Of a stretch of DNA of 64,000 nt, positions 1-64,000 are shown piece after piece. A program made the translations under genes and the position numbers. The stretch is from a virus: IMG/VR virus record IMGVR_UViG_3300034190_002878, positions 1-64,000 of that record; one strand, given 5' to 3'. Under the pieces are notes generated by a model. It ran no database searches. It saw nothing but the letters and a program-made list of their open reading frames with translations, and was not told the origin of the DNA. Within the stretch, counting starts at the first letter, position 1. Every line of letters begins with the position of its first letter.

Positions 1-434
1 TTGTCGTTGTGGATTGATACGCAAGTTTGAACTGCATGTGTCTCAAACGATGCGGCGCTCGTTCCTGTTGCACTTGAATTGTCGTTTAAAACTTTCAAAA
101 GAGTGCGGGAACTATTGTCTGATGAATCAGAAACAAGGTTTAGGATAGTTCCTGTCGTTAAGGCATCTGCTGAAATGTCGATAACATTAGCTGTCGTAAG
201 AGAGTCTGCTGTAATATCCAACACATCTTCGGTTGTAGCATCAGAAACTATATCCGTCAGGCCAGTAATGCTTACATTGTTAAGCGTGGCCGTGCCTGAC
301 GAGGCAAAGTTAATAACATCAACGGTATCTTCACCATACTTTTCAATCGCCGCTGCAATACGGGGGGCGAGAACGTTAAGTGATCTAAGAAACTCGTTTC
401 TAAATTCGGTTCCTACTAATTTACGATTGGACAT
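1..434 (-). CDS. Virion structural protein, N-terminal part (cut by window edge)
   Basis: An open frame begins with ATG at 434 and runs off the left end without a stop, giving about 144 residues. The start follows an AGGG ribosome-binding element 7 bases upstream. The N-terminus (MSNRKLVGTEFRNEF) is followed by short beta-rich repeats with recurring 'DIxSDA / DISADAL / NLVSDSSD' phrases, which resembles the repetitive region of phage fibre or head-fibre proteins. It lies downstream of two other putative structural genes in the head region. I do not recognise the family. A variant late-promoter element lies 28 bases upstream (462-469), suggesting late expression. The structural role is inferred from composition and context only. 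Confidence 0.6.
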   Translation of the reverse strand, partial: MSNRKLVGTEFRNEFLRSLNVLAPRIAAAIEKYGEDTVDVINFASSGTATLNNVSITGLTDIVSDATTEDVLDITADSLTTANVIDISADALTTGTILNLVSDSSDNSSRTLLKVLNDNSSATGTSAASFETHAVQTCVSIHND

Positions 435-461
435 ACAAAACCCTACTAACGATTACTGTAG

Positions 462-469
462 TAATTAGT
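462..469 (-). promoter_or_regulatory. Candidate late promoter element, variant ACTAATTA
   Basis: In the direction of the genes this reads ACTAATTAC, one base from the recurrent ACTATTTA element. It lies in the 52-base gap between the 192-residue gene and the partial gene at the left edge, 28 bases before that gene's ATG. Confidence 0.35.
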
Positions 470-486
470 CAGAAGATGAGTTAACT

Positions 487-1065
487 TTAGAAATTGGCAC
501 CAAATAGCGTGATGATGAATTTGCCTGCCGTGTAAGTCCCGCCAGAATTTGCGCCGGATCCGTTAGCTAAATACAGGAAGCGGCCACCAACAGATGAAGC
601 AGCATTAATATTTGTGTCAACTGCACTAACTTTATACATACCACCGGTATAGTCGCCTCCTGCCGCGATAAGGACAACCGAAGATCCTGAGCTATCGTAT
701 GTGGCGTCTTCAGCCAGCGAGACCGTGCTCACCACCAAATCAATGTCGGCAGTAGTGTTTGTTCCAGCAGGTGCTTCGACACAAGCCATTTCGACCTTGT
801 ATATCTTCCCAGTGTTAGCAAGTTCGGTTTTAGTGATAAAAGCGGCTGCGGCTCCGTCCTCACCGATAATATCCTTAACTGTACCAGAAACCACCAAGCC
901 TTCAAGATCAACAAGAATTGTTGTTATAATCTGGCCATTAATCTTTTGAATTTTAGTTTCAACTTTTGCAGCACCGTCAAAACCGGCACCTGCTGCGGTA
1001 GCGGTTGTAAAGCGAGATGTTTCCTCTCCTGCTAATATAGTTCTTGATGGCCTAAAGTTTCCCAT
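487..1065 (-). CDS. Putative virion structural protein (192 aa)
   Basis: ATG at 1065 follows an AGAGGT ribosome-binding site. The 192-residue product has no signal peptide or membrane segment. It is rich in Ala, Gly, Ser and Thr and looks mostly beta-stranded. Its C-terminal part holds the phrase RFLYLANGSG, which resembles RFYISNGSG in the preceding 180-residue protein, so the two may share a fold. It sits downstream of the prohead protease and scaffold-like genes, where T4-type phages place capsid genes. It is far too short for a gp23-type major capsid protein (about 500 residues). A decoration or head-completion role is possible but is an inference. Confidence 0.6.
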   Translation of the reverse strand: MGNFRPSRTILAGEETSRFTTATAAGAGFDGAAKVETKIQKINGQIITTILVDLEGLVVSGTVKDIIGEDGAAAAFITKTELANTGKIYKVEMACVEAPAGTNTTADIDLVVSTVSLAEDATYDSSGSSVVLIAAGGDYTGGMYKVSAVDTNINAASSVGGRFLYLANGSGANSGGTYTAGKFIITLFGANF

Positions 1066-1083
1066 TAATTAATTACCTCTGTA

Positions 1084-1626
1084 TTAACTTATGTCTTGAT
1101 GGTCTGTAATTCCTGATCCTGTCAAGTGGTACATCCGATCCGTAGAAATATTCGTTAGGTCAGCCATAACTTGATATGAGAGATCATCAACACCAGAGCC
1201 GTTTGAAATATAGAATCTCTTGCATTTAACATCAAAAGTTACGCTAGCAAATCCTGCGGGCACGGTGATAAAATGTAAGCCTGCAATTACATCATCAGCG
1301 GCTGCTATTGTTGTGCCACCAGATTGATCAAAATCACCGGGTTTTGTAATTGGGCTACCCGCTAAACTAGATCCACTTTGGAAATGAACTCTTAGATCTT
1401 CCCCGCTATTCACGTTATTGTTAATTACGGTAAACGACTTAGATACAAACGGAAACTCTACCATTTGAACCTTGTTATTGTCCAAGTTTGTTGAGCCTGT
1501 GATAAACGGATGCCCTGCAACCTGATATGATCCGACGCTGCGGATTCCGGGCGTGTTCCACCTGTGCTGATAACCAGTTGCGGTGCCCTGACCGTGATCA
1601 ACAATATATCCTGTTTTATCTCCCAT
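1084..1626 (-). CDS. Putative virion structural protein (180 aa)
   Basis: ATG at 1626 is preceded by GAGGAG. The 180-residue product is beta-rich and Gly/Ser/Thr-rich, with no transmembrane segment or known catalytic motif. The middle part (VQMVEFPFVSKSFTVINN, then GLHFITVPAGFASVTFDVKC) looks like a beta-sandwich. The phrase RFYISNGSG is echoed in the following 192-residue protein. An exact late-promoter element (1646-1653) lies 20 bases upstream, directly after the stop of the scaffold-like gene. This gene therefore probably heads its own late transcript with the 192-residue gene. No family recognised; structural role inferred from context. Confidence 0.6.
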   Translation of the reverse strand: MGDKTGYIVDHGQGTATGYQHRWNTPGIRSVGSYQVAGHPFITGSTNLDNNKVQMVEFPFVSKSFTVINNNVNSGEDLRVHFQSGSSLAGSPITKPGDFDQSGGTTIAAADDVIAGLHFITVPAGFASVTFDVKCKRFYISNGSGVDDLSYQVMADLTNISTDRMYHLTGSGITDHQDIS

Positions 1627-1645
1627 AATTCACTCCTCTTTCCTG

Positions 1646-1653
1646 TAAATAGT
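1646..1653 (-). promoter_or_regulatory. Candidate phage late promoter (ACTATTTAC)
   Basis: Reads ACTATTTAC on the minus strand. It begins immediately after the stop codon of the scaffold-like gene and ends 20 bases before the ATG of the 180-residue gene. Exact copy of the recurring element. Confidence 0.5.
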
Positions 1654-2085
1654 TTAGCCCATCAAAGCTTTCCAATTTTTTCCACCTAAAGCCATAATTC
1701 CTGAAATATCAACACCGGCATCATTGGGATCTTTGTTGCCTAGTGGACTCGCTGCTTGTGTTACGGACTGCTGTGGGGCTGCTGGTTTTGTGCCCTCAAA
1801 CAAGTCAATACCGTTATAGGCATCACTGCCAATCTGGTCTAGTAATTTTTGTTTGTAAGCATTTAGTTCTTTTGTTTTTCTTTCGGCCATTAGGTCGGCT
1901 TGGACGCTGTTCTCATTTGATAATTGTGGAACCAACTCTTCTTTGTTCTCAACAATAAATTGGTTACCCATGCCCTGTGCTACTTCTGATACGATATTAG
2001 ATAGTAGCCCCTCACGAAGTAATGTCTCTTGAACACACTCCTTTACAATAGGCATAATCATTTTCTTTAATTCTGAACGTTTCAT
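1654..2085 (-). CDS. Putative prohead scaffold/core protein (gp22-like position)
   Basis: This 143-residue protein lies directly downstream of the prohead protease, the position of scaffold gp22 in T4. It is mostly helical and charged, as scaffolds are, and has no catalytic motif. The N-terminus contains SELKKMIMPIVKE, a longer variant of the LKQIIKEE segment found in other proteins of this phage, and it too ends in an I/V-x-E site that a gp21-type protease could cut. The middle is acidic and Gln/Lys-rich; the C-terminus is Gly-rich (ALGGKNW). The start at 2085 has a weak AGAGAAA site. The assignment rests on gene order and composition, since sequence similarity to gp22 is not evident by eye. 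Confidence 0.55.
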   Translation of the reverse strand: MKRSELKKMIMPIVKECVQETLLREGLLSNIVSEVAQGMGNQFIVENKEELVPQLSNENSVQADLMAERKTKELNAYKQKLLDQIGSDAYNGIDLFEGTKPAAPQQSVTQAASPLGNKDPNDAGVDISGIMALGGKNWKALMG

Positions 2086-2091
2086 GTTTCT

Positions 2092-2706
2092 CTAGTCTCT
2101 CAAAATGTCGTTTAGTGATCTGTATAGTCTATCTGACTTTGTAAAGATATTTGGCTCCTTGTGTTCCATCATGCCTTTTTTAACGTGCATGAAAGCACCG
2201 GGGGTGGAGGGTTCCGAAACAAAGTCAAAACAGATTAGCTGAAAGTCGTCTTCTACAATTGTTTTGCCTCGTTCCTGTCGAACAGAGCCGAGGCCTCTTG
2301 ATGAAATACCAAGCGTGACGCCTGACTCTGCTAATTGTTGCAAAATCTTGCCAGATGGGGTGTTAAGGATCTCGACCTTGCCCATTAGAGCTTCGCCATC
2401 CCACCACATATCAATAACGAGGTGAGATGCATTTTTAAGGTTGATAACCGAATCATCAGGATGATCTAGCTCGCCAAGAGCCCTGCGCTCTCTAACAAGC
2501 TTCCAATAGTTCTCAACTTCACGCTGGAGAATATTTTTAGAGTAGACTCTACCATTGCCGTTTGGAGTATTATACTTCTGCATACAGCCTGTCATGTAGA
2601 ACTTTTTGCCCTCGGACATGTCTTTCTTTTCTTGTTCTGTCAGTAAGTCTTGGCAGACTCCCCCATCACATAGGGCATAGTATTCTCTTAAAAGTTGTTT
2701 TGCCAT
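2092..2706 (-). CDS. Prohead core protease (T4 gp21-like serine protease)
   Basis: Maturation protease that cleaves scaffold and internal proteins inside the prohead before DNA packaging. The 204-residue product has the family signature: an N-terminal segment with NTPNGNGRVYSKNIL (about residues 46-60), catalytic His in GELDHPDD (His82), and catalytic Ser in LGISSRGLG (Ser135 or 136), followed by DFVSEPSTPG. I placed the start at ATG 2706 because GGAG lies 6 bases upstream; an in-frame TTG at 2718 has no such site. It stands between a tagged core-like protein and the scaffold-like protein, as in T4. Its own N-terminus (AKQLLREY) loosely resembles the LKQIIKEE tag, which could reflect self-cleavage. 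Confidence 0.9.
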   Translation of the reverse strand: MAKQLLREYYALCDGGVCQDLLTEQEKKDMSEGKKFYMTGCMQKYNTPNGNGRVYSKNILQREVENYWKLVRERRALGELDHPDDSVINLKNASHLVIDMWWDGEALMGKVEILNTPSGKILQQLAESGVTLGISSRGLGSVRQERGKTIVEDDFQLICFDFVSEPSTPGAFMHVKKGMMEHKEPNIFTKSDRLYRSLNDILRD

Positions 2707-2726
2707 ATTAATCTCCAAATAAATTA

Positions 2727-2745
2727 ACGCGGGCGCTACCCGCGT
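2727..2745. other. Perfect GC-rich hairpin before the protease gene
   Basis: Seven-base-pair stem ACGCGGG / CCCGCGT with a 5-base loop, in the 97-base gap upstream of the prohead protease. It lacks a following run of T, so a simple intrinsic terminator is unlikely. It could modulate transcription or message stability between the core gene and the protease. Confidence 0.45.
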
Positions 2746-2748
2746 GAG

Positions 2749-2799
2749 TTAGGAACCGCTACAACAGCGTCGAACTTCTGGGATATTTCTACGTCGCAT
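2749..2799 (-). CDS. Possible 16-residue microprotein
   Basis: A short open frame, MRRRNIPEVRRCCSGS, starts at ATG 2799. It is preceded by a strong AAAGGAG site whose spacing to the ATG is 6 bases and which overlaps the stop of the 292-residue gene. It ends just before the 2727-2745 hairpin. The product would be very basic, with five Arg and two adjacent Cys. The strong ribosome-binding site makes translation plausible, but the peptide could instead be a leader for the protease gene. No family known. Confidence 0.35.
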   Translation of the reverse strand: MRRRNIPEVRRCCSGS

Positions 2800-2802
2800 T
2801 GT

Positions 2803-3681
2803 TTACTCCTTTGTTAATCCTGCAATCTGAGCGAATCTCGCTACCAATTGCTCACTGATTACGCCCTTTGGGCTGTTCTCTACGGACTCGTTAACTTCTT
2901 CTCTCTTAAGTCGAGCATCAGCAACCTTGACTTTATTCTTCTTTAGAAGTTTAATAATAATTGTTTTTGCCGCCTTCTTTTGTTCAGGATCTGCGATCTG
3001 CTCAATTGCTTGCAAAGTCTTCTCTAGTGAGATCTCTCTACGAGCGGCTTCCTCCAACACATCAAAGCCAGCGGCTGACAAGTCTGATTTAAGGCCCTTT
3101 AGAATGCGACCCATATCCTTTCCTCTAATACCGGCTCGTGACATCTGGGATTGCACACCTTGGCCACCCTTGCCTTTGAAAACGCTGATTTTTGGCTTCT
3201 CACTAGCTGGGGGCTCGGGTGCCCCAACATCAACGTCATCAGGTCCGGCATCGGGGGTTGCAGGTGTAGCCCCTGACCTAGCAGCGTCACGGGCGGCACG
3301 GGCAGCGGCATTAGCTGCTGATCGTCTTGCTGTTGCGGAGTCTCCCGAACCTGTAGGCGCTGCGGCTGGCTCGGTTGGCTCGGAAACATTAATGCTTTGT
3401 AGGTTTTGGATTGCAGAATCAAGCGCAGCTTTAAATTCTTCACTCTCTTCAAAATCGGCTGCACTGGCCTTTAGTTTTTCAAGGGCAGCTAGAGATCTTT
3501 TGACCGTGCTAGCTTTTACGGTATCATACTTGCCACTTTTAAATCTTTTGCCAGTTCCCGATACTGCCCTCTTAACACCACCGAAGGTGCCTCGGATTGC
3601 GTCCATAACAGACTCATCTAGGCCTTCTTGCTCAATAGATTCGACAATAATTTGTTTTAATTCGCTTTCAGAGATTTTCAT
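2803..3681 (-). CDS. Putative prohead core protein with N-terminal capsid-targeting-like tag
   Basis: ATG at 3681 follows AAAGGAA. The 292-residue product starts MKISESELKQIIVESIEQE, a member of the LKQII-x-E N-terminal family seen elsewhere in the window, with IIVE as a probable protease site. After it come a basic region, a long Ala/Arg-rich low-complexity stretch and a Pro/Asp-rich linker (roughly residues 95-170), then a helical C-terminal domain (about 190-250) rich in Lys and Leu. It lies just upstream of the gp21-like protease, where T4 encodes the small core proteins gp67 and gp68. A role as an internal core or scaffold component is inferred from tag, composition and position. Confidence 0.6.
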   Translation of the reverse strand: MKISESELKQIIVESIEQEGLDESVMDAIRGTFGGVKRAVSGTGKRFKSGKYDTVKASTVKRSLAALEKLKASAADFEESEEFKAALDSAIQNLQSINVSEPTEPAAAPTGSGDSATARRSAANAAARAARDAARSGATPATPDAGPDDVDVGAPEPPASEKPKISVFKGKGGQGVQSQMSRAGIRGKDMGRILKGLKSDLSAAGFDVLEEAARREISLEKTLQAIEQIADPEQKKAAKTIIIKLLKKNKVKVADARLKREEVNESVENSPKGVISEQLVARFAQIAGLTKE

Positions 3682-3683
3682 TA

Positions 3684-3992
3684 TTAATGTTCCTTTGATA
3701 CCCGAAGGCCTTCGTCATTTACAATCATAGATAAAAAATATGATGTCCCAGAACCTACACACCCACAAATAAGGAAATTTGCTAAGGTGTAGTCAAAAGT
3801 AAATAGTTCCGTCCACTCGTTTATGGCAAATAAAAACCATCCAGCATGAAAGCCAAAGCAAAGTGTACAATTAAATAACTTACCAAAACCACCAAGCCAC
3901 TCTTTGCTTGGGCGTATTCTATTAAAAATGCTTGCATACACGACAAGATAAGTCAAGCCGTAGCAAGCGAGCATAAACCATAGTAATTCCAT
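3684..3992 (-). CDS. DUF1360-like small membrane protein
   Basis: A 102-residue integral membrane protein with three likely membrane segments: residues 2-20, about 45-58 and about 70-88. The phrase NCTLCFGFHAGW (about residues 41-52) matches the C-x-x-C-x-G-F-x-x-G pattern of the DUF1360 family, whose function is unknown. ATG at 3992 has AGAGGT upstream. A membrane protein within the head-assembly operon, between two cytoplasmic head-region genes, is notable; T4 prohead assembly starts at the inner membrane, so a membrane-anchoring role is conceivable but speculative. An exact ACTATTTA element occurs inside this gene at 3800-3807 and may be a chance match. Confidence 0.65.
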   Translation of the reverse strand: MELLWFMLACYGLTYLVVYASIFNRIRPSKEWLGGFGKLFNCTLCFGFHAGWFLFAINEWTELFTFDYTLANFLICGCVGSGTSYFLSMIVNDEGLRVSKEH

Positions 3993-4000
3993 ACTAACCT

Positions 4001-4558
4001 CTATTCATATGTATATGATTGATAATAAGGGCCGTAATTATAGCCCGGTCGTAGAGTGCCCTTTGTTTCTTCATGTGGCACTTCGCCCAACTCTGTTGAG
4101 TCCTCATCTGATGGATCTGTAAGCCTGTCTGCCTGCAACTCTTCGAAATCTTCGACAAATTCAAAGTAGGGGCGTTCGGAGTCAATCCAATTCTCAATGT
4201 TAACAATTGCTAATCTAACATTGTTAAACTCAGAGGACGGAAGCAGTTCAGCTTGAAGTGAGCCATAAATTGAGCCGCCTACTACAGAGTCAATCTGAAT
4301 CATGCCGCGCTTCATTAAAAACTTAAAGAGCCTATCCTGCGCTCCGTATACAACCTCTGACATTATATCTTTAGGAAACGCAACAATCTTCTGCTTCTTC
4401 TTCATAATAATGATATCAATATCAGCATGATCAAAGATCATCAAATCCCCGTCCATGGTCTTTCTAATATTTAGGTTGACACTTACCGCAGGCTTGTCTT
4501 CGGGAGCTACAACAGGCTCCACTTCTTGCTCATCACCGATTTTAATTGATACTGGCAT
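4001..4558 (-). CDS. Conserved-type head-region protein of unknown function (185 aa)
   Basis: The 185-residue acidic protein has no membrane segment. Residues about 25-120 look like a mixed alpha/beta domain (LMIFDHADIDIIIMKKKQ, then KRGMIQIDSVVGGSIYGSL). The last 50 residues are acidic and then Tyr/Gly-rich (YNYGPYYQSYTYE). Its start overlaps the stop of the 274-residue gene by one base, indicating translational coupling in the portal-to-protease operon. I do not recognise a family. The location suggests a role in head assembly. Confidence 0.6.
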   Translation of the reverse strand: MPVSIKIGDEQEVEPVVAPEDKPAVSVNLNIRKTMDGDLMIFDHADIDIIIMKKKQKIVAFPKDIMSEVVYGAQDRLFKFLMKRGMIQIDSVVGGSIYGSLQAELLPSSEFNNVRLAIVNIENWIDSERPYFEFVEDFEELQADRLTDPSDEDSTELGEVPHEETKGTLRPGYNYGPYYQSYTYE

Positions 4559-5382
4559 TATTCTTTAGCTTCCTTTATAAGTTTTTGAATCTTCAGCACT
4601 TTGGTAACCATCTGGTTGTCCACCTTTGTTTTGCCGAACGACTCTAAAAGAGCGTGCAGTTCTTTGAACTTGTTTTGTAGGTCTACATCAGTGGAGACAT
4701 CTTTCTGCTCTAGAATAGATTCAAGCTCACCTTTCAATCGTGATACCTCTTCATTAAGGTACGCCTTTAGTTCAAGACCGTTGTCTGTAAATGATAGAAT
4801 ATACTTGTTTAGTAATTGCTGCTGGCCTTCAGTGATAGACTCTGAGTATTTATTGTTATAATTGGTGATGAACGTCTTGAGTGTAAGATTGTTAACATGC
4901 GGCATATCCTTAACCACAGCATCTTTTGTCTTGGCCACCATATTGGACAATACTCTACGCTCTAGCAAAATTAGCTCCTTAGTGGAGCTTTGATTTAAGA
5001 AAATCTGGTAGATTGTTGCTAGGCTCTTGTAGTTTGGCACAAAGTTGTTAAATGTTTCTTTTCCAATTGCCTTGTTGATTTCTGTGATAAGCTCGGTTTG
5101 TAAATTAAAAATCTCTTTACGATCCATATTGTGGAAATCTTTCTTTGACTCCATCAATAATCTTTCGGCTGTATACAAGTCTACACCGCTTGTCTCATTG
5201 AGATCTCTGTAGATTCTAAGCTCTTGGCCAAGAGGAGTTCTAGAATTAAAATACTTCTTCATTGTTTTAACAATAAAGTTCTTTCTTTCAATGTCTTTGT
5301 CTACAACTGCTTTTGTTAGTTCTTTAATTAATGTTTCATACAAAAAAGCGGTATTTCTTTTTTTATTGTGTCTGAATTTCAT
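4558..5382 (-). CDS. Helical head-region protein of unknown function (274 aa)
   Basis: The protein is 274 residues long and mostly alpha-helical, with many Lys, Glu and Leu and probable coiled coil in residues 200-270. The N-terminus is basic (MKFRHNKKRNTAFLYETLIK). There is no catalytic motif or membrane segment. It begins 20 bases inside the 3' end of the portal gene and ends overlapping the next gene, so it is part of the portal operon. I do not recognise the family with certainty. A scaffold or portal-associated assembly role is an inference from composition and position. Confidence 0.6.
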   Translation of the reverse strand: MKFRHNKKRNTAFLYETLIKELTKAVVDKDIERKNFIVKTMKKYFNSRTPLGQELRIYRDLNETSGVDLYTAERLLMESKKDFHNMDRKEIFNLQTELITEINKAIGKETFNNFVPNYKSLATIYQIFLNQSSTKELILLERRVLSNMVAKTKDAVVKDMPHVNNLTLKTFITNYNNKYSESITEGQQQLLNKYILSFTDNGLELKAYLNEEVSRLKGELESILEQKDVSTDVDLQNKFKELHALLESFGKTKVDNQMVTKVLKIQKLIKEAKE

Positions 5383-7357
5383 TTTTCTTTAGCTCCGAAT
5401 TTTCTAAGTTTTCAATTAATCTGGTGACCTCGTAATTGAGATTGTGAATCTTTTTCTCTTCGAGTAAATCCCTTTCCTCATAACTAGATTCCTCGCCCTC
5501 AAACATCCCTTTAGATAGTTCTCCTAGCCCACCAGTGCCGGTAAATCCGGGGAAAATCTTTCTAGTATCGCCAACATTTGTGTTTGCCTGCGAGGCACGG
5601 TGACGTTTCACCGCCCCAGCTTGTCTGCGATCACGATTATCTTTGACCGGACGGTATTCTTTGCCCTTGGCTTGGGGCTCTAAGCTTTTTTGCGTTGGCT
5701 TATCCTCACGACGGCCCGGTGGTGGAGTTGCTAGTAGAACATCCTCTGGTTCGTCAGCCGGGGCTTCAGGGGCTGCTGGCTCGTCTCCTCCGAGGTCTCC
5801 TCCAAGGTCTCCTCCAAGGTCTCCTCCAAGATCGCCCCCTAGATCCCCGCCAAGGTCGCCACCTGCGTCACCACCAAGCCCTGCAAGACCAGCGGACTCT
5901 TCTGCTACAGCCTCTGCAACCGCTGCTAGCTGTGCATCAAACTTACGATCATAGAATAGCTCTCTCTGGTTTCGTAAGAATTCTTCATCAGACATACTGA
6001 ATAGATGTTCGGAAATCCAGCGGCGTGAGAAGAAGCCTTCTGTAGCAGCGCCTGCGACGGCGAACTTCTTATCCCAGTGCTCAAGTTCTTGCAGCTCTGC
6101 GATCTTAGATGGGTTATTGAGATGCAACTTAAAGTTAATTAAATCATCGCCACGAAACCCTAATGTGTACAGATGGACGATTCCAATCTTCTCCAGCTCT
6201 GATACAACAGAACGCTGTAATCTTTGAATTGTTCTGGCGAATCGAATATCTTTTTGAGCAAGTGTTGTCTTATCTTCGTCCGAGCCCTCGCCTCTTGATA
6301 GATAAGAAGCTGGGATCTTAAGGGCTGCAAATAATTTATCTCGTAAATACTTAACGTCGTCAATGTCACCAGTGAACTGTCCACCGGGTAGTGTCTCGAC
6401 TCTGGAGCTTGTGCCGCCTCTTTGTGGAATATAGATATCTTCTTCAACAGAAAGTGGATTATATCGAAGATCAACACGCCCAGTGCCTTCGTCAACAATA
6501 GAATTGCGTTTCATTTGAGTCATGACTTTCTGCATGTATTGCTCGACTTCGTTTGGAGGGATCGCGCCGACGTCAACATAATACACACGACGCTCTGGTG
6601 ACCGTACAATACGGTAAGCCATCATTGCGTCCTCTAGAAGACTTAGCTGCCTCCAGATTCGACGTGAGGACTCTAACACAGATGTGCCGTATGGGGCATG
6701 CTTATCGTTGCCCAAGATTCTAAAGTGTGCCATTTGCCAGTTTTCAAGTGTTAGACCAGCAGTGTTCCATTGAAATTGCACATAATCAGCGTTGGTTGGA
6801 TCTTCGCCCTCCAACCTTTCAACTTCTTGAATTGGTAGCCCGATGCTACTTCTAATTCCAGCGTTGTCATCGACATCTAAATATAGGAAAAAATCTCCGT
6901 ATTTACACATGGAGCGGCACCACCCAAACAAGTTGAACTCGATATTGAGCACATCGTGGTATAAACTGTGTAGTAGAGCTTTAATTTCTTCGTTAGAACA
7001 CTTAATGCCGAGCATCGGTTGCAAGGCTGAATGTGTAGTCATTTCGTCAGCATAGATGTCTAGTGCTGACGCAATTTCTGGTGTGTACTCCATCTGATCA
7101 AAGTCCACATACCGCTCTGTACGGTTATGGCCTGATACCAAGGACGGCTGCATGTTGCCAAGTGAATTATAGTTACTCTTTTTGAACTCTTGCCCACTCG
7201 CTGAAACAAACCGGGTGGCAAACCTGTCAAGCTGATGGCGACGGAGGCGACGGCCTGTTTGGCTTCTACGATTAACGATTGGTCCAGAAAGTAGCTTAGT
7301 TAAAGATTTAAAAAGCTCCGATCTTGGGTTTCTAGTATTTCTTGAGTTTCTAGCCAT
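5363..7357 (-). CDS. Portal vertex protein (T4 gp20-like)
   Basis: Forms the dodecameric ring through which DNA is packaged and ejected, and to which the terminase docks. The 664-residue product has gp20-type features: a basic N-terminus, then YTPEIASALDIYADE (about residues 92-106), a central region with YRIVRSPERRVYYVDVG and the KKSxxxE-like helical stem region, and KIPASYLSRGEGSDEDKTTL (about 341-360). It follows the terminase directly, as expected. Unusually, the C-terminal region carries an acidic Gly-Asp-Leu repeat (residues about 493-524), a Pro/Ala linker and a charged tail, making it longer than T4 gp20 (about 524 residues). ATG at 7357 is the only sensible start. Confidence 0.92.
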   Translation of the reverse strand: MARNSRNTRNPRSELFKSLTKLLSGPIVNRRSQTGRRLRRHQLDRFATRFVSASGQEFKKSNYNSLGNMQPSLVSGHNRTERYVDFDQMEYTPEIASALDIYADEMTTHSALQPMLGIKCSNEEIKALLHSLYHDVLNIEFNLFGWCRSMCKYGDFFLYLDVDDNAGIRSSIGLPIQEVERLEGEDPTNADYVQFQWNTAGLTLENWQMAHFRILGNDKHAPYGTSVLESSRRIWRQLSLLEDAMMAYRIVRSPERRVYYVDVGAIPPNEVEQYMQKVMTQMKRNSIVDEGTGRVDLRYNPLSVEEDIYIPQRGGTSSRVETLPGGQFTGDIDDVKYLRDKLFAALKIPASYLSRGEGSDEDKTTLAQKDIRFARTIQRLQRSVVSELEKIGIVHLYTLGFRGDDLINFKLHLNNPSKIAELQELEHWDKKFAVAGAATEGFFSRRWISEHLFSMSDEEFLRNQRELFYDRKFDAQLAAVAEAVAEESAGLAGLGGDAGGDLGGDLGGDLGGDLGGDLGGDLGGDEPAAPEAPADEPEDVLLATPPPGRREDKPTQKSLEPQAKGKEYRPVKDNRDRRQAGAVKRHRASQANTNVGDTRKIFPGFTGTGGLGELSKGMFEGEESSYEERDLLEEKKIHNLNYEVTRLIENLENSELKKNEIQTQ
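5785..5880 (-). repeat. 12-base tandem repeat encoding (GGDL)n in the portal gene
   Basis: Eight consecutive 12-base units (consensus on the plus strand CTCCTCCAAGGT) encode repeated Gly-Gly-Asp-Leu. The first four units are nearly identical and the last four have diverged, suggesting expansion by slippage. The repeat stays in frame and would form a flexible acidic segment. Confidence 0.9.
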
Positions 7358-7361
7358 CTAT

Positions 7362-8945
7362 CTATCCTTTTAGTAACCAAACAAAGTCTCTGTACTGATT
7401 TTGTGCTGTTCTCTGTTCTTTAGTTAAGCCTTGTTGAATGTCTTTATCGCCGGGGTTTAATGTTCTAAAATTTTTGCTCTTTAACATCATTGACCCCACC
7501 ATAGCTTTTTTGTACTCTACTTCTCTTTGATTTGTTTGAAGTGCTGTGTCTCTTACCCAACATCCAATTGCTAATGCCATAACTAAGTCATCATGATAAC
7601 TTCTCATAGCCTCAGCTTTATTATTGTTCCAGATAAAAGTCTTGAATTCATCAACAAGTCGTGAAGAATATATTGTAATTAGTTTATTTCGTATGAATTC
7701 TTCCATTTTTGCCACGATAAGTGGTCTGGTCTTGGAAGAGGTGGTAAAACCAGCGATTGAGTTTGTCATAGACGAAGCTTGCACCTGATCAATGTACTCG
7801 TGCGTTCCCTTCACCGAGAAATATAGATTAGGGTATTCTTTACTCTGTAGCTTCTCTAGGATTGATATCCCTAAGCTATTATTTTCAACCACCATAAGAC
7901 AACTACCAAACTCTCTACCTGTGGTATCAAGTATTGTAGCAAATTCCTCAAGGTTGGGTTTGCCGCGATATTCACCAATTACCTCCATGGTCTCTAATTT
8001 AATTATGTGGAACACAGAAAAATCAGCACCATCTCCTCTGGCAACATCAGCAACTAGTAAGTAAGTGTATTCGGGACTGTACTGTTCCCACAGCCATAAG
8101 TTACGGTCGAAGCCTGTTCGATACATTGGCTCGGACACGCTGAAGACCAGCCTCTCTAGATCCTCTGGGTGGATTACGGTTTCACCCGAGGAGTTAAAGT
8201 TGCACTCCAGCTCTTGTGCAATTTGGCGGCGAGACATATTTCTTGTCTCTTTCTCAAACCACTCTTGATCTCGATCAGGGTGGACATCCCATGGAAGATT
8301 TACAGGATGGAAGTCGTTAACGTTTTGTTCTGCCTCGACATATGTCTTGTGGAACCAGTTGCCAACGCCATTTGGGGTGGACAATGCAATACAACGACCA
8401 CCTGTGGAAAGTGTAGGATACAAGCCTGTCCACAACTCCTCAAGGCCTTCAACGTGCGCGGCCTCGTCAATAACAAGAAGAGACAAGGCTTCTGAACGAC
8501 CAGCATCGCCAGACGTAGAAGCCGCCTTAACCTCGGAACCGTTTGTCAATACAAAAGACGTGCGGTTATCAATTTTAATCTCGGCAATACGAATCCAAGG
8601 CGGAAGGTTCTGCATGATATTCTTGACCTTCTTGACCAAGTTAGCAGCAGTCGCAAATTTAGTTGCGATAACCAAGACGTTCTTGTCTCTGTGAAACAAC
8701 ATTAGCCAGACAATGTAGGCTGCTGAAATAGTCGAGATGCCTAGCTGTCTAGCTTTTAAAATAATATTGAAGCGGTAATCGTTGAAATCCTTAAGCAGTT
8801 CGTCCTGATAAGGATAGGTCTTGAAGGAAATTAATCCTTCAAGTGGGTGAGAGATTCTAGTGTAGTTGTTAATAAAGTAGGATGGGTCTTTGCCACACTT
8901 AACAATCTCTCTGATTGCTTCTTTCTTTGATAATTGATAAGACAT
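7362..8945 (-). CDS. Terminase large subunit (T4 gp17-like)
   Basis: Motor and nuclease that packages phage DNA into proheads. The 527-residue product has the ATPase N-half with a Walker A-like loop ARQLGIST (residues 65-72, a deviant form typical of gp17 relatives), Walker B LLVIDE (156-161) and motif III STPNG (189-193). The C-terminal RNase H-like nuclease has LLVADVARGDGADF with Asp300, VVENN with Glu354 and HDDLVMA with Asp452/453. The length is close to the family norm. ATG at 8945 has AAGGAA upstream and overlaps the stop of the 176-residue gene by one base. I see no obvious small terminase gene nearby. Confidence 0.95.
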   Translation of the reverse strand: MSYQLSKKEAIREIVKCGKDPSYFINNYTRISHPLEGLISFKTYPYQDELLKDFNDYRFNIILKARQLGISTISAAYIVWLMLFHRDKNVLVIATKFATAANLVKKVKNIMQNLPPWIRIAEIKIDNRTSFVLTNGSEVKAASTSGDAGRSEALSLLVIDEAAHVEGLEELWTGLYPTLSTGGRCIALSTPNGVGNWFHKTYVEAEQNVNDFHPVNLPWDVHPDRDQEWFEKETRNMSRRQIAQELECNFNSSGETVIHPEDLERLVFSVSEPMYRTGFDRNLWLWEQYSPEYTYLLVADVARGDGADFSVFHIIKLETMEVIGEYRGKPNLEEFATILDTTGREFGSCLMVVENNSLGISILEKLQSKEYPNLYFSVKGTHEYIDQVQASSMTNSIAGFTTSSKTRPLIVAKMEEFIRNKLITIYSSRLVDEFKTFIWNNNKAEAMRSYHDDLVMALAIGCWVRDTALQTNQREVEYKKAMVGSMMLKSKNFRTLNPGDKDIQQGLTKEQRTAQNQYRDFVWLLKG

Positions 8946-9475
8946 TATTCCTTACGCTTATCGTTATCCGGTCTGGTGCCCAACCCTCCCTGATCTAAGA
9001 AACTCTTGAACTTTGCATCAACACTATCTTTAGACTCGCCACCTACAGTGTCAACATCACCAAGGTTTCCAATCTTATAGTCCATGTTCGCAAGGATAAA
9101 GACTCTGACCTTCGATGTATTTTGAACCAGCACTGTTACTTCCCCCTGAGGGGTTAATGTTAGTGCGTTACCAGTGATCTTTTTAAACTCTTTCTTGAGA
9201 AAATTTGCGATGTCTTGAATTGTCTGCTCAATGTCAGATTCGAAGCTCTTGTCGTGTACGTCACGAAGTTTAATTTCAGATTGGTATGAAATCTTGAGGA
9301 TGTCGCCGTGTAGACGGACACCGAACCCATCCATAACTCTTGAGTCAATTATTGGGTCACCCTCTTCGCGCTTTAGACCGATGGAGATTGGCTCTCCCTT
9401 TTCGTCGTGTGCGCCATCATATGCGTTTGCAGCGGCTTGTGAAATGCCTCTGATAATTTCAAGTGTTGTTGCCAT
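8945..9475 (-). CDS. Conserved-type protein upstream of terminase, unknown function (176 aa)
   Basis: I placed the start at ATG 9475 (MATTLEIIRGISQAAANAYD) because GGAG lies 9-10 bases upstream. A longer frame to 9553 begins with a non-ATG codon and adds 26 residues without a ribosome-binding site. The product is a 176-residue alpha/beta protein without membrane segments. The central part (GDILKISYQSEIKLRDVH; IEQTIQDIANFLKKEFKKIT) suggests a compact strand-helix domain, followed by an unstructured acidic tail. It overlaps the zinc-finger gene by 17 bases and terminase by one. The position suggests a packaging or head role, but I do not recognise the family. Confidence 0.65.
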   Translation of the reverse strand: MATTLEIIRGISQAAANAYDGAHDEKGEPISIGLKREEGDPIIDSRVMDGFGVRLHGDILKISYQSEIKLRDVHDKSFESDIEQTIQDIANFLKKEFKKITGNALTLTPQGEVTVLVQNTSKVRVFILANMDYKIGNLGDVDTVGGESKDSVDAKFKSFLDQGGLGTRPDNDKRKE

Positions 9476-9857
9476 TATTTGGTCTCCATCCTGTTTTCCA
9501 GCGTTCTTCGCGTCCCTCAACCCATTGAATATAGCAATTACGACAACATTCAAATTTTTTCATGTACACATCATCTTTTGAGTCAAAAGAATATGTATGG
9601 CACACAGGGCAAGTTCTGCTTTGGCTTTCTCTATTAAGTAGTTTTTTAGGGATCAAAACACCATTAACTTCTGTTTTCTGATCCAATTCATCTAATAATA
9701 CTTCTTTTTGCCTTATCTTCTCAATCTGTTCTTGATAAATTTTCTCTTTTTCGTCGTTCCAGTTGCCTCTTGGGTTTGCAATTGCTTCTTGGCCATACTT
9801 TTCTGCGATAGCCTTCTCTAGCTTAGCTATATAATTTGGATCTTTGTGTTTCTTCAT
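9459..9857 (-). CDS. Zinc-ribbon protein of unknown function (132 aa)
   Basis: The 132-residue product has a helical, Lys/Glu-rich N-terminal half (residues 1-75). The C-terminal half holds a four-cysteine zinc-binding pattern: CPVC (about residues 84-87) and then CCRNC (about 104-108), followed by an aromatic Trp/Arg-rich segment (WVEGREERWKTGW). Such a pattern suggests nucleic acid or protein binding. AGGTGA lies just before ATG 9857. It sits between the lysis-like cassette and the terminase. Function unknown; a packaging-related DNA-binding role is possible. Confidence 0.65.
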   Translation of the reverse strand: MKKHKDPNYIAKLEKAIAEKYGQEAIANPRGNWNDEKEKIYQEQIEKIRQKEVLLDELDQKTEVNGVLIPKKLLNRESQSRTCPVCHTYSFDSKDDVYMKKFECCRNCYIQWVEGREERWKTGWRPNNGNNT

Positions 9858-9858
9858 T

Positions 9859-10281
9859 TCACCTACTCGCTATATGATATGCACCAAAACCAATGGCGAC
9901 ACCTGCAACAACACTTCCCGCTACAGCTAGTGGGATATTAATTTTTTTGCTTTTCTTAATTATCTCTCTGAGCTTTTCGATCTCTTGATCTCTAGTGTCA
10001 ATCTCTACCTGATATCGGACCTGTGTTTCGTCCAACGTAATTTGCATGTTCTGTATAACAAGTTCTGAATCTAGAACAATCTTTTGCTTTTCCATTTCGC
10101 ATTTAGCTTTGTATTCTTCTGATAGAAATTCTTTCCAAGCTAACAATTTGGCTGTTGCTTCAGTGTCGAAACAGGTGGCTTCAAACCGAACAACCCCGCC
10201 CTTAGGAACAAGAGTAAATTTACCCTCGCCACCATGAGCCATGGGGATCATCAAGAAAAATAAAAATAATACTTTAATCAA
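9859..10281 (-). CDS. Secreted coiled-coil protein, possible outer spanin-like lysis component
   Basis: The product has an N-terminal hydrophobic signal sequence (IKVLFLFFLMIPMAHG), a soluble region with two cysteines, a central coiled coil (about residues 65-110) and a hydrophobic C-terminal segment (IPLAVAGSVVAGVAIGFGAY) that could be a membrane helix. The start is uncertain: there is no ATG before the signal. I chose TTG 10281, which gives a compact signal peptide; TTG 10308 is the alternative. It overlaps the preceding coiled-coil membrane protein, as spanin pairs often do. No lipobox cysteine is visible, so it is not a classical o-spanin; a variant spanin is the best guess. Confidence 0.5.
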   Translation of the reverse strand: MIKVLFLFFLMIPMAHGGEGKFTLVPKGGVVRFEATCFDTEATAKLLAWKEFLSEEYKAKCEMEKQKIVLDSELVIQNMQITLDETQVRYQVEIDTRDQEIEKLREIIKKSKKINIPLAVAGSVVAGVAIGFGAYHIASR

Positions 10282-10654
10282 CGTGCTCAAAACCAAACTT
10301 CGCCTCAATCTCTACAATCAATTTATTAGGATCTTCTTGTCGTAAGGTCACAAAGTCCCTCACGCGCTCTTTCTTTGCCTCTTCGATAGCTTGCTTGTAC
10401 TCGGAATACTCTGCTTCAAGCTCTGCCATCTTCGCTTTGTATTGTTCCAGAGCCTCTGCCTTACGCTCAGTCTCACGTTCGTGACTCTGCTTTAGTTCCT
10501 TAATTCTTACTTCATAGCTCTCGACGGACGCATCATATGCATCGATCAAGCCCTTGTGATCACGCCACCATAGGAAGGAGACCGCAAATAGCAGCAAAGC
10601 TAGAGCGACCTCCTTCCAGTGGGCGATTAGAAATCTAAAAGTTCCCTTCATCAT
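10274..10654 (-). CDS. Membrane-anchored coiled-coil protein, i-spanin-like
   Basis: A 126-residue protein with one N-terminal membrane helix (VALALLLFAVSFLWW, about residues 16-30) followed by a long charged coiled coil (about 45-105). This is the topology of Rz-type inner-membrane spanins, which span the periplasm to fuse inner and outer membranes in the last step of lysis of Gram-negative hosts. It overlaps the holin-like gene upstream by 4 bases and the secreted coiled-coil gene downstream. Two consecutive ATG codons (10654 and 10651) are both possible starts. Assignment is by topology and neighbours, not by sequence family. Confidence 0.55.
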   Translation of the reverse strand: MMKGTFRFLIAHWKEVALALLLFAVSFLWWRDHKGLIDAYDASVESYEVRIKELKQSHERETERKAEALEQYKAKMAELEAEYSEYKQAIEEAKKERVRDFVTLRQEDPNKLIVEIEAKFGFEHVD

Positions 10655-10842
10655 GCGCTTTTTAACTTAACAACAGCATCGATGACCGCTTGGCCACCAA
10701 GATAAAGGGCTGAGATTGTAACCCAATCTCCGCTGGTCAAGAAGCCGCTGGCAGCGAGGCCAGTTGCAGTTGCCCAGACAAGTAGCTTTCGTGATACAAC
10801 TTTTTCTAGAGTTTTATCAACTGCTCCTTTAATCATGTTCAT
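10651..10842 (-). CDS. Small hydrophobic protein, holin candidate
   Basis: The 63-residue product has a short amphipathic N-terminus and two moderately hydrophobic stretches (residues about 20-35, LLVWATATGLAASGFL, and about 40-58, WVTISALYLGGQAVIDAVV). It ends with a basic KLKSA tail. Size, two predicted membrane segments and its place just upstream of two spanin-like genes fit a small holin that opens the inner membrane at lysis. GGAGGAAA stands just before ATG 10842. No holin family is recognisable by eye. Confidence 0.5.
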   Translation of the reverse strand: MNMIKGAVDKTLEKVVSRKLLVWATATGLAASGFLTSGDWVTISALYLGGQAVIDAVVKLKSA

Positions 10843-11027
10843 GTTTCCTCCACTTCGTTTGTTTCTACCGTACCATTATCAGTTGTGCTTGGCTGCATCT
10901 CATTGAATGACTGGATAGCGGCGTAAATTGCTGCTGATTCCTGTAATGTGTATGTGCCTCGCTTTTGTGCAATGGTGATAGCATTTACGAGCACTTGTAG
11001 TGCTTGATTTAATTGTTCCGACGTCAT
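10839..11027 (-). CDS. Small protein of unknown function at the head of the lysis-like operon
   Basis: The 62-residue acidic protein has an amphipathic helical N-terminal half (LNQALQVLVNAITIAQKRG) and an unstructured Thr/Glu-rich tail. ATG 11027 follows TAGGAG, and a late-promoter element lies 17 bases upstream. Its 3' end overlaps the holin-like gene by 4 bases. It could regulate or accompany the lysis proteins; no family recognised. Confidence 0.55.
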   Translation of the reverse strand: MTSEQLNQALQVLVNAITIAQKRGTYTLQESAAIYAAIQSFNEMQPSTTDNGTVETNEVEET

Positions 11028-11043
11028 TACGACTCCTATAGGA

Positions 11044-11051
11044 TAAATAGT
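11044..11051 (-). promoter_or_regulatory. Candidate phage late promoter (ACTATTTAT)
   Basis: Reads ACTATTTATCC in gene orientation. It lies at the stop codon of the Mre11-Rad50 fusion and 17 bases before the ATG of the 62-residue gene. From here the lysis-like cassette, terminase, portal and head genes could be transcribed as one late unit. Confidence 0.55.
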
Positions 11052-14000
11052 TACTGATTTATATAAGCATAACCTTGTTTCTTAGAAATGTCAAGTGTTG
11101 AATCTACAACATCTTTCAAAGAGTCAAGGTGCGAGATTAGCAAAATGGTCTTGAAATGTGCCTTAATCATGTCAAGAAGCTGCGTAAAGGACTGCAAATG
11201 TTCTTCATCTAAAGCAGTACCCGGCTCGTCCAGAACCATGATATCGCTGGTTGGTAAATTAGATACGGCTAGGAAAGCCAAACGAATCGCCATTGCAGCC
11301 ATTGTTTTCTCTGCCCCAGATGCCATTGATAGCGGTCGAGGGTCATGGCTTGGGTGCTTGATAAAGATATCTAGCTTATTTCCCTCTTCTTCAAAAAGAA
11401 CCTCAAAGGTAGTGAGGTTGGCGAGAACCTTCGCAATCTCTTGATTGATAACCGGCAGCTTCTTTTTAATGACATCATAAGCAATACCATTAGGGTGCAT
11501 ACAGCGCATGTATAGATCATATGCCGCAAACTGCTCACGAAGATCAATGTACTCTTGCTTTTGTTCTTTGATATTTAGCACCTTCTGCTCTAACGAACCA
11601 ACAAGACGATGATGGGTAACAATCTCTTTTTCACAAGCTTGTAGCTTTGTTTCACGGTCTTGTAGAGCAGACTCACTCTCTTGCTTCTGTGCCAGCAGAG
11701 CTTCTAAGTTTTCAATCGCTTCTTTGTTATCTTCGTAAGAAGATTCTTTTTCCTCCAAAGCTTCGATATCAGAGATTAGGCTACTCATAGAATTTTCATT
11801 CTGAGCGATTAGCAATTGTGTGTTGGTAATATCTCTCTGAGTTTGGTCTTTCTTAGCAACCAAAGAGTTATATTGCTCCACCTTCTTGTCTACACCCTCC
11901 GGGTCCATCGCACGGTGCTCAGTGGTAAATATATCGATCTTCTCTTGAACCTCTGGCTTCTTAGCCAGTGCGTCCTCTGCTTCACGAAGACACTTACAAC
12001 CTCTTAGAAACTCAGGGTCGTTTAGGGACGAGGCCTTTTTATCAATTCGTTCAAGCTCCGCTCGCAAATCATTGATCCGATTCCAGAGATTGCTTGAATC
12101 GCTTTGCTTCTTAATTAAGTCTTCAATATCATAGTTGTCTAGAAACTCTTCAATTTTCTCAACGAGTGCTTCTTTCTCTTGTAAATTTGTCTTGTTATTT
12201 TTTAGACTATTCTGTGTTCTCTCTAACAAGGAACGCTTACGCACTAGTTCAGCCTTAACGTTTACGATATCAATCATTTCCGCTGGGATAGAATCGATCA
12301 TACGATCTACTTCTTCAATGCCAGAAACTAATTTGGATATTTCGTTTCTGAGAGTCTCGCAAACAGACTGCTGTTCTTCTAGGTTCTCTTCACATTGAGC
12401 ATGCTCTTGCTCTGCTGCTTCGATCTCAGCGTCATACTCCCTGCCTTCCAAGCGTCGAAGAGCACCCTTCATATCAGCAGCATCGTCTTTTGCTAGTTTG
12501 AATTTCTTTTCGAAGATCTCCAAGTCGAGAAACTTTGCCAAGATTTCCTTCCGTTTTGTGCTGCCTTCCCTAATAAAGGAAAGACTATCCAACTGGCTAG
12601 ACAAACTAGTGAGTAGAAAGTCATCAATGGATCCGAATACCTTTCTGATGTTTCTGTCTGTGTCGTTTCTTGTGAGTCCATTTAAACTTACCTTTTCTCC
12701 GTTCGCATCAATCTTGAAAAAGTCAAGATCGGTTTTTGCTTCAAGAGTCTCGACCCCCTTGAGTCGCTTTGTGTATTTAGACGAGCTTCGTCGGATGTAA
12801 TATTGTTCATCACCAATGTTGATGACCACTTCGCCTGAACCATCTTCTTTGTTCTGGTTGATAATATTTACGTTCTTACGCTCGTTCTTGGAAGTTGTAT
12901 TAAAAATTGTATACAATAAGCTATCAATAATACTGGACTTGCCAGAATAATTCTTTCCAAAGATACCAACAGTTCCGTTCAGACGAGCAAAGTCAATTCG
13001 ATTGCTGTCTCCGTAGTTAAACAAATTATCCCATTGTAGCTCGCCAATACGCCACTTAATGTTTCTAGAAATTTCTTCGCTTTCTTCGGCTTTCTTGATG
13101 TATAGTGAGTTTAGGTCTAGTACCTTCTTCATCAAGCTTTCGGTAACTTGGTAGTCTACCAGATACTCACGAATTAATTCCTCTTGAATCTGCGGGTTAC
13201 GCATATCATCCTGATGAATACTATCGGTGATTTCTTCAACGTTGCCACGCTCCCCAGCGGCGCGGTTAAGAAACGATATGGTATCGGGCTTGAAGCGTTG
13301 CTTTGCGACATCTACTGCCTTCCGCATCGCTTCAAGAGACAAATTATTGTTAGACACAAGTCGTAAACGCGATCCCTTTTTAACAGATAAGCCTTTGGGC
13401 ATGCGCCCGGTGGGGGTTAGATTTATTGTTATAAAAGGCTTGGGATTCGGAATTACGATGTGGTCACAAGTAAAGTCATCTTTGCTTTGGATGTTCCACA
13501 GCAAGAATCCTTTGTCATCTGTCTCACCAAAGTTCTGTTGAACAGTGGAGCCCGGATACCTTACCCGACCCTCATCATCAAGGATCTGGTTCGTTTTGTG
13601 AATATCTCCAAGGAACACATAATCATGTCCCTCAAAGACTTCGATTGGGTGGTCGCCATGTGTCATCACCCAGCCTGTGTCAGTCTTAACGCCTGATACA
13701 GAACCGTGATACAGCGCGATATTGATACGTTCGTCGCTGGATGGCTTGACCCAATTCTCCTCATCGAACACAGATAGAACATTAAATGCTAAGTCATCGC
13801 TTAGCACAGTCTCGCCTGCGTCTCGCAAGAGGTGTAGATTTGGATGGTTTAGTGCCTTTGCAATAGGCGTAATTGCATCCTGCCTGTGCTCATTCTTAAG
13901 GTTGCCATCATGGTTTCCAAGAATGATATAGGTAGGCGCAATGTCCGCAAGATTACTCAGGAACGATGCAGCCAAATCAAAATATTCAGGAGAAAGTTGT

Positions 14001-14149
14001 GTTTTTGTATGTGCTAAGTCGCCACAATGTACAATGTAGTCAACTTTCTCTTTTTTCAATCGGTCATAAATTTGATCGAAGATAGCTCGATATTCTTTAT
14101 GATACTTATAATTGCGGATGTGTGTATCCGCGATATGTGCAAACTTCAA
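11051..14149 (-). CDS. Mre11-Rad50 (SbcD-SbcC, gp47-gp46-like) fusion nuclease/ATPase
   Basis: One 1032-residue polypeptide holds both subunits of the recombination and end-processing nuclease that T4 encodes separately as gp47 and gp46. The N-terminal third is an Mre11-type phosphoesterase: FAHIADTHIR, HCGDLAHTK, ILGNHDGN, YHGSV and FLGDIHK supply the metal ligands. From about residue 395 the Rad50 part begins, with Walker A FGKNYSGKSS, a long coiled coil, an ABC signature near LSMASGAEK and Walker B IMVLDEPGTALDE. The hook carries Cys-Lys-Cys near residue 718, not the usual C-x-x-C. I chose TTG 14149 (MKFAHIADTH) because GGGGG lies 5 bases upstream and GTG 14161 would leave almost no leader after the strong promoter. 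Confidence 0.92.
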   Translation of the reverse strand: MKFAHIADTHIRNYKYHKEYRAIFDQIYDRLKKEKVDYIVHCGDLAHTKTQLSPEYFDLAASFLSNLADIAPTYIILGNHDGNLKNEHRQDAITPIAKALNHPNLHLLRDAGETVLSDDLAFNVLSVFDEENWVKPSSDERINIALYHGSVSGVKTDTGWVMTHGDHPIEVFEGHDYVFLGDIHKTNQILDDEGRVRYPGSTVQQNFGETDDKGFLLWNIQSKDDFTCDHIVIPNPKPFITINLTPTGRMPKGLSVKKGSRLRLVSNNNLSLEAMRKAVDVAKQRFKPDTISFLNRAAGERGNVEEITDSIHQDDMRNPQIQEELIREYLVDYQVTESLMKKVLDLNSLYIKKAEESEEISRNIKWRIGELQWDNLFNYGDSNRIDFARLNGTVGIFGKNYSGKSSIIDSLLYTIFNTTSKNERKNVNIINQNKEDGSGEVVINIGDEQYYIRRSSSKYTKRLKGVETLEAKTDLDFFKIDANGEKVSLNGLTRNDTDRNIRKVFGSIDDFLLTSLSSQLDSLSFIREGSTKRKEILAKFLDLEIFEKKFKLAKDDAADMKGALRRLEGREYDAEIEAAEQEHAQCEENLEEQQSVCETLRNEISKLVSGIEEVDRMIDSIPAEMIDIVNVKAELVRKRSLLERTQNSLKNNKTNLQEKEALVEKIEEFLDNYDIEDLIKKQSDSSNLWNRINDLRAELERIDKKASSLNDPEFLRGCKCLREAEDALAKKPEVQEKIDIFTTEHRAMDPEGVDKKVEQYNSLVAKKDQTQRDITNTQLLIAQNENSMSSLISDIEALEEKESSYEDNKEAIENLEALLAQKQESESALQDRETKLQACEKEIVTHHRLVGSLEQKVLNIKEQKQEYIDLREQFAAYDLYMRCMHPNGIAYDVIKKKLPVINQEIAKVLANLTTFEVLFEEEGNKLDIFIKHPSHDPRPLSMASGAEKTMAAMAIRLAFLAVSNLPTSDIMVLDEPGTALDEEHLQSFTQLLDMIKAHFKTILLISHLDSLKDVVDSTLDISKKQGYAYINQ
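11066..11094 (-). promoter_or_regulatory. Weak sigma70-like promoter candidate
   Basis: Minus strand TTGACA, 17 bases, TATGCT, inside the last codons of the Mre11-Rad50 fusion and upstream of the lysis-like cassette. The -35 box is perfect but the -10 box matches at only 4 of 6 positions and lies in coding sequence, so it may be chance. Confidence 0.25.
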
Positions 14150-14176
14150 GTTTACCCCCACTTGAATTTATAATAT

Positions 14177-14205
14177 ATTATAACACGCAGCAGCTCTGCT
14201 GTCAA
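14177..14205 (-). promoter_or_regulatory. Perfect sigma70 consensus promoter
   Basis: On the minus strand: TTGACA (14205-14200), a 17-base spacer, TATAAT (14182-14177), plus a TG dinucleotide at the extended -10 position. It lies in the 59-base gap upstream of the Mre11-Rad50 fusion. Transcription would start near 14170, about 20 bases before the chosen TTG start. It should allow host RNA polymerase to express this gene early. A CAGCAG..CTGCTG inverted repeat overlaps the -35 and spacer. Confidence 0.85.
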
Positions 14206-14208
14206 GGA

Positions 14209-14553
14209 TTATTTATCGAATTCTTTATATCCTTCGAGTTCTTGCTGGATGTAATTCATAAGGAAATTTTTGTCCTTGCGTGCCATTGGCTCTTGTGACA
14301 AAGCTGATGCGATACCCTCGTATCCCATACGAGAAAGTGCGGCGATTACTAAGGGTAAACCAATGTTCACGCCCATCTTGAAAAGGCCTGCGACGATTTC
14401 CATGAGCTGTGGGTCTACCATGGAAGACATATCTACTTCGTCAAGCTGTTGCTGTACTTCTTCGCCAAATAGTTCACCAGCCTCTTCATTGGTGAGCGTG
14501 ACTTCCATTTCTTCTCTAATAATTTGTTTGAGCCTTTCTTTGGTAATTTGCAT
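14209..14553 (-). CDS. Tagged putative internal head protein (114 aa)
   Basis: The product begins MQITKERLKQIIREEMEV, one of the shared N-terminal tags, with IIRE as a possible prohead protease site. After it come an acidic stretch, then a hydrophobic region (about residues 55-80, containing GVNIGLPLVIAALSRMG) that could associate with membranes, and a charged C-terminus. AAGGAA precedes ATG 14553. It is the last gene of a cluster of four genes bearing this tag. An internal head protein packaged with the DNA is the inferred role; the mature activity is unknown. Confidence 0.55.
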   Translation of the reverse strand: MQITKERLKQIIREEMEVTLTNEEAGELFGEEVQQQLDEVDMSSMVDPQLMEIVAGLFKMGVNIGLPLVIAALSRMGYEGIASALSQEPMARKDKNFLMNYIQQELEGYKEFDK

Positions 14554-14591
14554 CTTTATTATTCCTTTAGTATTCTGAACTATATTGTATA

Positions 14592-14867
14592 TCAGTCGTC
14601 TTTGCCTAATTGGCCTACACTTGCCACAAGGCTCATGACTTGCTGTAATTTCTCATCATCTAGATCCTTAACCATGCTAATTAGCTGGGTCATCACAGGG
14701 CCATACTGTTCAATCGCAGGGCCAAGATCTTGAATTTGCGGTGCAAGCTTTTGAATCATAGGTACAAACTTGGTTAGCAATGCAGGGTTCTCTTGTAACA
14801 GCCGTAACTGAACAGTTACTAGCTCTTCTTTTATGATTCGCTTGAGTGTTTGTTCATTAAGAATCAC
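14592..14867 (-). CDS. Tagged putative internal head protein (91 aa)
   Basis: GTG at 14867 follows AGGAGG at 7 bases. The product begins MILNEQTLKRIIKEELVTV, matching the shared N-terminal tag, with IIKE as the likely cut site. The remaining 75 residues are a Leu/Gln/Pro-rich helical segment with repeated short helices (PMIQKLAPQIQDLGPAIEQ). No membrane helix or catalytic motif is seen. The start overlaps the end of the 233-residue tagged gene by 4 bases. Function after processing unknown. Confidence 0.55.
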   Translation of the reverse strand: MILNEQTLKRIIKEELVTVQLRLLQENPALLTKFVPMIQKLAPQIQDLGPAIEQYGPVMTQLISMVKDLDDEKLQQVMSLVASVGQLGKDD

Positions 14868-15565
14868 TCTGCTGCCTCCTGTTCTCTGCCTTGAAGTGCC
14901 GAGGCCGCTTTCTCGCGATCTTTTCTTGCCTTTGTGCGAACAGCTAATTTCTTCAAAGTACCACCTTCAATCGGCTTAACTGGTCTGGTCTGAATCGCCT
15001 GCTGGAGTCTTTGAAGTGTTTCTTTGCCTGCCTTCGCTCCGACCTCAGCAGCGTCGTCAATATATTTTGTGACTGCACGCAGGATGTCGTCAACATGAGG
15101 CCCGACAACTGGGTTGTCCTTAAGTGTCTTCAATAGCTTTTGAATTTGTGGCATGTACTTTTTAAGTAACCCACCCAAATACTTTGACGCCTTTCCAGCG
15201 TCATCGCCAAACTTTGTCAAGAACTTTCCGCCCTTTCCTACAACATCTCCCACCGCTGGGATCATTGATAGAAGAGACAAAGCTGCCATAAAGTATTCGC
15301 CCTTGCTAATGTATAGGCCAGCATTGGCCAAATCGGCCCCTTCTCCAAAGCCCGGAATTAGACCGGCCACATCTAGTGCGAGATGAGGAAGCTCATTCTT
15401 AGCAAAGCTGGCTACATCTGAAAGACTAATCTCGTGCAAATTATCAATCCGTTTTGACTCAGCAAGCATGATGGAACGTTGACGTTGCAGTTCCCACCTC
15501 TCTGCCAAAACAGCTTGAGATTCTTCTTTAATAATTTGTTTAAGTTGTGACTTGGTAATTCTCAT
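14864..15565 (-). CDS. Tagged putative internal head protein with pretoxin-like membrane region (233 aa)
   Basis: The product begins MRITKSQLKQIIKEESQ, the clearest copy of the shared tag. Residues about 55-105 (LDVAGLIPGFGEGADLANAG, then EYFMAALSLLSMIPAVGDVV) closely resemble the hydrophobic pretoxin segment found before toxin domains in many bacterial polymorphic toxins, a segment thought to be membrane-associated. The rest is a helical, Lys-rich region with no nuclease or other toxin motif visible, ending in a charged tail. The start follows the previous gene's stop by 4 bases, with a weak ribosome-binding site. Capsid packaging and delivery into the host envelope at infection is a hypothesis. 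Confidence 0.6.
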   Translation of the reverse strand: MRITKSQLKQIIKEESQAVLAERWELQRQRSIMLAESKRIDNLHEISLSDVASFAKNELPHLALDVAGLIPGFGEGADLANAGLYISKGEYFMAALSLLSMIPAVGDVVGKGGKFLTKFGDDAGKASKYLGGLLKKYMPQIQKLLKTLKDNPVVGPHVDDILRAVTKYIDDAAEVGAKAGKETLQRLQQAIQTRPVKPIEGGTLKKLAVRTKARKDREKAASALQGREQEAAE

Positions 15566-15569
15566 TTAT

Positions 15570-16163
15570 TTACATTCCGTATCCACCGGGAGCGGTTGCA
15601 GGCTCAGACGATGCAGGCTTCTTTTTATCTTTTGTGTCTGAGTCTGGGTCGTATGGTCCCACAATTGTGTCAACATTAGGATCCATAATATCTTGGTATG
15701 CCGCATTGGCCATACCAGCAACTAATGCAGCGGCCAATGCCGCGAGTGGTATGCCAAACTGAGCGGCGACATTCGCTGCAAGGGCATCGTTACCCAGATA
15801 GTTTAGAAGCATGTCATATCCGGGCATTCCCATGGCTGGATATAGAAACGTAGGCCCAAACAACGCTAACGAAGCGAGAGCCGCTGCTCCGCTGCCGCCT
15901 TCCTTGTCCTCAGACATAACCTTTTGCAAGACACCCTTTTTTGCCATGTCAGCAACTATCTGCTTAACCATGTCTTTGATCTTTGGGTCTTTCATTGCTT
16001 GCTTCATTACCTTCTGTCCTACTTTCTTGATTGAAGTGTTAGGAGCATTAGGTGCCATCATTTTGGCTATGTCAACGGCAACTTCTTTTTCTGATACTTC
16101 ATTCATAGCTTTTTGAAGCTCTTCTTTAATAATTTGTTTTAACTGTTTCTTTGTAAGTCTCAT
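15570..16163 (-). CDS. Possible internally initiated second module of the two-module tagged protein
   Basis: In-frame ATG at 16163 is preceded by AGGAGAA with 9-base spacing. The product would be 197 residues and start MRLTKKQLKQIIKEE, exactly like the stand-alone tagged proteins. This looks like the start of an ancestral separate gene whose upstream neighbour lost its stop codon. Whether both forms are made cannot be told from sequence. Confidence 0.4.
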   Translation of the reverse strand: MRLTKKQLKQIIKEELQKAMNEVSEKEVAVDIAKMMAPNAPNTSIKKVGQKVMKQAMKDPKIKDMVKQIVADMAKKGVLQKVMSEDKEGGSGAAALASLALFGPTFLYPAMGMPGYDMLLNYLGNDALAANVAAQFGIPLAALAAALVAGMANAAYQDIMDPNVDTIVGPYDPDSDTKDKKKPASSEPATAPGGYGM

Positions 16164-16805
16164 TGCAGTGTTCTCCTGTAATCCCTTCTGTGATACTTTT
16201 GTTCCAGCTCCCAAAGCTGAATATCCATCATAGGCTTTTGCATCTTTTGTTTTCATGTCTTTGACTTTACCCATAAAGAAATCATACATTGACTTGTTTT
16301 TGCTACTAAGAGATTTATAAGCAGACATATCGCCGCCTTTTGCTTTTGCCAAAGCATCCATGATAGGGGCAAACTTAAGGTTCGTATCCACTCGGTCTGC
16401 TCCTTTTTCGATTTTGAGGTCTACATATGTGCTAACAAAACCAAGAGCAGCGGCTGCGTCCACGGCCTGCTCTGACCCAGTGTCCATTACTTGAGCAGCA
16501 GCATCCGCATCAGTATCAACATTATACTCGCCACCAGAAGCGTAGGCATCTTTAGGAAGGACAGCACCAGCAGAAAGTGACGCTGCAAGAGCGGCCATAA
16601 TCGCTCGCTTGCCATATCTTTTAACTAGACTATTAATTGAATCCATCACCCCTTCTTCAAGTTGAGACTTTTCGCCCTGCAACATGGCAAGAGCTGCTTC
16701 AGCTTGCTTAGGCTCTAGTTTTAAATTGTTGACGGCGCGCTGGGCTTCTGATTCCTTGTTGGCTTCATTAATAAACTCATTCCAGTTCTCTAGTATAATT
16801 CTCAT
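15570..16805 (-). CDS. Two-module tagged protein (apparent fusion of two internal head proteins)
   Basis: The 411-residue product begins MRIILENWNEFINEAN, a T4-like capsid-targeting form (F-I-x-E). At residue 215 it contains a second complete tag, MRLTKKQLKQIIKEELQKA. The first module has a possible membrane helix (about residues 68-85, IMAALAASLSAGAVLP). The second has a large Ala/Leu-rich hydrophobic region (about residues 300-365) and a Pro-rich tail. An AGGAG site lies 9 bases before the internal ATG at 16163, so the second module may also be made alone. AGAGGAA precedes ATG 16805. A late-promoter element lies 37 bases upstream, inside the primase gene. Mature functions unknown. Confidence 0.6.
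   Translation of the reverse strand: MRIILENWNEFINEANKESEAQRAVNNLKLEPKQAEAALAMLQGEKSQLEEGVMDSINSLVKRYGKRAIMAALAASLSAGAVLPKDAYASGGEYNVDTDADAAAQVMDTGSEQAVDAAAALGFVSTYVDLKIEKGADRVDTNLKFAPIMDALAKAKGGDMSAYKSLSSKNKSMYDFFMGKVKDMKTKDAKAYDGYSALGAGTKVSQKGLQENTAMRLTKKQLKQIIKEELQKAMNEVSEKEVAVDIAKMMAPNAPNTSIKKVGQKVMKQAMKDPKIKDMVKQIVADMAKKGVLQKVMSEDKEGGSGAAALASLALFGPTFLYPAMGMPGYDMLLNYLGNDALAANVAAQFGIPLAALAAALVAGMANAAYQDIMDPNVDTIVGPYDPDSDTKDKKKPASSEPATAPGGYGM
16161..16177 (-). promoter_or_regulatory. Internal ribosome-binding site and start codon
   Basis: AGGAGAA, 7-9 bases, ATG within the 411-residue reading frame, at the junction of its two tagged modules. Quality equals that of true starts nearby. Confidence 0.5.
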
Positions 16806-16817
16806 AGCTTGTTCCTC

Positions 16818-17747
16818 TTAGATCGCAAAAAGCCTTTGCAATAAATAGTTATCTTTTTCCACAATCGCCGCATCGTTTTTACGACTTTGGAACTCGTTTT
16901 TAGACATACTTCCAACATCTTCAACGCCACTTGTATCAATTTCATAAACTTTTACTCCGTACTTAAGCAACAGTCGAGCGATAGAGCGTGTCTTTTTGGA
17001 TGCATCTTCGTCCAAAGCCAAATAAACAGTGTTACCATTTTTAACAATGGCCTGAAAAAGAGCAGAAGATTCGCGAAGCGTTGATCCAAGAAGAGGAATA
17101 GCATTACCAGCCTTTATTGCGTCAAATACCCCCTCTACTATAATTATGTCTTCATCCCAATTTACATACAATTCATTGAAAATAATATCGCGGCTTGCAG
17201 GTGGGTTCTTGTATCTTGGCCAAGCGTCACCATAAGAGCGAGCAACAAAATAATTTGCGTAGCCATTTTCGTTAAATGATGGAATCACAATACGACCACC
17301 ATATTCTCCATCGGGACAGTAGCCAATCTTCCACTTGAGGATGTCATGTTTAGTGATGCCACGCTTAGACAAGTAATTTAAAGCGATCTGTGAGGTCATA
17401 GAGGGCTTGCTACCCGTTAGGGTAACCAAGTCCTTGGGTAGATCGACGCGCTGCTCAGAGGGCGTCTCAGGCTCTGCAAACAGGAAGTCAAAGTCGGTGA
17501 TCTCCACTCGGTCCTCATACTTCAACCATTCGTCACGATCTTGGCGTGTTCCAAATTTACGAACAATGTATCCTAGATCACGACCTGACTTATCACAGAT
17601 CCAACACTTGAACACAGACTTGTCCACATTCACAGACAATTTCATCTTGTGATGCTTGCAGAACGGACAATGAAACAGATGTTCGTGGCCAGCGTTGTAG
17701 CTTCGGCCAAGAACATTCTTAATTATTTTAAGCTTTTCCTCTCGCAT
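16818..17747 (-). CDS. DNA primase (gp61/DnaG-like, zinc ribbon plus TOPRIM)
   Basis: Synthesises RNA primers for lagging-strand replication. The 309-residue product has an N-terminal zinc ribbon with Cys27, Cys30, Cys48 and Cys51 (HCPFCKHH and FKCWICDK). A DnaG-like core follows (about residues 115-180, including YLSKRGITKHDILKWKIGYC), then a TOPRIM catalytic fold with VEGVFDA (Glu204, Asp208) and LALDEDASK (Asp245, Asp247). It lacks a C-terminal helicase, as T4 gp61 does. It overlaps the resolvase gene by 25 bases. ATG 17747 is preceded by a GGGGG run. No replicative helicase gene is in the window. Confidence 0.88.
   Translation of the reverse strand: MREEKLKIIKNVLGRSYNAGHEHLFHCPFCKHHKMKLSVNVDKSVFKCWICDKSGRDLGYIVRKFGTRQDRDEWLKYEDRVEITDFDFLFAEPETPSEQRVDLPKDLVTLTGSKPSMTSQIALNYLSKRGITKHDILKWKIGYCPDGEYGGRIVIPSFNENGYANYFVARSYGDAWPRYKNPPASRDIIFNELYVNWDEDIIIVEGVFDAIKAGNAIPLLGSTLRESSALFQAIVKNGNTVYLALDEDASKKTRSIARLLLKYGVKVYEIDTSGVEDVGSMSKNEFQSRKNDAAIVEKDNYLLQRLFAI
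16842..16849 (-). promoter_or_regulatory. Candidate phage late promoter inside the primase 3' end (ACTATTTAT)
   Basis: Exact copy of the recurring element, 37 bases before the start of the two-module tagged protein, in the last codons of the primase gene. It would uncouple late expression of the tagged cluster from the early replication genes upstream. Confidence 0.45.
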
Positions 17748-18253
17748 ATAACCCCCGCTTTGGCAATCACTATTGAGTCTGCTTTATCATAGGACTCAGG
17801 CTTAGGGTTGCCGTTACGAGTATAATCTATCACGAAACTAGGCTCGTTGTCAAGTAAAAATTTTAAGACAACTTGTTTTGCCTTTTCGCCCCTCGGTATT
17901 TTGATGCCACAAAGTTTTCTGGCAGACGTAGCCGCGATGTATTCTGGCTTAATTTTATATTGATCAAAAACAAGCCAAGACACGATGCCGTTAAAACGAG
18001 ACAAAGTTGAGAGAGTCTTCGCAGATGAGAAACCTGAACGGAACGATTGTAGCGACTGTTCGATATAAATCGCTGTAATTTGTTTGCCGTATTGACTGTA
18101 GATTTGCTCCAAACCTGCTTTAACATGTATCACCTTTTCAAAGAAGTCTTTATATTTTCTTGTATCCCAAGCACCATTCAACACCACATTGCCATCTTGA
18201 TCTATAAGAGTATACCCTGTTATGCTCGTACTGATGTCAAGTCCGCAGACCAT
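17723..18253 (-). CDS. RuvC-like Holliday junction resolvase
   Basis: An RNase H-fold endonuclease expected to cut branched DNA before packaging or during recombination. The 176-residue product has the acidic triad of the family: Asp6 in MVCGLDISTS, Glu65 in IYIEQSL and Asp156/Asp159 in YDKADSIVIA. T4 uses the unrelated gp49 for this job, so this is a functional substitute. Two ATG codons are possible (18256 and 18253); I prefer 18253, which has GAGGG at better spacing and forms a TGATG overlap with the HNH gene's stop. It is followed by the primase in the same operon. Confidence 0.85.
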   Translation of the reverse strand: MVCGLDISTSITGYTLIDQDGNVVLNGAWDTRKYKDFFEKVIHVKAGLEQIYSQYGKQITAIYIEQSLQSFRSGFSSAKTLSTLSRFNGIVSWLVFDQYKIKPEYIAATSARKLCGIKIPRGEKAKQVVLKFLLDNEPSFVIDYTRNGNPKPESYDKADSIVIAKAGVICERKSLK

Positions 18254-18999
18254 CATCTTGCCCTCCCTCCGAATGTCTCTGTTTCTCTATGGCACGGAAT
18301 ACATAAGGTTCTTCCGTTCTCTATGTCCCACAACTCGTCGCAGTTATTGGCCTGCTCTGTGCTTTCTATATCGTTCTCTTTAAGTAGGAGACTAAGCGGC
18401 CTTATGTGATCGGCATTAAGATACCCCTTATCTCCGCAATGAACACAAGTAAAGTCATCTCTTGTAAATACCGCTTTTCTCCATTCGTCATACTTTTTTA
18501 GTGAGCGAACCGATTGATTTAATTTGGTAATTCCACCTTTCCAGCGAGGAGCGTTTTCCCCAAACCTAAAAATTCTTCCTGTTCTATGTCCTTCTAAATG
18601 ACTTTCACTTATCTTTGCCGATACTTCTTCTTTTCTTCCCAACTCTTCCATTTTCTTCCAGCGCGCAATACCAGCGCAAGAATAGGAACAATGCTCGGTC
18701 TTATTCCTCTCGCAAAAAGAAACCACAAAAGTCTTTTTACAAACTGGGCACTGTTTTTCTGTGTCGGCGTTCTTGTGAAAATGGTTTTTACATTTTATTG
18801 AACAGAACTTGGGGTTAGGTTTTCTTGCTTTAAACTCTTCGCCACAGTAAGCACAGGAACCCTCGTAAAACTTTGGTCTTTTTCTATAACTGTTTTTCTT
18901 GGAACAATTATTAGAACAAAATTTGCTATGGGGTCTTTTTGATGTAAAACTTTCCTCGCAGAACAAGCACCTATGTTCGTATATAGTTCCTTTTCCCAT
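18253..18999 (-). CDS. Free-standing HNH homing-type endonuclease with zinc knuckles
   Basis: The 248-residue product carries three or four small Cys-rich knuckles in the N-terminal 110 residues (CLFCEESF, CAYCGEEF, CPVCKKTF, each paired with downstream Cys). A NUMOD3-like linker follows (KISESHLEGHRTG). The C-terminal HNH nuclease contains CVHCGDKG, LNADHIRPLS and NGRTLCIPCHRE. This layout is typical of intron-less homing endonucleases in phages. It stands between structural genes and the resolvase and probably is a mobile insertion. Its ATG (18999) lies inside a palindrome overlapping a late-promoter element and has no clear ribosome-binding site. Confidence 0.85.
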   Translation of the reverse strand: MGKGTIYEHRCLFCEESFTSKRPHSKFCSNNCSKKNSYRKRPKFYEGSCAYCGEEFKARKPNPKFCSIKCKNHFHKNADTEKQCPVCKKTFVVSFCERNKTEHCSYSCAGIARWKKMEELGRKEEVSAKISESHLEGHRTGRIFRFGENAPRWKGGITKLNQSVRSLKKYDEWRKAVFTRDDFTCVHCGDKGYLNADHIRPLSLLLKENDIESTEQANNCDELWDIENGRTLCIPCHRETETFGGRAR

Positions 19000-19003
19000 A
19001 CTA

Positions 19004-19011
19004 TAAATAGT
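19004..19011 (-). promoter_or_regulatory. Candidate late promoter within a palindrome at the HNH gene start
   Basis: ACTATTTAT in gene orientation, forming part of the near-perfect inverted repeat CATACTAT-AA-ATAGTATG (18997-19014 region). It ends only 5 bases before the HNH ATG, closer than at other genes, so a transcript from it might be leaderless or start inside the gene. Confidence 0.4.
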
Positions 19012-19050
19012 ATGCTAAAGCACCAAAAGGTGAAGAAAGTGAGTTTTCTT

Positions 19051-20265
19051 TTAAAGATCCACACGAAGTTTAAAGGTTAGATCGCGATCTTCAGTTTTCT
19101 TTACCGGCGTTGCGACTGTGGCGATACCGATTACATTTTTATACTCATCGTAAATTGCAACTTTACTGATATAAGTTGTCTTTTTGAAGCTGGCTGTCGG
19201 CTCTGCAAAAGATGCGCTCACAGTATTTGCAATTACTCTATCTCGTTCAATATACTGATAGGTGCCTGTCAGTGGGTTGGCAAATGACGCACTGCTTTCT
19301 TGATCAATGTAAGTTGGGTTGTTTGACCAGTTTAGTTGTCCACGAGGAGCATGAGCCATCATCGTCACATTCGGGACATAGTGAGTGCCAGAGAACGCCA
19401 TCATGAAGCTAGCAGAGGCTCTAGTCTGTGTAGAAGCAGACTCACCAGAAGACCCTGTTATACCGTCGTTAGCGCCGACACCAAAGTATAGCCACCTAGC
19501 TTCGTCCACAGATGTTCCGCCAGTATATTTTAATTCTGTATCATTAAGACCCCACGCACCAGTTAAGCACAAGAAGCCTTCGTTGTAAAGCGCCACGCCA
19601 GCAACGGAACCTGAGTTAGGGCTACCATACGGGGCAACTTGAATAAGTTCACCGTTTCTGTTGATATCTCGGAGCTGACCGACCATCGTACCAGTAACAT
19701 AGAATCTAAGGTCAACGCTGCCTTTCTCAATAGAAGACCCATAAAAAATAGATGGGATTGAAATTAAATTAAGTGCTTGTGTTGCTTTGTTGCCCAACGA
19801 GGAAGAAAACTGGTAGTGCTTACTCAGAGGATTGTAAAAGTTTAGTGTATTCTTAAGTGCATCAACATGCTTTCTAGTTGAACTAGCAGAGAAGAAATCT
19901 CGCTTGATCGAAGCTGTTAACGGATATGATCCGGTAATCTTGGCCCCATACCCAAACTGCGTAAAGAAATCTGAATCGGAAATTGTTCCGCCTTCTCCGC
20001 GAGTCAATACCTCGACGCCACCACCCTTGGTGATCATCGGATGAATTAACCCTGTAGATCCTGCAAGACGGTCAACGTTTAATTCGTATAAGTTTACGAA
20101 ACCCGGATCTACGTTAGGCACACTTGGAGTAAAAGAACCAGACTGGAGAGACTTCCTGTTTAGGTACACTACCGAATCATAGATAAAGAACTCATATTGT
20201 GGATGAGTCTTTATTCTATTGTGGAAGATGTCGTCTGGGCCAAACCTGTGTAAACATGTGGGCAT
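19051..20265 (-). CDS. Virion structural protein, paralogue of the next gene (404 aa)
   Basis: ATG 20265 follows AAGGGGG. The 404-residue beta-rich protein has no membrane segment. Its C-terminal 110 residues match those of the 362-residue protein upstream: LNWSNNPTYI against FNYSSNPTYL, then VAIYDEYKNVIGIATV...PVKKT against VGLYSADKELLAVAKL...PLKKT, both ending RVDL/RLDY-like. The middle includes a Gly-rich region. It belongs to the structural block that starts at the tandem promoter near 22300. Tail or fibre component by context; family not recognised. Confidence 0.65.
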   Translation of the reverse strand: MPTCLHRFGPDDIFHNRIKTHPQYEFFIYDSVVYLNRKSLQSGSFTPSVPNVDPGFVNLYELNVDRLAGSTGLIHPMITKGGGVEVLTRGEGGTISDSDFFTQFGYGAKITGSYPLTASIKRDFFSASSTRKHVDALKNTLNFYNPLSKHYQFSSSLGNKATQALNLISIPSIFYGSSIEKGSVDLRFYVTGTMVGQLRDINRNGELIQVAPYGSPNSGSVAGVALYNEGFLCLTGAWGLNDTELKYTGGTSVDEARWLYFGVGANDGITGSSGESASTQTRASASFMMAFSGTHYVPNVTMMAHAPRGQLNWSNNPTYIDQESSASFANPLTGTYQYIERDRVIANTVSASFAEPTASFKKTTYISKVAIYDEYKNVIGIATVATPVKKTEDRDLTFKLRVDL

Positions 20266-20276
20266 ATTCTGCCCCC

Positions 20277-21365
20277 TTAGTAGTCTAGCCTAACACGCAG
20301 CGTAAGTTCGTTTGCTGGAGTCTTCTTGAGTGGCTCCGACAACTTAGCAACTGCTAACAATTCCTTATCGGCAGAGTATAGCCCAACGGTTGTAATGTAT
20401 GCAACAGGCTGGTCTCTAGAGACTTCCTTGACTCGAATCTTGCTGTCAGCAAGGTAAGTTGGATTAGAACTGTAGTTGAAGTCTCTGTGATTAGCTCGGC
20501 AGAAGTAGATTGTACTGTTAAGCTCTGTTGTGTTATTGAATTCAACGTTAATTAGTCGGGCTCGGAAACCATCAGTAGATGCCGTGATCGCAGTGCCAGA
20601 AAGAACTGTATTAACGTTAGTGATGTCAGCAGAGGTTGCAGTAGAACCAAATTGGAACCCTAGACCACCGTCAGCAGATGCAGTGAAAACTGATGCAGTA
20701 AGAACTGCGATACCTGCTTGGTAATACAACAAGCCAACGCCTGAATCCTGATTAGGAGTGGCAGAACTTGTATATAGGATACCGTACTCGCCTGCTGGTG
20801 AATTGACCTTGAATGCGGTGTCCGCTCCAAAGTCACCCACTGTCATTGAGTTAAGGAATCTAATGTCAGCGTTGGCTGTCTGGGCACCGGTTGCGAAGGA
20901 CATTCTGAATGTGTTCTTTTGGATCTCGTCTTTGGTAAGAAGTCGAGCGAAAGAAAGGAAGAATGCTTCTTTGATCTTGTTGCCACCGGTTAGATCGCCG
21001 TCTCTGTCAAATGGACGAATCGCACCAGTGTGGTCGAAACCAACAAGCATCTGTGCCATCTGAGAATAGATATTAATTTTCTTTTCTTGCATCTGCTGTG
21101 TGAGCGGTGCAGAATTTGAAAGAGCTGAGTCCGCAGAATACCCGACAGTGATATCAAGGATATGGTTAGCGGAGGAGCTAAGATACGGATAGTCGTAAAC
21201 TGACTGGAACATGCCGTGCGAGTAGTTCTTAATGTTTGTCTCGTTGGTTGTTCCTTCGACATAAGTTCCAGACACGATAGAACCGGTAATTGGAATAACT
21301 TCGTGTAGAAGAGTTCTTGTCGTGACTAGATCGTTATTGCTAAAAGTTTTATATGTAGATGCCAT
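20277..21365 (-). CDS. Virion structural protein, paralogue of the neighbouring gene (362 aa)
   Basis: ATG 21365 follows GGAAGG. The 362-residue protein is Ser/Thr/Ala-rich with many beta strands. The N-terminal half contains YKTFSNNDLVTTRTLLHEV and a central hydrophilic domain. The C-terminus (FNYSSNPTYL, ITTVGLYSADKELLAVAKL, LRVRLDY) is shared with the 404-residue protein downstream, indicating gene duplication. It lies between that paralogue and the 299-residue structural gene, all in one late block. Tail or fibre role inferred. Confidence 0.65.
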   Translation of the reverse strand: MASTYKTFSNNDLVTTRTLLHEVIPITGSIVSGTYVEGTTNETNIKNYSHGMFQSVYDYPYLSSSANHILDITVGYSADSALSNSAPLTQQMQEKKINIYSQMAQMLVGFDHTGAIRPFDRDGDLTGGNKIKEAFFLSFARLLTKDEIQKNTFRMSFATGAQTANADIRFLNSMTVGDFGADTAFKVNSPAGEYGILYTSSATPNQDSGVGLLYYQAGIAVLTASVFTASADGGLGFQFGSTATSADITNVNTVLSGTAITASTDGFRARLINVEFNNTTELNSTIYFCRANHRDFNYSSNPTYLADSKIRVKEVSRDQPVAYITTVGLYSADKELLAVAKLSEPLKKTPANELTLRVRLDY

Positions 21366-21379
21366 TTGTTACCTTCCTA

Positions 21380-22279
21380 TTATACCTTCTTAATGAATCT
21401 AACAGGAATATCAACTCTGTATCCTGTGCGTTGGCCGGTGACTCGAACAAATGTGTCGATGGTTCGACAGTTTACGGTCTCAATTGTCTTAGTTGATCCG
21501 AGTTTAGTGAACAAGTGGTTGCTTGACTCTAGATCCAAGGAGGCCTTAATCTTGAATTCTAGAATGGTTCCTCTGGAACCTGCAATTGTTTGTGTGGCTG
21601 TTGTTACTGATGTTTCTGTGTTCATGCCGACAAAGTTTGGATTACTATCAAGAGTTAGGTAGTAGCTAGCCATATTGTCATCGTCAATGTAAGAAACGGC
21701 TGCGGCGTTCGCACCATCAGCAGAGTAAATTGTTCCGAAACGATTATCAATCTCAATGATATATTGTGTCTCTAATAAAGAACCTGCCAAGGTTCTAGTT
21801 GCTGCAATCGCTGAGTTATCGATGCCCTGATCCAACCTAAATCGCTTTGCGTCTCTAAGGTTTGAACCATTAAAGATCCCAACCACGTTATTAAGGTTAG
21901 AATCATCCACCGCTGTTGCTTCATCAACAGCGACACAGAAAATGTTGTCGGCGTTAAATCGCTTAGTGTCGTTCGAGAATACCTCGTTCAATTTAACAAC
22001 TGGAAGATACAGGAGACCGGGATCGGGAATCGTAATCAACTTTGATTTCATTGAAGAAGCGTTGTTGGTAAAAGCTTCTAGGACAGGGGTTTGTAAGATG
22101 GATAAGTCTTCGTAACCACTCGCTGTAACAGCAGTGTAATTCGAATAATCAATCTCGTCGTCTCCGAATGCAAACGAAACAACGCGGAAACTACCGTCCC
22201 CTTTCGCTAGTCTCATTCTACCGGTATCTGTTAAGACGGCATCTAAAATGATGTCGCCACTATTATCTAAAAAGGCCAT
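21380..22279 (-). CDS. Virion structural protein with LT-x-x-GR module (299 aa)
   Basis: The 299-residue product starts MAFLDNSGDIILDAVLTD and continues TGRMRLAKGDGSFRVVSFAF, then GDDEIDYSNY. This N-terminal module recurs in the 356-residue protein at 29503-30573 and in structural proteins of other marine T4-like phages as I recall them. The rest is beta-rich and ends VPVRFIKKV-like. ATG 22279 has TAGGAG and two tandem late-promoter elements upstream, so it heads a late transcript. The exact virion location is unknown. Confidence 0.68.
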   Translation of the reverse strand: MAFLDNSGDIILDAVLTDTGRMRLAKGDGSFRVVSFAFGDDEIDYSNYTAVTASGYEDLSILQTPVLEAFTNNASSMKSKLITIPDPGLLYLPVVKLNEVFSNDTKRFNADNIFCVAVDEATAVDDSNLNNVVGIFNGSNLRDAKRFRLDQGIDNSAIAATRTLAGSLLETQYIIEIDNRFGTIYSADGANAAAVSYIDDDNMASYYLTLDSNPNFVGMNTETSVTTATQTIAGSRGTILEFKIKASLDLESSNHLFTKLGSTKTIETVNCRTIDTFVRVTGQRTGYRVDIPVRFIKKV

Positions 22280-22296
22280 GTTGTACTCCTATGATA

Positions 22297-22304
22297 TAAA
22301 TAGT
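22297..22304 (-). promoter_or_regulatory. Candidate phage late promoter, proximal of a tandem pair (ACTATTTAT)
   Basis: Exact element in the 66-base gap upstream of the 299-residue gene, 18 bases before its ATG. Exactly 20 bases separate it from a second copy, about two helical turns. Confidence 0.55.
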
Positions 22305-22316
22305 TCTTTTCCTTTG

Positions 22317-22324
22317 TAAATAGT
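22317..22324 (-). promoter_or_regulatory. Candidate phage late promoter, distal of a tandem pair (ACTATTTAC)
   Basis: Second exact copy in the same gap, 20 bases upstream of the first. Tandem arrangement is seen nowhere else in the window. Confidence 0.5.
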
Positions 22325-22345
22325 CAAGTTAAAATAATTTATTTG

Positions 22346-25300
22346 TTAATATGAAGAACCGCCAGTTGATCCACCGCCAGTCGTGCCTCCACCTGAGCCG
22401 TTTATTAGTGATATAGTGTTGCTAACATCTGCTGTCACGGTTGTACCACCAGAAGTGGAGCCGCCTCCAGATCTCGGAGCTGAACCGTTTGAAGGCTTAC
22501 TTTCGCTACCCGGAATCAAATCCATTACTCCATCAGGAATACTGAGGCCATCGTTAGCACTAATCGTAGTCTTTTCGTACTCTGGGGGGCAGGCGTCCAG
22601 TGCAATATGCTCAGTCTTAAATTTGAGATTGATTTCTAGCATCCTTCTAGTTTCACACGATGTGACGCGCATCTTAAAGTTCTTATCCCACAGTCTCTCA
22701 CTTCTTGTTCCTAGCTTGAGATCTCCAGCGGGTCCGCCTGTAGGTGTACCGGCTGTTGTCGCATCGGACAAGCCAGATGATTCTACATCTAATACTGATT
22801 GTAGGTACTCAGGCCTAATCTGCAATAGCCTCTGGCCTTGCTTGCTTAGATCGACAGGCAAGCTTGGATCTGGTTCATAAATATTAATTAATGGATAAAT
22901 GGCACCGTCTGTGTCAACTAGTTCCACTTCGTAAATTGGTGTTGGGTTTGAAACGTGCCCATGAACATCAATAGATCTGAAGATATAATAATATTTTTGA
23001 TTCGGAACAAGAGTTTCGACCATAGATACTGCATCTGCATATTGATTTGGTTTTTCTGCAACCTCTGTTGATATAAGTTTTCTTACGCCGGTTGAGAAGT
23101 CAGTATATCTTGTGGGCTTGTCAGTTAACATAAGTGACTCAAACCCTCTAACTGGATCGTCTGAGCTGAACAAGACATTACCATCAGTTGATCGCTGAGA
23201 TCTTAACAGTTCTTCGAACATTGCCTTTTCTCTTTCAAAAATGGCAATTGGGCGGTCGTAGTAATCGCCAAGGCCTGCACCTATCTGGAATAGCATTTCG
23301 TTATTAACAGCTCTGTAAGGATTAATTTCTACATCGGGGCCTACGGGATGAGAGTCTGTGACCTTGCCGGACCACAACATGTACGGAATTTCATGAACTT
23401 TTAAACTTGGGAATGTTGTAACCAAGAAGGTTTCTCTGCAAGGCTCAGGCTCGGGGCATTCGCAGACTGCTTTAAGTTCAGTGGCCCCAAGTGCAGTTAC
23501 CTCAAATCCTGCTGCATATGATGTGGCTTCTGCTGTTGTAACTTGTCTCTGTACTTTGCCCTCTATCCAACCGTCTGGACACTGCTCTGCTCTTAGTCGC
23601 CCTCTGACCGTGGTTGTTCTCTGGTAGGTTGGGAGGTCCGCAGGGTCTGTGACGCCGAACACTTCTAAGATCTCGTCAGTTATCGATGATGCGTCAACTA
23701 AATTTAATTCAGCTCGTAGGGCAACTCTAAGCTGACCATAAATTGTACAAGCTGGTTCGTTTTTACCAGTCCCGGCTGTTTGGTCACCAGATGATCTTAC
23801 TTGCTTGTTTTCAATTATTGTTACAACAGACCACTGATCTGGATTGGGATTGAAGAAATCAAAACAATAACAAAGCACAAGGTATTCAAATTCGGGACCA
23901 AAGCTTTGCCCTGACTGGTCGGTGCCTCCATCGGAGATCTGCCTTCTGAGGATTGCCATGCCAGTACCTTCGCAGGTATCAACCGTTCCACCACCAGTTA
24001 AGCTTTTCCACTGGCTGTTCTCTGACAGTAATTGGTTTATAAGATTGTACTTTTCTCCTTCGGATAGCGAGGCATCGTAAACAATTCTTAATAGCGGTAC
24101 AGCAGTTCCTGTTGGTGGAACCCCTGTTACATCCAGAGGTGACTCTTGTAGATTGTAGACTCCTGCAATGGCTTGATTACCAATTGTAGCGTTTTCACAT
24201 GGCTGTGGCTGTGGATCTTCTGGTCTTTGGCCAAAATACTGAGAGTAAAAATACTCGGTCCCAACAGACAACTGGTATGCAGTTACAACGTATGTGTACT
24301 CTTTATTATACTTTACTTGTGTATCAACATATTCAAAAATGTCAATTGAGTTAGAGTTGGGAATCCACACATTTTGAATTGGAGTAATGCCGATCTGTTC
24401 AATTTCGTCGAATATAGCTTCAAGTTTTTCAAAGTCTTCACCAGCCAAGGCAGCGGTCCCATCGTTACCAAGCAAGATCTGATCGCGCAACATTGGACTA
24501 GAAGATAGAACTGTCTCTAACTGCTGTTGTAGTTCGGCTGTCGAATACTTAGATAATTTATAAAGAATAGTTTCGGAGTGTGGTGTGTCACCTCTCATCA
24601 TTTGCTGATAAGTTCTGAGATGGGTTTCGGCTATCTGGTTAACCTTACCTGACATAATAAAGTAATTCGCCAAGTATGACAAGTCTCTTTGGTATAGGCC
24701 GGACCTTAAGGCCATGTCGGTGGAATCGTTTTGGTTACCAAGAAAAACATGATCGCCGGGGAACGACACTGAAGAAGCAGGGATATCTGGTAGACTCATC
24801 ATCCATTGATAAAAATCGAACGTCCTCAAGTCTCTACCAAACGGGCCGTAAGATGCTTTATAATTGCTTACTTGATTTGGCACGCTTGCTTTTGGAGTAT
24901 ATGCGTTCGACAAAGTATCGTAGTAACGCTTTGCATAGGCAAACTCCATTGTCTCTTCAGGGGGTGGCTTGAGGTTGCCTTCAGAGGTTGGAGTAAAAGC
25001 AGTTGGCGGTGTGGTTGCAACGTCTAGCCTGACCTCGCCTTCCGACACTCTACGGAGCATGTTACACTCTAGTTTCGAGTCCTCAAGAGCATCTGCAACA
25101 AAAGTATTCCTGTCAGTGCTGAAAGAAACTGTGGCATCCATCGGGAATGATTTAGAATACACATTCTTATCTTGTAAAAACGGTTGCTGCTTAACAGGAA
25201 TTAGGTACTCTGTGTATCCCTTTTGCAGAACTAACTTAGCAAATTCTTTGAATCTACAGCCTACATTTTCACTTAGATATAGCACATATGGTACTGATCC

Positions 25301-26140
25301 GTCCTTATACACGGACAAGTATAAGTTTGGTATTCTAATTTCTGGTAAAGTATTTCCTCTGAGCTGACGCTCGTAGGCCTCTAGGAAAAAGTTATAGCTA
25401 AATTTAACATCGCCAACCATTGCCTTAGGCTTACCTTCAAGATACCCATCTTCAAGCTCTGAAAAAGGCGCGAACATTTGAAACCAAAGGTCTCTGAACA
25501 ACCTGACTTTTGCCCTATTTGTTTCGGCTTGTTCTGGTTCTGGACCGGCTTGGTTTGGGTTAACAGGAACGGCCATTGAATTTGAGACCAAGGCCATCGC
25601 ACCCGGAATATTAACCTCAGGTGGTGGCGTGTCTTCAGGGTCGTCGGACTGGATTGGCCCATAATTTAGCCTTCTTCCGCACGAGTCATCTGGGAAATAC
25701 TTCTGGTCGATTGGCCCAGAGTAGCCGAGATCAGACAGGGACGCTCTATAGCCAGCAACTCTGTCTTTTAGAACTCCTCTTAGGATCTGTAGCGGATTAC
25801 CACTACTAAAATGATCTGCAAAGAACCTTCCGAGGTATGCATACCAACCGCAACAAGGCTCTTCGGCATCAGGGATCGGCGGGAAGTAGTACGGATTTGG
25901 TTTAATTGAGACTAGCTGAGTTGTTGCTGGTACTTGGGTCGAGAAGAAATAATCGTGCTCCCACTCTAAGTAAGGCCCAAATGTCATATCCATAACGGGA
26001 GGATCTACATTAAATCCGTACTGTAACCCAAGTCTAGAGCTTGGCACCCAAGCCCGACCCATAACTTTTCTAAAATTATCAGGCGTGTCTTCAGCTAAAC
26101 TACAGTGATGGACGTAAACGTATTTTTTAGTTAAACTCAT
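22346..26140 (-). CDS. Large tail/fibre structural protein (1264 aa)
   Basis: The 1264-residue protein starts MSLTKKYVYVHHCSLAED. It contains several segments with a fibronectin-type look, for example EYTYVVTAYQLSVGTEYF and NQKYYYIFRSIDVHGHVSNP followed by PTPIYEVELVD (about residues 1045-1085). A Cys-rich stretch around residues 860-920 has CPDGWIEG and CECPEPEPC. The C-terminus is a Gly/Ser/Thr-rich flexible tail ending GGSSY, much like the GGGGY ending of its neighbour. It begins at the stop of the 1116-residue gene with a one-base overlap. A tail or adsorption structure is likely; no specific family recognised. Confidence 0.65.
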   Translation of the reverse strand: MSLTKKYVYVHHCSLAEDTPDNFRKVMGRAWVPSSRLGLQYGFNVDPPVMDMTFGPYLEWEHDYFFSTQVPATTQLVSIKPNPYYFPPIPDAEEPCCGWYAYLGRFFADHFSSGNPLQILRGVLKDRVAGYRASLSDLGYSGPIDQKYFPDDSCGRRLNYGPIQSDDPEDTPPPEVNIPGAMALVSNSMAVPVNPNQAGPEPEQAETNRAKVRLFRDLWFQMFAPFSELEDGYLEGKPKAMVGDVKFSYNFFLEAYERQLRGNTLPEIRIPNLYLSVYKDGSVPYVLYLSENVGCRFKEFAKLVLQKGYTEYLIPVKQQPFLQDKNVYSKSFPMDATVSFSTDRNTFVADALEDSKLECNMLRRVSEGEVRLDVATTPPTAFTPTSEGNLKPPPEETMEFAYAKRYYDTLSNAYTPKASVPNQVSNYKASYGPFGRDLRTFDFYQWMMSLPDIPASSVSFPGDHVFLGNQNDSTDMALRSGLYQRDLSYLANYFIMSGKVNQIAETHLRTYQQMMRGDTPHSETILYKLSKYSTAELQQQLETVLSSSPMLRDQILLGNDGTAALAGEDFEKLEAIFDEIEQIGITPIQNVWIPNSNSIDIFEYVDTQVKYNKEYTYVVTAYQLSVGTEYFYSQYFGQRPEDPQPQPCENATIGNQAIAGVYNLQESPLDVTGVPPTGTAVPLLRIVYDASLSEGEKYNLINQLLSENSQWKSLTGGGTVDTCEGTGMAILRRQISDGGTDQSGQSFGPEFEYLVLCYCFDFFNPNPDQWSVVTIIENKQVRSSGDQTAGTGKNEPACTIYGQLRVALRAELNLVDASSITDEILEVFGVTDPADLPTYQRTTTVRGRLRAEQCPDGWIEGKVQRQVTTAEATSYAAGFEVTALGATELKAVCECPEPEPCRETFLVTTFPSLKVHEIPYMLWSGKVTDSHPVGPDVEINPYRAVNNEMLFQIGAGLGDYYDRPIAIFEREKAMFEELLRSQRSTDGNVLFSSDDPVRGFESLMLTDKPTRYTDFSTGVRKLISTEVAEKPNQYADAVSMVETLVPNQKYYYIFRSIDVHGHVSNPTPIYEVELVDTDGAIYPLINIYEPDPSLPVDLSKQGQRLLQIRPEYLQSVLDVESSGLSDATTAGTPTGGPAGDLKLGTRSERLWDKNFKMRVTSCETRRMLEINLKFKTEHIALDACPPEYEKTTISANDGLSIPDGVMDLIPGSESKPSNGSAPRSGGGSTSGGTTVTADVSNTISLINGSGGGTTGGGSTGGSSY

Positions 26141-29100
26141 TAGTAACCGCCGCCTCCTGTGCTCGTTGAACTAACTGGCCGCATTAAAGGGCCGGGGCGT
26201 GAATCGCCAGCAAAAAGTGTTGCGCCTAGATTTGCAGACTGGATGCGGCCAGAAACGCCTGCGACACAAACATATGATACAGTCGAAGGCTCGTCAGGGA
26301 TCATGTCGTATACTGCATTTACTTGCGTTTCGACATCAGTAATCTCTGGACTCTCCTCCATTCTTGTAACCGGGTCAACTGCAACTACTCCTGTTGTTGA
26401 AGGCGTAGTCGAGGTGATAAAAAAGTTTTCTGTCAATATATCAGCACCTAAGCTGGGCACCGAATCGTCTGGAACGCCAAATTCATTTAGACTAATTGGT
26501 CGCAATCTGACGAGAAGGGATTCTCCCTCAGGGACACTATCTATCACTTCTTTTGTTAGTGGAGAGTATCGCGGCTTCTTAAGTGATTTGCCGCCAAAGG
26601 TTGATTCAAAGTCGGCTAAATATTCAACTTTTACAGTGCTACCTTGATTGTAAGTAAATATATCTTGCACTCTTGGATCCTTTACAAGGTCAAGATCATG
26701 ATCGACCCAATTAAATCTTGCATCGTCTCTTGAATCAAACAATGCTCGTAAGCCAATTGGCATTTGTTCAATCTTAGATGCATCAAGATCATTTAAGATG
26801 TTATCCTCTCTTAGGACATCAAATTTTGAAATTGCAAGCTTTCGACTCTCTGTCGCATCCGTTATGTCTGGAATTTCTTGGTCTTGATTAATTGGCGCAT
26901 CTGGATTTAATATGTCGGTATCTTGAGCCTTGTTTAATACCGCTGTGGCAATGGTTTCGGTGGCCGACATCACAAATCTATCTCTCTTTGGCTTCTTTGC
27001 AATCCTATCCGGTTCAGTGTTTTTGTCAGCAAAGCTTTTTGATCCAAATACCTTAGTGCTATCACTATTGTACTGCTTGTCTTTACTTGATTCTGTTGGG
27101 CGTAGCGTTACAGATATTCCCAACTCTGTCAATATGTCTTCAGATAATTCTAGCATGCTAGTATTTTCAGGTGGTGCTTCAACAGACAGTGGCTTATTAC
27201 CTCTTGCGGACCTAAAATTAATACTCTTATACTGTTCTAGATTGTCTATCTGTGTATTGTCACCAACCAGATCCATGGTTGTTGTGCCACATCTAACAAA
27301 TGCTGGTGTAAGGTAGCTGTAATCTGATCTGTTACGACTTCTACTAAGAGCTTGAAGCTTTCTTTTAGGTAAATTAGACCTACTTTTAGCGTTATTCCTA
27401 CGACGAGTATTCGAGTCTGAGTAGAACTTTCTACGTTCTAAATTGATTCTCTCTTCGTAAGACTTGTCAGTCATGCTGGGGAAGCTATTGGCCCTTGCGG
27501 TTGTGTAGTCTAGTTTCAATGGGCGCTCATTTGTTTGATCGACAATTGCATCAAACTCTTTTTCTACGCGAACCATCCCCAAATCTGCATTTGACTTTTT
27601 GGAGATAGTAGGATCTTTTTCAGCGCCAGCATTATTTGTATTTGCATTGTCAATACTGTTGCCAAGAGCTAGCTTTAGCTTGTCTTCTATTGAGCCTATC
27701 ACTTCAATTATATTTTCAATACCTTGAGGACTGCCGTTCTGAACACTTAGGTTAGATATCATATAATTTTGTGCCGCACTAAAGCTTTGTCCGGTAATTG
27801 CTTTTAGCAGCTTCATGACCTCTCTAGTCACCATCTTAGCGGTTCTAGTATGTGCCCTCTTGTACCTTTTCTTATAATCTCTAGTGTATTTTTTGTTCAA
27901 CATATCGTAAGCTTTTACATTGTCAATGAACGAAACCAATTCCTCTAACTTATCTTTGGCTTCACAAATCACGGCTAGCTTTCGATTAATATAAGCTACA
28001 GTTGGATCTTTAAATTCAATCTCAGTGGAATATCTAAATTTACCTGAAGTTCTATTAGAGATTTGCATGTCTTCTACTGTAAATGCACGGTATCCTCTAC
28101 TAGTGATGTTTCGAACCGGTGTCTCAGAAATAATCCCTACTTCCACTTCCTTGATGCCATCAAAGTCTTCATCAACGGAATATCTATTAGTTTGTAGTCC
28201 TCTTGAGTACACATCTTTCACTGCACCGTTCATAGTTTGCATGTCTTCGCCGTATGACTTTTGGTCTGACGAATAAACCACTAGCTCCCTCTCTTGTGAT
28301 TGCTTGCCTCTGGTGTCCTTGCCAACTTTTTTGACGCCTAGTTCTGTGAGATCGGCACCTTCGATAGCACGCTCACGAAAAATTTGAATGCTTTCAATTG
28401 GGGTTCTTCGATAAATGCCCTGCTCCCTAATACCGGGAAATTTACTGTTAGCTCTGACCACAGATTCAGGATCCATGTAAAAGACAAAGCTAACTTTTCC
28501 GTCGTTAGTTTTTGACAACACAGGATCTGATACAAACGTCTTGGCAACTTGCTGTTTAGTCCCGGTGCTGTTTAGTCTATCAATTTCATCGTATGGGTCA
28601 TTTGTTAATGCGCGGCCTAAATCCAAACCTAATAGTTCTTTTTTTGTAGTGGAATTATCCACAACTTTTAAGTTCGGCATTGTTCTCTGGACCAACAGGG
28701 GCTGTGGTAACATCGTGTGCTTTGCGCCGCCCATATAGCCTCTTGTCGGCGGGTGATAATGAACTGGCCCGGTCCATGTCTTGCCTGTTGCAGGATTCAC
28801 AAAGTATGGGATTGTCTCGTTTACTTTGCCACGCTCTCGAACCTTATCTAAATTCGCCTTAAGTGCCATCAATTTTATAGTCTCTGCTTGCAAATTATTG
28901 CCTGCCTCAAAGCCGTAATCGTTCTTCATTCGTTCAAAATCAATATTTACATATGACACCACTTCAATGTGATCAGTGTCTGCCCCGTCAGGCAATTCAA
29001 TGGTGGCATTATAATTTAATTCATAAGCGCGAGAACCGTCGCTCTTCTCCTTGACCAACGCATTAGATAGCGTCCCAGCAGCATGAAGTCTTGGGTCAAT

Positions 29101-29490
29101 AGCCACAACAACAGCGTCACCAGCGGCTTCAGCGGAGGTGACTATAGCGTCTACGTCTACTTCCTCACAAGTAATGTTTTGAGTATAACCCGGCGAAAGA
29201 AATGTCGCAACCTTAAACTCCATATAATTAAGGATTTTATCTGTCACTGGGTAACAGCAATCCATACATTCATCATAATACCAGCCACTATCACCGGCTT
29301 CGGGAGTGTAACCAGAAGGAGGTTCAGTTACAGGATCACTTGGAATTATGTTAAGGCCACCACCGGGGCCTGAGCTACTGTCAGCGGGTGGAGGGCAGTC
29401 TGGGTTGATTGGTCGATAAAGTTCTTCCGCACTAAGGCCGATAGTAAGAGTCGCGTCATCAACGTTAACAGAATTTACAAAAATACCCAT
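26140..29490 (-). CDS. Large tail/fibre structural protein (1116 aa)
   Basis: ATG 29490 follows TAGGAG. The 1116-residue protein starts MGIFVNSVNVDDATLTIGLS. The N-terminal part includes a short Cys cluster (YDECMDCCYP, about residues 73-82). A helical, Lys/Arg-rich region occupies roughly residues 500-720, and the remainder is charged and beta-rich. The C-terminus is Ser/Thr/Gly-rich and ends GGGGY. No catalytic motif is visible. Located within the uninterrupted tail block between the 356-residue and 1264-residue genes. Virion role inferred from size and context. Confidence 0.62.
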   Translation of the reverse strand: MGIFVNSVNVDDATLTIGLSAEELYRPINPDCPPPADSSSGPGGGLNIIPSDPVTEPPSGYTPEAGDSGWYYDECMDCCYPVTDKILNYMEFKVATFLSPGYTQNITCEEVDVDAIVTSAEAAGDAVVVAIDPRLHAAGTLSNALVKEKSDGSRAYELNYNATIELPDGADTDHIEVVSYVNIDFERMKNDYGFEAGNNLQAETIKLMALKANLDKVRERGKVNETIPYFVNPATGKTWTGPVHYHPPTRGYMGGAKHTMLPQPLLVQRTMPNLKVVDNSTTKKELLGLDLGRALTNDPYDEIDRLNSTGTKQQVAKTFVSDPVLSKTNDGKVSFVFYMDPESVVRANSKFPGIREQGIYRRTPIESIQIFRERAIEGADLTELGVKKVGKDTRGKQSQERELVVYSSDQKSYGEDMQTMNGAVKDVYSRGLQTNRYSVDEDFDGIKEVEVGIISETPVRNITSRGYRAFTVEDMQISNRTSGKFRYSTEIEFKDPTVAYINRKLAVICEAKDKLEELVSFIDNVKAYDMLNKKYTRDYKKRYKRAHTRTAKMVTREVMKLLKAITGQSFSAAQNYMISNLSVQNGSPQGIENIIEVIGSIEDKLKLALGNSIDNANTNNAGAEKDPTISKKSNADLGMVRVEKEFDAIVDQTNERPLKLDYTTARANSFPSMTDKSYEERINLERRKFYSDSNTRRRNNAKSRSNLPKRKLQALSRSRNRSDYSYLTPAFVRCGTTTMDLVGDNTQIDNLEQYKSINFRSARGNKPLSVEAPPENTSMLELSEDILTELGISVTLRPTESSKDKQYNSDSTKVFGSKSFADKNTEPDRIAKKPKRDRFVMSATETIATAVLNKAQDTDILNPDAPINQDQEIPDITDATESRKLAISKFDVLREDNILNDLDASKIEQMPIGLRALFDSRDDARFNWVDHDLDLVKDPRVQDIFTYNQGSTVKVEYLADFESTFGGKSLKKPRYSPLTKEVIDSVPEGESLLVRLRPISLNEFGVPDDSVPSLGADILTENFFITSTTPSTTGVVAVDPVTRMEESPEITDVETQVNAVYDMIPDEPSTVSYVCVAGVSGRIQSANLGATLFAGDSRPGPLMRPVSSTSTGGGGY

Positions 29491-29502
29491 TTAAACTGAC
29501 TC

Positions 29503-30573
29503 CTAATCGTTACAGTCCGTACCTTCTTGAGGTACTGGACAAGGTGCAAGCGGATCTGGTCCGGTGTAGACATCGTATCTTGTTGGAGTAGCTGCATTAG
29601 GAGCGCACACAACGTCGAGATCGACAAAGAGGTTTTTCTTGTCAAGTTCTTCTTTGGCCTCACAAATGTCAGCAGGATCAATCTCCTCGTCTACAAAAAC
29701 ATTAAAATAATAATTTACCATGCGTGGATTGTCACCAATCGCTGGCGGCTTTGGCAATTCGGCATCATCTACTAGAATGTTGTTGACAATATTTTCAACA
29801 GGCTTCTTGAAGAATAATGGTTTTAATTCTTGTTGTCTAACTTCCGTGCCTGAGAGGCCAGCCTTAGCTGATACATAGTCTTCGTTCTCTACCTCGAACA
29901 CTTCAACCTCAAAGTTTGTTTTATTGTATTCAGTGTTTTCCTCTAAGATTTCTAGCAACAAGTGGTCTGGATCAATCGCCACATAAGTTCCATCACTGTA
30001 CACGTTGCTAGAAAGTGCGGGGTCTGGCTTGATTGGTAACACTAAGCCCGGATCATTCACATCCAAAATAGCAGTCTTGTAGACCACATCAATATCAATT
30101 TGTGGAATTTCTAAAGTCTGGTAGCTAGAGGTCAGGTAAGGGATCGATCCACTAATCTCCCCGTTCAATACTTTAATTGACCATTTGGGTGCCTGATCTG
30201 TGGTTGGTGAGCATGTTCCAATTGGATGCGTTGCCAAGAAAGCCTTCTGCTCATTCATTTGGGCGACAGATGCAAGCTCTGTTGCTCTGTCAACGCTACT
30301 AGCCAACGCGAGATTTGTTTCAAAAATTCTCTTTGTGTTCTTTTCTCTGCTAGCTCTCGTGTTCAATGTCTTGGGTTGTGGCGTCTCGTGTTGGATCCTG
30401 TCTTCAATATCTTTTGAATACTCCACGATCTCTGCATATCGACCATCATAAAGAATATTATTATCATGGAATGAATAATACACAGGCTTGAGACGCCCAA
30501 GTGATAAAAGATATCTACCGTGTGGCGTCAATTCTATGTCTATTACTTCTTCTTTTTTGTTAGCAAAAAGCAT
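29503..30573 (-). CDS. Virion structural protein with LT-x-x-GR module (356 aa)
   Basis: ATG 30573 follows AAAGGAA. The N-terminus, IDIELTPHGRYLLSLGRLK followed by PVYYSFHDNNILYDGRYAEI, matches the N-terminal module of the 299-residue protein (LTDTGRMRLAKG, SFAFGDDEIDY). A helical segment follows (about residues 45-110). The C-terminal half is acidic and beta-rich, with a Cys/Pro-rich end (APCPVPQEGTDCND). It begins 4 bases after the giant 3463-residue gene ends. Tail component by context. Confidence 0.65.
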   Translation of the reverse strand: MLFANKKEEVIDIELTPHGRYLLSLGRLKPVYYSFHDNNILYDGRYAEIVEYSKDIEDRIQHETPQPKTLNTRASREKNTKRIFETNLALASSVDRATELASVAQMNEQKAFLATHPIGTCSPTTDQAPKWSIKVLNGEISGSIPYLTSSYQTLEIPQIDIDVVYKTAILDVNDPGLVLPIKPDPALSSNVYSDGTYVAIDPDHLLLEILEENTEYNKTNFEVEVFEVENEDYVSAKAGLSGTEVRQQELKPLFFKKPVENIVNNILVDDAELPKPPAIGDNPRMVNYYFNVFVDEEIDPADICEAKEELDKKNLFVDLDVVCAPNAATPTRYDVYTGPDPLAPCPVPQEGTDCND

Positions 30574-30576
30574 CTA

Positions 30577-33500
30577 TCATTCCTTTGACGGCAAAAGACT
30601 TGTTGTTGTAGCACTTTCTGGTGCGGCCTTCACCCCACTGTCTACTGTGTCTTTATCCGACTTAATAACTAGTCGCTCGTCAATATCTTTATCGGGTGCA
30701 GAGAACTTAATCTCAGACTCTAGCTTAATTAACTCAACCATTGAGAAGAAGTCAAATGGCCAGTTAAAGCTAAATCTATCCTGCACTGTTGTTTCTTCGC
30801 TGGCTCGGCCTGCTTTGAACTCTTTCCTGAAGCGGGGGTCAGCGTCTGTATTTGCACCTGCAACCTTTGAGAAGTAATTGGTGTTTGCGCGCTGCTTGAC
30901 CTTGAATACCATCCACTGTAATCTGTCGTCAATTGACTCTCCAGTTTCACCAGCTACATTCCCAAGTAGTTCGTTTAACACTAGCTTGTGTCCAACCTTA
31001 GTTTCTGATTTCTTGACAATCTTGCCAGAAGGTGGCATGAGGTTTTGCCACATATGAGACAAGTCGTTCTTATCAAACTCAAATTCGAACTCAAAGAAAT
31101 ACATCGCAATTGGGTCAACACGATCCCTAAACGCCACGAAGTCCATAGTTGGAGGCACGACATATTTATCTAGGCTGTTAACCATGTGCTTAATAGATTC
31201 ACCTACTTCTTCTGTTCTTGGGTTTGCTATAACTTTATCAACTAGTGTCTTATCAACGTTAAAGAATTTGCGCTGTCCGCCCTCTTCAATAAATGGCACA
31301 GCGACGACTGCTTCACTAGCTGTGAGTTTTTGTGCTGTCTCACCTAGTCGCATAGTTTTCTTGTCAAATTGCACAACATCTAAAAGTGATTTGAAAGGTA
31401 CTCGATTTGTACCAGAGCCACCATAGAAACCCTTGATGTTAGTATCATCAATGTTAGCAGCATTCTCGTCAATACGGTGGCCGTTGTTATTGTTAAAGAA
31501 TGATGAAGAACCGTAATTCTTAACTCTGTTAATGAGGAAGTTTTGTGGGATATCCTCAATATCTAAGAAAATGCCCTGCTGTGGGTCAGTAGGGAACACA
31601 CCGAACTGGTGCCATATACCTCTCGTGACTGACTCTGAGTTGTTTGTTGGCACTGTAAAGTTTGTACCTGCAACGATTGGATTCACACCAAATTGATCGT
31701 TAAAGTTAAACATTGGCGTTTCAAATTTTGGCTGGATTACCCAAACTGATTTGTCGTCGCTAGACTCGCCTATCGTGATAGGGTTGCCGTCTGCATCAAA
31801 AGTAACGTTTGGTTCTTGAACTCTTTGGAATAGATTGAATGATGAGCTAAGCTGCATGGCAAACCTATTAATATTAATTTGCCCGTATGGCTGCGTATTA
31901 GCGCCGGGTTGAGTACCCAAGCCAAGCTTATCAAATCGCCAATATAGTTTTCTAGATCCAGCGAGAATATCTCCAAGCGTTGCAAAGCTTGAACTAGGCC
32001 GGAACAAAACATCACACCATGCCTCTCCATCATAATATGGAGGCGTGAAGCTGGGGTTCATACCGAGCAGAGAATCGGGTAACAATTGTCTTGAGAAAGT
32101 GTTCTGCTCCAATGCAGCCGATCCAGTGGCCCCTAATTGGTCGCGACCAGACATCGGAGGTCCGAAGGCGCTAGGGCGACTGTACATCGTAAAAGTTTCT
32201 CTCAAGGACGGCTTGCCTTCAGTGGTAGAATTAAAATCAAGGAAAGTATCATTAGGAACAATGTATTGGTTTAGGCGACCGGGCTGGCGACCCCTATTAT
32301 AAGACTTTCTTAGTTTGATTCTTAGGCCATAAACTGAACCAGTGTCTAAAGACTTGAATTGTTTTGATGGCTTTGACTTGAGTGTGGAAAATTCACCTGC
32401 TGGTAAGAAGAACTCAGGGACTGCGGCAAAGAAGTTGTTAGACATTCGCTCATAAAGTTCATCGCCTTGGCCATCCCATGAAGCTGTCATATCCATTGCC
32501 GAAGATGGATGAACTTCCATATCAACAAATGATAGATTTGTAATAAATCTTTTTGGCTCAATAATGGTCTCAAAAGGAACTCTAAAGTCCCATCCCGCAA
32601 GTTTGCCCCCAGCGTCAAGCCTCGGGCTGGATGCAGTAGACATCATAATATAATTTGTAGCTACGTTTGAATCACCGGCATCTTTTGGATTGTGCCGCTT
32701 GAAAGACGATGTGTATACTGGATAGTCTACTGCAATGCCAGACTTAATTGAATTATACATAATACCGGGGGCGAAAAGCGGCGCGACCAATGGTCTTATT
32801 CTAGCACTGCTGAACACCGAGTCATCACCCGTGAATGATACTTGATCGCCATATGATTTTGAGAATTGTGTCGCGATATCAACTGTCCGCTCAGCAGGAT
32901 AAAATCCGTTATACGGCAAGAACTTCATGGCTGCTTTGCATGTTAAGGTAATTTCTGAAGGCTTGGCAATTTCTTTATGCTCCTCTTTCACCTCTGCAAA
33001 GTGCTTCATAAAGTCTGTATTTGAATAAACTGTAAAGAAATCGTTTTCTGAGCTGTTCTGTGGAACTGTTGAACCTGTGGGAGAACCAAAGATGGACAGC
33101 AGCTTTGGATTATCCGCTAAGAAATTACCTTGTTTCTCTTTAATATAAAAGTCCATATGTTCGCTAATTCTAAACTCTGGGACGATGGAGTAGTCTTTGG
33201 CTACAACTCGAAGATCTTCAGCGAAATCATCGTATGAATCATAGAAAGGTGTCGTAGGTCTCTTCACAAATACACCATCATCATTCACAACACCAGCATT
33301 CTCACCAGCTTCCCAAGCTGTAATACCGCCAAAGATCTTCATACGACCAAGTGGCTTACCAGCTAGAATCATCGAGGCAGAACTAGAAGGAGCTGATGGG
33401 CCAACTGGGGATCTAACAGATGCAGTAGCTTCTAACAAGTGCGGACGAGCGTAAATTACAGATGCAGTCATAGTGTGCTTGTTGCCGTAGTGCAAAATTG

Positions 33501-36500
33501 CACTTCTATGTTGCAAGATGCCAACCTCACTACCAGTTAGTACGTTGAACACACTTACTGACGCTGTGGTAAACTGTCCGATTGGTGGACCGTCCAAGCT
33601 CCACGAACTAAGTTTTGTTTGCTTTGGAGTAAACGCTTCACCTGAAGCGGCATCCAAGTCATCGGGAGTTGTTCCGTTGAATCTTACTTTTGATTGGCCA
33701 AGTTCTAGTCTATCAAGAGGATTATTTCTCCAGAAATTATTTGCGAATGCATTTCTAGAACGAGACTTGAGCATGTATGTGTTCTTTTCTTTTGGATAAA
33801 CTGTGTCAGCGTATCTAAAGTCGATAAAGCTTTCAACTGGGGTAGCTGGACTTTCCAGTCCTCCCCTGAGGTAAAAGTCACCAACTGTTCTGTAACCAAC
33901 AGGCTTGGGCTTAACAAAGCCCTTTGCATCGTCCAGTTCTCTATCAGAGAAGAAGCCTAAGTCGTTTCCATAGGTTGCCTCAATCATTACCGGTCTGGTT
34001 TTGGTTACAGTCCTGCCTGAATCCTCGTAAGTCTCTTTCATTCCAACCATAAATTTGGCTGGCTTGTGGCGGCTAACAGCTACTGGCTCACGGAATTGCT
34101 TTAGTGTTCCAAATCTTTCAATTTTTTCTTCGCGGCCACGACCAGCGTCTTCAGACACTAAGTGTCTACCCGGTGTTTCGTTAAACGAAATAATATTGTT
34201 TCGTCGCAGATATCTACCAATACGAGTCTCGCCTGTTCTAATTTGTTTGAAGGAAGGATATCCGTAAGGGCCGTTGCGGTTAAGGTTGAGGGCATTTAGA
34301 ACTGTTGTGTCACCCTTTCGAGGCTCACTAGTAATTTGTGTGAACTCGCCAGTATCGGAACCCTCTATGGAATTGATATATAGATGAGATGCTCGATAAA
34401 ATGGAGCGGTGCCAATCTGTGGCAAGTCATTGTGGAAAGCATGTGCGGCGCCGGATAGGATTAGTGACCCAGTATTAATAACTTGACGCACGTTTCCATT
34501 CATTCCAACAAAGTCAGTTGGGAGAAATCCATTAGGAAAAGTTGAATTTACGGCGCGTTTATCGGCTCCACCATTTGTGTTATGGCTTACATTGCCACCG
34601 GGTCCAAGCCAGCGGCGGACGCCACCGCCTATTTTACTTACTACATCACTCGCACTAACAAAGTTTAGTGCGGGGATGAAGCCGGGTCCGACAGTTTTTG
34701 TTGTGCTAGCAATTGCTGTATTTGCACCTTGAGCGAGACCATAATCGAATGCAACAGAACTAGACACTGTACCGTCTGGGTGTGGATGCCCAAGAACTGT
34801 TGTTTGATGACCGGGAATGTGCGTAAGAGATGCGGTGATCCAAGCATATTGTGTCTCAGACTGTGGGATCTCTCTTTGAACAAAGAAGTTATCATGTGTT
34901 TTCTTTCTAATTACAGTCTCGGCTGTTTGTCTAGAACTAGAGAACTCAAACCGTAGTCTAGAGTTTCTATTAACGTCGTGGAAGGCTGGTATACCCCTAT
35001 AGTCGAAAGAGTTAACGGTCGATGCCCGGCCGGCGCCGCCTTGGAAATCTGTCTTTGTCAATCCGGTTGCACCAAGCTCCGTTATAGTAATTGCGGTATT
35101 GCCAACTCCGCCGCCAACAGCTTGAGTTACTGTAACAACATTGGCGTTATTGGTTGCAGTAAAGAAGTTGTTGCTGTTTATTGCTGTGGCAATTGCAACT
35201 GCTTGCGAAGTTGCTTGAAGTGTGTTATCTGTACCTGATGCGAATGTCGCGGCTTGCACATTTCCATCCGTTGCTGTAGAAGTTGTCGTACCTCCTACTC
35301 CCTGTAAAGTACAGGTGATCGTTTTTCCATTTGTGGCCGTTAGCTCAATCGTGTCGCCTTGCCCAATGTTGTCTACATTGGCAACCGTAACAGTAATGGT
35401 TGCAGTTGCTTTTAAAGCGTCAGGCTCAGAGGAGAAGCCAAACTGATTTGCGTGTTCTGTTAAAAGCCGGTGGAGGGGAAGCCTTACAGTCAGGTTACGA
35501 TAGTTTAGATTGTTGTATGGTGAATACTGTGCGGAGCCAAAGTCAAGGGCTGCACCACCCATGGAATCACCCGCTGTTTCAGGGCCACCGGGTGCGGAGA
35601 ATCTTTCGACAAAGATATAATCTGTTGTGTTGGATTCAGCAAACTGATTGCCTCCCAAACTTATAATGTCGTTCTCTCTATGTGATGAGCCAGAGATATA
35701 GAAGTTTGGTTTCGCAACGTCCTTGAACTCTCCAAGACGATGAAATAAATTATTAGTGAGAAGGTTCACATTACCACGTCTTTTCCTCTTAGCCCTGCTA
35801 TTCTCAAGGAATGGACCTTTACCTTCATGCTTAACAAATGATCTATTGTTGGCATCTCGATCAGAAATTTGAACAATTTCTCTGAATGATGTGAAGTTAC
35901 CAATATGATTTAGCTGGGACGATCCTGTTAACTGACGAATATTGGCAACGTTAACAGGTCTTTTAACTTTTGTATTTCTGTAGAAGTCGCCTCTGACCTC
36001 TGGACTGGAACTGCCCCGATCATCTGACGCGGCGGATGGGGCACGGACTTGGATAGTGTTGGCGCTTGGGACAACTACAAATCCCTCGACACGGGTAGTT
36101 GGGTCATCAAAGTTGCCGCCTTTCTTTGTATTTATGTCAACGTGCCTATGTGGTAATCCGCCAACATACTTCTCGGTGAACGGGCCTTGCATAGAAGCTT
36201 CGCCTGTTTCAATTATGTCTTGATGTAAATTGTTAAGTTCAAGACCGCCTGCAACTGTAGCACCAGTTGTAGTTTTAATATTAACATTGGAGATTGAAGC
36301 TTTGTAGCCCGTTGTAACGTCTGATTTATAAAGGCTAAATGGTAAATTGTTAGCCTTTCCAGCAAGACTACCTGCTGTGGTAGTGGCTGATAATGAAACA
36401 ACACCACCGGGGCGCAGATCTTTAGATGGAAACGTACCGGGTGAAGGTAGCAATGCCGCTGCATACTCGCAGCCACTTTCATCAATAATACTGGAAACTT

Positions 36501-39500
36501 CAATTAATTTAGTAGTGTCTGCTGGATCAACTGTTGTTCTCCAGTAAGTATACTTTGTGTTTGGACCTGTTACCGGGTTGTGACCGGCAATCAAGTACCC
36601 ATTCCATGCACCAATTATTGATAGGCTGTTAAAGCCGACACCCATGAACAGTCGGTAGACTCTTGAGAATCTGTTGTTTGGATAGTAAGAACCAGTGTAA
36701 ATTGGAACGTTGTTTACTCCAACCTTTGTAACACCATCGGTGCCCTGAAGGGCTGCGAACTGTGGCACAGAGGCTGATATATAGGAATAACCTTTACGCT
36801 TGTAAATGTTTCGCTGCTCATCAATAATCGCAACTTGTGCGGCTGACCTGTCAACGGATGCTCTGTCAGAAGTTACAGATGCGCCTTGACGCTCAGCACG
36901 TTGTCTCCACCAGAGGCAGTGCTTATCTTCTGGCTGTGGGTGGACGACTTTAGTGCCCGTATTATTCATTGGGGCATGGCCAATCTTCCAATTGTAGAGG
37001 TGCTCCTCAATGCCCTTAATCTGTCCCTCAATGACAGTATTTGGCGTTCTAAGTGTTGGAAGAATATGACGATACTTATTTCTTGTAAGGGCTGTATCCT
37101 CGACCATGTTGCGAACATCGTCAGAGAATCTTGATGACGCTGGTACTAATTGTTGTAGCATCTCGCCCAAAGCAGTGTCTAGCCACTTGTAATAAGATAG
37201 ATATTTGTCTAGATCGGGCGTGTTCTCTACATTCTCATAGAAAATCTGCCTTAATTTAGACATATCCTTGTATTCATGACGATATCGGTTAACGGGCTCA
37301 CCAATTAGATTGTTAAACTCATTAATGCCAGCAAACATGTTGATCATTTCTTCTGAAATGGCCTGATACATGCTCTTTTCAAACGCGAAGAAATGACTAA
37401 TTGGTCTTGATTCTTTTGTAAATGTTAGGTCATCTTGTGTTCTGATGTCGATCATGTCATGGCTATTCATGACTTCTGGTAACCTGTAGCGAGCAGAGCT
37501 AATATAATTTGTATCCACGGCTGCTGTCGTGCTTGTCTTGAAGAAGTAACCGCGTGCGTTATATTGATTGTTAACAATTGGATCAATATCAGGATCGCGG
37601 AATCTGCGCTTCAACAATGAGCCTGAAGAAAAGTCCTGAAGTGTGAATTCGCCGGATGCGTCGGAGGCTGTTACGTTTGAAAAGTCCCAGTTAAATGCAA
37701 GCGTTTGAATCTCGGGTAGGTATGTTCCGGTTAGAGGATTTTCTAGCAGGTAAGTGCTACGCAACGGATTAAATGTACCATAGTTCTCTGTATCTCGTGC
37801 GTGAGCTTGGATAACATGATTGTCTAAGTACATTTGCCAATGCCTTAGGTAACCAACCTTAACGCTTGATTTTTCGTTGACAGTGCCGCCTGTAACGTTA
37901 GTTCTTCTAGCACCAACGTAATATCTTCTCGGGACTGTGATATCGGAATGAATCGCAGTACCACTTAGAGCAAATTCTTCTTGAATCCTGTCATAGGCTG
38001 TGTGAACACCATAGAGACTGACCTCGACACGGTTGGCGTTGGCTCCGCCGACGAAGTTAGTATTTGACATTCCGGTTGCGCCAAGTTCTGTTATTGTGAG
38101 CGTGGTGTTCCCAGATGCGCCGGCCTCTGCTTGTACTATACTTATTACGTTAGCAGTGTTGGTCGCACTAAATTTGGTGTGATGATTAATCGCTGTCCGA
38201 ATTTCAACCGCTTGCGCTGTAGCATGAAGAGTAGAACTAGCATAGCTTCCGGCCGACAAGGTTTTAGCAGTTAACGTTGTGCCGCTGGTCTCAGAGGACG
38301 TGGTAGAGCCACCCGTGCCTTGCATGGTGAGAGTCACTGTTGTCCCATCAGTCGAGATTAACTCGATAGTATCACCTTCTCCAATGAAAGGTACGCCCGG
38401 AGGAGAGCTAGAATCAATAACAGTAATTGTTGCCTTAGCTCTCACACCGATGGCGCCGGTTAAAAATGTTCCCATGCCATGCGACACTGCGGGGCTTGTT
38501 GGTGTAATAGAGGAAGTTAAAGCATTTCTGGTTCTAAGCGCAAAAACCCAACGATTATCTTCGTAGACATCCTTGAAAAGACTAGAAGTTGCAATTGTTA
38601 AATTATTACTTCTGTCTACGAGCTTAAAGAATGCATCTTTAGACTCTAAATCTGGGCGGATAGCCAAAACTTGATACCCTGATCCACCCGATGGCTTAAT
38701 AAAATCGTCGGGGTCGGCGTCGGCTTGGTCCCATCCAAAGATTGATGAGTCTGTAAATGACAGTTCAATAAATCCGGGGTCGCCCGGATCTTTTAGTCTT
38801 GGAAAGATTACTTCAGATTCAGCGGTTGTAGAGAAGTCTTTGTGTGAAGCTGAGATATATGTTACCCCAACAGCATCGGGATTTTTAATAGTTGATGTTG
38901 TGCTAGGTAGCACGTCATGTGTCACCACAGCGTCCTGATTGTCAGTCTGATAGAAATCAACAAAGTTTTTCTTTGCTGCTTTTGGCCTAAAGTTATCTCT
39001 AAGTAACTGAGTGGTGTTGTCTGCGTACAGATTAATTCTGATTAGTTCTTCATCAACACCGAATGATCGAATCAAGTTCTGGAATGATTTCTCGGTGCCC
39101 TTAGTCTTAAAGATGTGAACTAAATTATTATAGATGTTTTGATAAATTAAGTTTTTAACATTATGCAGATCGTCGCTGTACTCACGCTCAGTGTCACGGT
39201 TCATAACCGCCTCTAACACTTCAGCATTTGCAAAAATCTCTGAGTTTATGAATCCCTTAGATTCTAACAGTCTGTTAGCAAATGGCAGTGCCTTACCACT
39301 AGAAGTCTGGTAGGTTGGCACATGCAAATCTTTCATCGCCTCAATCTGCAAGAACAATGTGTCAAAGTAGTTGCCCACAATTTGAGTTAAGTTTTTGAGT
39401 TGGCCACCTGTCTCATCATCCTCTTCAATCATCCAAGATGGTAATGACTGGAAGATGGAAGAATTGTTTCTAACATCGTGAAAGCTGGAGGATGCGATTA

Positions 39501-40968
39501 AATTAGTGCGTAGGTACTGAACGTCTGGGTGAGTTGGGTAAATAATTGGATCTTTATATTCTGTCTTTGTCGATCCGCTGTACTCTAAGATTGCAGAACC
39601 TGTGCTTCTAGCGTCTGCTGCATAGCCTGTCCAAATACCATTAGATATACGACCTGAGTAGTCCAACACTGTCGAGTCAAGAGTGGCGTCTCCGGTGATA
39701 CCCTCGTTAAACTTAAAGTACACGCCAAGTTCAGTGTTTGCAACATCCGTGTTTGTGCCACCCCTAACTTGAGTAAAGTAATTTTCTTTGATTTGTTCAC
39801 TCGTTCGGCGCGCTTTCCAGTATCTAAATTCATCGATAGACCCAGATAACTTACCCCAACCAACCATGCTATCGGCTGGAATGGAAGAGCCAACTGGTAA
39901 GTTAGGGTGCGTTTGCAGAGCGCCAATGTAGCCAATTAAAGAGCCAGTGATCTCACCTGTTGTCGCTGAACCTGTCCTAACAGTATCTACTAGGTGTCCG
40001 TCGCGATAAAATCGAACAACATTCTCGTCTACGCCGTTGACCACCGAAAAAGCATAATGGTGCCACTTGTTATCTGCAATTGACGCAGTGGTGATGGTTG
40101 TGCCACCGAGTGGCATGTTTTGAAATCCATCCCCTGCAACTAATCCATTTGCAACTGCGCCAGATACGAGTGTGAGCCTAAACGGATTAGCGCCGTCCTC
40201 TGCAAAACCAGAGGCAGTTAGTTCGACCCTAAAGCGTCCGTGGCTAGCATTTGAACCTGTTGTCTGGTTCCACAGGTCAAAAATTACTTCTTTTTGTGTT
40301 TTTGCAGCAACGAATGATTCTTTCTTTAGCCAGAACTCGACAGTAATACCGTCGTCCAAGTTCATTCGTAAATTAGATTCTCTTGTTCCGTCTCGCCCAA
40401 CTGGTGAGTGGCCAGACTGATTGTAAATGTCTGTGCTGTAGTAGTTCGAGCCTGTAAAAGAAATACCAAGGGCACCAGAGAGCATGCCGTTAGAGCCAGT
40501 GTGTGGTCCTCCGCGAACTTCGATGTACTCTTTGGTTGTTGGCTCGCCATAATACTGGTTTGCGGCAAGAGGGTTTGTGTCGTTTGCACCCCAGCCACCG
40601 TTATCATTAGTGCTATCATGTGGAGAAAAATTAGCATAACCTGTAGTTCTTGGATACAGATTATCAAAAACGTAACGGTCTATGTAGCTAGACTCGTTTT
40701 GGTACTCATTTAACTCTGCTTCTGAACCATCATAAGGATAATACCGAACAATTCTATCCATCGCGTCGGTATAATACTTTTCAGCCGAACCGAACCTAGC
40801 AAAATTCTCAGGATTTGAGAAGTCTACAGTTGGTACGAATCGATTTACATCTTCAAATCTCTGCTTAATATTCTCAGCAGACTCGGCATCCTCTGATAGC
40901 GACTGCAAATCAGTGGATGTTACGACTTGACTTGTTTTTCCCTTGTCGAAAAGCTTTTTAATACTCAT
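30577..40968 (-). CDS. Giant tail/baseplate adhesin (3463 aa) with LamG-like domain
   Basis: This 10.4-kb gene encodes the largest protein here. The N-terminal 150 residues are charged. Residues about 165-400 form a LamG/concanavalin-like jelly roll (GITVEFWLKKE, KWHHYAFSVVNG, FYRDGHLVDTV, GSIDEFRYWKARR), which commonly binds sugars. Around residue 630, KGTEKSFQNLIRSFGVDEEL resembles a segment common in myovirus baseplate proteins. Two related domains of about 130 residues lie at about 843-980 and 1850-1980. The rest is mostly beta-rich and unrecognised. It lies downstream of the baseplate wedge genes. A baseplate-linked or fibre protein that contacts host surface glycans is the likely role. 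Confidence 0.75.
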   Translation of the reverse strand: MSIKKLFDKGKTSQVVTSTDLQSLSEDAESAENIKQRFEDVNRFVPTVDFSNPENFARFGSAEKYYTDAMDRIVRYYPYDGSEAELNEYQNESSYIDRYVFDNLYPRTTGYANFSPHDSTNDNGGWGANDTNPLAANQYYGEPTTKEYIEVRGGPHTGSNGMLSGALGISFTGSNYYSTDIYNQSGHSPVGRDGTRESNLRMNLDDGITVEFWLKKESFVAAKTQKEVIFDLWNQTTGSNASHGRFRVELTASGFAEDGANPFRLTLVSGAVANGLVAGDGFQNMPLGGTTITTASIADNKWHHYAFSVVNGVDENVVRFYRDGHLVDTVRTGSATTGEITGSLIGYIGALQTHPNLPVGSSIPADSMVGWGKLSGSIDEFRYWKARRTSEQIKENYFTQVRGGTNTDVANTELGVYFKFNEGITGDATLDSTVLDYSGRISNGIWTGYAADARSTGSAILEYSGSTKTEYKDPIIYPTHPDVQYLRTNLIASSSFHDVRNNSSIFQSLPSWMIEEDDETGGQLKNLTQIVGNYFDTLFLQIEAMKDLHVPTYQTSSGKALPFANRLLESKGFINSEIFANAEVLEAVMNRDTEREYSDDLHNVKNLIYQNIYNNLVHIFKTKGTEKSFQNLIRSFGVDEELIRINLYADNTTQLLRDNFRPKAAKKNFVDFYQTDNQDAVVTHDVLPSTTSTIKNPDAVGVTYISASHKDFSTTAESEVIFPRLKDPGDPGFIELSFTDSSIFGWDQADADPDDFIKPSGGSGYQVLAIRPDLESKDAFFKLVDRSNNLTIATSSLFKDVYEDNRWVFALRTRNALTSSITPTSPAVSHGMGTFLTGAIGVRAKATITVIDSSSPPGVPFIGEGDTIELISTDGTTVTLTMQGTGGSTTSSETSGTTLTAKTLSAGSYASSTLHATAQAVEIRTAINHHTKFSATNTANVISIVQAEAGASGNTTLTITELGATGMSNTNFVGGANANRVEVSLYGVHTAYDRIQEEFALSGTAIHSDITVPRRYYVGARRTNVTGGTVNEKSSVKVGYLRHWQMYLDNHVIQAHARDTENYGTFNPLRSTYLLENPLTGTYLPEIQTLAFNWDFSNVTASDASGEFTLQDFSSGSLLKRRFRDPDIDPIVNNQYNARGYFFKTSTTAAVDTNYISSARYRLPEVMNSHDMIDIRTQDDLTFTKESRPISHFFAFEKSMYQAISEEMINMFAGINEFNNLIGEPVNRYRHEYKDMSKLRQIFYENVENTPDLDKYLSYYKWLDTALGEMLQQLVPASSRFSDDVRNMVEDTALTRNKYRHILPTLRTPNTVIEGQIKGIEEHLYNWKIGHAPMNNTGTKVVHPQPEDKHCLWWRQRAERQGASVTSDRASVDRSAAQVAIIDEQRNIYKRKGYSYISASVPQFAALQGTDGVTKVGVNNVPIYTGSYYPNNRFSRVYRLFMGVGFNSLSIIGAWNGYLIAGHNPVTGPNTKYTYWRTTVDPADTTKLIEVSSIIDESGCEYAAALLPSPGTFPSKDLRPGGVVSLSATTTAGSLAGKANNLPFSLYKSDVTTGYKASISNVNIKTTTGATVAGGLELNNLHQDIIETGEASMQGPFTEKYVGGLPHRHVDINTKKGGNFDDPTTRVEGFVVVPSANTIQVRAPSAASDDRGSSSPEVRGDFYRNTKVKRPVNVANIRQLTGSSQLNHIGNFTSFREIVQISDRDANNRSFVKHEGKGPFLENSRAKRKRRGNVNLLTNNLFHRLGEFKDVAKPNFYISGSSHRENDIISLGGNQFAESNTTDYIFVERFSAPGGPETAGDSMGGAALDFGSAQYSPYNNLNYRNLTVRLPLHRLLTEHANQFGFSSEPDALKATATITVTVANVDNIGQGDTIELTATNGKTITCTLQGVGGTTTSTATDGNVQAATFASGTDNTLQATSQAVAIATAINSNNFFTATNNANVVTVTQAVGGGVGNTAITITELGATGLTKTDFQGGAGRASTVNSFDYRGIPAFHDVNRNSRLRFEFSSSRQTAETVIRKKTHDNFFVQREIPQSETQYAWITASLTHIPGHQTTVLGHPHPDGTVSSSVAFDYGLAQGANTAIASTTKTVGPGFIPALNFVSASDVVSKIGGGVRRWLGPGGNVSHNTNGGADKRAVNSTFPNGFLPTDFVGMNGNVRQVINTGSLILSGAAHAFHNDLPQIGTAPFYRASHLYINSIEGSDTGEFTQITSEPRKGDTTVLNALNLNRNGPYGYPSFKQIRTGETRIGRYLRRNNIISFNETPGRHLVSEDAGRGREEKIERFGTLKQFREPVAVSRHKPAKFMVGMKETYEDSGRTVTKTRPVMIEATYGNDLGFFSDRELDDAKGFVKPKPVGYRTVGDFYLRGGLESPATPVESFIDFRYADTVYPKEKNTYMLKSRSRNAFANNFWRNNPLDRLELGQSKVRFNGTTPDDLDAASGEAFTPKQTKLSSWSLDGPPIGQFTTASVSVFNVLTGSEVGILQHRSAILHYGNKHTMTASVIYARPHLLEATASVRSPVGPSAPSSSASMILAGKPLGRMKIFGGITAWEAGENAGVVNDDGVFVKRPTTPFYDSYDDFAEDLRVVAKDYSIVPEFRISEHMDFYIKEKQGNFLADNPKLLSIFGSPTGSTVPQNSSENDFFTVYSNTDFMKHFAEVKEEHKEIAKPSEITLTCKAAMKFLPYNGFYPAERTVDIATQFSKSYGDQVSFTGDDSVFSSARIRPLVAPLFAPGIMYNSIKSGIAVDYPVYTSSFKRHNPKDAGDSNVATNYIMMSTASSPRLDAGGKLAGWDFRVPFETIIEPKRFITNLSFVDMEVHPSSAMDMTASWDGQGDELYERMSNNFFAAVPEFFLPAGEFSTLKSKPSKQFKSLDTGSVYGLRIKLRKSYNRGRQPGRLNQYIVPNDTFLDFNSTTEGKPSLRETFTMYSRPSAFGPPMSGRDQLGATGSAALEQNTFSRQLLPDSLLGMNPSFTPPYYDGEAWCDVLFRPSSSFATLGDILAGSRKLYWRFDKLGLGTQPGANTQPYGQININRFAMQLSSSFNLFQRVQEPNVTFDADGNPITIGESSDDKSVWVIQPKFETPMFNFNDQFGVNPIVAGTNFTVPTNNSESVTRGIWHQFGVFPTDPQQGIFLDIEDIPQNFLINRVKNYGSSSFFNNNNGHRIDENAANIDDTNIKGFYGGSGTNRVPFKSLLDVVQFDKKTMRLGETAQKLTASEAVVAVPFIEEGGQRKFFNVDKTLVDKVIANPRTEEVGESIKHMVNSLDKYVVPPTMDFVAFRDRVDPIAMYFFEFEFEFDKNDLSHMWQNLMPPSGKIVKKSETKVGHKLVLNELLGNVAGETGESIDDRLQWMVFKVKQRANTNYFSKVAGANTDADPRFRKEFKAGRASEETTVQDRFSFNWPFDFFSMVELIKLESEIKFSAPDKDIDERLVIKSDKDTVDSGVKAAPESATTTSLLPSKE
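35030..35420 (-). repeat. Second copy of the GD-TIEL/TITELGATG domain in the giant adhesin
   Basis: Encodes a domain with GDTIELTATNGKTITCTLQG, QAVAIATAINSNNFF, NVVTVTQAVGGGVGN and TITELGATGL. It corresponds residue by residue to the copy at 38030-38440 (GDTIELISTDGTTVTLTMQG ... TITELGATGM). Confidence 0.8.
38030..38440 (-). repeat. First copy of the GD-TIEL/TITELGATG domain in the giant adhesin
   Basis: Encodes GDTIELISTDGTTVTLTMQG, QAVEIRTAINHHTKF, NVISIVQAEAGASGN and TITELGATGM. Similar domains are common insertions in marine phage virion proteins; a more distant relative is present in the 685-residue protein. Confidence 0.8.
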
Positions 40969-40976
40969 GAGACAGC

Positions 40977-43034
40977 CTATTCCACTCTAAATTTAAACGT
41001 TTCTGATTGCTCAATATAGGAACCAACAGATCCGTTGTAATAGGCGAGCTTGATCGCGTATGCATATCCGGGCTCAAAAAGTCCCATATCGACATCAAAG
41101 TAATTACCGGAGACATCATATGACATCTGAGTGTGCAAAAGGCTCCCTGTACCGTATGGAATAACATCAAGCTCATCAATAACCCTATAGAATCTATACG
41201 ACCCACTATCAATTGTTAGCGTTTGTGCTTCTGAAGTGGCTCTAGTGTAAATAGTTGGATTCCAATCTTTTTGTCTGACATAAACTCTAAAGCGCGCTTG
41301 TTCATTAGTTGAGTAAATTGACTTGAGGTTTGTTATATTAGAAGCATATGTTGTGTTTGGGTTTTGTGATGGTGTATCAAACTTCTTAGGGAAGAATGAA
41401 GATGTTAAAAACTCTATTCTTCCTGTTTGGTCATGTTTTCCAGTATTAGCCCAGACCGCAAATACTTTTGTTAAGTCTGATGAGAACAATCGATTGGGCG
41501 GATTATAGTCGTCAGTAGAGGAAGTAATTGCAAAAGACGCCGAATATATGCCTGTAGCGACATAGCCTCCAGTGATGACCGTGCCTACCGGCTGGTCGCC
41601 AGAGCCCCCTGCCGCAACGACACCACCGCCTTGCGGAAGTAAGATTGATGAAGTGGATGGCACTGTATTGCCAATAGAACCAGAATATAGCTGGACATAA
41701 ATTGGTCCGGTGCCAATGTCGGGAATATTTCTAAGCTGTCCGCGCACATAGTTGTACATGTAGATTGTGTTTAAGTTTTCTGCCTGCGGTGCAAGCGAGC
41801 TACTAAAGTATACATTTCCTGTATTGTCTTTAATGGAATCATTCCAGCGGGCCTCTAACACTGGTCTCTTAAAGAAGAATTCAGTGCCTCGTGCAAAAAA
41901 CTTTTTAGTGTAAAATGAAGTAGTAGAGCCTGTAAGGTTATTTAGACTTCCATCATGATCTGCACCAGCAGGGTTGCCAACAAATTTTGCCTCTTGCGAT
42001 CCAGTAAGTCTTATTATAAATCCATAGTTCTTTTTACCATTCGTGCCGTCATAATCATACCAATCATAAACTAAATCAGTTACATTAAGCTCTAGATCCG
42101 CTGTTGGCCCACTACCAGTAATACCACTTCCTCCAGCAGCAAAAGACGCTGTAAATGTTGGAGATTGATGAAAGTTTCCTCCATTTCGATCCCAAGCCAC
42201 TCTTGTGGCACCCGGACCATCTTGAGCAAACTCCCAATTACATCCACCATCACCGTTAGTCAAGTCAGTGTATTCTTCCATATCTAGGCCACGACCCTCA
42301 TCCCAATCTTTTTGTAATGCCTCGACTACCAGAATGGCATCCTTCGGGAGTGTTTGCCCATGGGGTGCATTAAATAAACGTAGATAGAAGCTTGCTTCAT
42401 CAGCGCCATTTTGAAATTGATTGTTAATTGTAATCACTGAATCCGTGATCGAAGTGCCGGAAATGTCTGTCACAGAGTTTCCACTTGAGCCACGCTTGAC
42501 CATAGTTAAGATAACTATCTCATCTCCTGCACTTGTAACAGTTGATGTTGCTTTTATCTTTAGGGTTCCTGCACTATTAGCGGCGTTGATAGCAGCAGCA
42601 ATATTAGTAGCGAACTGGTTCGCATTGCTGTTTGCGTTGCCAAAAGCTATTTTTGTTGCTGTAGAAGTTGTAAGACTATTATCTATTGAAAAGGTAACGG
42701 CGTTCCCTTCTACATCAGTAACTACTAAGGTTCTCGTGTTCGCTTCGCCAGAAGTTTTACTGAGCGCAGTTAACACGGCTGTTGCCCTATTTGATAGAGT
42801 TAGTTTGCCTGCATCGGAGTCACTGCGAACTGTATTCGCTGAACCGCTAAGATCAAATTTAATTAAGGCTCGTGATAATTCTTGAGACCCAGAGGATGCT
42901 TGTCCGTAGATTGAAAAGACTTCAAGAATGTCGGACAGGCCCATGTTTGCACCTGTGCCACGGGTCCGCAAATCAGACTGAAACGCATTTGTGATAGTGT
43001 TGTCGGCACTAGCGTAATATCTTTTAATAGCCAT
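40977..43034 (-). CDS. Baseplate-proximal structural protein (685 aa) with inserted domain
   Basis: The 685-residue product starts MAIKRYYASADNTITNAFQ and continues with SGSQELSRALIKFDLS, after which an inserted domain (about residues 75-210) interrupts the fold before HGQTLPKDAILVVEALQKDW. The inserted part (TLVVTDVEGNAVTFSID, ATNIAAAINAANSAG, VTSAGDEIVILTMVKRGSSG) resembles the duplicated domain in the giant adhesin. The remainder is beta-rich. Its start overlaps the gp6-like gene stop (TAATG). Position suggests a baseplate protein in the place of gp7/gp8, but similarity to those is not evident. Confidence 0.65.
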   Translation of the reverse strand: MAIKRYYASADNTITNAFQSDLRTRGTGANMGLSDILEVFSIYGQASSGSQELSRALIKFDLSGSANTVRSDSDAGKLTLSNRATAVLTALSKTSGEANTRTLVVTDVEGNAVTFSIDNSLTTSTATKIAFGNANSNANQFATNIAAAINAANSAGTLKIKATSTVTSAGDEIVILTMVKRGSSGNSVTDISGTSITDSVITINNQFQNGADEASFYLRLFNAPHGQTLPKDAILVVEALQKDWDEGRGLDMEEYTDLTNGDGGCNWEFAQDGPGATRVAWDRNGGNFHQSPTFTASFAAGGSGITGSGPTADLELNVTDLVYDWYDYDGTNGKKNYGFIIRLTGSQEAKFVGNPAGADHDGSLNNLTGSTTSFYTKKFFARGTEFFFKRPVLEARWNDSIKDNTGNVYFSSSLAPQAENLNTIYMYNYVRGQLRNIPDIGTGPIYVQLYSGSIGNTVPSTSSILLPQGGGVVAAGGSGDQPVGTVITGGYVATGIYSASFAITSSTDDYNPPNRLFSSDLTKVFAVWANTGKHDQTGRIEFLTSSFFPKKFDTPSQNPNTTYASNITNLKSIYSTNEQARFRVYVRQKDWNPTIYTRATSEAQTLTIDSGSYRFYRVIDELDVIPYGTGSLLHTQMSYDVSGNYFDVDMGLFEPGYAYAIKLAYYNGSVGSYIEQSETFKFRVE
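42400..42815 (-). repeat. Distant third copy of the inserted beta domain
   Basis: Encodes residues about 75-210 of the 685-residue protein, with the same order of motifs (nucleus 'VxGNAVTFSID', 'AAAINAA', 'EIVILT...GSSGN') as the two copies in the giant adhesin, but weaker identity. Confidence 0.5.
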
Positions 43035-44830
43035 TACTCAATTGTCCCCTTAATATCAGACGCTGGGAACTTTAGCTCCAAGCAAACATTATCTGGCACC
43101 CTTAGCACCCTTCCATCCGCAGAAGTTTGATCGTTAAAATCATATGTTGTTCTAGAATATGGTCCCGCAAATTTTGGCACTATCTTGACTGACTTAACAT
43201 CAATAAGTCCTTTTACGTTCTTGTTTAGCAAGGTGTAGACATCCGTAATATAAAGCGGTTCGCCCATGAATAGCGGTTGTCTAAAATTATTAGCAATAAT
43301 ATTTTGACACTCTGCTAAAACATCGTACTTGTTATATTCGGGATTTGCAATTGCATGAAATTCTATACCGTAATTTACAATCTTCCCGTCTAGAATATCA
43401 ACTGTATCGTGAATCATCTTGTAGCTATTTAGCCACATTTTTAAATTTTCTTTGAGCGTGTTATTTGCCTCTGTTAGGTAGCCATTTGAATCTTCTGCTA
43501 GCACATACAAATTTAAGTTTCTCTTAAAAGAATCAGGATCTTGAACCACACTCACTCTCTTGATTGAGCCAAACTTTGGAGGCATGCCATAGGCCACAGC
43601 CTCAAAGTCTTGAACTGTGACCGCACGATTTTGTGTTGCGAAGTTATCGAAAGCTCGGCGCTTAAGCTCATCGTTGGTGGGTCGTGCTCGGCTACCAACA
43701 ATCTTTTCTTCGTTATACGCCTCCATAGACCTTCGAATGTCGCTGGCGATATTAGCAGGGACAGCCGACGGGTCATCAAAACTAATAATTGTATTGCTCA
43801 TCTTCGTTATACCGCCGATTTTAGCATTTGAGTTTCTTTGTGTATTTTTTCGATAAGTAATTGTCAACACAGTATTTGATGGGGCTACACCAAACTTATC
43901 GGTGTCAAGAAGCTTTGCGGGGTCAAAGCTTGTATCATCAATAAAATCTCTAGCATGCATTTTTAGCGTGATTGAAGATGGCTCAGCCACTGAATTTGTT
44001 TTTAGCTCGGAGTCTGAACCGTATCCAAACTGAAGGAAATATCTGCCGTCAATTCTTTCAACAGTAAATCTTCTAGGAACCACATGAGGTTTCATAATTG
44101 CCGAAACTGTCTGATTATCTGTTCCACGATTTGTGACGGCCCGGTAAATTACATTCTGGGATAAGTAATCAACTTCGTGATACTCGTGCCCCTCTTCATC
44201 AACGACGGATATAATGTCTGTAATATTTCTTGAACCTAGTGGGACTTTTCTAAATTTAACAAAGTCGCCAACAGTGATTCTCTCTCTTACCAATTCGCCT
44301 GAGATAATTCGTCCGTGTGACTTTATTGCATAGGACTCTGGAAGTCCCGTTGCATCGTTAACAGCCGCAACAACGACTAGTGCGTTTGGATCATTAAAGA
44401 ATACATCCTCTTCAAGAATAAAGCCAGTTCCATCATCCGCTGTCATGGTTGAGCCTTTCTTTAGAATTGGTATGTAGCTGCTCTCTGGCCCAAGGCCGAC
44501 ATCACTAGCTGGCACTACCACATAGAATGCTGAAACGCCTGTGGATGATGGAACTCCACGATATTTATATCCCAATTGCTTTGATAAGCGAACAATATTA
44601 GAGAATTCAGCGGCTGTGTCTAAGAAACTTTCATTAACCTGATAGTCAATATAGAAGGATAAAACATCGCCCACATAAGACACGGTGTCTAGCATTAACG
44701 AACCAAAAGATGCCTCGTTAAAGTCTCTGTATACCTCAGGATAGTACCTTCTAGCATACTGCACTAGATCCTGTTTAATTGAATCAAAATCTCTACTAGT
44801 ATATTTAATCGCGGGCTTTACTCTGGACAT
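43034..44830 (-). CDS. Baseplate wedge protein, gp6-like (baseplate J family)
   Basis: Core component of the baseplate wedge that joins the inner and outer baseplate. The 598-residue product has the conserved N-terminus of this family (YTSRDFDSIKQDLVQYARRY, then EASFGSLMLDTVSYVGDVLS, then FYIDYQVNESFLDTA). The middle has the J-like domain and the conserved C-terminal part includes RAVTVQDFEAVAYGMPPKFG, where an unstable loop follows. It is slightly shorter than T4 gp6 (660 residues). ATG 44830 has AGAGGAA upstream, and a variant late-promoter element lies 19 bases before it. It follows the gp25-like gene, as in many myoviruses. Confidence 0.88.
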   Translation of the reverse strand: MSRVKPAIKYTSRDFDSIKQDLVQYARRYYPEVYRDFNEASFGSLMLDTVSYVGDVLSFYIDYQVNESFLDTAAEFSNIVRLSKQLGYKYRGVPSSTGVSAFYVVVPASDVGLGPESSYIPILKKGSTMTADDGTGFILEEDVFFNDPNALVVVAAVNDATGLPESYAIKSHGRIISGELVRERITVGDFVKFRKVPLGSRNITDIISVVDEEGHEYHEVDYLSQNVIYRAVTNRGTDNQTVSAIMKPHVVPRRFTVERIDGRYFLQFGYGSDSELKTNSVAEPSSITLKMHARDFIDDTSFDPAKLLDTDKFGVAPSNTVLTITYRKNTQRNSNAKIGGITKMSNTIISFDDPSAVPANIASDIRRSMEAYNEEKIVGSRARPTNDELKRRAFDNFATQNRAVTVQDFEAVAYGMPPKFGSIKRVSVVQDPDSFKRNLNLYVLAEDSNGYLTEANNTLKENLKMWLNSYKMIHDTVDILDGKIVNYGIEFHAIANPEYNKYDVLAECQNIIANNFRQPLFMGEPLYITDVYTLLNKNVKGLIDVKSVKIVPKFAGPYSRTTYDFNDQTSADGRVLRVPDNVCLELKFPASDIKGTIE

Positions 44831-44848
44831 ATGCGGTTCCTCTTACAT

Positions 44849-44856
44849 TAAGTAGT
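44849..44856 (-). promoter_or_regulatory. Candidate late promoter, variant ACTACTTA
   Basis: One base from the ACTATTTA element, in the 29-base gap between the gp25-like and gp6-like genes, 19 bases before the latter's ATG. Confidence 0.3.
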
Positions 44857-44859
44857 TTT

Positions 44860-45249
44860 CTAGATAGAAATAGGTAATTCTAAAACTTCTACTTCATTGT
44901 ATGGGTCAATTCTGTACAACAAGCGAACCACCATAAAATTATCTGGTATATCACTATTCGTTAGTGGGCTGTCAATTGCAATCTGTGTGATTTTAATATA
45001 GGGCAGGTATGTTGTAACTTGTTGCCTGATTCTGGTTCTTAATTCATCGTGACTCTCGCGAACGTTTTGCCTGAACAAGAACCTTCTGATACCGACACCA
45101 AAGCTGGTATCCATAATACGCTCACCCGGATTTGTGAACACAACCATTTTTAAATTCTGCGCTGCGACCTCTTTAACTGTATTTAACAAATCATAAGGTC
45201 CATCACTATCAGAAATTATTAGTGGCAATCTGGCTGCTAATCCGGGCAT
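44860..45249 (-). CDS. Baseplate wedge protein, gp25-like
   Basis: A small lysozyme-related structural protein that nucleates sheath assembly in contractile tails. The 129-residue product has the GPW/gp25 signature: NTVKEVAAQNLKMVVFTNPG followed by ERIMDTSFGVGIRRFLF (about residues 22-58), with the Glu-Arg pair typical of the family, then RTRIRQQVTTYLPYIKI. The length is near the norm (T4 gp25: 132 residues). AAGGAG stands before ATG 45249. Its neighbours are the gp6-like wedge protein and the 2360-residue protein. Confidence 0.9.
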   Translation of the reverse strand: MPGLAARLPLIISDSDGPYDLLNTVKEVAAQNLKMVVFTNPGERIMDTSFGVGIRRFLFRQNVRESHDELRTRIRQQVTTYLPYIKITQIAIDSPLTNSDIPDNFMVVRLLYRIDPYNEVEVLELPISI

Positions 45250-45260
45250 ATTATCTCTCC

Positions 45261-48200
45261 TTAGTCTTGGTAATCATCATCTGGGTTGAAACACAAGTCT
45301 CCGTTCTTGTCATAAGGCCTGTCAACTCTCTTAGACCAGAGTCTAAGGCTAAATTTAGGCCAAGAAACTTTCAATTGATTCTTAGCATCTTCTTGAATTG
45401 TTGGATCAGAGAAGGCATCACTTGTATAACTAGGATCTTCCGAATTATAAAGGTCCATAAATGATTGTGCTGCGAGCTTCTTTGTTCTGTGGAATGCTTT
45501 AAACCACTGCCATTCTTTGAAATTTGTGGTAAATATATCAGCAAAGAAACTAAAAGGACCGAGGCCAGACAAGCCACTGTTTAAGCCACCACCGTAATAT
45601 TCGCCACTGAATAGTGCAGCCAATCCCTTTGGCTCATACCAACCGTCATCATTCTCTCCGTTATCGAAAGCTCGGGCCAAAGAACCAAGCATGATACCTT
45701 CGAAAGCTGGGTCAAAATCCTCTTCGTCGATGGCGGAAGTGTCAGGGGGATCACTTTCGCCTGCCTTTCCTATCGATGGCAAGAACCCTTGAATAATGTA
45801 AATTGCAATTGTTGATGTAATTCTTGGCATGTTAAAGCAGTATCTAAACAGCATCTTGTATTCATTACTGCATACTAGCTCCTGCACGAGTCTACCAAAC
45901 CCTCCTACTGAATCAAAGGATTCTGTCCAATCGGTGCTCAACGTATCAACGCCCATTGGCATCTGCAAGACTCCACGAGCCACCGGGATACTCATGGGGT
46001 TGTCTACAGCTTCTTCAGGAGTAGGAGTTGCGCCACTGTCTGTAAAATAGAAAGCCTTGTTTCTTTCGCTCGTCTCAGTGTTAAATGGGCGCGCACTTGT
46101 AGTTACGGTCTGTATAACATCAATTTTATCTTTAATTTGCACAGATTTTGGCAACCTAATATCAGTGCCGGGATTTGTAGCGTCAAATGTTGTGGTTCCA
46201 ATACCAAATGAATTAGTGAAAGAGGGGCCACTACGATTTGGAGGAATAAACACAATTCTTAGTCCATAGGACCAACCTCTCCACAAATCTGATCTTGTAA
46301 ACCCTGCATAAGAGGCAGCTTCCGAGTCTAGGTAGGCTTGCCACTCATCTGCCTTCACAACACCATATAAATTATCAGGCCTACTTTGTGTAGTGTTCCA
46401 CACCTCAGGAACTCCTTCAACGTCCAACGCGCCGAATCTTGTAAGATCAACCCCGTCGGCCACTAACTGAAGCCAATAATCCCTTGTATAGTCCTCGATT
46501 TGTATGTATTGTTCCAACACAAAGGGCCAATATCTATCACTCTTTGACACGATCCCGCTAGACACAGAATAAACGTCGTTGGAAACATCATACGCTTTCA
46601 CACTTTGGGGCTGTGGGCCTTGAAGTATTGAGTTTGAAGGGTCTGTGTACAACTTTAGGAACTCATTTTCATCAGTGCCGATTGGGGTAGATAACACCAT
46701 CGCTGCACTGTGTACAACAGAAAACACGCCGGGGCGACTAACCGTAATGTCACCGTCTCCCGTTGGGCTTGGTGTCGTTGTACTAATAAACGTTGCATCA
46801 TCTAGCGGAGTCACTTCGCCAATAACCCCGTTATTGAACGCAATAGAGCCATATGTACCAAAGGCACCACCCAAAAATACCTCGTATAGTGTTCGATGTT
46901 CTGGTGGTATTCTTTCGGCAAATTCATCGGAGATATATTTTAGCTCCTCAGCGATGTATCTCTTAAGAATTACCTCTGCCTGATCTTCGATCTCTCTCAT
47001 GAAGTAATCATAAGATTCTTCTTTGAGTTTCTTAGCGGCTCTCTTGCTTAGTGCGCCATCTTCAGAATTTAATGGCACATTGTAATTCTTATTGAAAATA
47101 TTCTTTAGTTGAGCGCCAAAGAAGCCGGGAGATAGAACTCTTTTCAATCTCTCGCCCGTTCCAGCATATGGTTTACCACTTGGTGGATTAGTATCTTTTT
47201 TCCAAATTTGTTGTAGCGCATTGATAACATCAATGGCTTGCTGCTCTTCTGTTGTGGGCTCAATCAGTCCAGCATCAATTTTTCTACCAAAGTTTTGTAC
47301 ACATTGCTCTAGGAATTGGAAATAATATTCATCAGTTTTTCTTCTACCAAATCCTTTCTTAGAATATTGGAAAAAGCCCCTCTTTAGTGTTTCAGTAATA
47401 TACGCAGAAAGCGAATCTTCGTACAATTCATTCAAATCTGCCTTAAATTTAACAAACGCAGGCATGCCTTTTAAGAAAGCTTCCGCAGCATAAATTCTAA
47501 TTGTGGCCTTGATGTTGCCCTCTATCATGGAAGCAGCGGCTCGACTAAGAATCTTATTGCATGGCTCCTCAATCGGGCAAGCAGATGGCGAGTCTAGGCG
47601 CGGATCATCATTTATCTTCTGGTAAAACTCTGTCGCGTAATCGCTAATTTCTTTAAATCCAATTACATTCTCACGCTTTGGATCGCATGCGTCTGCCTCT
47701 GGGATCATTTTATCGGCAATGCCAACCCAGCCGGGTCGATTTTGTGGTGGTCGATTGTAAAATGCTGGGAGATTGTTGTTGCCACCCCAAGCTAACGGGT
47801 CCAGTGGTAGCGGAGTGCCTGCTTGCGGGTGCTCAGGTGGATAAACGTGAGTTTCGTCAAGGAATATTTTTGTTTCAGGATATGTTTTGGGTGTATTACC
47901 AACAAAGTCATCTCCACCTTCGCCATACTTGAAAGCTTCATTATTAAATGCGATACTACCTGCTATGTAACTAAAAAATCCAGAGTTAATATAATCGTAC
48001 ATATCTGTCATACATGCATCCGCAATGAATGATAGAGAGTCCTCAGCAGTTGCAGTACCAAGTGCTTCTTCTGGTAAAGCATCACGAAGTATCTTTTCTA
48101 TATACTTTCCAAATACAGCCGACTGTGCTGAGATATTAGAGGCGGGTGTCGATGCGGTTCCAGACGCAAGGACTGTTTCAATATCCAAGCCTAACTCTGT

Positions 48201-51200
48201 TGTAATAAATTCTTCTACGCCAGACGGTAATCCGGGGTCCGCACTGATTGATAGTGTTTCAACAAAAGTGTCGCCTGTTTTTGGATCTTCAATTGTTCCA
48301 TCATCACGAATAGCAGGCTCTTTTGTATAATTGAATCGCTCTACAACCTCAAGTTCATATCGGTTGTTCAAAACAGTTGCTGTATTGTCCACGGCGGTCA
48401 GATTTATGTCGAACGCATACCAATCATCTTCGTTATCTGGAAAATAATTACTGTAACCTAAAATAACGTTTGGCTGTAAAGCAAAGCTAAATGGCCGTTT
48501 GTGGAACTTCGTTGAATTATTGTGTGCTGTATTCGGGTTCTTTAGAATATATTCTAAGTATTTGGCAACTGAAACTGGTAGAAGCTCCTCGCGACTATTT
48601 GGTCTGGTGCTAGAAATACCAAATATTGCCTTTGATGCAACATAACTATTGTGCTCTCTTCGCCCACGACCATCACGATCTGAAAGAACCATGTTCAAAA
48701 AGCCACCACGACCCATAAGATCTTTATAGTACATCTTATCATAGATGTCAAATGTGCCTTCAAATAGTCCGAATGGGCCAACTAGTAATCCAACAGGGCC
48801 TTGAGGCAAATCATCAGGTGACGGGTCTCTTGGTACGAGGCCGGGAATATTACAATCTGGCGTATCTAGTATTGGGGGCAGGTCTGCGAACAGGCCATTT
48901 TGAGAAATATTGACCAGCTCTTCTAAATCTGCTAGTGCCTGACACTTTAAAAATTCTAGTTGTTCGTCAATTAAATCTGGATTCAAGCCCCGATTGGCAA
49001 ATAATTGTCCTCTTAGATTATCCGCTTTCGCAGCGGAGGTGGCGTCTTGGCATACACCGGGAAACACTGGGACGCCTCGTTCTTCACCCAAACCAAGGGT
49101 CGCAAAGCTTGGGTCAATCATGTTGCCTAAATATCTAAAGAACTCTGGTATGGAGCCAACATTAGGGAATACGCAAAGGAACGCTGGGTGCCTCAAAACA
49201 GTCAATTGATAAATTGCTTTATGCACCTCTTCGGCTGCGACACCTGTCACCAAATCAACAAACTCACCCTGTGTCAAAATAAGGCCTACCTCATTTAAAA
49301 AGTCAGACACCTGTTCAGCGTTTGGCAGCTCTGATGCATCGGTGCATGATCTGCTGAATGTGGAAAATAAATTTGCTGCTGCATTGTTTAGCGTATCATC
49401 GTCAGCAATAGGAATTGGAATACCAAGATTATTTAGACCAGTTGAACTAAGGCTCTGTTTAATCGACTCAGCAAAGTTATTTGATGGTTGGCTCGCGAAC
49501 AATTCAGAGGCCAAGTCACCTAGCACGCCAAGCAAATTACAAAGCCCATTTAGTACAATTTTCAAAACAAGATTCAATATTGTAATAATAATCTTAATCG
49601 CCAATTGCATTAATACTTCTAAAAGTGCCTCCATGAACATCCTATAGAAATCAGGCACGTTAATCTTTTGAAGTTTTGGTAAAGTAATTGCATATTGGCC
49701 TCTACAGAAATCCAACTCTAGAGTCTTCATAAACTCGTTAAGCGGTGGATTGAATAGTGGAGCTGGAGGGCAGTCAGGGTTGATTAAAACCCTAGTGATC
49801 AACTCTGCACCGGGAAATTTGTTTATCTGCTCAAGCAAAAACTCTGCATCAACAGAATCTAAAATCGCCTCAATGTAGGCATCAAATATCGCGTCCAAAG
49901 AAGTATCAACAGCAGTGCCAATTGAGCCTGCACCGCCGCCAAAACGAGTCTGCGGCTGTGACTCCATTCTGTATTGAGTGGTTCGCTCGGCTATTGAACG
50001 ATTGTCTTCCTCTGCTGTGATTAAAACAAATCTCTTATTGCCATCCCCTACAGGCTTTTCATTATCAAAGTCTGGGTTTGGGGCATAAAAATCTTTACCT
50101 GTTGGTGTTCCGTCTGGGTTTACGTTTACTTCATAGTTGTAGCTACCCGGCTGATATCCTTGGTCCCATGGTGCCTCGATTGATCCTAAGGCCTCAAATA
50201 CTTTTTCCTTAACCTCAAGTTGCTTGTCAGGTGGTAGTCCAATAAAAAGTTTTTCTAAATTACCCGGATCCATTGCTTTTAACGCGGCTCTAACAATAAT
50301 CGACAAGGCCTCTTCTAGATCAATACCGTTAGTCAAACATTCAATTGCTACGCTCAATAAATCTAGAAGTCCACAAACTCCTAGCTTGTTTAAAATTTCG
50401 CTATAAAGTTCGTCTATATTTGCTACGGCTTGTAAAAGTTCAGGCAGCTTTAAGAAGGTATCATCACCAATGGTTATAATTTTACCTCTTGAGTAGATTG
50501 CTCGCTTGAGCATATCATCAAACTCTCTAATATCCGCATCATGTATTGCTTGCCCGTTACGATCTCGACACACTTGTTCCGAAAATTTAGATACAATGGC
50601 ATCTGGCAGGCTAACTATCTCGTCCACGATTGACTGAGCAGCCTGTTGAAGTGGACCGTCGGCTAATGCCGGGTCGCCCAGAGGGTCTTCCACGTCGTCT
50701 GTGCTAATTGGTGGATAAGTATATTCGGTAAAAAATTCATCCCATGCTTTTGGATCGCGGGCGGCAGCGTCATCGTGCATATCCTTCAGAGATGCGATAT
50801 AAGCCATTGTTCTAGGATCGTTAATTGGTTCTAGTTGTTTGAAGCCGCCTAAATTATCACCATCCTTTTTCCAGATTAATTCAACTGGCTCACACCCTCG
50901 TTCTTTGGCCTGAGCGAAGATAAGCTCATAGTTTTCATTAAATCTAAATTCTACTTTCTCTGCTGCATTCTTACCGTTTAATTTAAATCCATTACGGTTC
51001 ATTAGTTGCACTAATGCAGGAACAAACTTTTGTAGTTTTTGATTTTCAGCAGTTGGACTAAAGCCGGGGATTACTTGGCCGGTAGTGTAAGACCAAAGAG
51101 CGTATTTGTGTCCATAAAATCTAAATGCCTCACGAACACGCCTAATCATGCTTCTAATTTCTTCCGCTTTTAGGACACATCCAGTAGGCCCAATAGGAGG

Positions 51201-52343
51201 CTCCTCTGGGTCTGCATCAGTATCGATTATGGTGATAGCTTCAATTACATCAACAGGAACGCATACAAGCGCCTTTAAAGCGAGCAGTGGCCGAATGGGT
51301 ACATCGTACTGCTTTGTGATAGCTGCGCCCAATACAATAGCCGTAGAAGCTTCATCGAGCGGTGTTTTACCAAAGTATTCTAGAATTCTTTGAACGCCGA
51401 CCTCTTTCTGTTCCTCTAAAAACGCCTCTCTAGTTGCCGTATCATTTAGGACCGTAATATCTGTTTCGTCTGTAAAAATCGTGACACAGTATTCGCAAGT
51501 TCTCTGATTTAAAAACACATCCCCATCATTATTGTTCCTCCAATCAGGAACATAAGCATCTGGATCTTCGATACACGGTGGACACTCTGGAATTGCAGGG
51601 GGTGGTGCTGGTTGTGGTTCACATGGACCGAGGGCTTGCCCTCCTTCCACTAAGGCATCGAATTCATCTTCGGGTATGCCATAAGATGCCTCGGGTGGGT
51701 CGCCTGAATCTGGACCTTCGTCTTCACTAGGTGGACCGGACGCACTAGACAGCCCGCCTAGATCTTCTAACTCAGCAAATAATTCAAGAATAAGCGCACG
51801 AGTTAACCACACAACACCCTTTGCATCATCACCAGTTGACATGGTGAAGCCATCAGGCATTCTATTATGATCGAGCCACTGAACAGCATCCCTAAGGAAG
51901 ATTGCATTTGTTGTCTCGTCCATCTGGAAAACGTCCGGTGCTGGTCTGCTCCAGCCTAGCGACCTTGAGCGTTCACCATAATCTAACAAATCTGCACCGC
52001 CCGGTAAAGATCCAAAATATGTTCCATCATCATAAAAAACAGCGAACTCAGTATCAGGAATTCCAGAAGGTGTAGCAGTGTAAGCTGGACTAAAAGGCGA
52101 TGTTGTTTCAAAGTAAGGAGGAATAACGTCCTGAAATTTGTAAAATGGACTGTATGCCCCTAAGTAACCTGCTGGACCACCAAAAGATACCTCTGCAATG
52201 GCTTGGACAATAGCGAGAGTCTTTTCGTAAATCTCATCAAAGATTTCTTGCCGACGGAGTTCTCCAATGGTTGGAGGAGGGGATGTAGTTGTAGACGGTG
52301 ATGTTGGTGGCCCGACGGGTCCACCTGTAGGTGCTGTAGCCAT
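45261..52343 (-). CDS. Giant baseplate/tail protein (2360 aa)
   Basis: The 2360-residue protein begins with a Pro/Ser/Thr-rich disordered stretch (residues 1-25), then a helical segment (ELRRQEIFDEIYEKTLAIVQ). The central part has a strongly hydrophobic helical stretch near residues 895-945 (LMQLAIKIIITILNLVLKIV), of the kind seen in tape-measure or membrane-interacting tail proteins. Several Cys-rich clusters occur (CEPQPAPPPAIPECPPC near residue 235). The C-terminal part is mixed. It lies between the spike-like gene and the gp25-like gene. A combined tape-measure or baseplate hub role is possible. No family assigned. Confidence 0.65.
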   Translation of the reverse strand: MATAPTGGPVGPPTSPSTTTSPPPTIGELRRQEIFDEIYEKTLAIVQAIAEVSFGGPAGYLGAYSPFYKFQDVIPPYFETTSPFSPAYTATPSGIPDTEFAVFYDDGTYFGSLPGGADLLDYGERSRSLGWSRPAPDVFQMDETTNAIFLRDAVQWLDHNRMPDGFTMSTGDDAKGVVWLTRALILELFAELEDLGGLSSASGPPSEDEGPDSGDPPEASYGIPEDEFDALVEGGQALGPCEPQPAPPPAIPECPPCIEDPDAYVPDWRNNNDGDVFLNQRTCEYCVTIFTDETDITVLNDTATREAFLEEQKEVGVQRILEYFGKTPLDEASTAIVLGAAITKQYDVPIRPLLALKALVCVPVDVIEAITIIDTDADPEEPPIGPTGCVLKAEEIRSMIRRVREAFRFYGHKYALWSYTTGQVIPGFSPTAENQKLQKFVPALVQLMNRNGFKLNGKNAAEKVEFRFNENYELIFAQAKERGCEPVELIWKKDGDNLGGFKQLEPINDPRTMAYIASLKDMHDDAAARDPKAWDEFFTEYTYPPISTDDVEDPLGDPALADGPLQQAAQSIVDEIVSLPDAIVSKFSEQVCRDRNGQAIHDADIREFDDMLKRAIYSRGKIITIGDDTFLKLPELLQAVANIDELYSEILNKLGVCGLLDLLSVAIECLTNGIDLEEALSIIVRAALKAMDPGNLEKLFIGLPPDKQLEVKEKVFEALGSIEAPWDQGYQPGSYNYEVNVNPDGTPTGKDFYAPNPDFDNEKPVGDGNKRFVLITAEEDNRSIAERTTQYRMESQPQTRFGGGAGSIGTAVDTSLDAIFDAYIEAILDSVDAEFLLEQINKFPGAELITRVLINPDCPPAPLFNPPLNEFMKTLELDFCRGQYAITLPKLQKINVPDFYRMFMEALLEVLMQLAIKIIITILNLVLKIVLNGLCNLLGVLGDLASELFASQPSNNFAESIKQSLSSTGLNNLGIPIPIADDDTLNNAAANLFSTFSRSCTDASELPNAEQVSDFLNEVGLILTQGEFVDLVTGVAAEEVHKAIYQLTVLRHPAFLCVFPNVGSIPEFFRYLGNMIDPSFATLGLGEERGVPVFPGVCQDATSAAKADNLRGQLFANRGLNPDLIDEQLEFLKCQALADLEELVNISQNGLFADLPPILDTPDCNIPGLVPRDPSPDDLPQGPVGLLVGPFGLFEGTFDIYDKMYYKDLMGRGGFLNMVLSDRDGRGRREHNSYVASKAIFGISSTRPNSREELLPVSVAKYLEYILKNPNTAHNNSTKFHKRPFSFALQPNVILGYSNYFPDNEDDWYAFDINLTAVDNTATVLNNRYELEVVERFNYTKEPAIRDDGTIEDPKTGDTFVETLSISADPGLPSGVEEFITTELGLDIETVLASGTASTPASNISAQSAVFGKYIEKILRDALPEEALGTATAEDSLSFIADACMTDMYDYINSGFFSYIAGSIAFNNEAFKYGEGGDDFVGNTPKTYPETKIFLDETHVYPPEHPQAGTPLPLDPLAWGGNNNLPAFYNRPPQNRPGWVGIADKMIPEADACDPKRENVIGFKEISDYATEFYQKINDDPRLDSPSACPIEEPCNKILSRAAASMIEGNIKATIRIYAAEAFLKGMPAFVKFKADLNELYEDSLSAYITETLKRGFFQYSKKGFGRRKTDEYYFQFLEQCVQNFGRKIDAGLIEPTTEEQQAIDVINALQQIWKKDTNPPSGKPYAGTGERLKRVLSPGFFGAQLKNIFNKNYNVPLNSEDGALSKRAAKKLKEESYDYFMREIEDQAEVILKRYIAEELKYISDEFAERIPPEHRTLYEVFLGGAFGTYGSIAFNNGVIGEVTPLDDATFISTTTPSPTGDGDITVSRPGVFSVVHSAAMVLSTPIGTDENEFLKLYTDPSNSILQGPQPQSVKAYDVSNDVYSVSSGIVSKSDRYWPFVLEQYIQIEDYTRDYWLQLVADGVDLTRFGALDVEGVPEVWNTTQSRPDNLYGVVKADEWQAYLDSEAASYAGFTRSDLWRGWSYGLRIVFIPPNRSGPSFTNSFGIGTTTFDATNPGTDIRLPKSVQIKDKIDVIQTVTTSARPFNTETSERNKAFYFTDSGATPTPEEAVDNPMSIPVARGVLQMPMGVDTLSTDWTESFDSVGGFGRLVQELVCSNEYKMLFRYCFNMPRITSTIAIYIIQGFLPSIGKAGESDPPDTSAIDEEDFDPAFEGIMLGSLARAFDNGENDDGWYEPKGLAALFSGEYYGGGLNSGLSGLGPFSFFADIFTTNFKEWQWFKAFHRTKKLAAQSFMDLYNSEDPSYTSDAFSDPTIQEDAKNQLKVSWPKFSLRLWSKRVDRPYDKNGDLCFNPDDDYQD

Positions 52344-52362
52344 TTAAATTACTCTCGTCCTT

Positions 52363-52370
52363 TAATTAGT
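52363..52370 (-). promoter_or_regulatory. Candidate late promoter, variant ACTAATTA
   Basis: ACTAATTA overlapping the stop region of the spike-like gene and 20 bases before the ATG of the 2360-residue gene; one base from the recurring element. Confidence 0.35.
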
Positions 52371-53364
52371 TTGTATTATTATATCTACTACAAATCCAAC
52401 CATCGCCCACAGGTCTGAGATAGTTTGCGCGATAGGTTTGTGTATTTACGCGGTGGGCGTACATTGGAGCGGATGCTCGAACGTATAGATTAGTTTTTGT
52501 TGCCAAGCCCATCGCTCCTGCGGTTGGACTTGGTGTAGCAATTCCGGGGATCGGTCCGACAAAAACAGGGTGTGCGTGACTTGCAATGTTAGTAGCATTC
52601 TGATGGATTGCGTTTGTGTTTGTAGCGACTATAGCTGCAAGATCATCCATTAAGTCCATAGCGTCAAACAGGGCGTCAACTAATTGTAGACCTTTTGGAA
52701 TTGGCTGCAAACTTGGGTTAGCTATACCATCGCCTGACAATTCCGGCCCTTGAATACCCATGTCAGATGTTCCGGGTCCAGCAATCAGATCAATACCTAC
52801 CGTTGTTCTAAGTCTGCCATCTTTTGAATTATTAGTTCCTCTGCCCTCTGTGATAATTTTAACTGATCTACGACCAATAATGCGAACATCATCAGCTTTA
52901 ATCCCTACGCCACTTCGGGCATCAATTCGTCCAGACGAGCCCGCAGGCAAATTAAAATTCTTATCCATATCTGTAGTTTGACTAATATGGATTCTAGCTG
53001 CATCAGTAATAAAGTTAGGGTCTACGTTAGTCTCACCATTTAGAGGGCGGCGTCCAACGACCAAATCAATCGATCCTGCTCCAGTGGCCCCTTGGCCTCC
53101 ATAACCACTAGCTAAATTAGATGGTCGATCTCGTCCTAGAACAATTTGAGCGTTTGTCCCTGCATCAAAAACTCTTTCACCCTCAGCAGGAATATAATTT
53201 GGAATTGGCTCTGCTAAACTTTGACCATTGAGACCTTGAGCTGTGTGCCCTGAGGCGACATCAGGCACGCTGTTGTTGAAGTCTTCCACAACGGGCGAAC
53301 TGCCTCCAGAGAAATCCCTAAGAGGAGCTTTTACTTTACCTAATATGTTTTCTAGGATACTCAT
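52366..53364 (-). CDS. Baseplate central spike-like protein (332 aa)
   Basis: ATG 53364 follows GGAG. The 332-residue protein is Gly/Asn/Ser-rich. Its middle (ARIHISQTTDMDKNF, GRIDARSGVGIKADDVRIIG, RRSVKIITEG) has the regular beta-strand rhythm of gp5/VgrG-type needle domains. A short helical segment (LVDALFDAMDLMDDLAAIVATN) and a His-containing motif (IASHAHPVFVGP) follow, similar to spike-tip regions that bind metal. It is next to the amidase-bearing hub protein, which fits a hub-spike pair that pierces the envelope. Family membership is inferred. Confidence 0.6.
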   Translation of the reverse strand: MSILENILGKVKAPLRDFSGGSSPVVEDFNNSVPDVASGHTAQGLNGQSLAEPIPNYIPAEGERVFDAGTNAQIVLGRDRPSNLASGYGGQGATGAGSIDLVVGRRPLNGETNVDPNFITDAARIHISQTTDMDKNFNLPAGSSGRIDARSGVGIKADDVRIIGRRSVKIITEGRGTNNSKDGRLRTTVGIDLIAGPGTSDMGIQGPELSGDGIANPSLQPIPKGLQLVDALFDAMDLMDDLAAIVATNTNAIHQNATNIASHAHPVFVGPIPGIATPSPTAGAMGLATKTNLYVRASAPMYAHRVNTQTYRANYLRPVGDGWICSRYNNTN

Positions 53365-53366
53365 GA

Positions 53367-54755
53367 TTATGGCTCCACAGGTGCAGGAGGGGTACCGCCA
53401 GACGGTGTTGGTGTGCCAGCGGAAGGCCCACCGCCAGATGCAGGTCTATTTTTAGTAGACCTAACGTATTTGACCACTTTACCTTCCTTGGTTTTGTAGC
53501 TAAAATCATACTCGGACGCACTACTTGGGCGGGTTAGTCCATTTGCGGCGCAAATTTCGTCGAATGCCTTATCAAACAACGGGCCGGGATCTTGCTTGTC
53601 GTCCTGAATATCCTCGTGGCCAATGGCGTAGTTAAGAGTGGGGTATTTACCCACGAGTTCAGCCACAAGTCCTTTTGCCGCGTTGATGTGTTCGGCACTA
53701 TATTTATGAAACCATTTAGATGGAGTACCCAACTCAGCACCATCTACAAACTCTGATGCTATCAATTCTCTCCCAGCGTATTTTGTTGGCGAGTCTTTAT
53801 TGATGTCGTTGCCCGTCTTGCGGTTAACCTTCTCAATAAAACCCAACATAGCAAAAGAAATATCAATTGATCGACGCCTGTAACTGGAAGGTGAAGAATT
53901 GGATTGATATTCTGGACTAATTACCTCGGCAACTGTTCCATCTCTACCTATAATATAGTGATAACTTACGGCCTTGCCGCCTTGAGTTCTCGCTCGGAGC
54001 GCTCCAATGGCGTCATCGGCGGTTTCGAAGGTGGCAGACCAGTGAAAGCATATTGTGTCAGGATCATTCATCGGTGTAGGCTTTCCATTGTCCGCGCCTG
54101 ATGGCAATCCATACGGAGACCCTTCGAAAGCTGGTCTTACCAAAGGCTTTCCAAGACCAAATTTTTCCCTAATGCTTCCCAAAAATGCTTGAGCGAACCC
54201 TACTTCTGCCGGTTCAACAACTTGGATTATTACTCCATCACCATCCAACAATACAATATCACCCGGCTTTAATTGTGGCATGTCACCGGAATCGATTGGG
54301 GCGGAAAAGTACGGGTCATGCATTGATAATAGTAATTTATCCTCGTCGTTTATCTCAGCATACTTAGACGCTCCTTTTTTATCGTAAGACTCAGCCACTG
54401 AGGCTAGAGCGGTCATATCTGGCAATGGAATATGACCATGTATTTCTGGAACTCTTACGATTGCAAAATTTCTTACTTTGTTAACTCCAAAAAACTCTAA
54501 AGGGCTTTTGATTATACCCGGTAAGCCGGTGAGGCCTGCGGTTTGGACTTTTGATGATAGTAGAACAATGCCTTTATGAGGTCTTTTCTGATTAAACGCT
54601 GATTCTCTGCCCAAAAATTTACTTACCATATTGGTAAAAAGAGATTGCCCATCGTACTCATTAGTTACAAGAGGGTCTTCTAAGTCGAAACTAATATCAT
54701 TTAGTTGACCAATTTTGATCTCTTTGAGCTGTTCTGGGTCAGTAATCTCAGGCAT
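53367..54755 (-). CDS. Baseplate hub protein with N-acetylmuramoyl-L-alanine amidase domain
   Basis: Cell-wall-degrading virion enzyme. The N-terminal 180 residues contain an OB-like beta domain (VRNFAIVRVPEIHGHIPLPD; LKPGDIVLLDGDGVIIQVV), a layout known from gp5-type hub proteins. Residues about 230-400 are an Amidase_2 domain: zinc ligands in CFHWSA (His238), in YAIGHEDIQDD (His380) and KQDPGPLFD (Asp389), with YHYIIGRDGTV in between. The last 40 residues are Gly/Pro-rich. T4 gp5 uses a lysozyme domain; here an amidase takes that place. It may also serve in lysis, as no separate endolysin is visible. GAGGAGGG precedes the ATG. Confidence 0.85.
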   Translation of the reverse strand: MPEITDPEQLKEIKIGQLNDISFDLEDPLVTNEYDGQSLFTNMVSKFLGRESAFNQKRPHKGIVLLSSKVQTAGLTGLPGIIKSPLEFFGVNKVRNFAIVRVPEIHGHIPLPDMTALASVAESYDKKGASKYAEINDEDKLLLSMHDPYFSAPIDSGDMPQLKPGDIVLLDGDGVIIQVVEPAEVGFAQAFLGSIREKFGLGKPLVRPAFEGSPYGLPSGADNGKPTPMNDPDTICFHWSATFETADDAIGALRARTQGGKAVSYHYIIGRDGTVAEVISPEYQSNSSPSSYRRRSIDISFAMLGFIEKVNRKTGNDINKDSPTKYAGRELIASEFVDGAELGTPSKWFHKYSAEHINAAKGLVAELVGKYPTLNYAIGHEDIQDDKQDPGPLFDKAFDEICAANGLTRPSSASEYDFSYKTKEGKVVKYVRSTKNRPASGGGPSAGTPTPSGGTPPAPVEP

Positions 54756-55058
54756 TTAGTTGCCCTCCTCAGAGTCTACTGGGTTCTGAAGAATATCAAA
54801 GATTTCTGCCTTGTCTGAATCTGTTAAGCCTGTCTCGCCTGCTTGTTGTTTATGAATAATTGTGGATATCTTTACAAGTTGCTCGTTGCTTCGCTGCAAT
54901 GTTTCAACATACTTAGCTGCCACTGTGCCGACTTGCTTGTGGTGCTCCTCGTCCTTACTTAAAAGACGTACAACATCATCAAGGAGATCTCGGGTGATGG
55001 ATCTATCCTCTCTGATGTTGTTGATTGCTTCTTCTAGGTAGTGATCTAGGTCTTTCAT
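54756..55058 (-). CDS. Small helical protein of unknown function (100 aa)
   Basis: I chose ATG 55058 (MKDLDHYLEEAINNIREDRS), which overlaps the stop of the sigma gene as ATGA, over a GTG six codons upstream. The product is acidic and helical with probable coiled coil (residues 35-70). Similar small acidic proteins lie near gp55 and tail genes in marine T4-like phages, as far as I recall. No function known. Confidence 0.65.
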   Translation of the reverse strand: MKDLDHYLEEAINNIREDRSITRDLLDDVVRLLSKDEEHHKQVGTVAAKYVETLQRSNEQLVKISTIIHKQQAGETGLTDSDKAEIFDILQNPVDSEEGN

Positions 55059-55819
55059 ATTTGTCCGGCGTTCCACTTAATTCTAAAAGTTCTATATCTA
55101 ACTCTCATCTTATTTAGGTTGTTAACAACCTGCTTTGTATTGAGGCCAGTAATCTCTCTCAGATATAAATAAATAGCTTTTTTGTTAAAAATTTCTATGT
55201 CGTCGCAGCTTTCCATTAAAATTTTAACGGCTTCGAGAACTTTGCGCTCATTCTCTTTCATCTTATCATGTTCCCAAGAATTAACTTCTTGCTCTAAAAA
55301 CATCCAGAATTCTTTAGAATTACGCTCTTTATAATATGGATTACTGGTCGAGATGTGCTTGAGTTCTAGATCTTTTGGAAGCTCTGCAATATCCATCTCT
55401 TGTCTGTTCTGTTTAGCCTTACGCTTAACCTTGTGGATGAACCAGTTCTTCGTGATTACACTAAAGTATGAAAAAGCTTTTGATCCCTTGCTGGCATCGT
55501 ACTTATCTAGAATTGTTACCAGCCATATTTTACACTCGTCGCGTAACGAATCAATATTTGGCAGTGTAGTAAATTTATAGGTAAACACAATCTTGTCCAC
55601 CATCTCGTCAAACACTGGGCCAATATATATTCTGTATAATTCTGTTCGCTCTCTAATATCTGTTGTCGCGACGTACCTTAGAATTGCGTCTTCGTGTACT
55701 TGCGTAAAATATTGCCTAGAGGCGGAACCGGACCTGCTTCGCCTGATTCGGCGCTTTTTCTTCGGCTTGCTCTCTTTCGTCTGTGATTTCTCGTTCACTT
55801 TGCTGTCCTTCTTGCTCAT
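55055..55819 (-). CDS. Late-transcription sigma factor (gp55-like)
   Basis: Directs host RNA polymerase to phage late promoters. The 254-residue product has a basic Lys/Arg/Ser N-terminal tail (residues 1-35), then a sigma-region-2-like part: ERTELYRIYIGPVFDEMVDK, FTYKFTTLPNIDSLRDECKI and KAFSYFSVITKNWFIHKVKR (about residues 117-136), followed by a C-terminal helical region with a helix-turn-helix look (YLYLREITGLNTKQVVNNLN). It is longer than T4 gp55 (185 residues). The first 104 bases overlap the preceding gene out of frame. The likely target is the ACTATTTA element described here. Confidence 0.82.
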   Translation of the reverse strand: MSKKDSKVNEKSQTKESKPKKKRRIRRSRSGSASRQYFTQVHEDAILRYVATTDIRERTELYRIYIGPVFDEMVDKIVFTYKFTTLPNIDSLRDECKIWLVTILDKYDASKGSKAFSYFSVITKNWFIHKVKRKAKQNRQEMDIAELPKDLELKHISTSNPYYKERNSKEFWMFLEQEVNSWEHDKMKENERKVLEAVKILMESCDDIEIFNKKAIYLYLREITGLNTKQVVNNLNKMRVRYRTFRIKWNAGQI

Positions 55820-56129
55820 TCAAGTCTTCCCCCTCTTCGTCTTCCTCAGCCAAGTATAAGATATCGTCGAACATTTCTATCTGCTCGACAATATTTTGGC
55901 TGTGTTTAAGCAAATTATGTAACACTTGGTCTCCATAGTAGGATTCCAAACCATACACTGACTTGACATGTTCTGTATAGTCTGTCAGCGAATCAAGTAA
56001 ATCATTCGTGTTTTCAGAAAAATACATTAGCATTCTTGACAATCTTATCGAATGCCAAATAAAAAAGATAGCTACAGCTAGCGAGATGATCAAACTCATA
56101 ATTAAAATAAATATTGCTGTATCAATCAT
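55716..56129 (-). CDS. Membrane-anchored protein with acidic tail (137 aa)
   Basis: An N-terminal membrane helix (IFILIMSLIISLAVAIFFIW, about residues 6-25) is followed by a helical segment (about 30-95) and a strongly acidic Glu-rich C-terminal tail that ends KQVRFRL. It shares 8 bases with the zinc-ribbon gene before it, and its last 104 bases overlap the start of the sigma gene in another frame. The tail composition might be constrained by that overlap. Function unknown. Confidence 0.6.
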   Translation of the reverse strand: MIDTAIFILIMSLIISLAVAIFFIWHSIRLSRMLMYFSENTNDLLDSLTDYTEHVKSVYGLESYYGDQVLHNLLKHSQNIVEQIEMFDDILYLAEEDEEGEDLNEQEGQQSEREITDEREQAEEKAPNQAKQVRFRL

Positions 56130-56385
56130 CGTAAAACTCTCTCTTTAGTCTTTCTTTTTCTGCTTTTACTTCTTCTTTGGCTTCCTCGATGTGGTTTCTT
56201 ACAACTTCTCCAACTTCGCTTTTAGGGCCAGAGGCCTTACTATTTACATTAATTGGTGTGGAGTAATCTCTTCGCAGAAATCCCTCAGCACCGCATAACT
56301 TACACTTTGTTGGCTTTTCCGAGAAAGAATGAAAAATATTTAATGTTTTTCCGCACGAATCACATTTGTATACATAATTAGGCAT
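56122..56385 (-). CDS. FmdB-type zinc-ribbon protein (87 aa)
   Basis: The N-terminal half is a clear FmdB-like zinc ribbon: YVYKCDSCGKTLNIFHSFSE, then KPTKCKLCG. The four Cys (Cys8, Cys11, Cys32, Cys35) bind zinc. The C-terminal half is a Lys/Glu-rich helix. Such small regulatory-type proteins are widespread in phages and bacteria but their role is uncertain. It lies just upstream of the membrane protein and sigma factor. Confidence 0.75.
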   Translation of the reverse strand: MPNYVYKCDSCGKTLNIFHSFSEKPTKCKLCGAEGFLRRDYSTPINVNSKASGPKSEVGEVVRNHIEEAKEEVKAEKERLKREFYDD

Positions 56386-56388
56386 TTA

Positions 56389-56583
56389 TCACTGTTCTTC
56401 TGAATTATTTGGCACTCGGACAACTGGCGGGTTCAAAATTTCTAAACCAGTCTCCGCGTTGACAAACTGAAAACCCTTCAGAACTGGAACAATATCGGTC
56501 TGCTCCATGAGGGATTTTTGCAGCGCCATCATCAAAGCCCCAAGTGCTTGATCTGACAACTGATATGCTTGTACTTCGCTCAT
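56389..56583 (-). CDS. Small protein of unknown function (64 aa)
   Basis: The 64-residue acidic product is helical in its first 30 residues (LSDQALGALMMALQKSLMEQ) and extended after that. ATG 56583 has a strong GGAGGT site, giving confidence that it is translated. It separates the sugar island from the zinc-ribbon and sigma genes. No family recognised. Confidence 0.6.
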   Translation of the reverse strand: MSEVQAYQLSDQALGALMMALQKSLMEQTDIVPVLKGFQFVNAETGLEILNPPVVRVPNNSEEQ

Positions 56584-56584
56584 T

Positions 56585-57448
56585 TTATACTACCTCCTTA
56601 ATAATTGCTCTACCGAGCAGGTTTTCCCAATCTCTTTCAGGGCGGACATTTAAGTTTGTTTCCCAAGCTCCGCTTAACACGTTTGCTTCAATACCCAATT
56701 GTCTTGCATATGTCATCATAGCTTGTATATCTTTCGGGAAACAACTGCCTCCAAATCCATATCTTCCATCTGGTCCCGGCACTTGTAAGTGAGAGTGTCC
56801 GATTCTCCCATCTCTTACGAATCCATCGACTGCTGTTTGCCAGTCAACCCCGCTACTATCAGCAATTAAACGCATCTCATTCATAAAAGACACCTTTGTT
56901 GCAAAGTAACAGTTATTCATGTATTTAATAAACTCAGCCGTTTCAAAGTTGGTTTCAATTGTTGGCGTAGAAGAGCCAAACCTAATACGGAAAAGATCTG
57001 CCACTTTTCCAGTGTGCTCTGGTTCTCCACCCAGAATAAACCTAGCCTGATTGATAAAATCAAATTTAGCAGACCTTTCTGTCAAGAACTCTGGATTGAA
57101 TACAAATGTTAAATTTGTATACTTCTCGGCAAATGTTCTAGTTGTTCCGGGCACGACTGTTGAGCGAATCAATACGACACAATCCTCTTTTGTACCCTTT
57201 GCACTAATTTCTTCAACCACCTCGTCTAAGATTGATAAATTGATCGAACCATTAACGTTTGATGGGGTTGGAACAGACAAGAAGATGTAATCAGAGTGCT
57301 CAAGAACATCATCTAACGAGTGAGTGCATCGAGCCGGGTCTTTATCATACACCCTGAGTACGGCACCATCAAACCCTGTCTGTGGTGAGAAGCCATAGGC
57401 TACTGATGATCCAACAAAACCGAAGCCAATAATTCCAATGTTAATCAT
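56585..57448 (-). CDS. Short UDP-sugar/GDP-mannose 6-dehydrogenase family protein
   Basis: NAD-dependent enzyme family that oxidises a nucleotide-sugar C6 alcohol to a uronic acid. The 287-residue product has the Rossmann motif GIIGFGFVG (residues 5-13), the FNPEFLTE segment (117-124), the central helix with FIKYMNNCYFATK (Lys175) and the catalytic Cys in GFGGSCFPKD (Cys236). It lacks most of the C-terminal nucleotide-binding domain normally present in 390-450-residue enzymes; it ends soon after the active Cys. It may work on a smaller substrate or be a truncated yet functional enzyme. Overlaps the epimerase gene by 4 bases. Confidence 0.82.
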   Translation of the reverse strand: MINIGIIGFGFVGSSVAYGFSPQTGFDGAVLRVYDKDPARCTHSLDDVLEHSDYIFLSVPTPSNVNGSINLSILDEVVEEISAKGTKEDCVVLIRSTVVPGTTRTFAEKYTNLTFVFNPEFLTERSAKFDFINQARFILGGEPEHTGKVADLFRIRFGSSTPTIETNFETAEFIKYMNNCYFATKVSFMNEMRLIADSSGVDWQTAVDGFVRDGRIGHSHLQVPGPDGRYGFGGSCFPKDIQAMMTYARQLGIEANVLSGAWETNLNVRPERDWENLLGRAIIKEVV

Positions 57449-58311
57449 GCTGCCCTCTCTCGTTCAGCCTTTAGAAGCTCAAAGCATCTAGAGATGCCAG
57501 ATTTAATTTGAACCTTAGGCTCCCAACCAAGATCTTTTAGAGGCTGCATATTAGCCTTTGTTACTAAAACATCACCAGCACGATCTTCAACGTAATCAAA
57601 CTTGACCTCTGGGAAGTGGGTGTTAACGATATCTTTCATTTCATTTAATGAAATATTATCTCCTGTCCCGACATCAAAATGTTTTCCTCCAAAAGATCCC
57701 TCATATTCCATTGCAAAAATATTAGCTGATACAACATCCGTTTTATGAGCCATATCACGTCGCTGCTCACCATTTCCTGTGATGAAGGGGTTTTTGCCCT
57801 CGCGAATGAACCGCATCCAATTTGCAACCGCCGTGGCATATGGGCTATCTGCTTTTTGATCAGGGCTATAGACGTTAAAGTATCGAAGAGAAACTGTGTC
57901 AATGCCATATAGATCTGAGTACAATTTTGTTTCTAACTCTGATGTGAGCTTTTGCAATGCGTATGGACTAGCGGGGCCGTCTCCATTGCCGACGACAGAT
58001 GATGATCCAGAATAAATTACTCGCTTGACATTCTTTCTTTTTGCAAAGTCTAAAACGATGCTAGTTGATAGAACATTGTTCATCATCGTGTGAACCGGCT
58101 GTTCGACGCTGTACACCACGCGAGGGATACAAGCTAAGTGAAAGATGTAATCAAAGTCATACTTTTCTAGACTTTCAAGACCCTCAAGAATATCAAATTG
58201 TGGTCCATCTTTTAAATCAATGCCGACCACATCGTGTCCTAGACCGACCAATCGACCATATAGGTCTTGGCCAATATACCCTTTTTGTCCTGTTACTAAA
58301 CATAAAGCCAT
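57445..58311 (-). CDS. NAD-dependent sugar epimerase/dehydratase (extended SDR)
   Basis: Modifies nucleotide sugars. The 288-residue product has the N-terminal TGQKGYIG dinucleotide motif (residues 7-14), an SGSSSVVG segment (102-109) and the catalytic Tyr117-x-x-x-Lys121 (SPYALQKL). The C-terminal part holds DMAHKTDVVSAN and a substrate domain typical of UDP-glucose 4-epimerase-like enzymes. Exact substrate cannot be told. GGAG precedes ATG 58311. It pairs with the dehydrogenase downstream, a common arrangement in surface-polysaccharide clusters. Confidence 0.85.
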   Translation of the reverse strand: MALCLVTGQKGYIGQDLYGRLVGLGHDVVGIDLKDGPQFDILEGLESLEKYDFDYIFHLACIPRVVYSVEQPVHTMMNNVLSTSIVLDFAKRKNVKRVIYSGSSSVVGNGDGPASPYALQKLTSELETKLYSDLYGIDTVSLRYFNVYSPDQKADSPYATAVANWMRFIREGKNPFITGNGEQRRDMAHKTDVVSANIFAMEYEGSFGGKHFDVGTGDNISLNEMKDIVNTHFPEVKFDYVEDRAGDVLVTKANMQPLKDLGWEPKVQIKSGISRCFELLKAERERAA

Positions 58312-58986
58312 TTATTTTTCTCCTTTTAGCATGTCGTCATAGTTTTGAACTTGACTAATATTGTTTGTTCTATTTGAATCGTGAATCCTGTATTTGTATA
58401 AAGGCATTGGTAAATTGTATACCTTGTACTTTTCTTTGAATCTACGGATCATTTCATGTCCCTCTCTCATCTTGTATTCTTCGTCATAAAATCCGACATC
58501 ACACAAGGATTCATAGGTAAACATGATGCCACAGGCAACAAATTCTTTTTCTGCGCTGTGGCGGCTGATCAACTGTCCTGTGTTGTCAACCTTAAAATAA
58601 TCACACGCTACCGCTTGACAATTCATACCAGAACCCATAATTCTTGGGCCTGAGTTCATGTCAAGGAAATTCGATAGCGTGTAAAGAAAATGCTTAGAGA
58701 CGTAATCGTCCGAATCTACGCGAACAAAATACTGTCCCAAGCTGTTATGTAAAATTTTATTTAGAGACGCTGGGAGTCCCAGATTCTCTTCGTTATTAAT
58801 TAAGCGAATGTTTAAGTAGTCTGCGAATGTGTTACAGATATCTTCAAGATTTTCTTCGGGATCATCATTAACTAAAATGACCTCGAACTTATCCTTCCCG
58901 ATTGTTTGGTTTACCAGACTCCTTAGACATCGATGCAACCATCTCTTTTGTTTGTAGCAACTAATTCCTACCGTGATTTTGTGCAT
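58312..58986 (-). CDS. Family 2 glycosyltransferase
   Basis: A GT-A enzyme that transfers a sugar from a nucleotide donor. The 224-residue product has the GT2 start (KITVGISCYKQKRWLHRCL), the VILVNDDPEENLEDI segment and the metal-binding VDSDDYVS motif (about residues 93-100). There is no membrane segment. It overlaps the dehydrogenase gene by 19 bases. The acceptor is unknown; the neighbouring genes suggest a surface glycan. Confidence 0.85.
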   Translation of the reverse strand: MHKITVGISCYKQKRWLHRCLRSLVNQTIGKDKFEVILVNDDPEENLEDICNTFADYLNIRLINNEENLGLPASLNKILHNSLGQYFVRVDSDDYVSKHFLYTLSNFLDMNSGPRIMGSGMNCQAVACDYFKVDNTGQLISRHSAEKEFVACGIMFTYESLCDVGFYDEEYKMREGHEMIRRFKEKYKVYNLPMPLYKYRIHDSNRTNNISQVQNYDDMLKGEK

Positions 58987-59873
58987 AGCTCTAATATTCC
59001 CCTAAGAGCCTTTGTTTGGCTCTCTATCGTTGCCCCCGCAACGTGAGGCGTAATCACTATGTTGTCTCTTTTTAAATTAAACAAAGAGGATTTTGATAAT
59101 GTGTTGATATCTTGCTCGTTGCAGAGAACATCGCAAGAGTAAAAGATCTTATCATTGACAACAAGGTCGTAGATGTAGTCCTCATTAACGACCTCGCCCC
59201 TAGATGTATTGACAACAATTAAGCCATCTTTAAATCCATCTAAGACACCTTTATCTATAAACCCTCTAGTTTCCTCTGTAAGGTAACAACTTATACATAG
59301 TATATCAACATTTTGCATGTTTGTCAAGGAAAAAGTTCTATTATATTGATAACTGCTCACATAAGGGTCGTAATATACTATCTTCATGCCAAAAGCAGTA
59401 GCATACTTTGCAATTTTACGACCGATTCGACCAAGGCCTACAATACCAATTGTTTTCCCAGCTAACTCATTTGAACGTAAGAATTTTTCATTATGGTCAT
59501 CTCTCCAGTGCTGTACACGCTCCACAGCAGGAATAAACTTTCTAAAAGCATTCATAATATGAAGCCATGTAAACTCTGCTGACGCATGAATGTTTTCTAG
59601 AACGCCTCTATTGTCTAGCAAACATTTTACACTTACACCTCGTCCCCTAAGGTATGCAGTATCTAAGTGATTTACACCAGTCGATGGCGTGCCCACTATC
59701 TTAAGATTTGGGTACTTTGCAAAATACTGTTCTCCTAAAAATACATCTGTGCCCGGATTCACAATTATACACTCCGGGTCTTCTCTATCTACTACGATGC
59801 CGTAGTCATCTAATAACACATTAAGATCTTGCACCTGTAAAAAATTAACAGGACATTCAATTCTTGTTCGCAT
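58968..59873 (-). CDS. D-isomer-specific 2-hydroxyacid dehydrogenase
   Basis: The start at ATG 59873 has GAGGAG upstream; a TTG 12 bases earlier does not. The 301-residue product has the NAD-binding motif GIVGLGRIGRKIA (about residues 143-155), the catalytic Arg in VNTSRGEV (Arg225) and His in TPHVAGAT (His277). Members convert 2-keto acids to 2-hydroxy acids; in glycan clusters they accompany NeuA/NeuB-type genes, with a role not clearly known. A strong sigma70-like promoter (59299-59327) lies inside this gene. Confidence 0.85.
   Translation of the reverse strand: MRTRIECPVNFLQVQDLNVLLDDYGIVVDREDPECIIVNPGTDVFLGEQYFAKYPNLKIVGTPSTGVNHLDTAYLRGRGVSVKCLLDNRGVLENIHASAEFTWLHIMNAFRKFIPAVERVQHWRDDHNEKFLRSNELAGKTIGIVGLGRIGRKIAKYATAFGMKIVYYDPYVSSYQYNRTFSLTNMQNVDILCISCYLTEETRGFIDKGVLDGFKDGLIVVNTSRGEVVNEDYIYDLVVNDKIFYSCDVLCNEQDINTLSKSSLFNLKRDNIVITPHVAGATIESQTKALRGILELCTKSR
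59299..59327 (-). promoter_or_regulatory. Strong sigma70-like promoter inside the dehydrogenase gene
   Basis: Minus strand TTGACA, 17-base spacer, TATACT (11 of 12 consensus bases). It would transcribe the GT2, epimerase, 6-dehydrogenase and sigma genes. Since it lies in coding sequence, a chance match remains possible. Confidence 0.45.
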
Positions 59874-60567
59874 GACGCTCCTCAAGTAAAATCTCAGCTA
59901 ATCTAAAATCCATAAGAGTGTCAATATTTACTGAGCACTCTTCTGGCATTAGAAAAGGGCGACAATCTTTGCCGTGCCTTGAGAACCAATCCACGATACA
60001 TTCTCTTGTCATCGCGAAGATAGCGCCGTTCCTAATGTAACATGGTTCCAAGTCCTGTCTCCGAGAGCCTTCGCCCTCTGGGAACTCTGTTGTAAAATCT
60101 TTTATTTGATCTTCTACGATGCGTTTCATTCTTACAGGATGCTTGTCTTGAACAGAGGTCAAAGACGTTACACTGTCCGCACCAGTCTCAATTAGTTTAT
60201 TAACTGCTTCAACAATGTGCTCAGAAGTCCTCAGAGGGGCCACACAAGGAAGCTCGACAACATAATCATATGTTACCCCGTAATGCTCCTCGGACGCCAA
60301 TACGGCATGCTTGAGAGCGTCTCTAGACCATACATGATCTTGAGCTAATTCGTCTGGTCTCATAAAAGGCACTGAGGCACCATGCGACTCTGCGATGCTA
60401 GCAATTTCTGCACAATCTGTACTGACCACAACATGATCAAAAACGTTGCTCGCTAGAGCAGCTTCAATAGTCCAAGCGATCAATGGCTTGCCATGAATCA
60501 TTTTGATATTTTTTCTTGGCACCCCTTTCGAGCCGCCTCTAGCTAAAATTACTGCTATCTTATTCAT
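59857..60567 (-). CDS. neuA-like: CMP-nonulosonic (sialic-type) acid synthetase, NeuA-like
   Basis: Activates a sialic-type acid with CTP to give the CMP-sugar donor. The 236-residue product has the nucleotide-binding N-terminus ILARGGSKGVPRKNI (residues 7-21), the VVVSTDCAEIASIAE segment, a YVVELPCVAPLRT region and a C-terminal NIDTLMDFRLAE motif like the family's conserved D-x-D ending. It overlaps the GT29-like gene by one base. Together with NeuB and two sialyltransferases it forms an activation and transfer set. CMP-KDO synthetase is a less likely alternative. Confidence 0.88.
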   Translation of the reverse strand: MNKIAVILARGGSKGVPRKNIKMIHGKPLIAWTIEAALASNVFDHVVVSTDCAEIASIAESHGASVPFMRPDELAQDHVWSRDALKHAVLASEEHYGVTYDYVVELPCVAPLRTSEHIVEAVNKLIETGADSVTSLTSVQDKHPVRMKRIVEDQIKDFTTEFPEGEGSRRQDLEPCYIRNGAIFAMTRECIVDWFSRHGKDCRPFLMPEECSVNIDTLMDFRLAEILLEERHANKN

Positions 60568-61403
60568 TATAAATCCCTTACTAAATTGTTGATATCATCA
60601 CTTAAAGTTTTCATTAAAGATATGTATAGTTGTTTTCTTGTGGCTGGGTCTGTGGGGATATCCGACACGCGATATGAGTTCAGTATTTTTGTTAACACGT
60701 TGTCTGTTTCTATTCTCTTGCCAAATGCATCAAGATACTCTATTGTATCTAATAAGATTAGTGTTTCTAATAGACCGTTATGCTTTTCTACAATTGCTTT
60801 ATTGTGACTAGGCGGCTTGTTTTTCTGTAGCATGTGGCCCCCACCATGGTACATTGTAAGTCCAGTAATATAGACATGTTTAGCGTCCGAAGCTATCGAC
60901 TCCATAACTGCGTTGAATCCAAGTTGTGGCCATATACTATACTTTGATTTAGAGTTTATACTAGCCAACTTATTGTCTGTCCAGCCATTTTCCGTGGCAT
61001 AATCTTTTAGAATAAAAGCGTATTGCTCAGAAGAGTAAGAGGAAGCACATATGTCGTGATACATTTTTGAATTTAGACCAACACCTAGTTCGCAGACTGG
61101 ATGCCTCGTGAAATTGATATTTGTTCTTGATAAAAAATCATAGTCGGTTTTGCTGTTTATTACAGAACTGTACATGACATTTGTTTTGTTACCTATATGT
61201 TCAGCAAATTGATTTTGCTCTTTTCTAGGCAACCACTTAAGTCGGATAACAACATCACAGTCATCAATTTTGCGACCATTATTTTCTAACAAAATATGTT
61301 TGGAAGGGCCAACAATTGCTACGCTCTTACCAGCTAAAAAGTTATTATACTCAGGCTCTGGTTTTACAGATTGTAAAAACTTTGATAGCCTTTTTTCATT
61401 CAC
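60567..61403 (-). CDS. GT29-like sialyltransferase
   Basis: The 278-residue product contains an L-sialylmotif-like stretch (SVAIVGPSKHILLENNGRKI, followed by DDCDVVIRLKW; residues 27-57) and an S-motif-like stretch (PQLGFNAVMESIASDAKHVY, then ITGLTMYHGG; about 159-188). A later His200 and a H-x4-E pattern (His208 to Glu213) recall motif VS. GT29 is best known from animals. The GTG start at 61403 overlaps the NeuB stop as GTGA. Donor would be CMP-sugar from the neighbouring NeuA-like enzyme. Assignment is by motif; acceptor unknown. Confidence 0.7.
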   Translation of the reverse strand: MNEKRLSKFLQSVKPEPEYNNFLAGKSVAIVGPSKHILLENNGRKIDDCDVVIRLKWLPRKEQNQFAEHIGNKTNVMYSSVINSKTDYDFLSRTNINFTRHPVCELGVGLNSKMYHDICASSYSSEQYAFILKDYATENGWTDNKLASINSKSKYSIWPQLGFNAVMESIASDAKHVYITGLTMYHGGGHMLQKNKPPSHNKAIVEKHNGLLETLILLDTIEYLDAFGKRIETDNVLTKILNSYRVSDIPTDPATRKQLYISLMKTLSDDINNLVRDL

Positions 61404-62086
61404 GAAACGACCCTGTTAATGTTATCAAACTGTTGTCCAAATTCTTTCATAAGCCTTAGTTCGCTCACATCCATGGAGCCAATGTGATCATTGCCATCCA
61501 TACCCTTGTTGAGTGTAAAGTGCTTCTCTACTACTTTTGCTCCATGGGCGATGTTGTATAGAGCATACGCTGGGCCGTATGAGTGATCACTAAAGCCGAC
61601 AACCTTGTCATCATACGCAAACTTTTCAAAGTCTAGAAAGCTTGTTGGGTATCTTGAAATACAATTGAAGTATTTCACATTATCGTAATCAAATGGCAGG
61701 AAGTCGTGCTCCCACATTCCAAGCGAAACATACACAGGCTTTCCGATATCAATAATCTTCTCACATAATTCAGGTTCTTTGACAACGGTTCTGCTTGCAA
61801 TCTTGTAAAGACTTACGTCTAGCTTTTCACACCATTCAATTTTTTCCTCGTCAAAAACAGAAGCAAAGAACTCAATGCCATGTGCATCACATATATCTCT
61901 GATTTCTCTGACTTGGTTAAATGTAAATTCGTTACGCTTACGAGATTCATCTCCAAAAACTCTTACTGAATCGTAAAGCTGAAACTTTGCATAATCTGCT
62001 CCACCAATTGCTGACTGCCTAATCAGCTCTTCAATTTTTCGGAAGTCACCATTGTGATTAATTCCGATCTCTGAAATGATTTTCAC
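61400..62086 (-). CDS. neuB-like: Nonulosonic acid synthase, short NeuB-like
   Basis: Condenses phosphoenolpyruvate with a hexosamine to make a sialic-type acid. The 228-residue TIM-barrel product has SEIGINHNGD (Glu6, His11), DYAKFQLYD (Lys34), LYKIASR (about 93-99), GFSDHSYGP (His168) and VVEKHFTLNK (186-195). It lacks the C-terminal SAF (antifreeze-like) domain of normal NeuB proteins (about 340 residues), so it is a minimal barrel-only form. GTG start overlaps the previous stop; GGAG lies 9 bases upstream. No NeuC-type epimerase is in the window. Confidence 0.85.
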   Translation of the reverse strand: MKIISEIGINHNGDFRKIEELIRQSAIGGADYAKFQLYDSVRVFGDESRKRNEFTFNQVREIRDICDAHGIEFFASVFDEEKIEWCEKLDVSLYKIASRTVVKEPELCEKIIDIGKPVYVSLGMWEHDFLPFDYDNVKYFNCISRYPTSFLDFEKFAYDDKVVGFSDHSYGPAYALYNIAHGAKVVEKHFTLNKGMDGNDHIGSMDVSELRLMKEFGQQFDNINRVVS

Positions 62087-62754
62087 TTAATTATCTCCAA
62101 ATTTTGCACTTCTGGTAGTTGTGCATTAGTAATCATCTTAAAATTAACATCTGGGTTGCGCTTCACCACATCAATAAAGTGCTCAACCATATTTGTTCTG
62201 TCCATTTTAGCCTTTTGTTGCTTTAGCGGGGCCTGCCATGGACGGCGAAACAGGTAATCATTTTGATAGAAATCAAGGCCAATTACCCACAAATTCTTAG
62301 GTTTTAGTATGTGAGCAGCATAAATAATTGCCAAAACTCCTGTATTTGGGTGCTTTTTAGCGTAATTACCTACACCCTGAAAGAAATCATTATAACCCAG
62401 CAGCTCCTCTGGTAGGAGATGACACTTCAGCCCGTAGCTTTCATATATTCTTCTCATTCTTGAAATCATAGCATCATATTCGCACTTAGTAAATTGAATA
62501 TTAGTGATGCCCAGCTCTCTATAGTGATCTGGTAGCAGGGGCGCGGTATCTAGTCTATTCACAAAGTGGGCGATGTTCTTGCCCTTCAGTGCCGGTGCTA
62601 CTATAGAATACTCAGAATCTTCATTGTTTACATTCCTGTCAAAGTTGTTGACCATGTAACAATGATCAAACCTGTCTGACACTTGGTCTATTCTAGCAAC
62701 ACTTGCGCCCTTGAGGACAACCCCAAAGTCATTTAAGTCTTTTGGAAAGTACAT
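62083..62754 (-). CDS. GT42-like sialyltransferase (Cst-type)
   Basis: I chose ATG 62754, which overlaps the methyltransferase stop as TGATG and has GAGGG upstream. The 223-residue product resembles Campylobacter CstI/CstII: the N-terminal phrase KGASVARIDQVSDRFDHCYM corresponds to the CMP-binding start, and TGVLAIIYAAHILKPKNLWV then IGLDFYQNDY (about residues 138-167) match the TSGVYM...SGIDFYQN region. It is shorter than CstII (about 290 residues). Donor is presumably the CMP-sugar from the adjacent NeuA-like enzyme. Assignment by motif. Confidence 0.75.
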   Translation of the reverse strand: MYFPKDLNDFGVVLKGASVARIDQVSDRFDHCYMVNNFDRNVNNEDSEYSIVAPALKGKNIAHFVNRLDTAPLLPDHYRELGITNIQFTKCEYDAMISRMRRIYESYGLKCHLLPEELLGYNDFFQGVGNYAKKHPNTGVLAIIYAAHILKPKNLWVIGLDFYQNDYLFRRPWQAPLKQQKAKMDRTNMVEHFIDVVKRNPDVNFKMITNAQLPEVQNLEIIK

Positions 62755-63599
62755 CAATCCCTCGTGATCATAAAACTGCGAACAATCTTTCGACTTCCAG
62801 AATCGAAGTGCTCATGACAAGCGAATTTTGCAAGATGTTCGTTACTAACATTGTTGTACAGGCCACGGTGGAAACCATCTGTTTGGATCGTCTTAACTGG
62901 ATCGTATCCTGCCATCTTGAACAATTGTGGCTGAGGCACTGGGGTAGCGATAACCCATTTGCTGTTGAATCCGATCTTGAAATACTCACGAAGAATCTTT
63001 TCGAAATCATTATCACTGTCGTAGGTGTTCGGGTGGACTTCAAGAAGGATATTGGTGTGCCCTTCGTTCTTAGTAAAATAATCAAGACCGCCTTCAAAAA
63101 TCTTGACCTCGTGCCCCTCGACATCCATCTTAATAAAATTAGGGTATCGACGATCTTGTAGGAAAGTGTTTAGCGAGAAGCAAGGAACCTCTTTCTTTGT
63201 TGTGCTGTACTTGTTCTTCTTTACGCTACTTAAATTTGGCTTTGATGCTTCCCAGAATACCTCAACACCATCGTGTCCCGAGATGGCACACTGTGTGACC
63301 TCACAACGGTCGCTGTAGCCATTGTCTTGAACATTCTTAGTCAGGATATCAATGCTTTGGGAGTCGGGCTCTACGGCGTATACAAAGCCTTCTGAGCCTA
63401 CGTTCCGTAACATAGGCAATGTGGTATAACCAATATTGCCACCAAGGTCGAGGCAAGTCATGCCATCTTTAACGGTATCGTTTAGTAGAGACATAAAAGC
63501 CTTCTCTCTGCCGCCTTCGTAGTATAGGACGCTAGAGATGCCTCCGTCGCTAATGTTCAGGTTCATATTGAACCCGTCAACCTGTTTTTGTACTAGCAT
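62754..63599 (-). CDS. FkbM-family methyltransferase
   Basis: SAM-dependent enzyme, usually O-methylating sugars. The 281-residue product has motif I CLDLGGNIGYTTLP (residues 49-62), the acidic VEPDSQSI (about 76-83) and FIKMDVEGHEVKIFEGG (about 154-170), all typical of FkbM. It overlaps the upstream glycosyltransferase by 23 bases and the sialyltransferase by one. Likely modifies a sugar of the same glycan. Confidence 0.88.
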   Translation of the reverse strand: MLVQKQVDGFNMNLNISDGGISSVLYYEGGREKAFMSLLNDTVKDGMTCLDLGGNIGYTTLPMLRNVGSEGFVYAVEPDSQSIDILTKNVQDNGYSDRCEVTQCAISGHDGVEVFWEASKPNLSSVKKNKYSTTKKEVPCFSLNTFLQDRRYPNFIKMDVEGHEVKIFEGGLDYFTKNEGHTNILLEVHPNTYDSDNDFEKILREYFKIGFNSKWVIATPVPQPQLFKMAGYDPVKTIQTDGFHRGLYNNVSNEHLAKFACHEHFDSGSRKIVRSFMITRD

Positions 63600-64000
63600 T
63601 TAATGTCTCCTTTAAAAATTGCTCGTATCTTTCCGACACGTCAACCATATCAATATTAGTATTATAACCGTTTGAAATAACTTTGTCAAATGAAATTTCA
63701 GGCAAATTCGTTGTGCTTGCTGGACTATAGTCCCATGGCTCTTCGTGAATAACGATTGCATCAGGGCCTGCCACTTCTTTGGTGCCAGCGATGGATGAAC
63801 AAATAATTTGACATCCTGCGGCACGGGCGTCAACAACCACATTTGGGCAAGAGTCGAATCGTGCCAAGTGAATCATATACTTGGACCTTTTGTATAGCGA
63901 GTATAGGCTGTTTGTATTGATATCGCCAACAAAAAAGATTCTGTCATGTATGATTGCCTCGCTAGCGTCCACATGGCCAGCAATAACCAAACAATCTTTA
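63577..64000 (-). CDS. Family 4-like glycosyltransferase, C-terminal part (cut by window edge)
   Basis: The frame is open to the right end, so only the last 140 residues are seen. Residues RIFFVGDINTNSLYSLYKRS, then ARFDSCPNVVVDARAAGCQI and CSSIAGTKEV are the donor-binding half of a GT-B enzyme of the GT4 type. The Glu-x7-Glu motif appears altered (Asp in place of the first Glu). It is the first gene of the sugar island in this window. Confidence 0.78.
   Translation of the reverse strand, partial: KDCLVIAGHVDASEAIIHDRIFFVGDINTNSLYSLYKRSKYMIHLARFDSCPNVVVDARAAGCQIICSSIAGTKEVAGPDAIVIHEEPWDYSPASTTNLPEISFDKVISNGYNTNIDMVDVSERYEQFLKETLNASTKTG

What the first reader, a model, noticed from the sequence alone, without database searches (positions are those of the whole stretch)
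59857..62754. Phage-encoded sialic-type acid synthesis, activation and transfer set
Four consecutive overlapping genes encode a NeuB-like synthase, a NeuA-like CMP-transferase and two sialyltransferase-like proteins. A phage carrying its own sialylation route could decorate host lipopolysaccharide (superinfection block or host disguise) or its own virion. Precursor-making genes (NeuC type) are not in the window and may lie to the right or be supplied by the host.
Basis: partly seen in the sequence, partly recalled or inferred. Interest (0 to 1): 0.7.

Follow-up and report, generated by a model that had tools for sequence, protein, structure and literature searches.

The report
Phage operon for a sialic-acid-like sugar
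A marine virus of bacteria carries genes that probably make, activate and attach an acidic sugar of the sialic-acid kind, using an uncharacterised version of the route that includes an extra dehydrogenase and leans on its host for the starting sugar.

Summary
The four genes are real, intact and overlapping at 59857-62754 (minus strand) of a T4-like marine phage contig. They encode a NeuA-type CMP-transferase, a GT29-type sialyltransferase, a NeuB that lacks the usual C-terminal SAF domain, and a second sialyltransferase-like protein. No sequence library names the last one, but its predicted fold matches GT42/GT29 enzymes (Z 11.8).

They are four of ten consecutive genes, and the key partner was missed: a 2-hydroxyacid dehydrogenase (HADH, 58968-59873) next to neuA. 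Searching viruses with HADH alone, all 20 close homologues sit directly behind a cytidylyltransferase gene, 19 with a neuB upstream. In five bacterial genomes NeuA and HADH are one fused protein followed by a GT2; two of these also carry a compact NeuB.

No NeuC lies to the right: the contig ends 628 bases on, and related records of 172 and 185 kb show none. NeuB and NeuA miss the curated cut-offs for Neu5Ac, pseudaminic acid and KDO enzymes. The sugar is unknown; Neu5Ac is unlikely.

Best reading: the core of an uncharacterised bacterial CMP-ulosonic-acid pathway, used with host precursors to build an acidic glycan, more likely on host surface than virion. New variant of a known kind.

The parts
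61400..62086 (-). Compact NeuB-like synthase, 228 aa, TIM-barrel domain only, no SAF domain; core motifs SEIGINH, KFQ, KIASRT, SDH, EKHFT, GND
   Evidence: PF03102 E 1.3e-36; motif positions; profile alignment to 6ncs, 8h2c, 1vli, 1xuu; clade and KxASR signature
59857..60567 (-). NeuA/PseF-like CMP-ulosonate cytidylyltransferase, 236 aa (RGGSKGVPRKN, RRQDL, NID motifs)
   Evidence: PF02348 E 6.3e-23; TIGR03584 PseF 162.8 bits, below cut-off; PDB 6ifd CMP-Neu5Ac synthetase E 5.5e-34
58968..59873 (-).
   Evidence: PF02826 E 2.2e-38; motifs; 20/20 close viral homologues directly 3' of a cytidylyltransferase gene; fused to NeuA in five bacterial genomes
60567..61403 (-). GT29-type sialyltransferase-like protein, 278 aa, with L-like region (VAIVGPS...DVVIR), S-like region (WPQLG...GLTMYH) and VS motif HNGLLE (H-x4-E)
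   Evidence: PF00777 27.3 bits, cut-off 23; motifs invariant in 4 viral homologues; low-confidence model whose 16 best PDB matches are all GT29/GT42 sialyltransferases, Z 6.1-7.8
62083..62754 (-). Second sialyltransferase-like protein (ST2), 223 aa, GT42/GT29 fold
   Evidence: model pLDDT 84.6; VIA-align Z 11.8, 4.2 A over 184 residues, to Cst-I 2p56; homologues next to neuB/neuA in otherwise different viral loci L157 and L182
62754..63599 (-). FkbM-family methyltransferase, 281 aa
   Evidence: PF05050 E 2.3e-16
63577..63999 (-). C-terminal part of a GT4-type glycosyltransferase (308 aa in the full record, ends about record base 64503)
   Evidence: PF00534 E 5.6e-8; record extension
58312..58986 (-). 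GT2 glycosyltransferase, 224 aa; a GT2 also follows NeuA-HADH in bacteria
   Evidence: PF00535 E 2.3e-22; synteny
57445..58311 (-). NAD-dependent nucleotide-sugar epimerase/dehydratase (SDR), 288 aa
   Evidence: PF01370 E 8.9e-40
56585..57448 (-). Short UDP-glucose dehydrogenase, 287 aa, catalytic GFGGSCFPK present, only N-terminal and central domains matched
   Evidence: PF00984, PF03721; motif

Best explanation
The operon encodes the core of a CMP-ulosonic-acid (sialic-acid-like) pathway plus transferases. NeuB condenses PEP with an aldose supplied by the host to give a 3-deoxy-2-ulosonic acid. A 2-hydroxyacid dehydrogenase does a pathway-specific redox step whose substrate is unknown. NeuA activates the sugar with CTP. 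A GT29-type and a GT42-type transferase move it onto an acceptor, alongside GT2/GT4 transferases, a methyltransferase and enzymes for UDP-hexuronic acid. The result would be a short acidic glycan. Most likely it alters the host surface polysaccharide during infection (for example to block superinfection); decoration of the virion is the main alternative destination. Shown by sequence: enzyme classes, intact motifs, operon structure, conserved linkage and natural NeuA-HADH fusion. Inferred: reaction order, that precursors come from the host, destination and benefit. Not known: the sugar.
For: Families and motifs. Transferase folds. Ten overlapping genes. In viruses the NeuB-NeuA-HADH-GT2 order is conserved. 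NeuB is swapped for distant NeuBs (24-31% identity) in four loci while NeuA-HADH stays. In five of 398 sampled Pseudomonadota genomes NeuA (55-57%) and HADH (35-39%) form one 590-629 aa protein followed by GT2. Two of these clusters also hold a compact NeuB (37-38%, KIASRTV), one of them close to an ABC exporter gene with a Wzt domain. DUF4910 accompanies neuB in both a phage and a bacterial cluster.
Against: No activity is known. Partial pathways are common in polysaccharide islands and NeuB-family members may act on other aldoses. Neither NeuB nor NeuA reaches any curated equivalog cut-off. GT29 and ST2 are not present in all relatives, so they are not obligate partners. No exporter, polymerase or ligase was recognised in the operon, so delivery to the surface is inference. 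The catalytic base of GT42 is not clearly placed in ST2.
Confidence: 0.62

Rival explanations
1. The glycan is put on the phage's own structural proteins (virion decoration) rather than on host lipopolysaccharide. (Not exclusive of the biochemical part of the best explanation.)
For: No exporter, polymerase or ligase family appeared in the operon; the operon is near the late sigma factor, endolysin and giant proteins of the phage.
Against: The homologous bacterial module lies near an ABC exporter gene with a Wzt C-terminal domain, a surface polysaccharide setting; no glycosylation-site evidence was available.
Confidence: 0.3
2. The product is a KDO-type or other non-sialic ulosonic acid made from a common host sugar.
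For: No NeuC over cut-off in nine related records, a DegT aminotransferase in one of twelve, no SIS isomerase above cut-off, so an N-acylated nine-carbon sugar would need its whole precursor route from the host; NeuA has weak hits to KdsB models.
Against: The synthase matches PF03102 only, not the KDO/DAHP synthase family; KdsB scores 26.2 bits against a cut-off of 155.2, while PseF scores 162.8; the closest solved relative of NeuA is a CMP-Neu5Ac synthetase.
Confidence: 0.2
3. It makes ordinary Neu5Ac from host ManNAc, as in textbook sialylation.
For: NeuB_NnaB is the best NCBIfam match of the synthase (E 8e-39); two sialyltransferase-type proteins are encoded.
Against: 133.5 bits against a cut-off of 399.65, no SAF domain, KIASRT where 1xuu has KIGSGE, and a linked HADH that this route does not need.
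Confidence: 0.1
4. ST2 is not a glycosyltransferase but a non-catalytic or different enzyme with the same Rossmann-like fold (compare SteA).
For: No sequence-family match; SteA 9hmz scores Z 9.8; the GT42 catalytic histidine is not aligned unambiguously.
Against: Nine GT42 entries score Z 10.7-11.8 and GT29 entries 8.0-8.9; an extended viral profile aligns collinearly with CstII (82.9% probability); homologues are recurrent neighbours of neuB/neuA.
Confidence: 0.15

Closest known systems
Bacterial nonulosonic acid pathways (NeuB/NeuA; PseI/PseF; LegI/LegF)
   Same: PEP-condensing NeuB family synthase plus CMP-ulosonate cytidylyltransferase, then transferases
   Different: No precursor genes found in the phage records, no SAF domain, below all curated equivalog cut-offs, and an extra HADH in fixed linkage
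SAF-less NeuB with a solved structure (PDB 6ncs, 290 aa)
   Same: NeuB barrel without SAF domain; best solved match to the family profile (E 2e-28)
   Different: Phage enzyme is shorter (228 aa) with a KxASR signature
GT29 sialyltransferases (animal type)
   Same: PF00777 match above cut-off, H-x4-E motif VS, model ranks GT29 first
   Different: Phage protein is 278 aa and only about 68 residues are covered by the Pfam match
GT42 sialyltransferases (Cst-I/Cst-II)
   Same: Fold of ST2; GLDFYQ versus GIDFYQ motif
   Different: No PF06002 match; catalytic histidine unclear
Phage O-antigen conversion and cyanophage LPS-gene islands
   Same: Phage-encoded glycan modification genes
   Different: Known serotype-converting sets use GtrA/GtrB/Gtr with host nucleotide sugars, not an own CMP-ulosonate branch (own knowledge)

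Membership tests
NeuB family (PF03102) | Curated Pfam score reached over the barrel | tested here: met
   126.7 bits, cut-off 22.1
N-acetylneuraminate synthase NeuB_NnaB (TIGR03569) | Equivalog cut-off 399.65 bits | tested here: not met
   133.5 bits
N-acetylneuraminate synthase NeuB_NnaB (TIGR03569) | C-terminal SAF (antifreeze-like) domain | tested here: not met
   ORF ends about 42 residues after the start of EKHFT; match ends at profile position 249 of 329
Pseudaminic acid cytidylyltransferase PseF (TIGR03584) | Equivalog cut-off 205.7 bits | tested here: not met
   162.8 bits
CMP-ulosonate cytidylyltransferases (PF02348) | Curated Pfam score | tested here: met
   82.2 bits, cut-off 22.6
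KDO cytidylyltransferase KdsB (TIGR00466) | Equivalog cut-off 155.2 bits | tested here: not met
   26.2 bits
GT29 (PF00777) | Curated Pfam score | tested here: met
   27.3 bits, cut-off 23
GT29 (PF00777) | Sialylmotif VS H-x4-E | tested here: met
   H208NGLLE213, invariant H and E in four homologues
GT42 (CST-I, PF06002) | Sequence-family match | tested here: not met
   no PF06002 match for ST2 at E<=1
GT42 (CST-I, PF06002) | GT42 fold | tested here: met
   Z 10.7-11.8 to nine Cst-I/Cst-II/Pasteurella entries
GT42 (CST-I, PF06002) | Catalytic His188 equivalent | tested here: inconclusive
   H193 or K184 depending on alignment; viral homologue L157 keeps GHS
Complete de novo sialic acid pathway | UDP-GlcNAc 2-epimerase NeuC (PF02350) | tested here: not met
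   no match over cut-off in nine related virus records, two of them 172 and 185 kb; the window record ends at 64628 with only the rest of GT4. The records may still be fragments.
Sialyltransferases | Transfer of a CMP-ulosonic acid | not testable with these tools
   needs enzyme assay

The most novel reading that the evidence does not exclude
Compact NeuB, NeuA and HADH (the last two fused in some bacteria) define an undescribed CMP-ulosonic-acid pathway that makes a chemically new acidic sugar, and a group of marine T4-like phages has captured it as a swappable cassette with its own GT29- and GT42-type transferases.
Probability: 0.4. Interest if true: 0.75.

Novelty: new variant of a known kind. 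Interest (0 to 1): 0.52.

Why it matters
Phages are known to change host surface sugars, but a phage bringing its own synthesis, activation and transfer of a sialic-type acid was not found in the papers searched here; a bulk survey only lists neuA among marine viral genes (PMC10653327). The fixed NeuA-HADH link, with a natural fusion in bacteria, points to an uncharacterised redox step in ulosonic-acid biosynthesis that can be tested with small soluble enzymes. If the sugar ends on the host surface it would give a concrete marker for infected cells and a candidate superinfection barrier in the ocean.

Tried and rejected
NeuC to the right: rejected; the record has only 628 more bases and nine related records have none over cut-off. 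Virus-only origin of compact NeuB: first suggested by the tree (21 viral rows and one Omnitrophota row, SH-aLRT 100) but weakened when bacterial fusion clusters turned out to hold compact NeuBs at 37-38%. Foldseek alone gave no significant hit for ST2; only the VIA-align second look ranked the sialyltransferases, and an HMM search of PDB with the ST2 profile gave only chance hits. Loss of the Glu next to the catalytic lysine motif as a unique mark of this clade: rejected, most SAF-less NeuBs in the sample lack it too. PF06002 in 20 genomes or records rang nowhere, not even in controls, so it says nothing. T4-type late promoter TATAAATA: four in the window against 3.1 expected, none in the operon. 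Sigma-70 sites at chance level. Named phage records: no match to GT29 or ST2; NeuB and NeuA matches of 25-38% only, in three records, one titled as the bacterium Moritella viscosa. Literature: no paper describing this module in the held library.

Full report
What is there. The finding lies in a 64628-base virus record. The contig is a T4-like myovirus: its terminase is 45% identical to Flavobacterium phage immuto, and it has a portal protein, a late sigma factor and an endolysin. On the minus strand, ten genes follow one another with overlaps of at most about 20 bases: GT4, FkbM methyltransferase, ST2, NeuB, GT29, NeuA, HADH, GT2, epimerase, UDP-glucose dehydrogenase.

Enzyme classes. NeuB is PF03102 (E 1e-36) and ends about 42 residues after the start of the EKHFT motif, so it has no SAF domain. 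The profile of twelve viral NeuBs aligns along the barrel with 6ncs, 8h2c, 1vli and 1xuu, keeping the EIG-NH, KxQ, KxxS, SDH and E-K/R-HFT motifs; by general knowledge of NeuB these carry PEP and metal binding. NeuA is PF02348 and closest to PseF and CMP-Neu5Ac synthetases, well away from KdsB. The 278-aa protein passes the PF00777 cut-off and has an H-x4-E motif. Its model is poor (pLDDT 57), yet its 16 best structural neighbours are all GT29 or GT42 sialyltransferases. ST2 has no sequence family. Its model is good (84.6), and GT42 enzymes lead at Z 10.7-11.8, ahead of GT29 at 8.0-8.9; of the other folds only SteA, at 9.8, scores above 6.3. An extended viral ST2 profile aligns collinearly with CstII at 82.9% probability.

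The missed partner. The gene after neuA is a D-2-hydroxyacid dehydrogenase with an intact NAD motif and Arg-Glu-His set. In viruses related through NeuB, NeuB-NeuA-HADH-GT2 recurs. To avoid circularity I searched with HADH alone. All 20 close homologues (46-76%) lie directly behind a cytidylyltransferase gene; in one (L202, the locus of L006) it is a NeuB-CTP_transf_3 fusion that has replaced NeuA. A neuB lies upstream in 19; the twentieth is cut by the contig end. A few of the 20 are near-copies. In four loci NeuB belongs to a different branch (24-31%), so the constant element is NeuA-HADH. Of the 25 distant viral hits, 12 still have neuA or neuB within 5 kb. By contrast only one of 80 cellular NeuB loci had an HADH nearby.

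Bacterial counterpart. A search with the NeuA alignment in 398 Pseudomonadota genomes found five with NeuA and HADH in one 590-629 aa protein, followed by a GT2. Others have NeuA, HADH and NeuB as neighbours (L258, L263, L309, L310, L312). Two fusion clusters also hold a 228-247 aa NeuB with the KIASRTV signature whose best matches are the phage enzymes and the Omnitrophota enzyme. An ABC exporter gene with a Wzt domain lies about 4 kb from the fusion in one (L305), and a permease-like gene, by my own reading, sits next to it in another (L244). A DUF4910 gene is near neuB in one bacterial cluster and next to it in phage L017. The phage module therefore mirrors a bacterial surface-polysaccharide pathway that I could not find described.

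Which sugar. NeuB and NeuA fail every curated equivalog cut-off. NeuC is absent from nine related records, an aminotransferase appears in one of twelve, and no SIS isomerase is over cut-off. These records may be fragments, but two are 172 and 185 kb. So precursors are probably from the host, or the aldose is a common host sugar. Neu5Ac is unlikely; a KDN-like, KDO-like or new ulosonic acid is open. What HADH does is not known: it may change the sugar or its precursor, or make an acyl substituent.

Role of the transferases. GT29 was found in seven related records and ST2 in eight or more loci, but neither is obligate: several relatives keep NeuB-NeuA-HADH-GT2 without them. Relatives put other genes in the same slots, such as a sulfotransferase-like gene. 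The operon position beside the late sigma factor is conserved in the nearest relatives, so the region behaves as a cassette whose contents vary.

Destination. No exporter, polymerase or ligase was recognised in the operon. Host-surface modification is favoured by the bacterial context and by established knowledge of phage serotype conversion; virion decoration is a fair rival. No data here decide between them.

Verdict. Membership in the NeuB, cytidylyltransferase and GT29 families is met at family level; membership in Neu5Ac, Pse or KDO equivalogs is not. It is a new variant of a known kind, with a testable unknown at its centre.

Noticed in passing
window 11051-14161 (-): One 1036-aa ORF matches SbcD-like (residues 5-366) and SbcC-like (304-1034) families, as if T4 gp47 and gp46 were fused.
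   Followed up: no
window 30577-40968 and 45261-52343 (-): Very long ORFs of 3463 and 2360 aa; the second has no PHROG match.
   Followed up: no
L006:8684-10456: A 590-aa protein with a second NeuB domain and a CTP_transf_3 domain takes the place of NeuA directly behind compact NeuB.
   Followed up: partly
L007:4473-8004: Upstream of neuB: an NTP-transferase/HAD-like/APH-like multidomain protein and a transaldolase-type aldolase, possible precursor or modification genes.
   Followed up: no
L003:6362-7312 and L004:484-1449: A sulfotransferase-like gene (PF13469, tested in the copy on the L003 contig) between ST2 and neuB in the two nearest relatives; absent from the window.
   Followed up: partly
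L017:6665-7951: DUF4910/M28-like gene directly before neuB in phage, also near compact neuB in bacterial locus L305.
   Followed up: partly
L171:3868-4620: Another viral GT29-like gene (27%) next to neuA and near neuB in an otherwise different locus.
   Followed up: no
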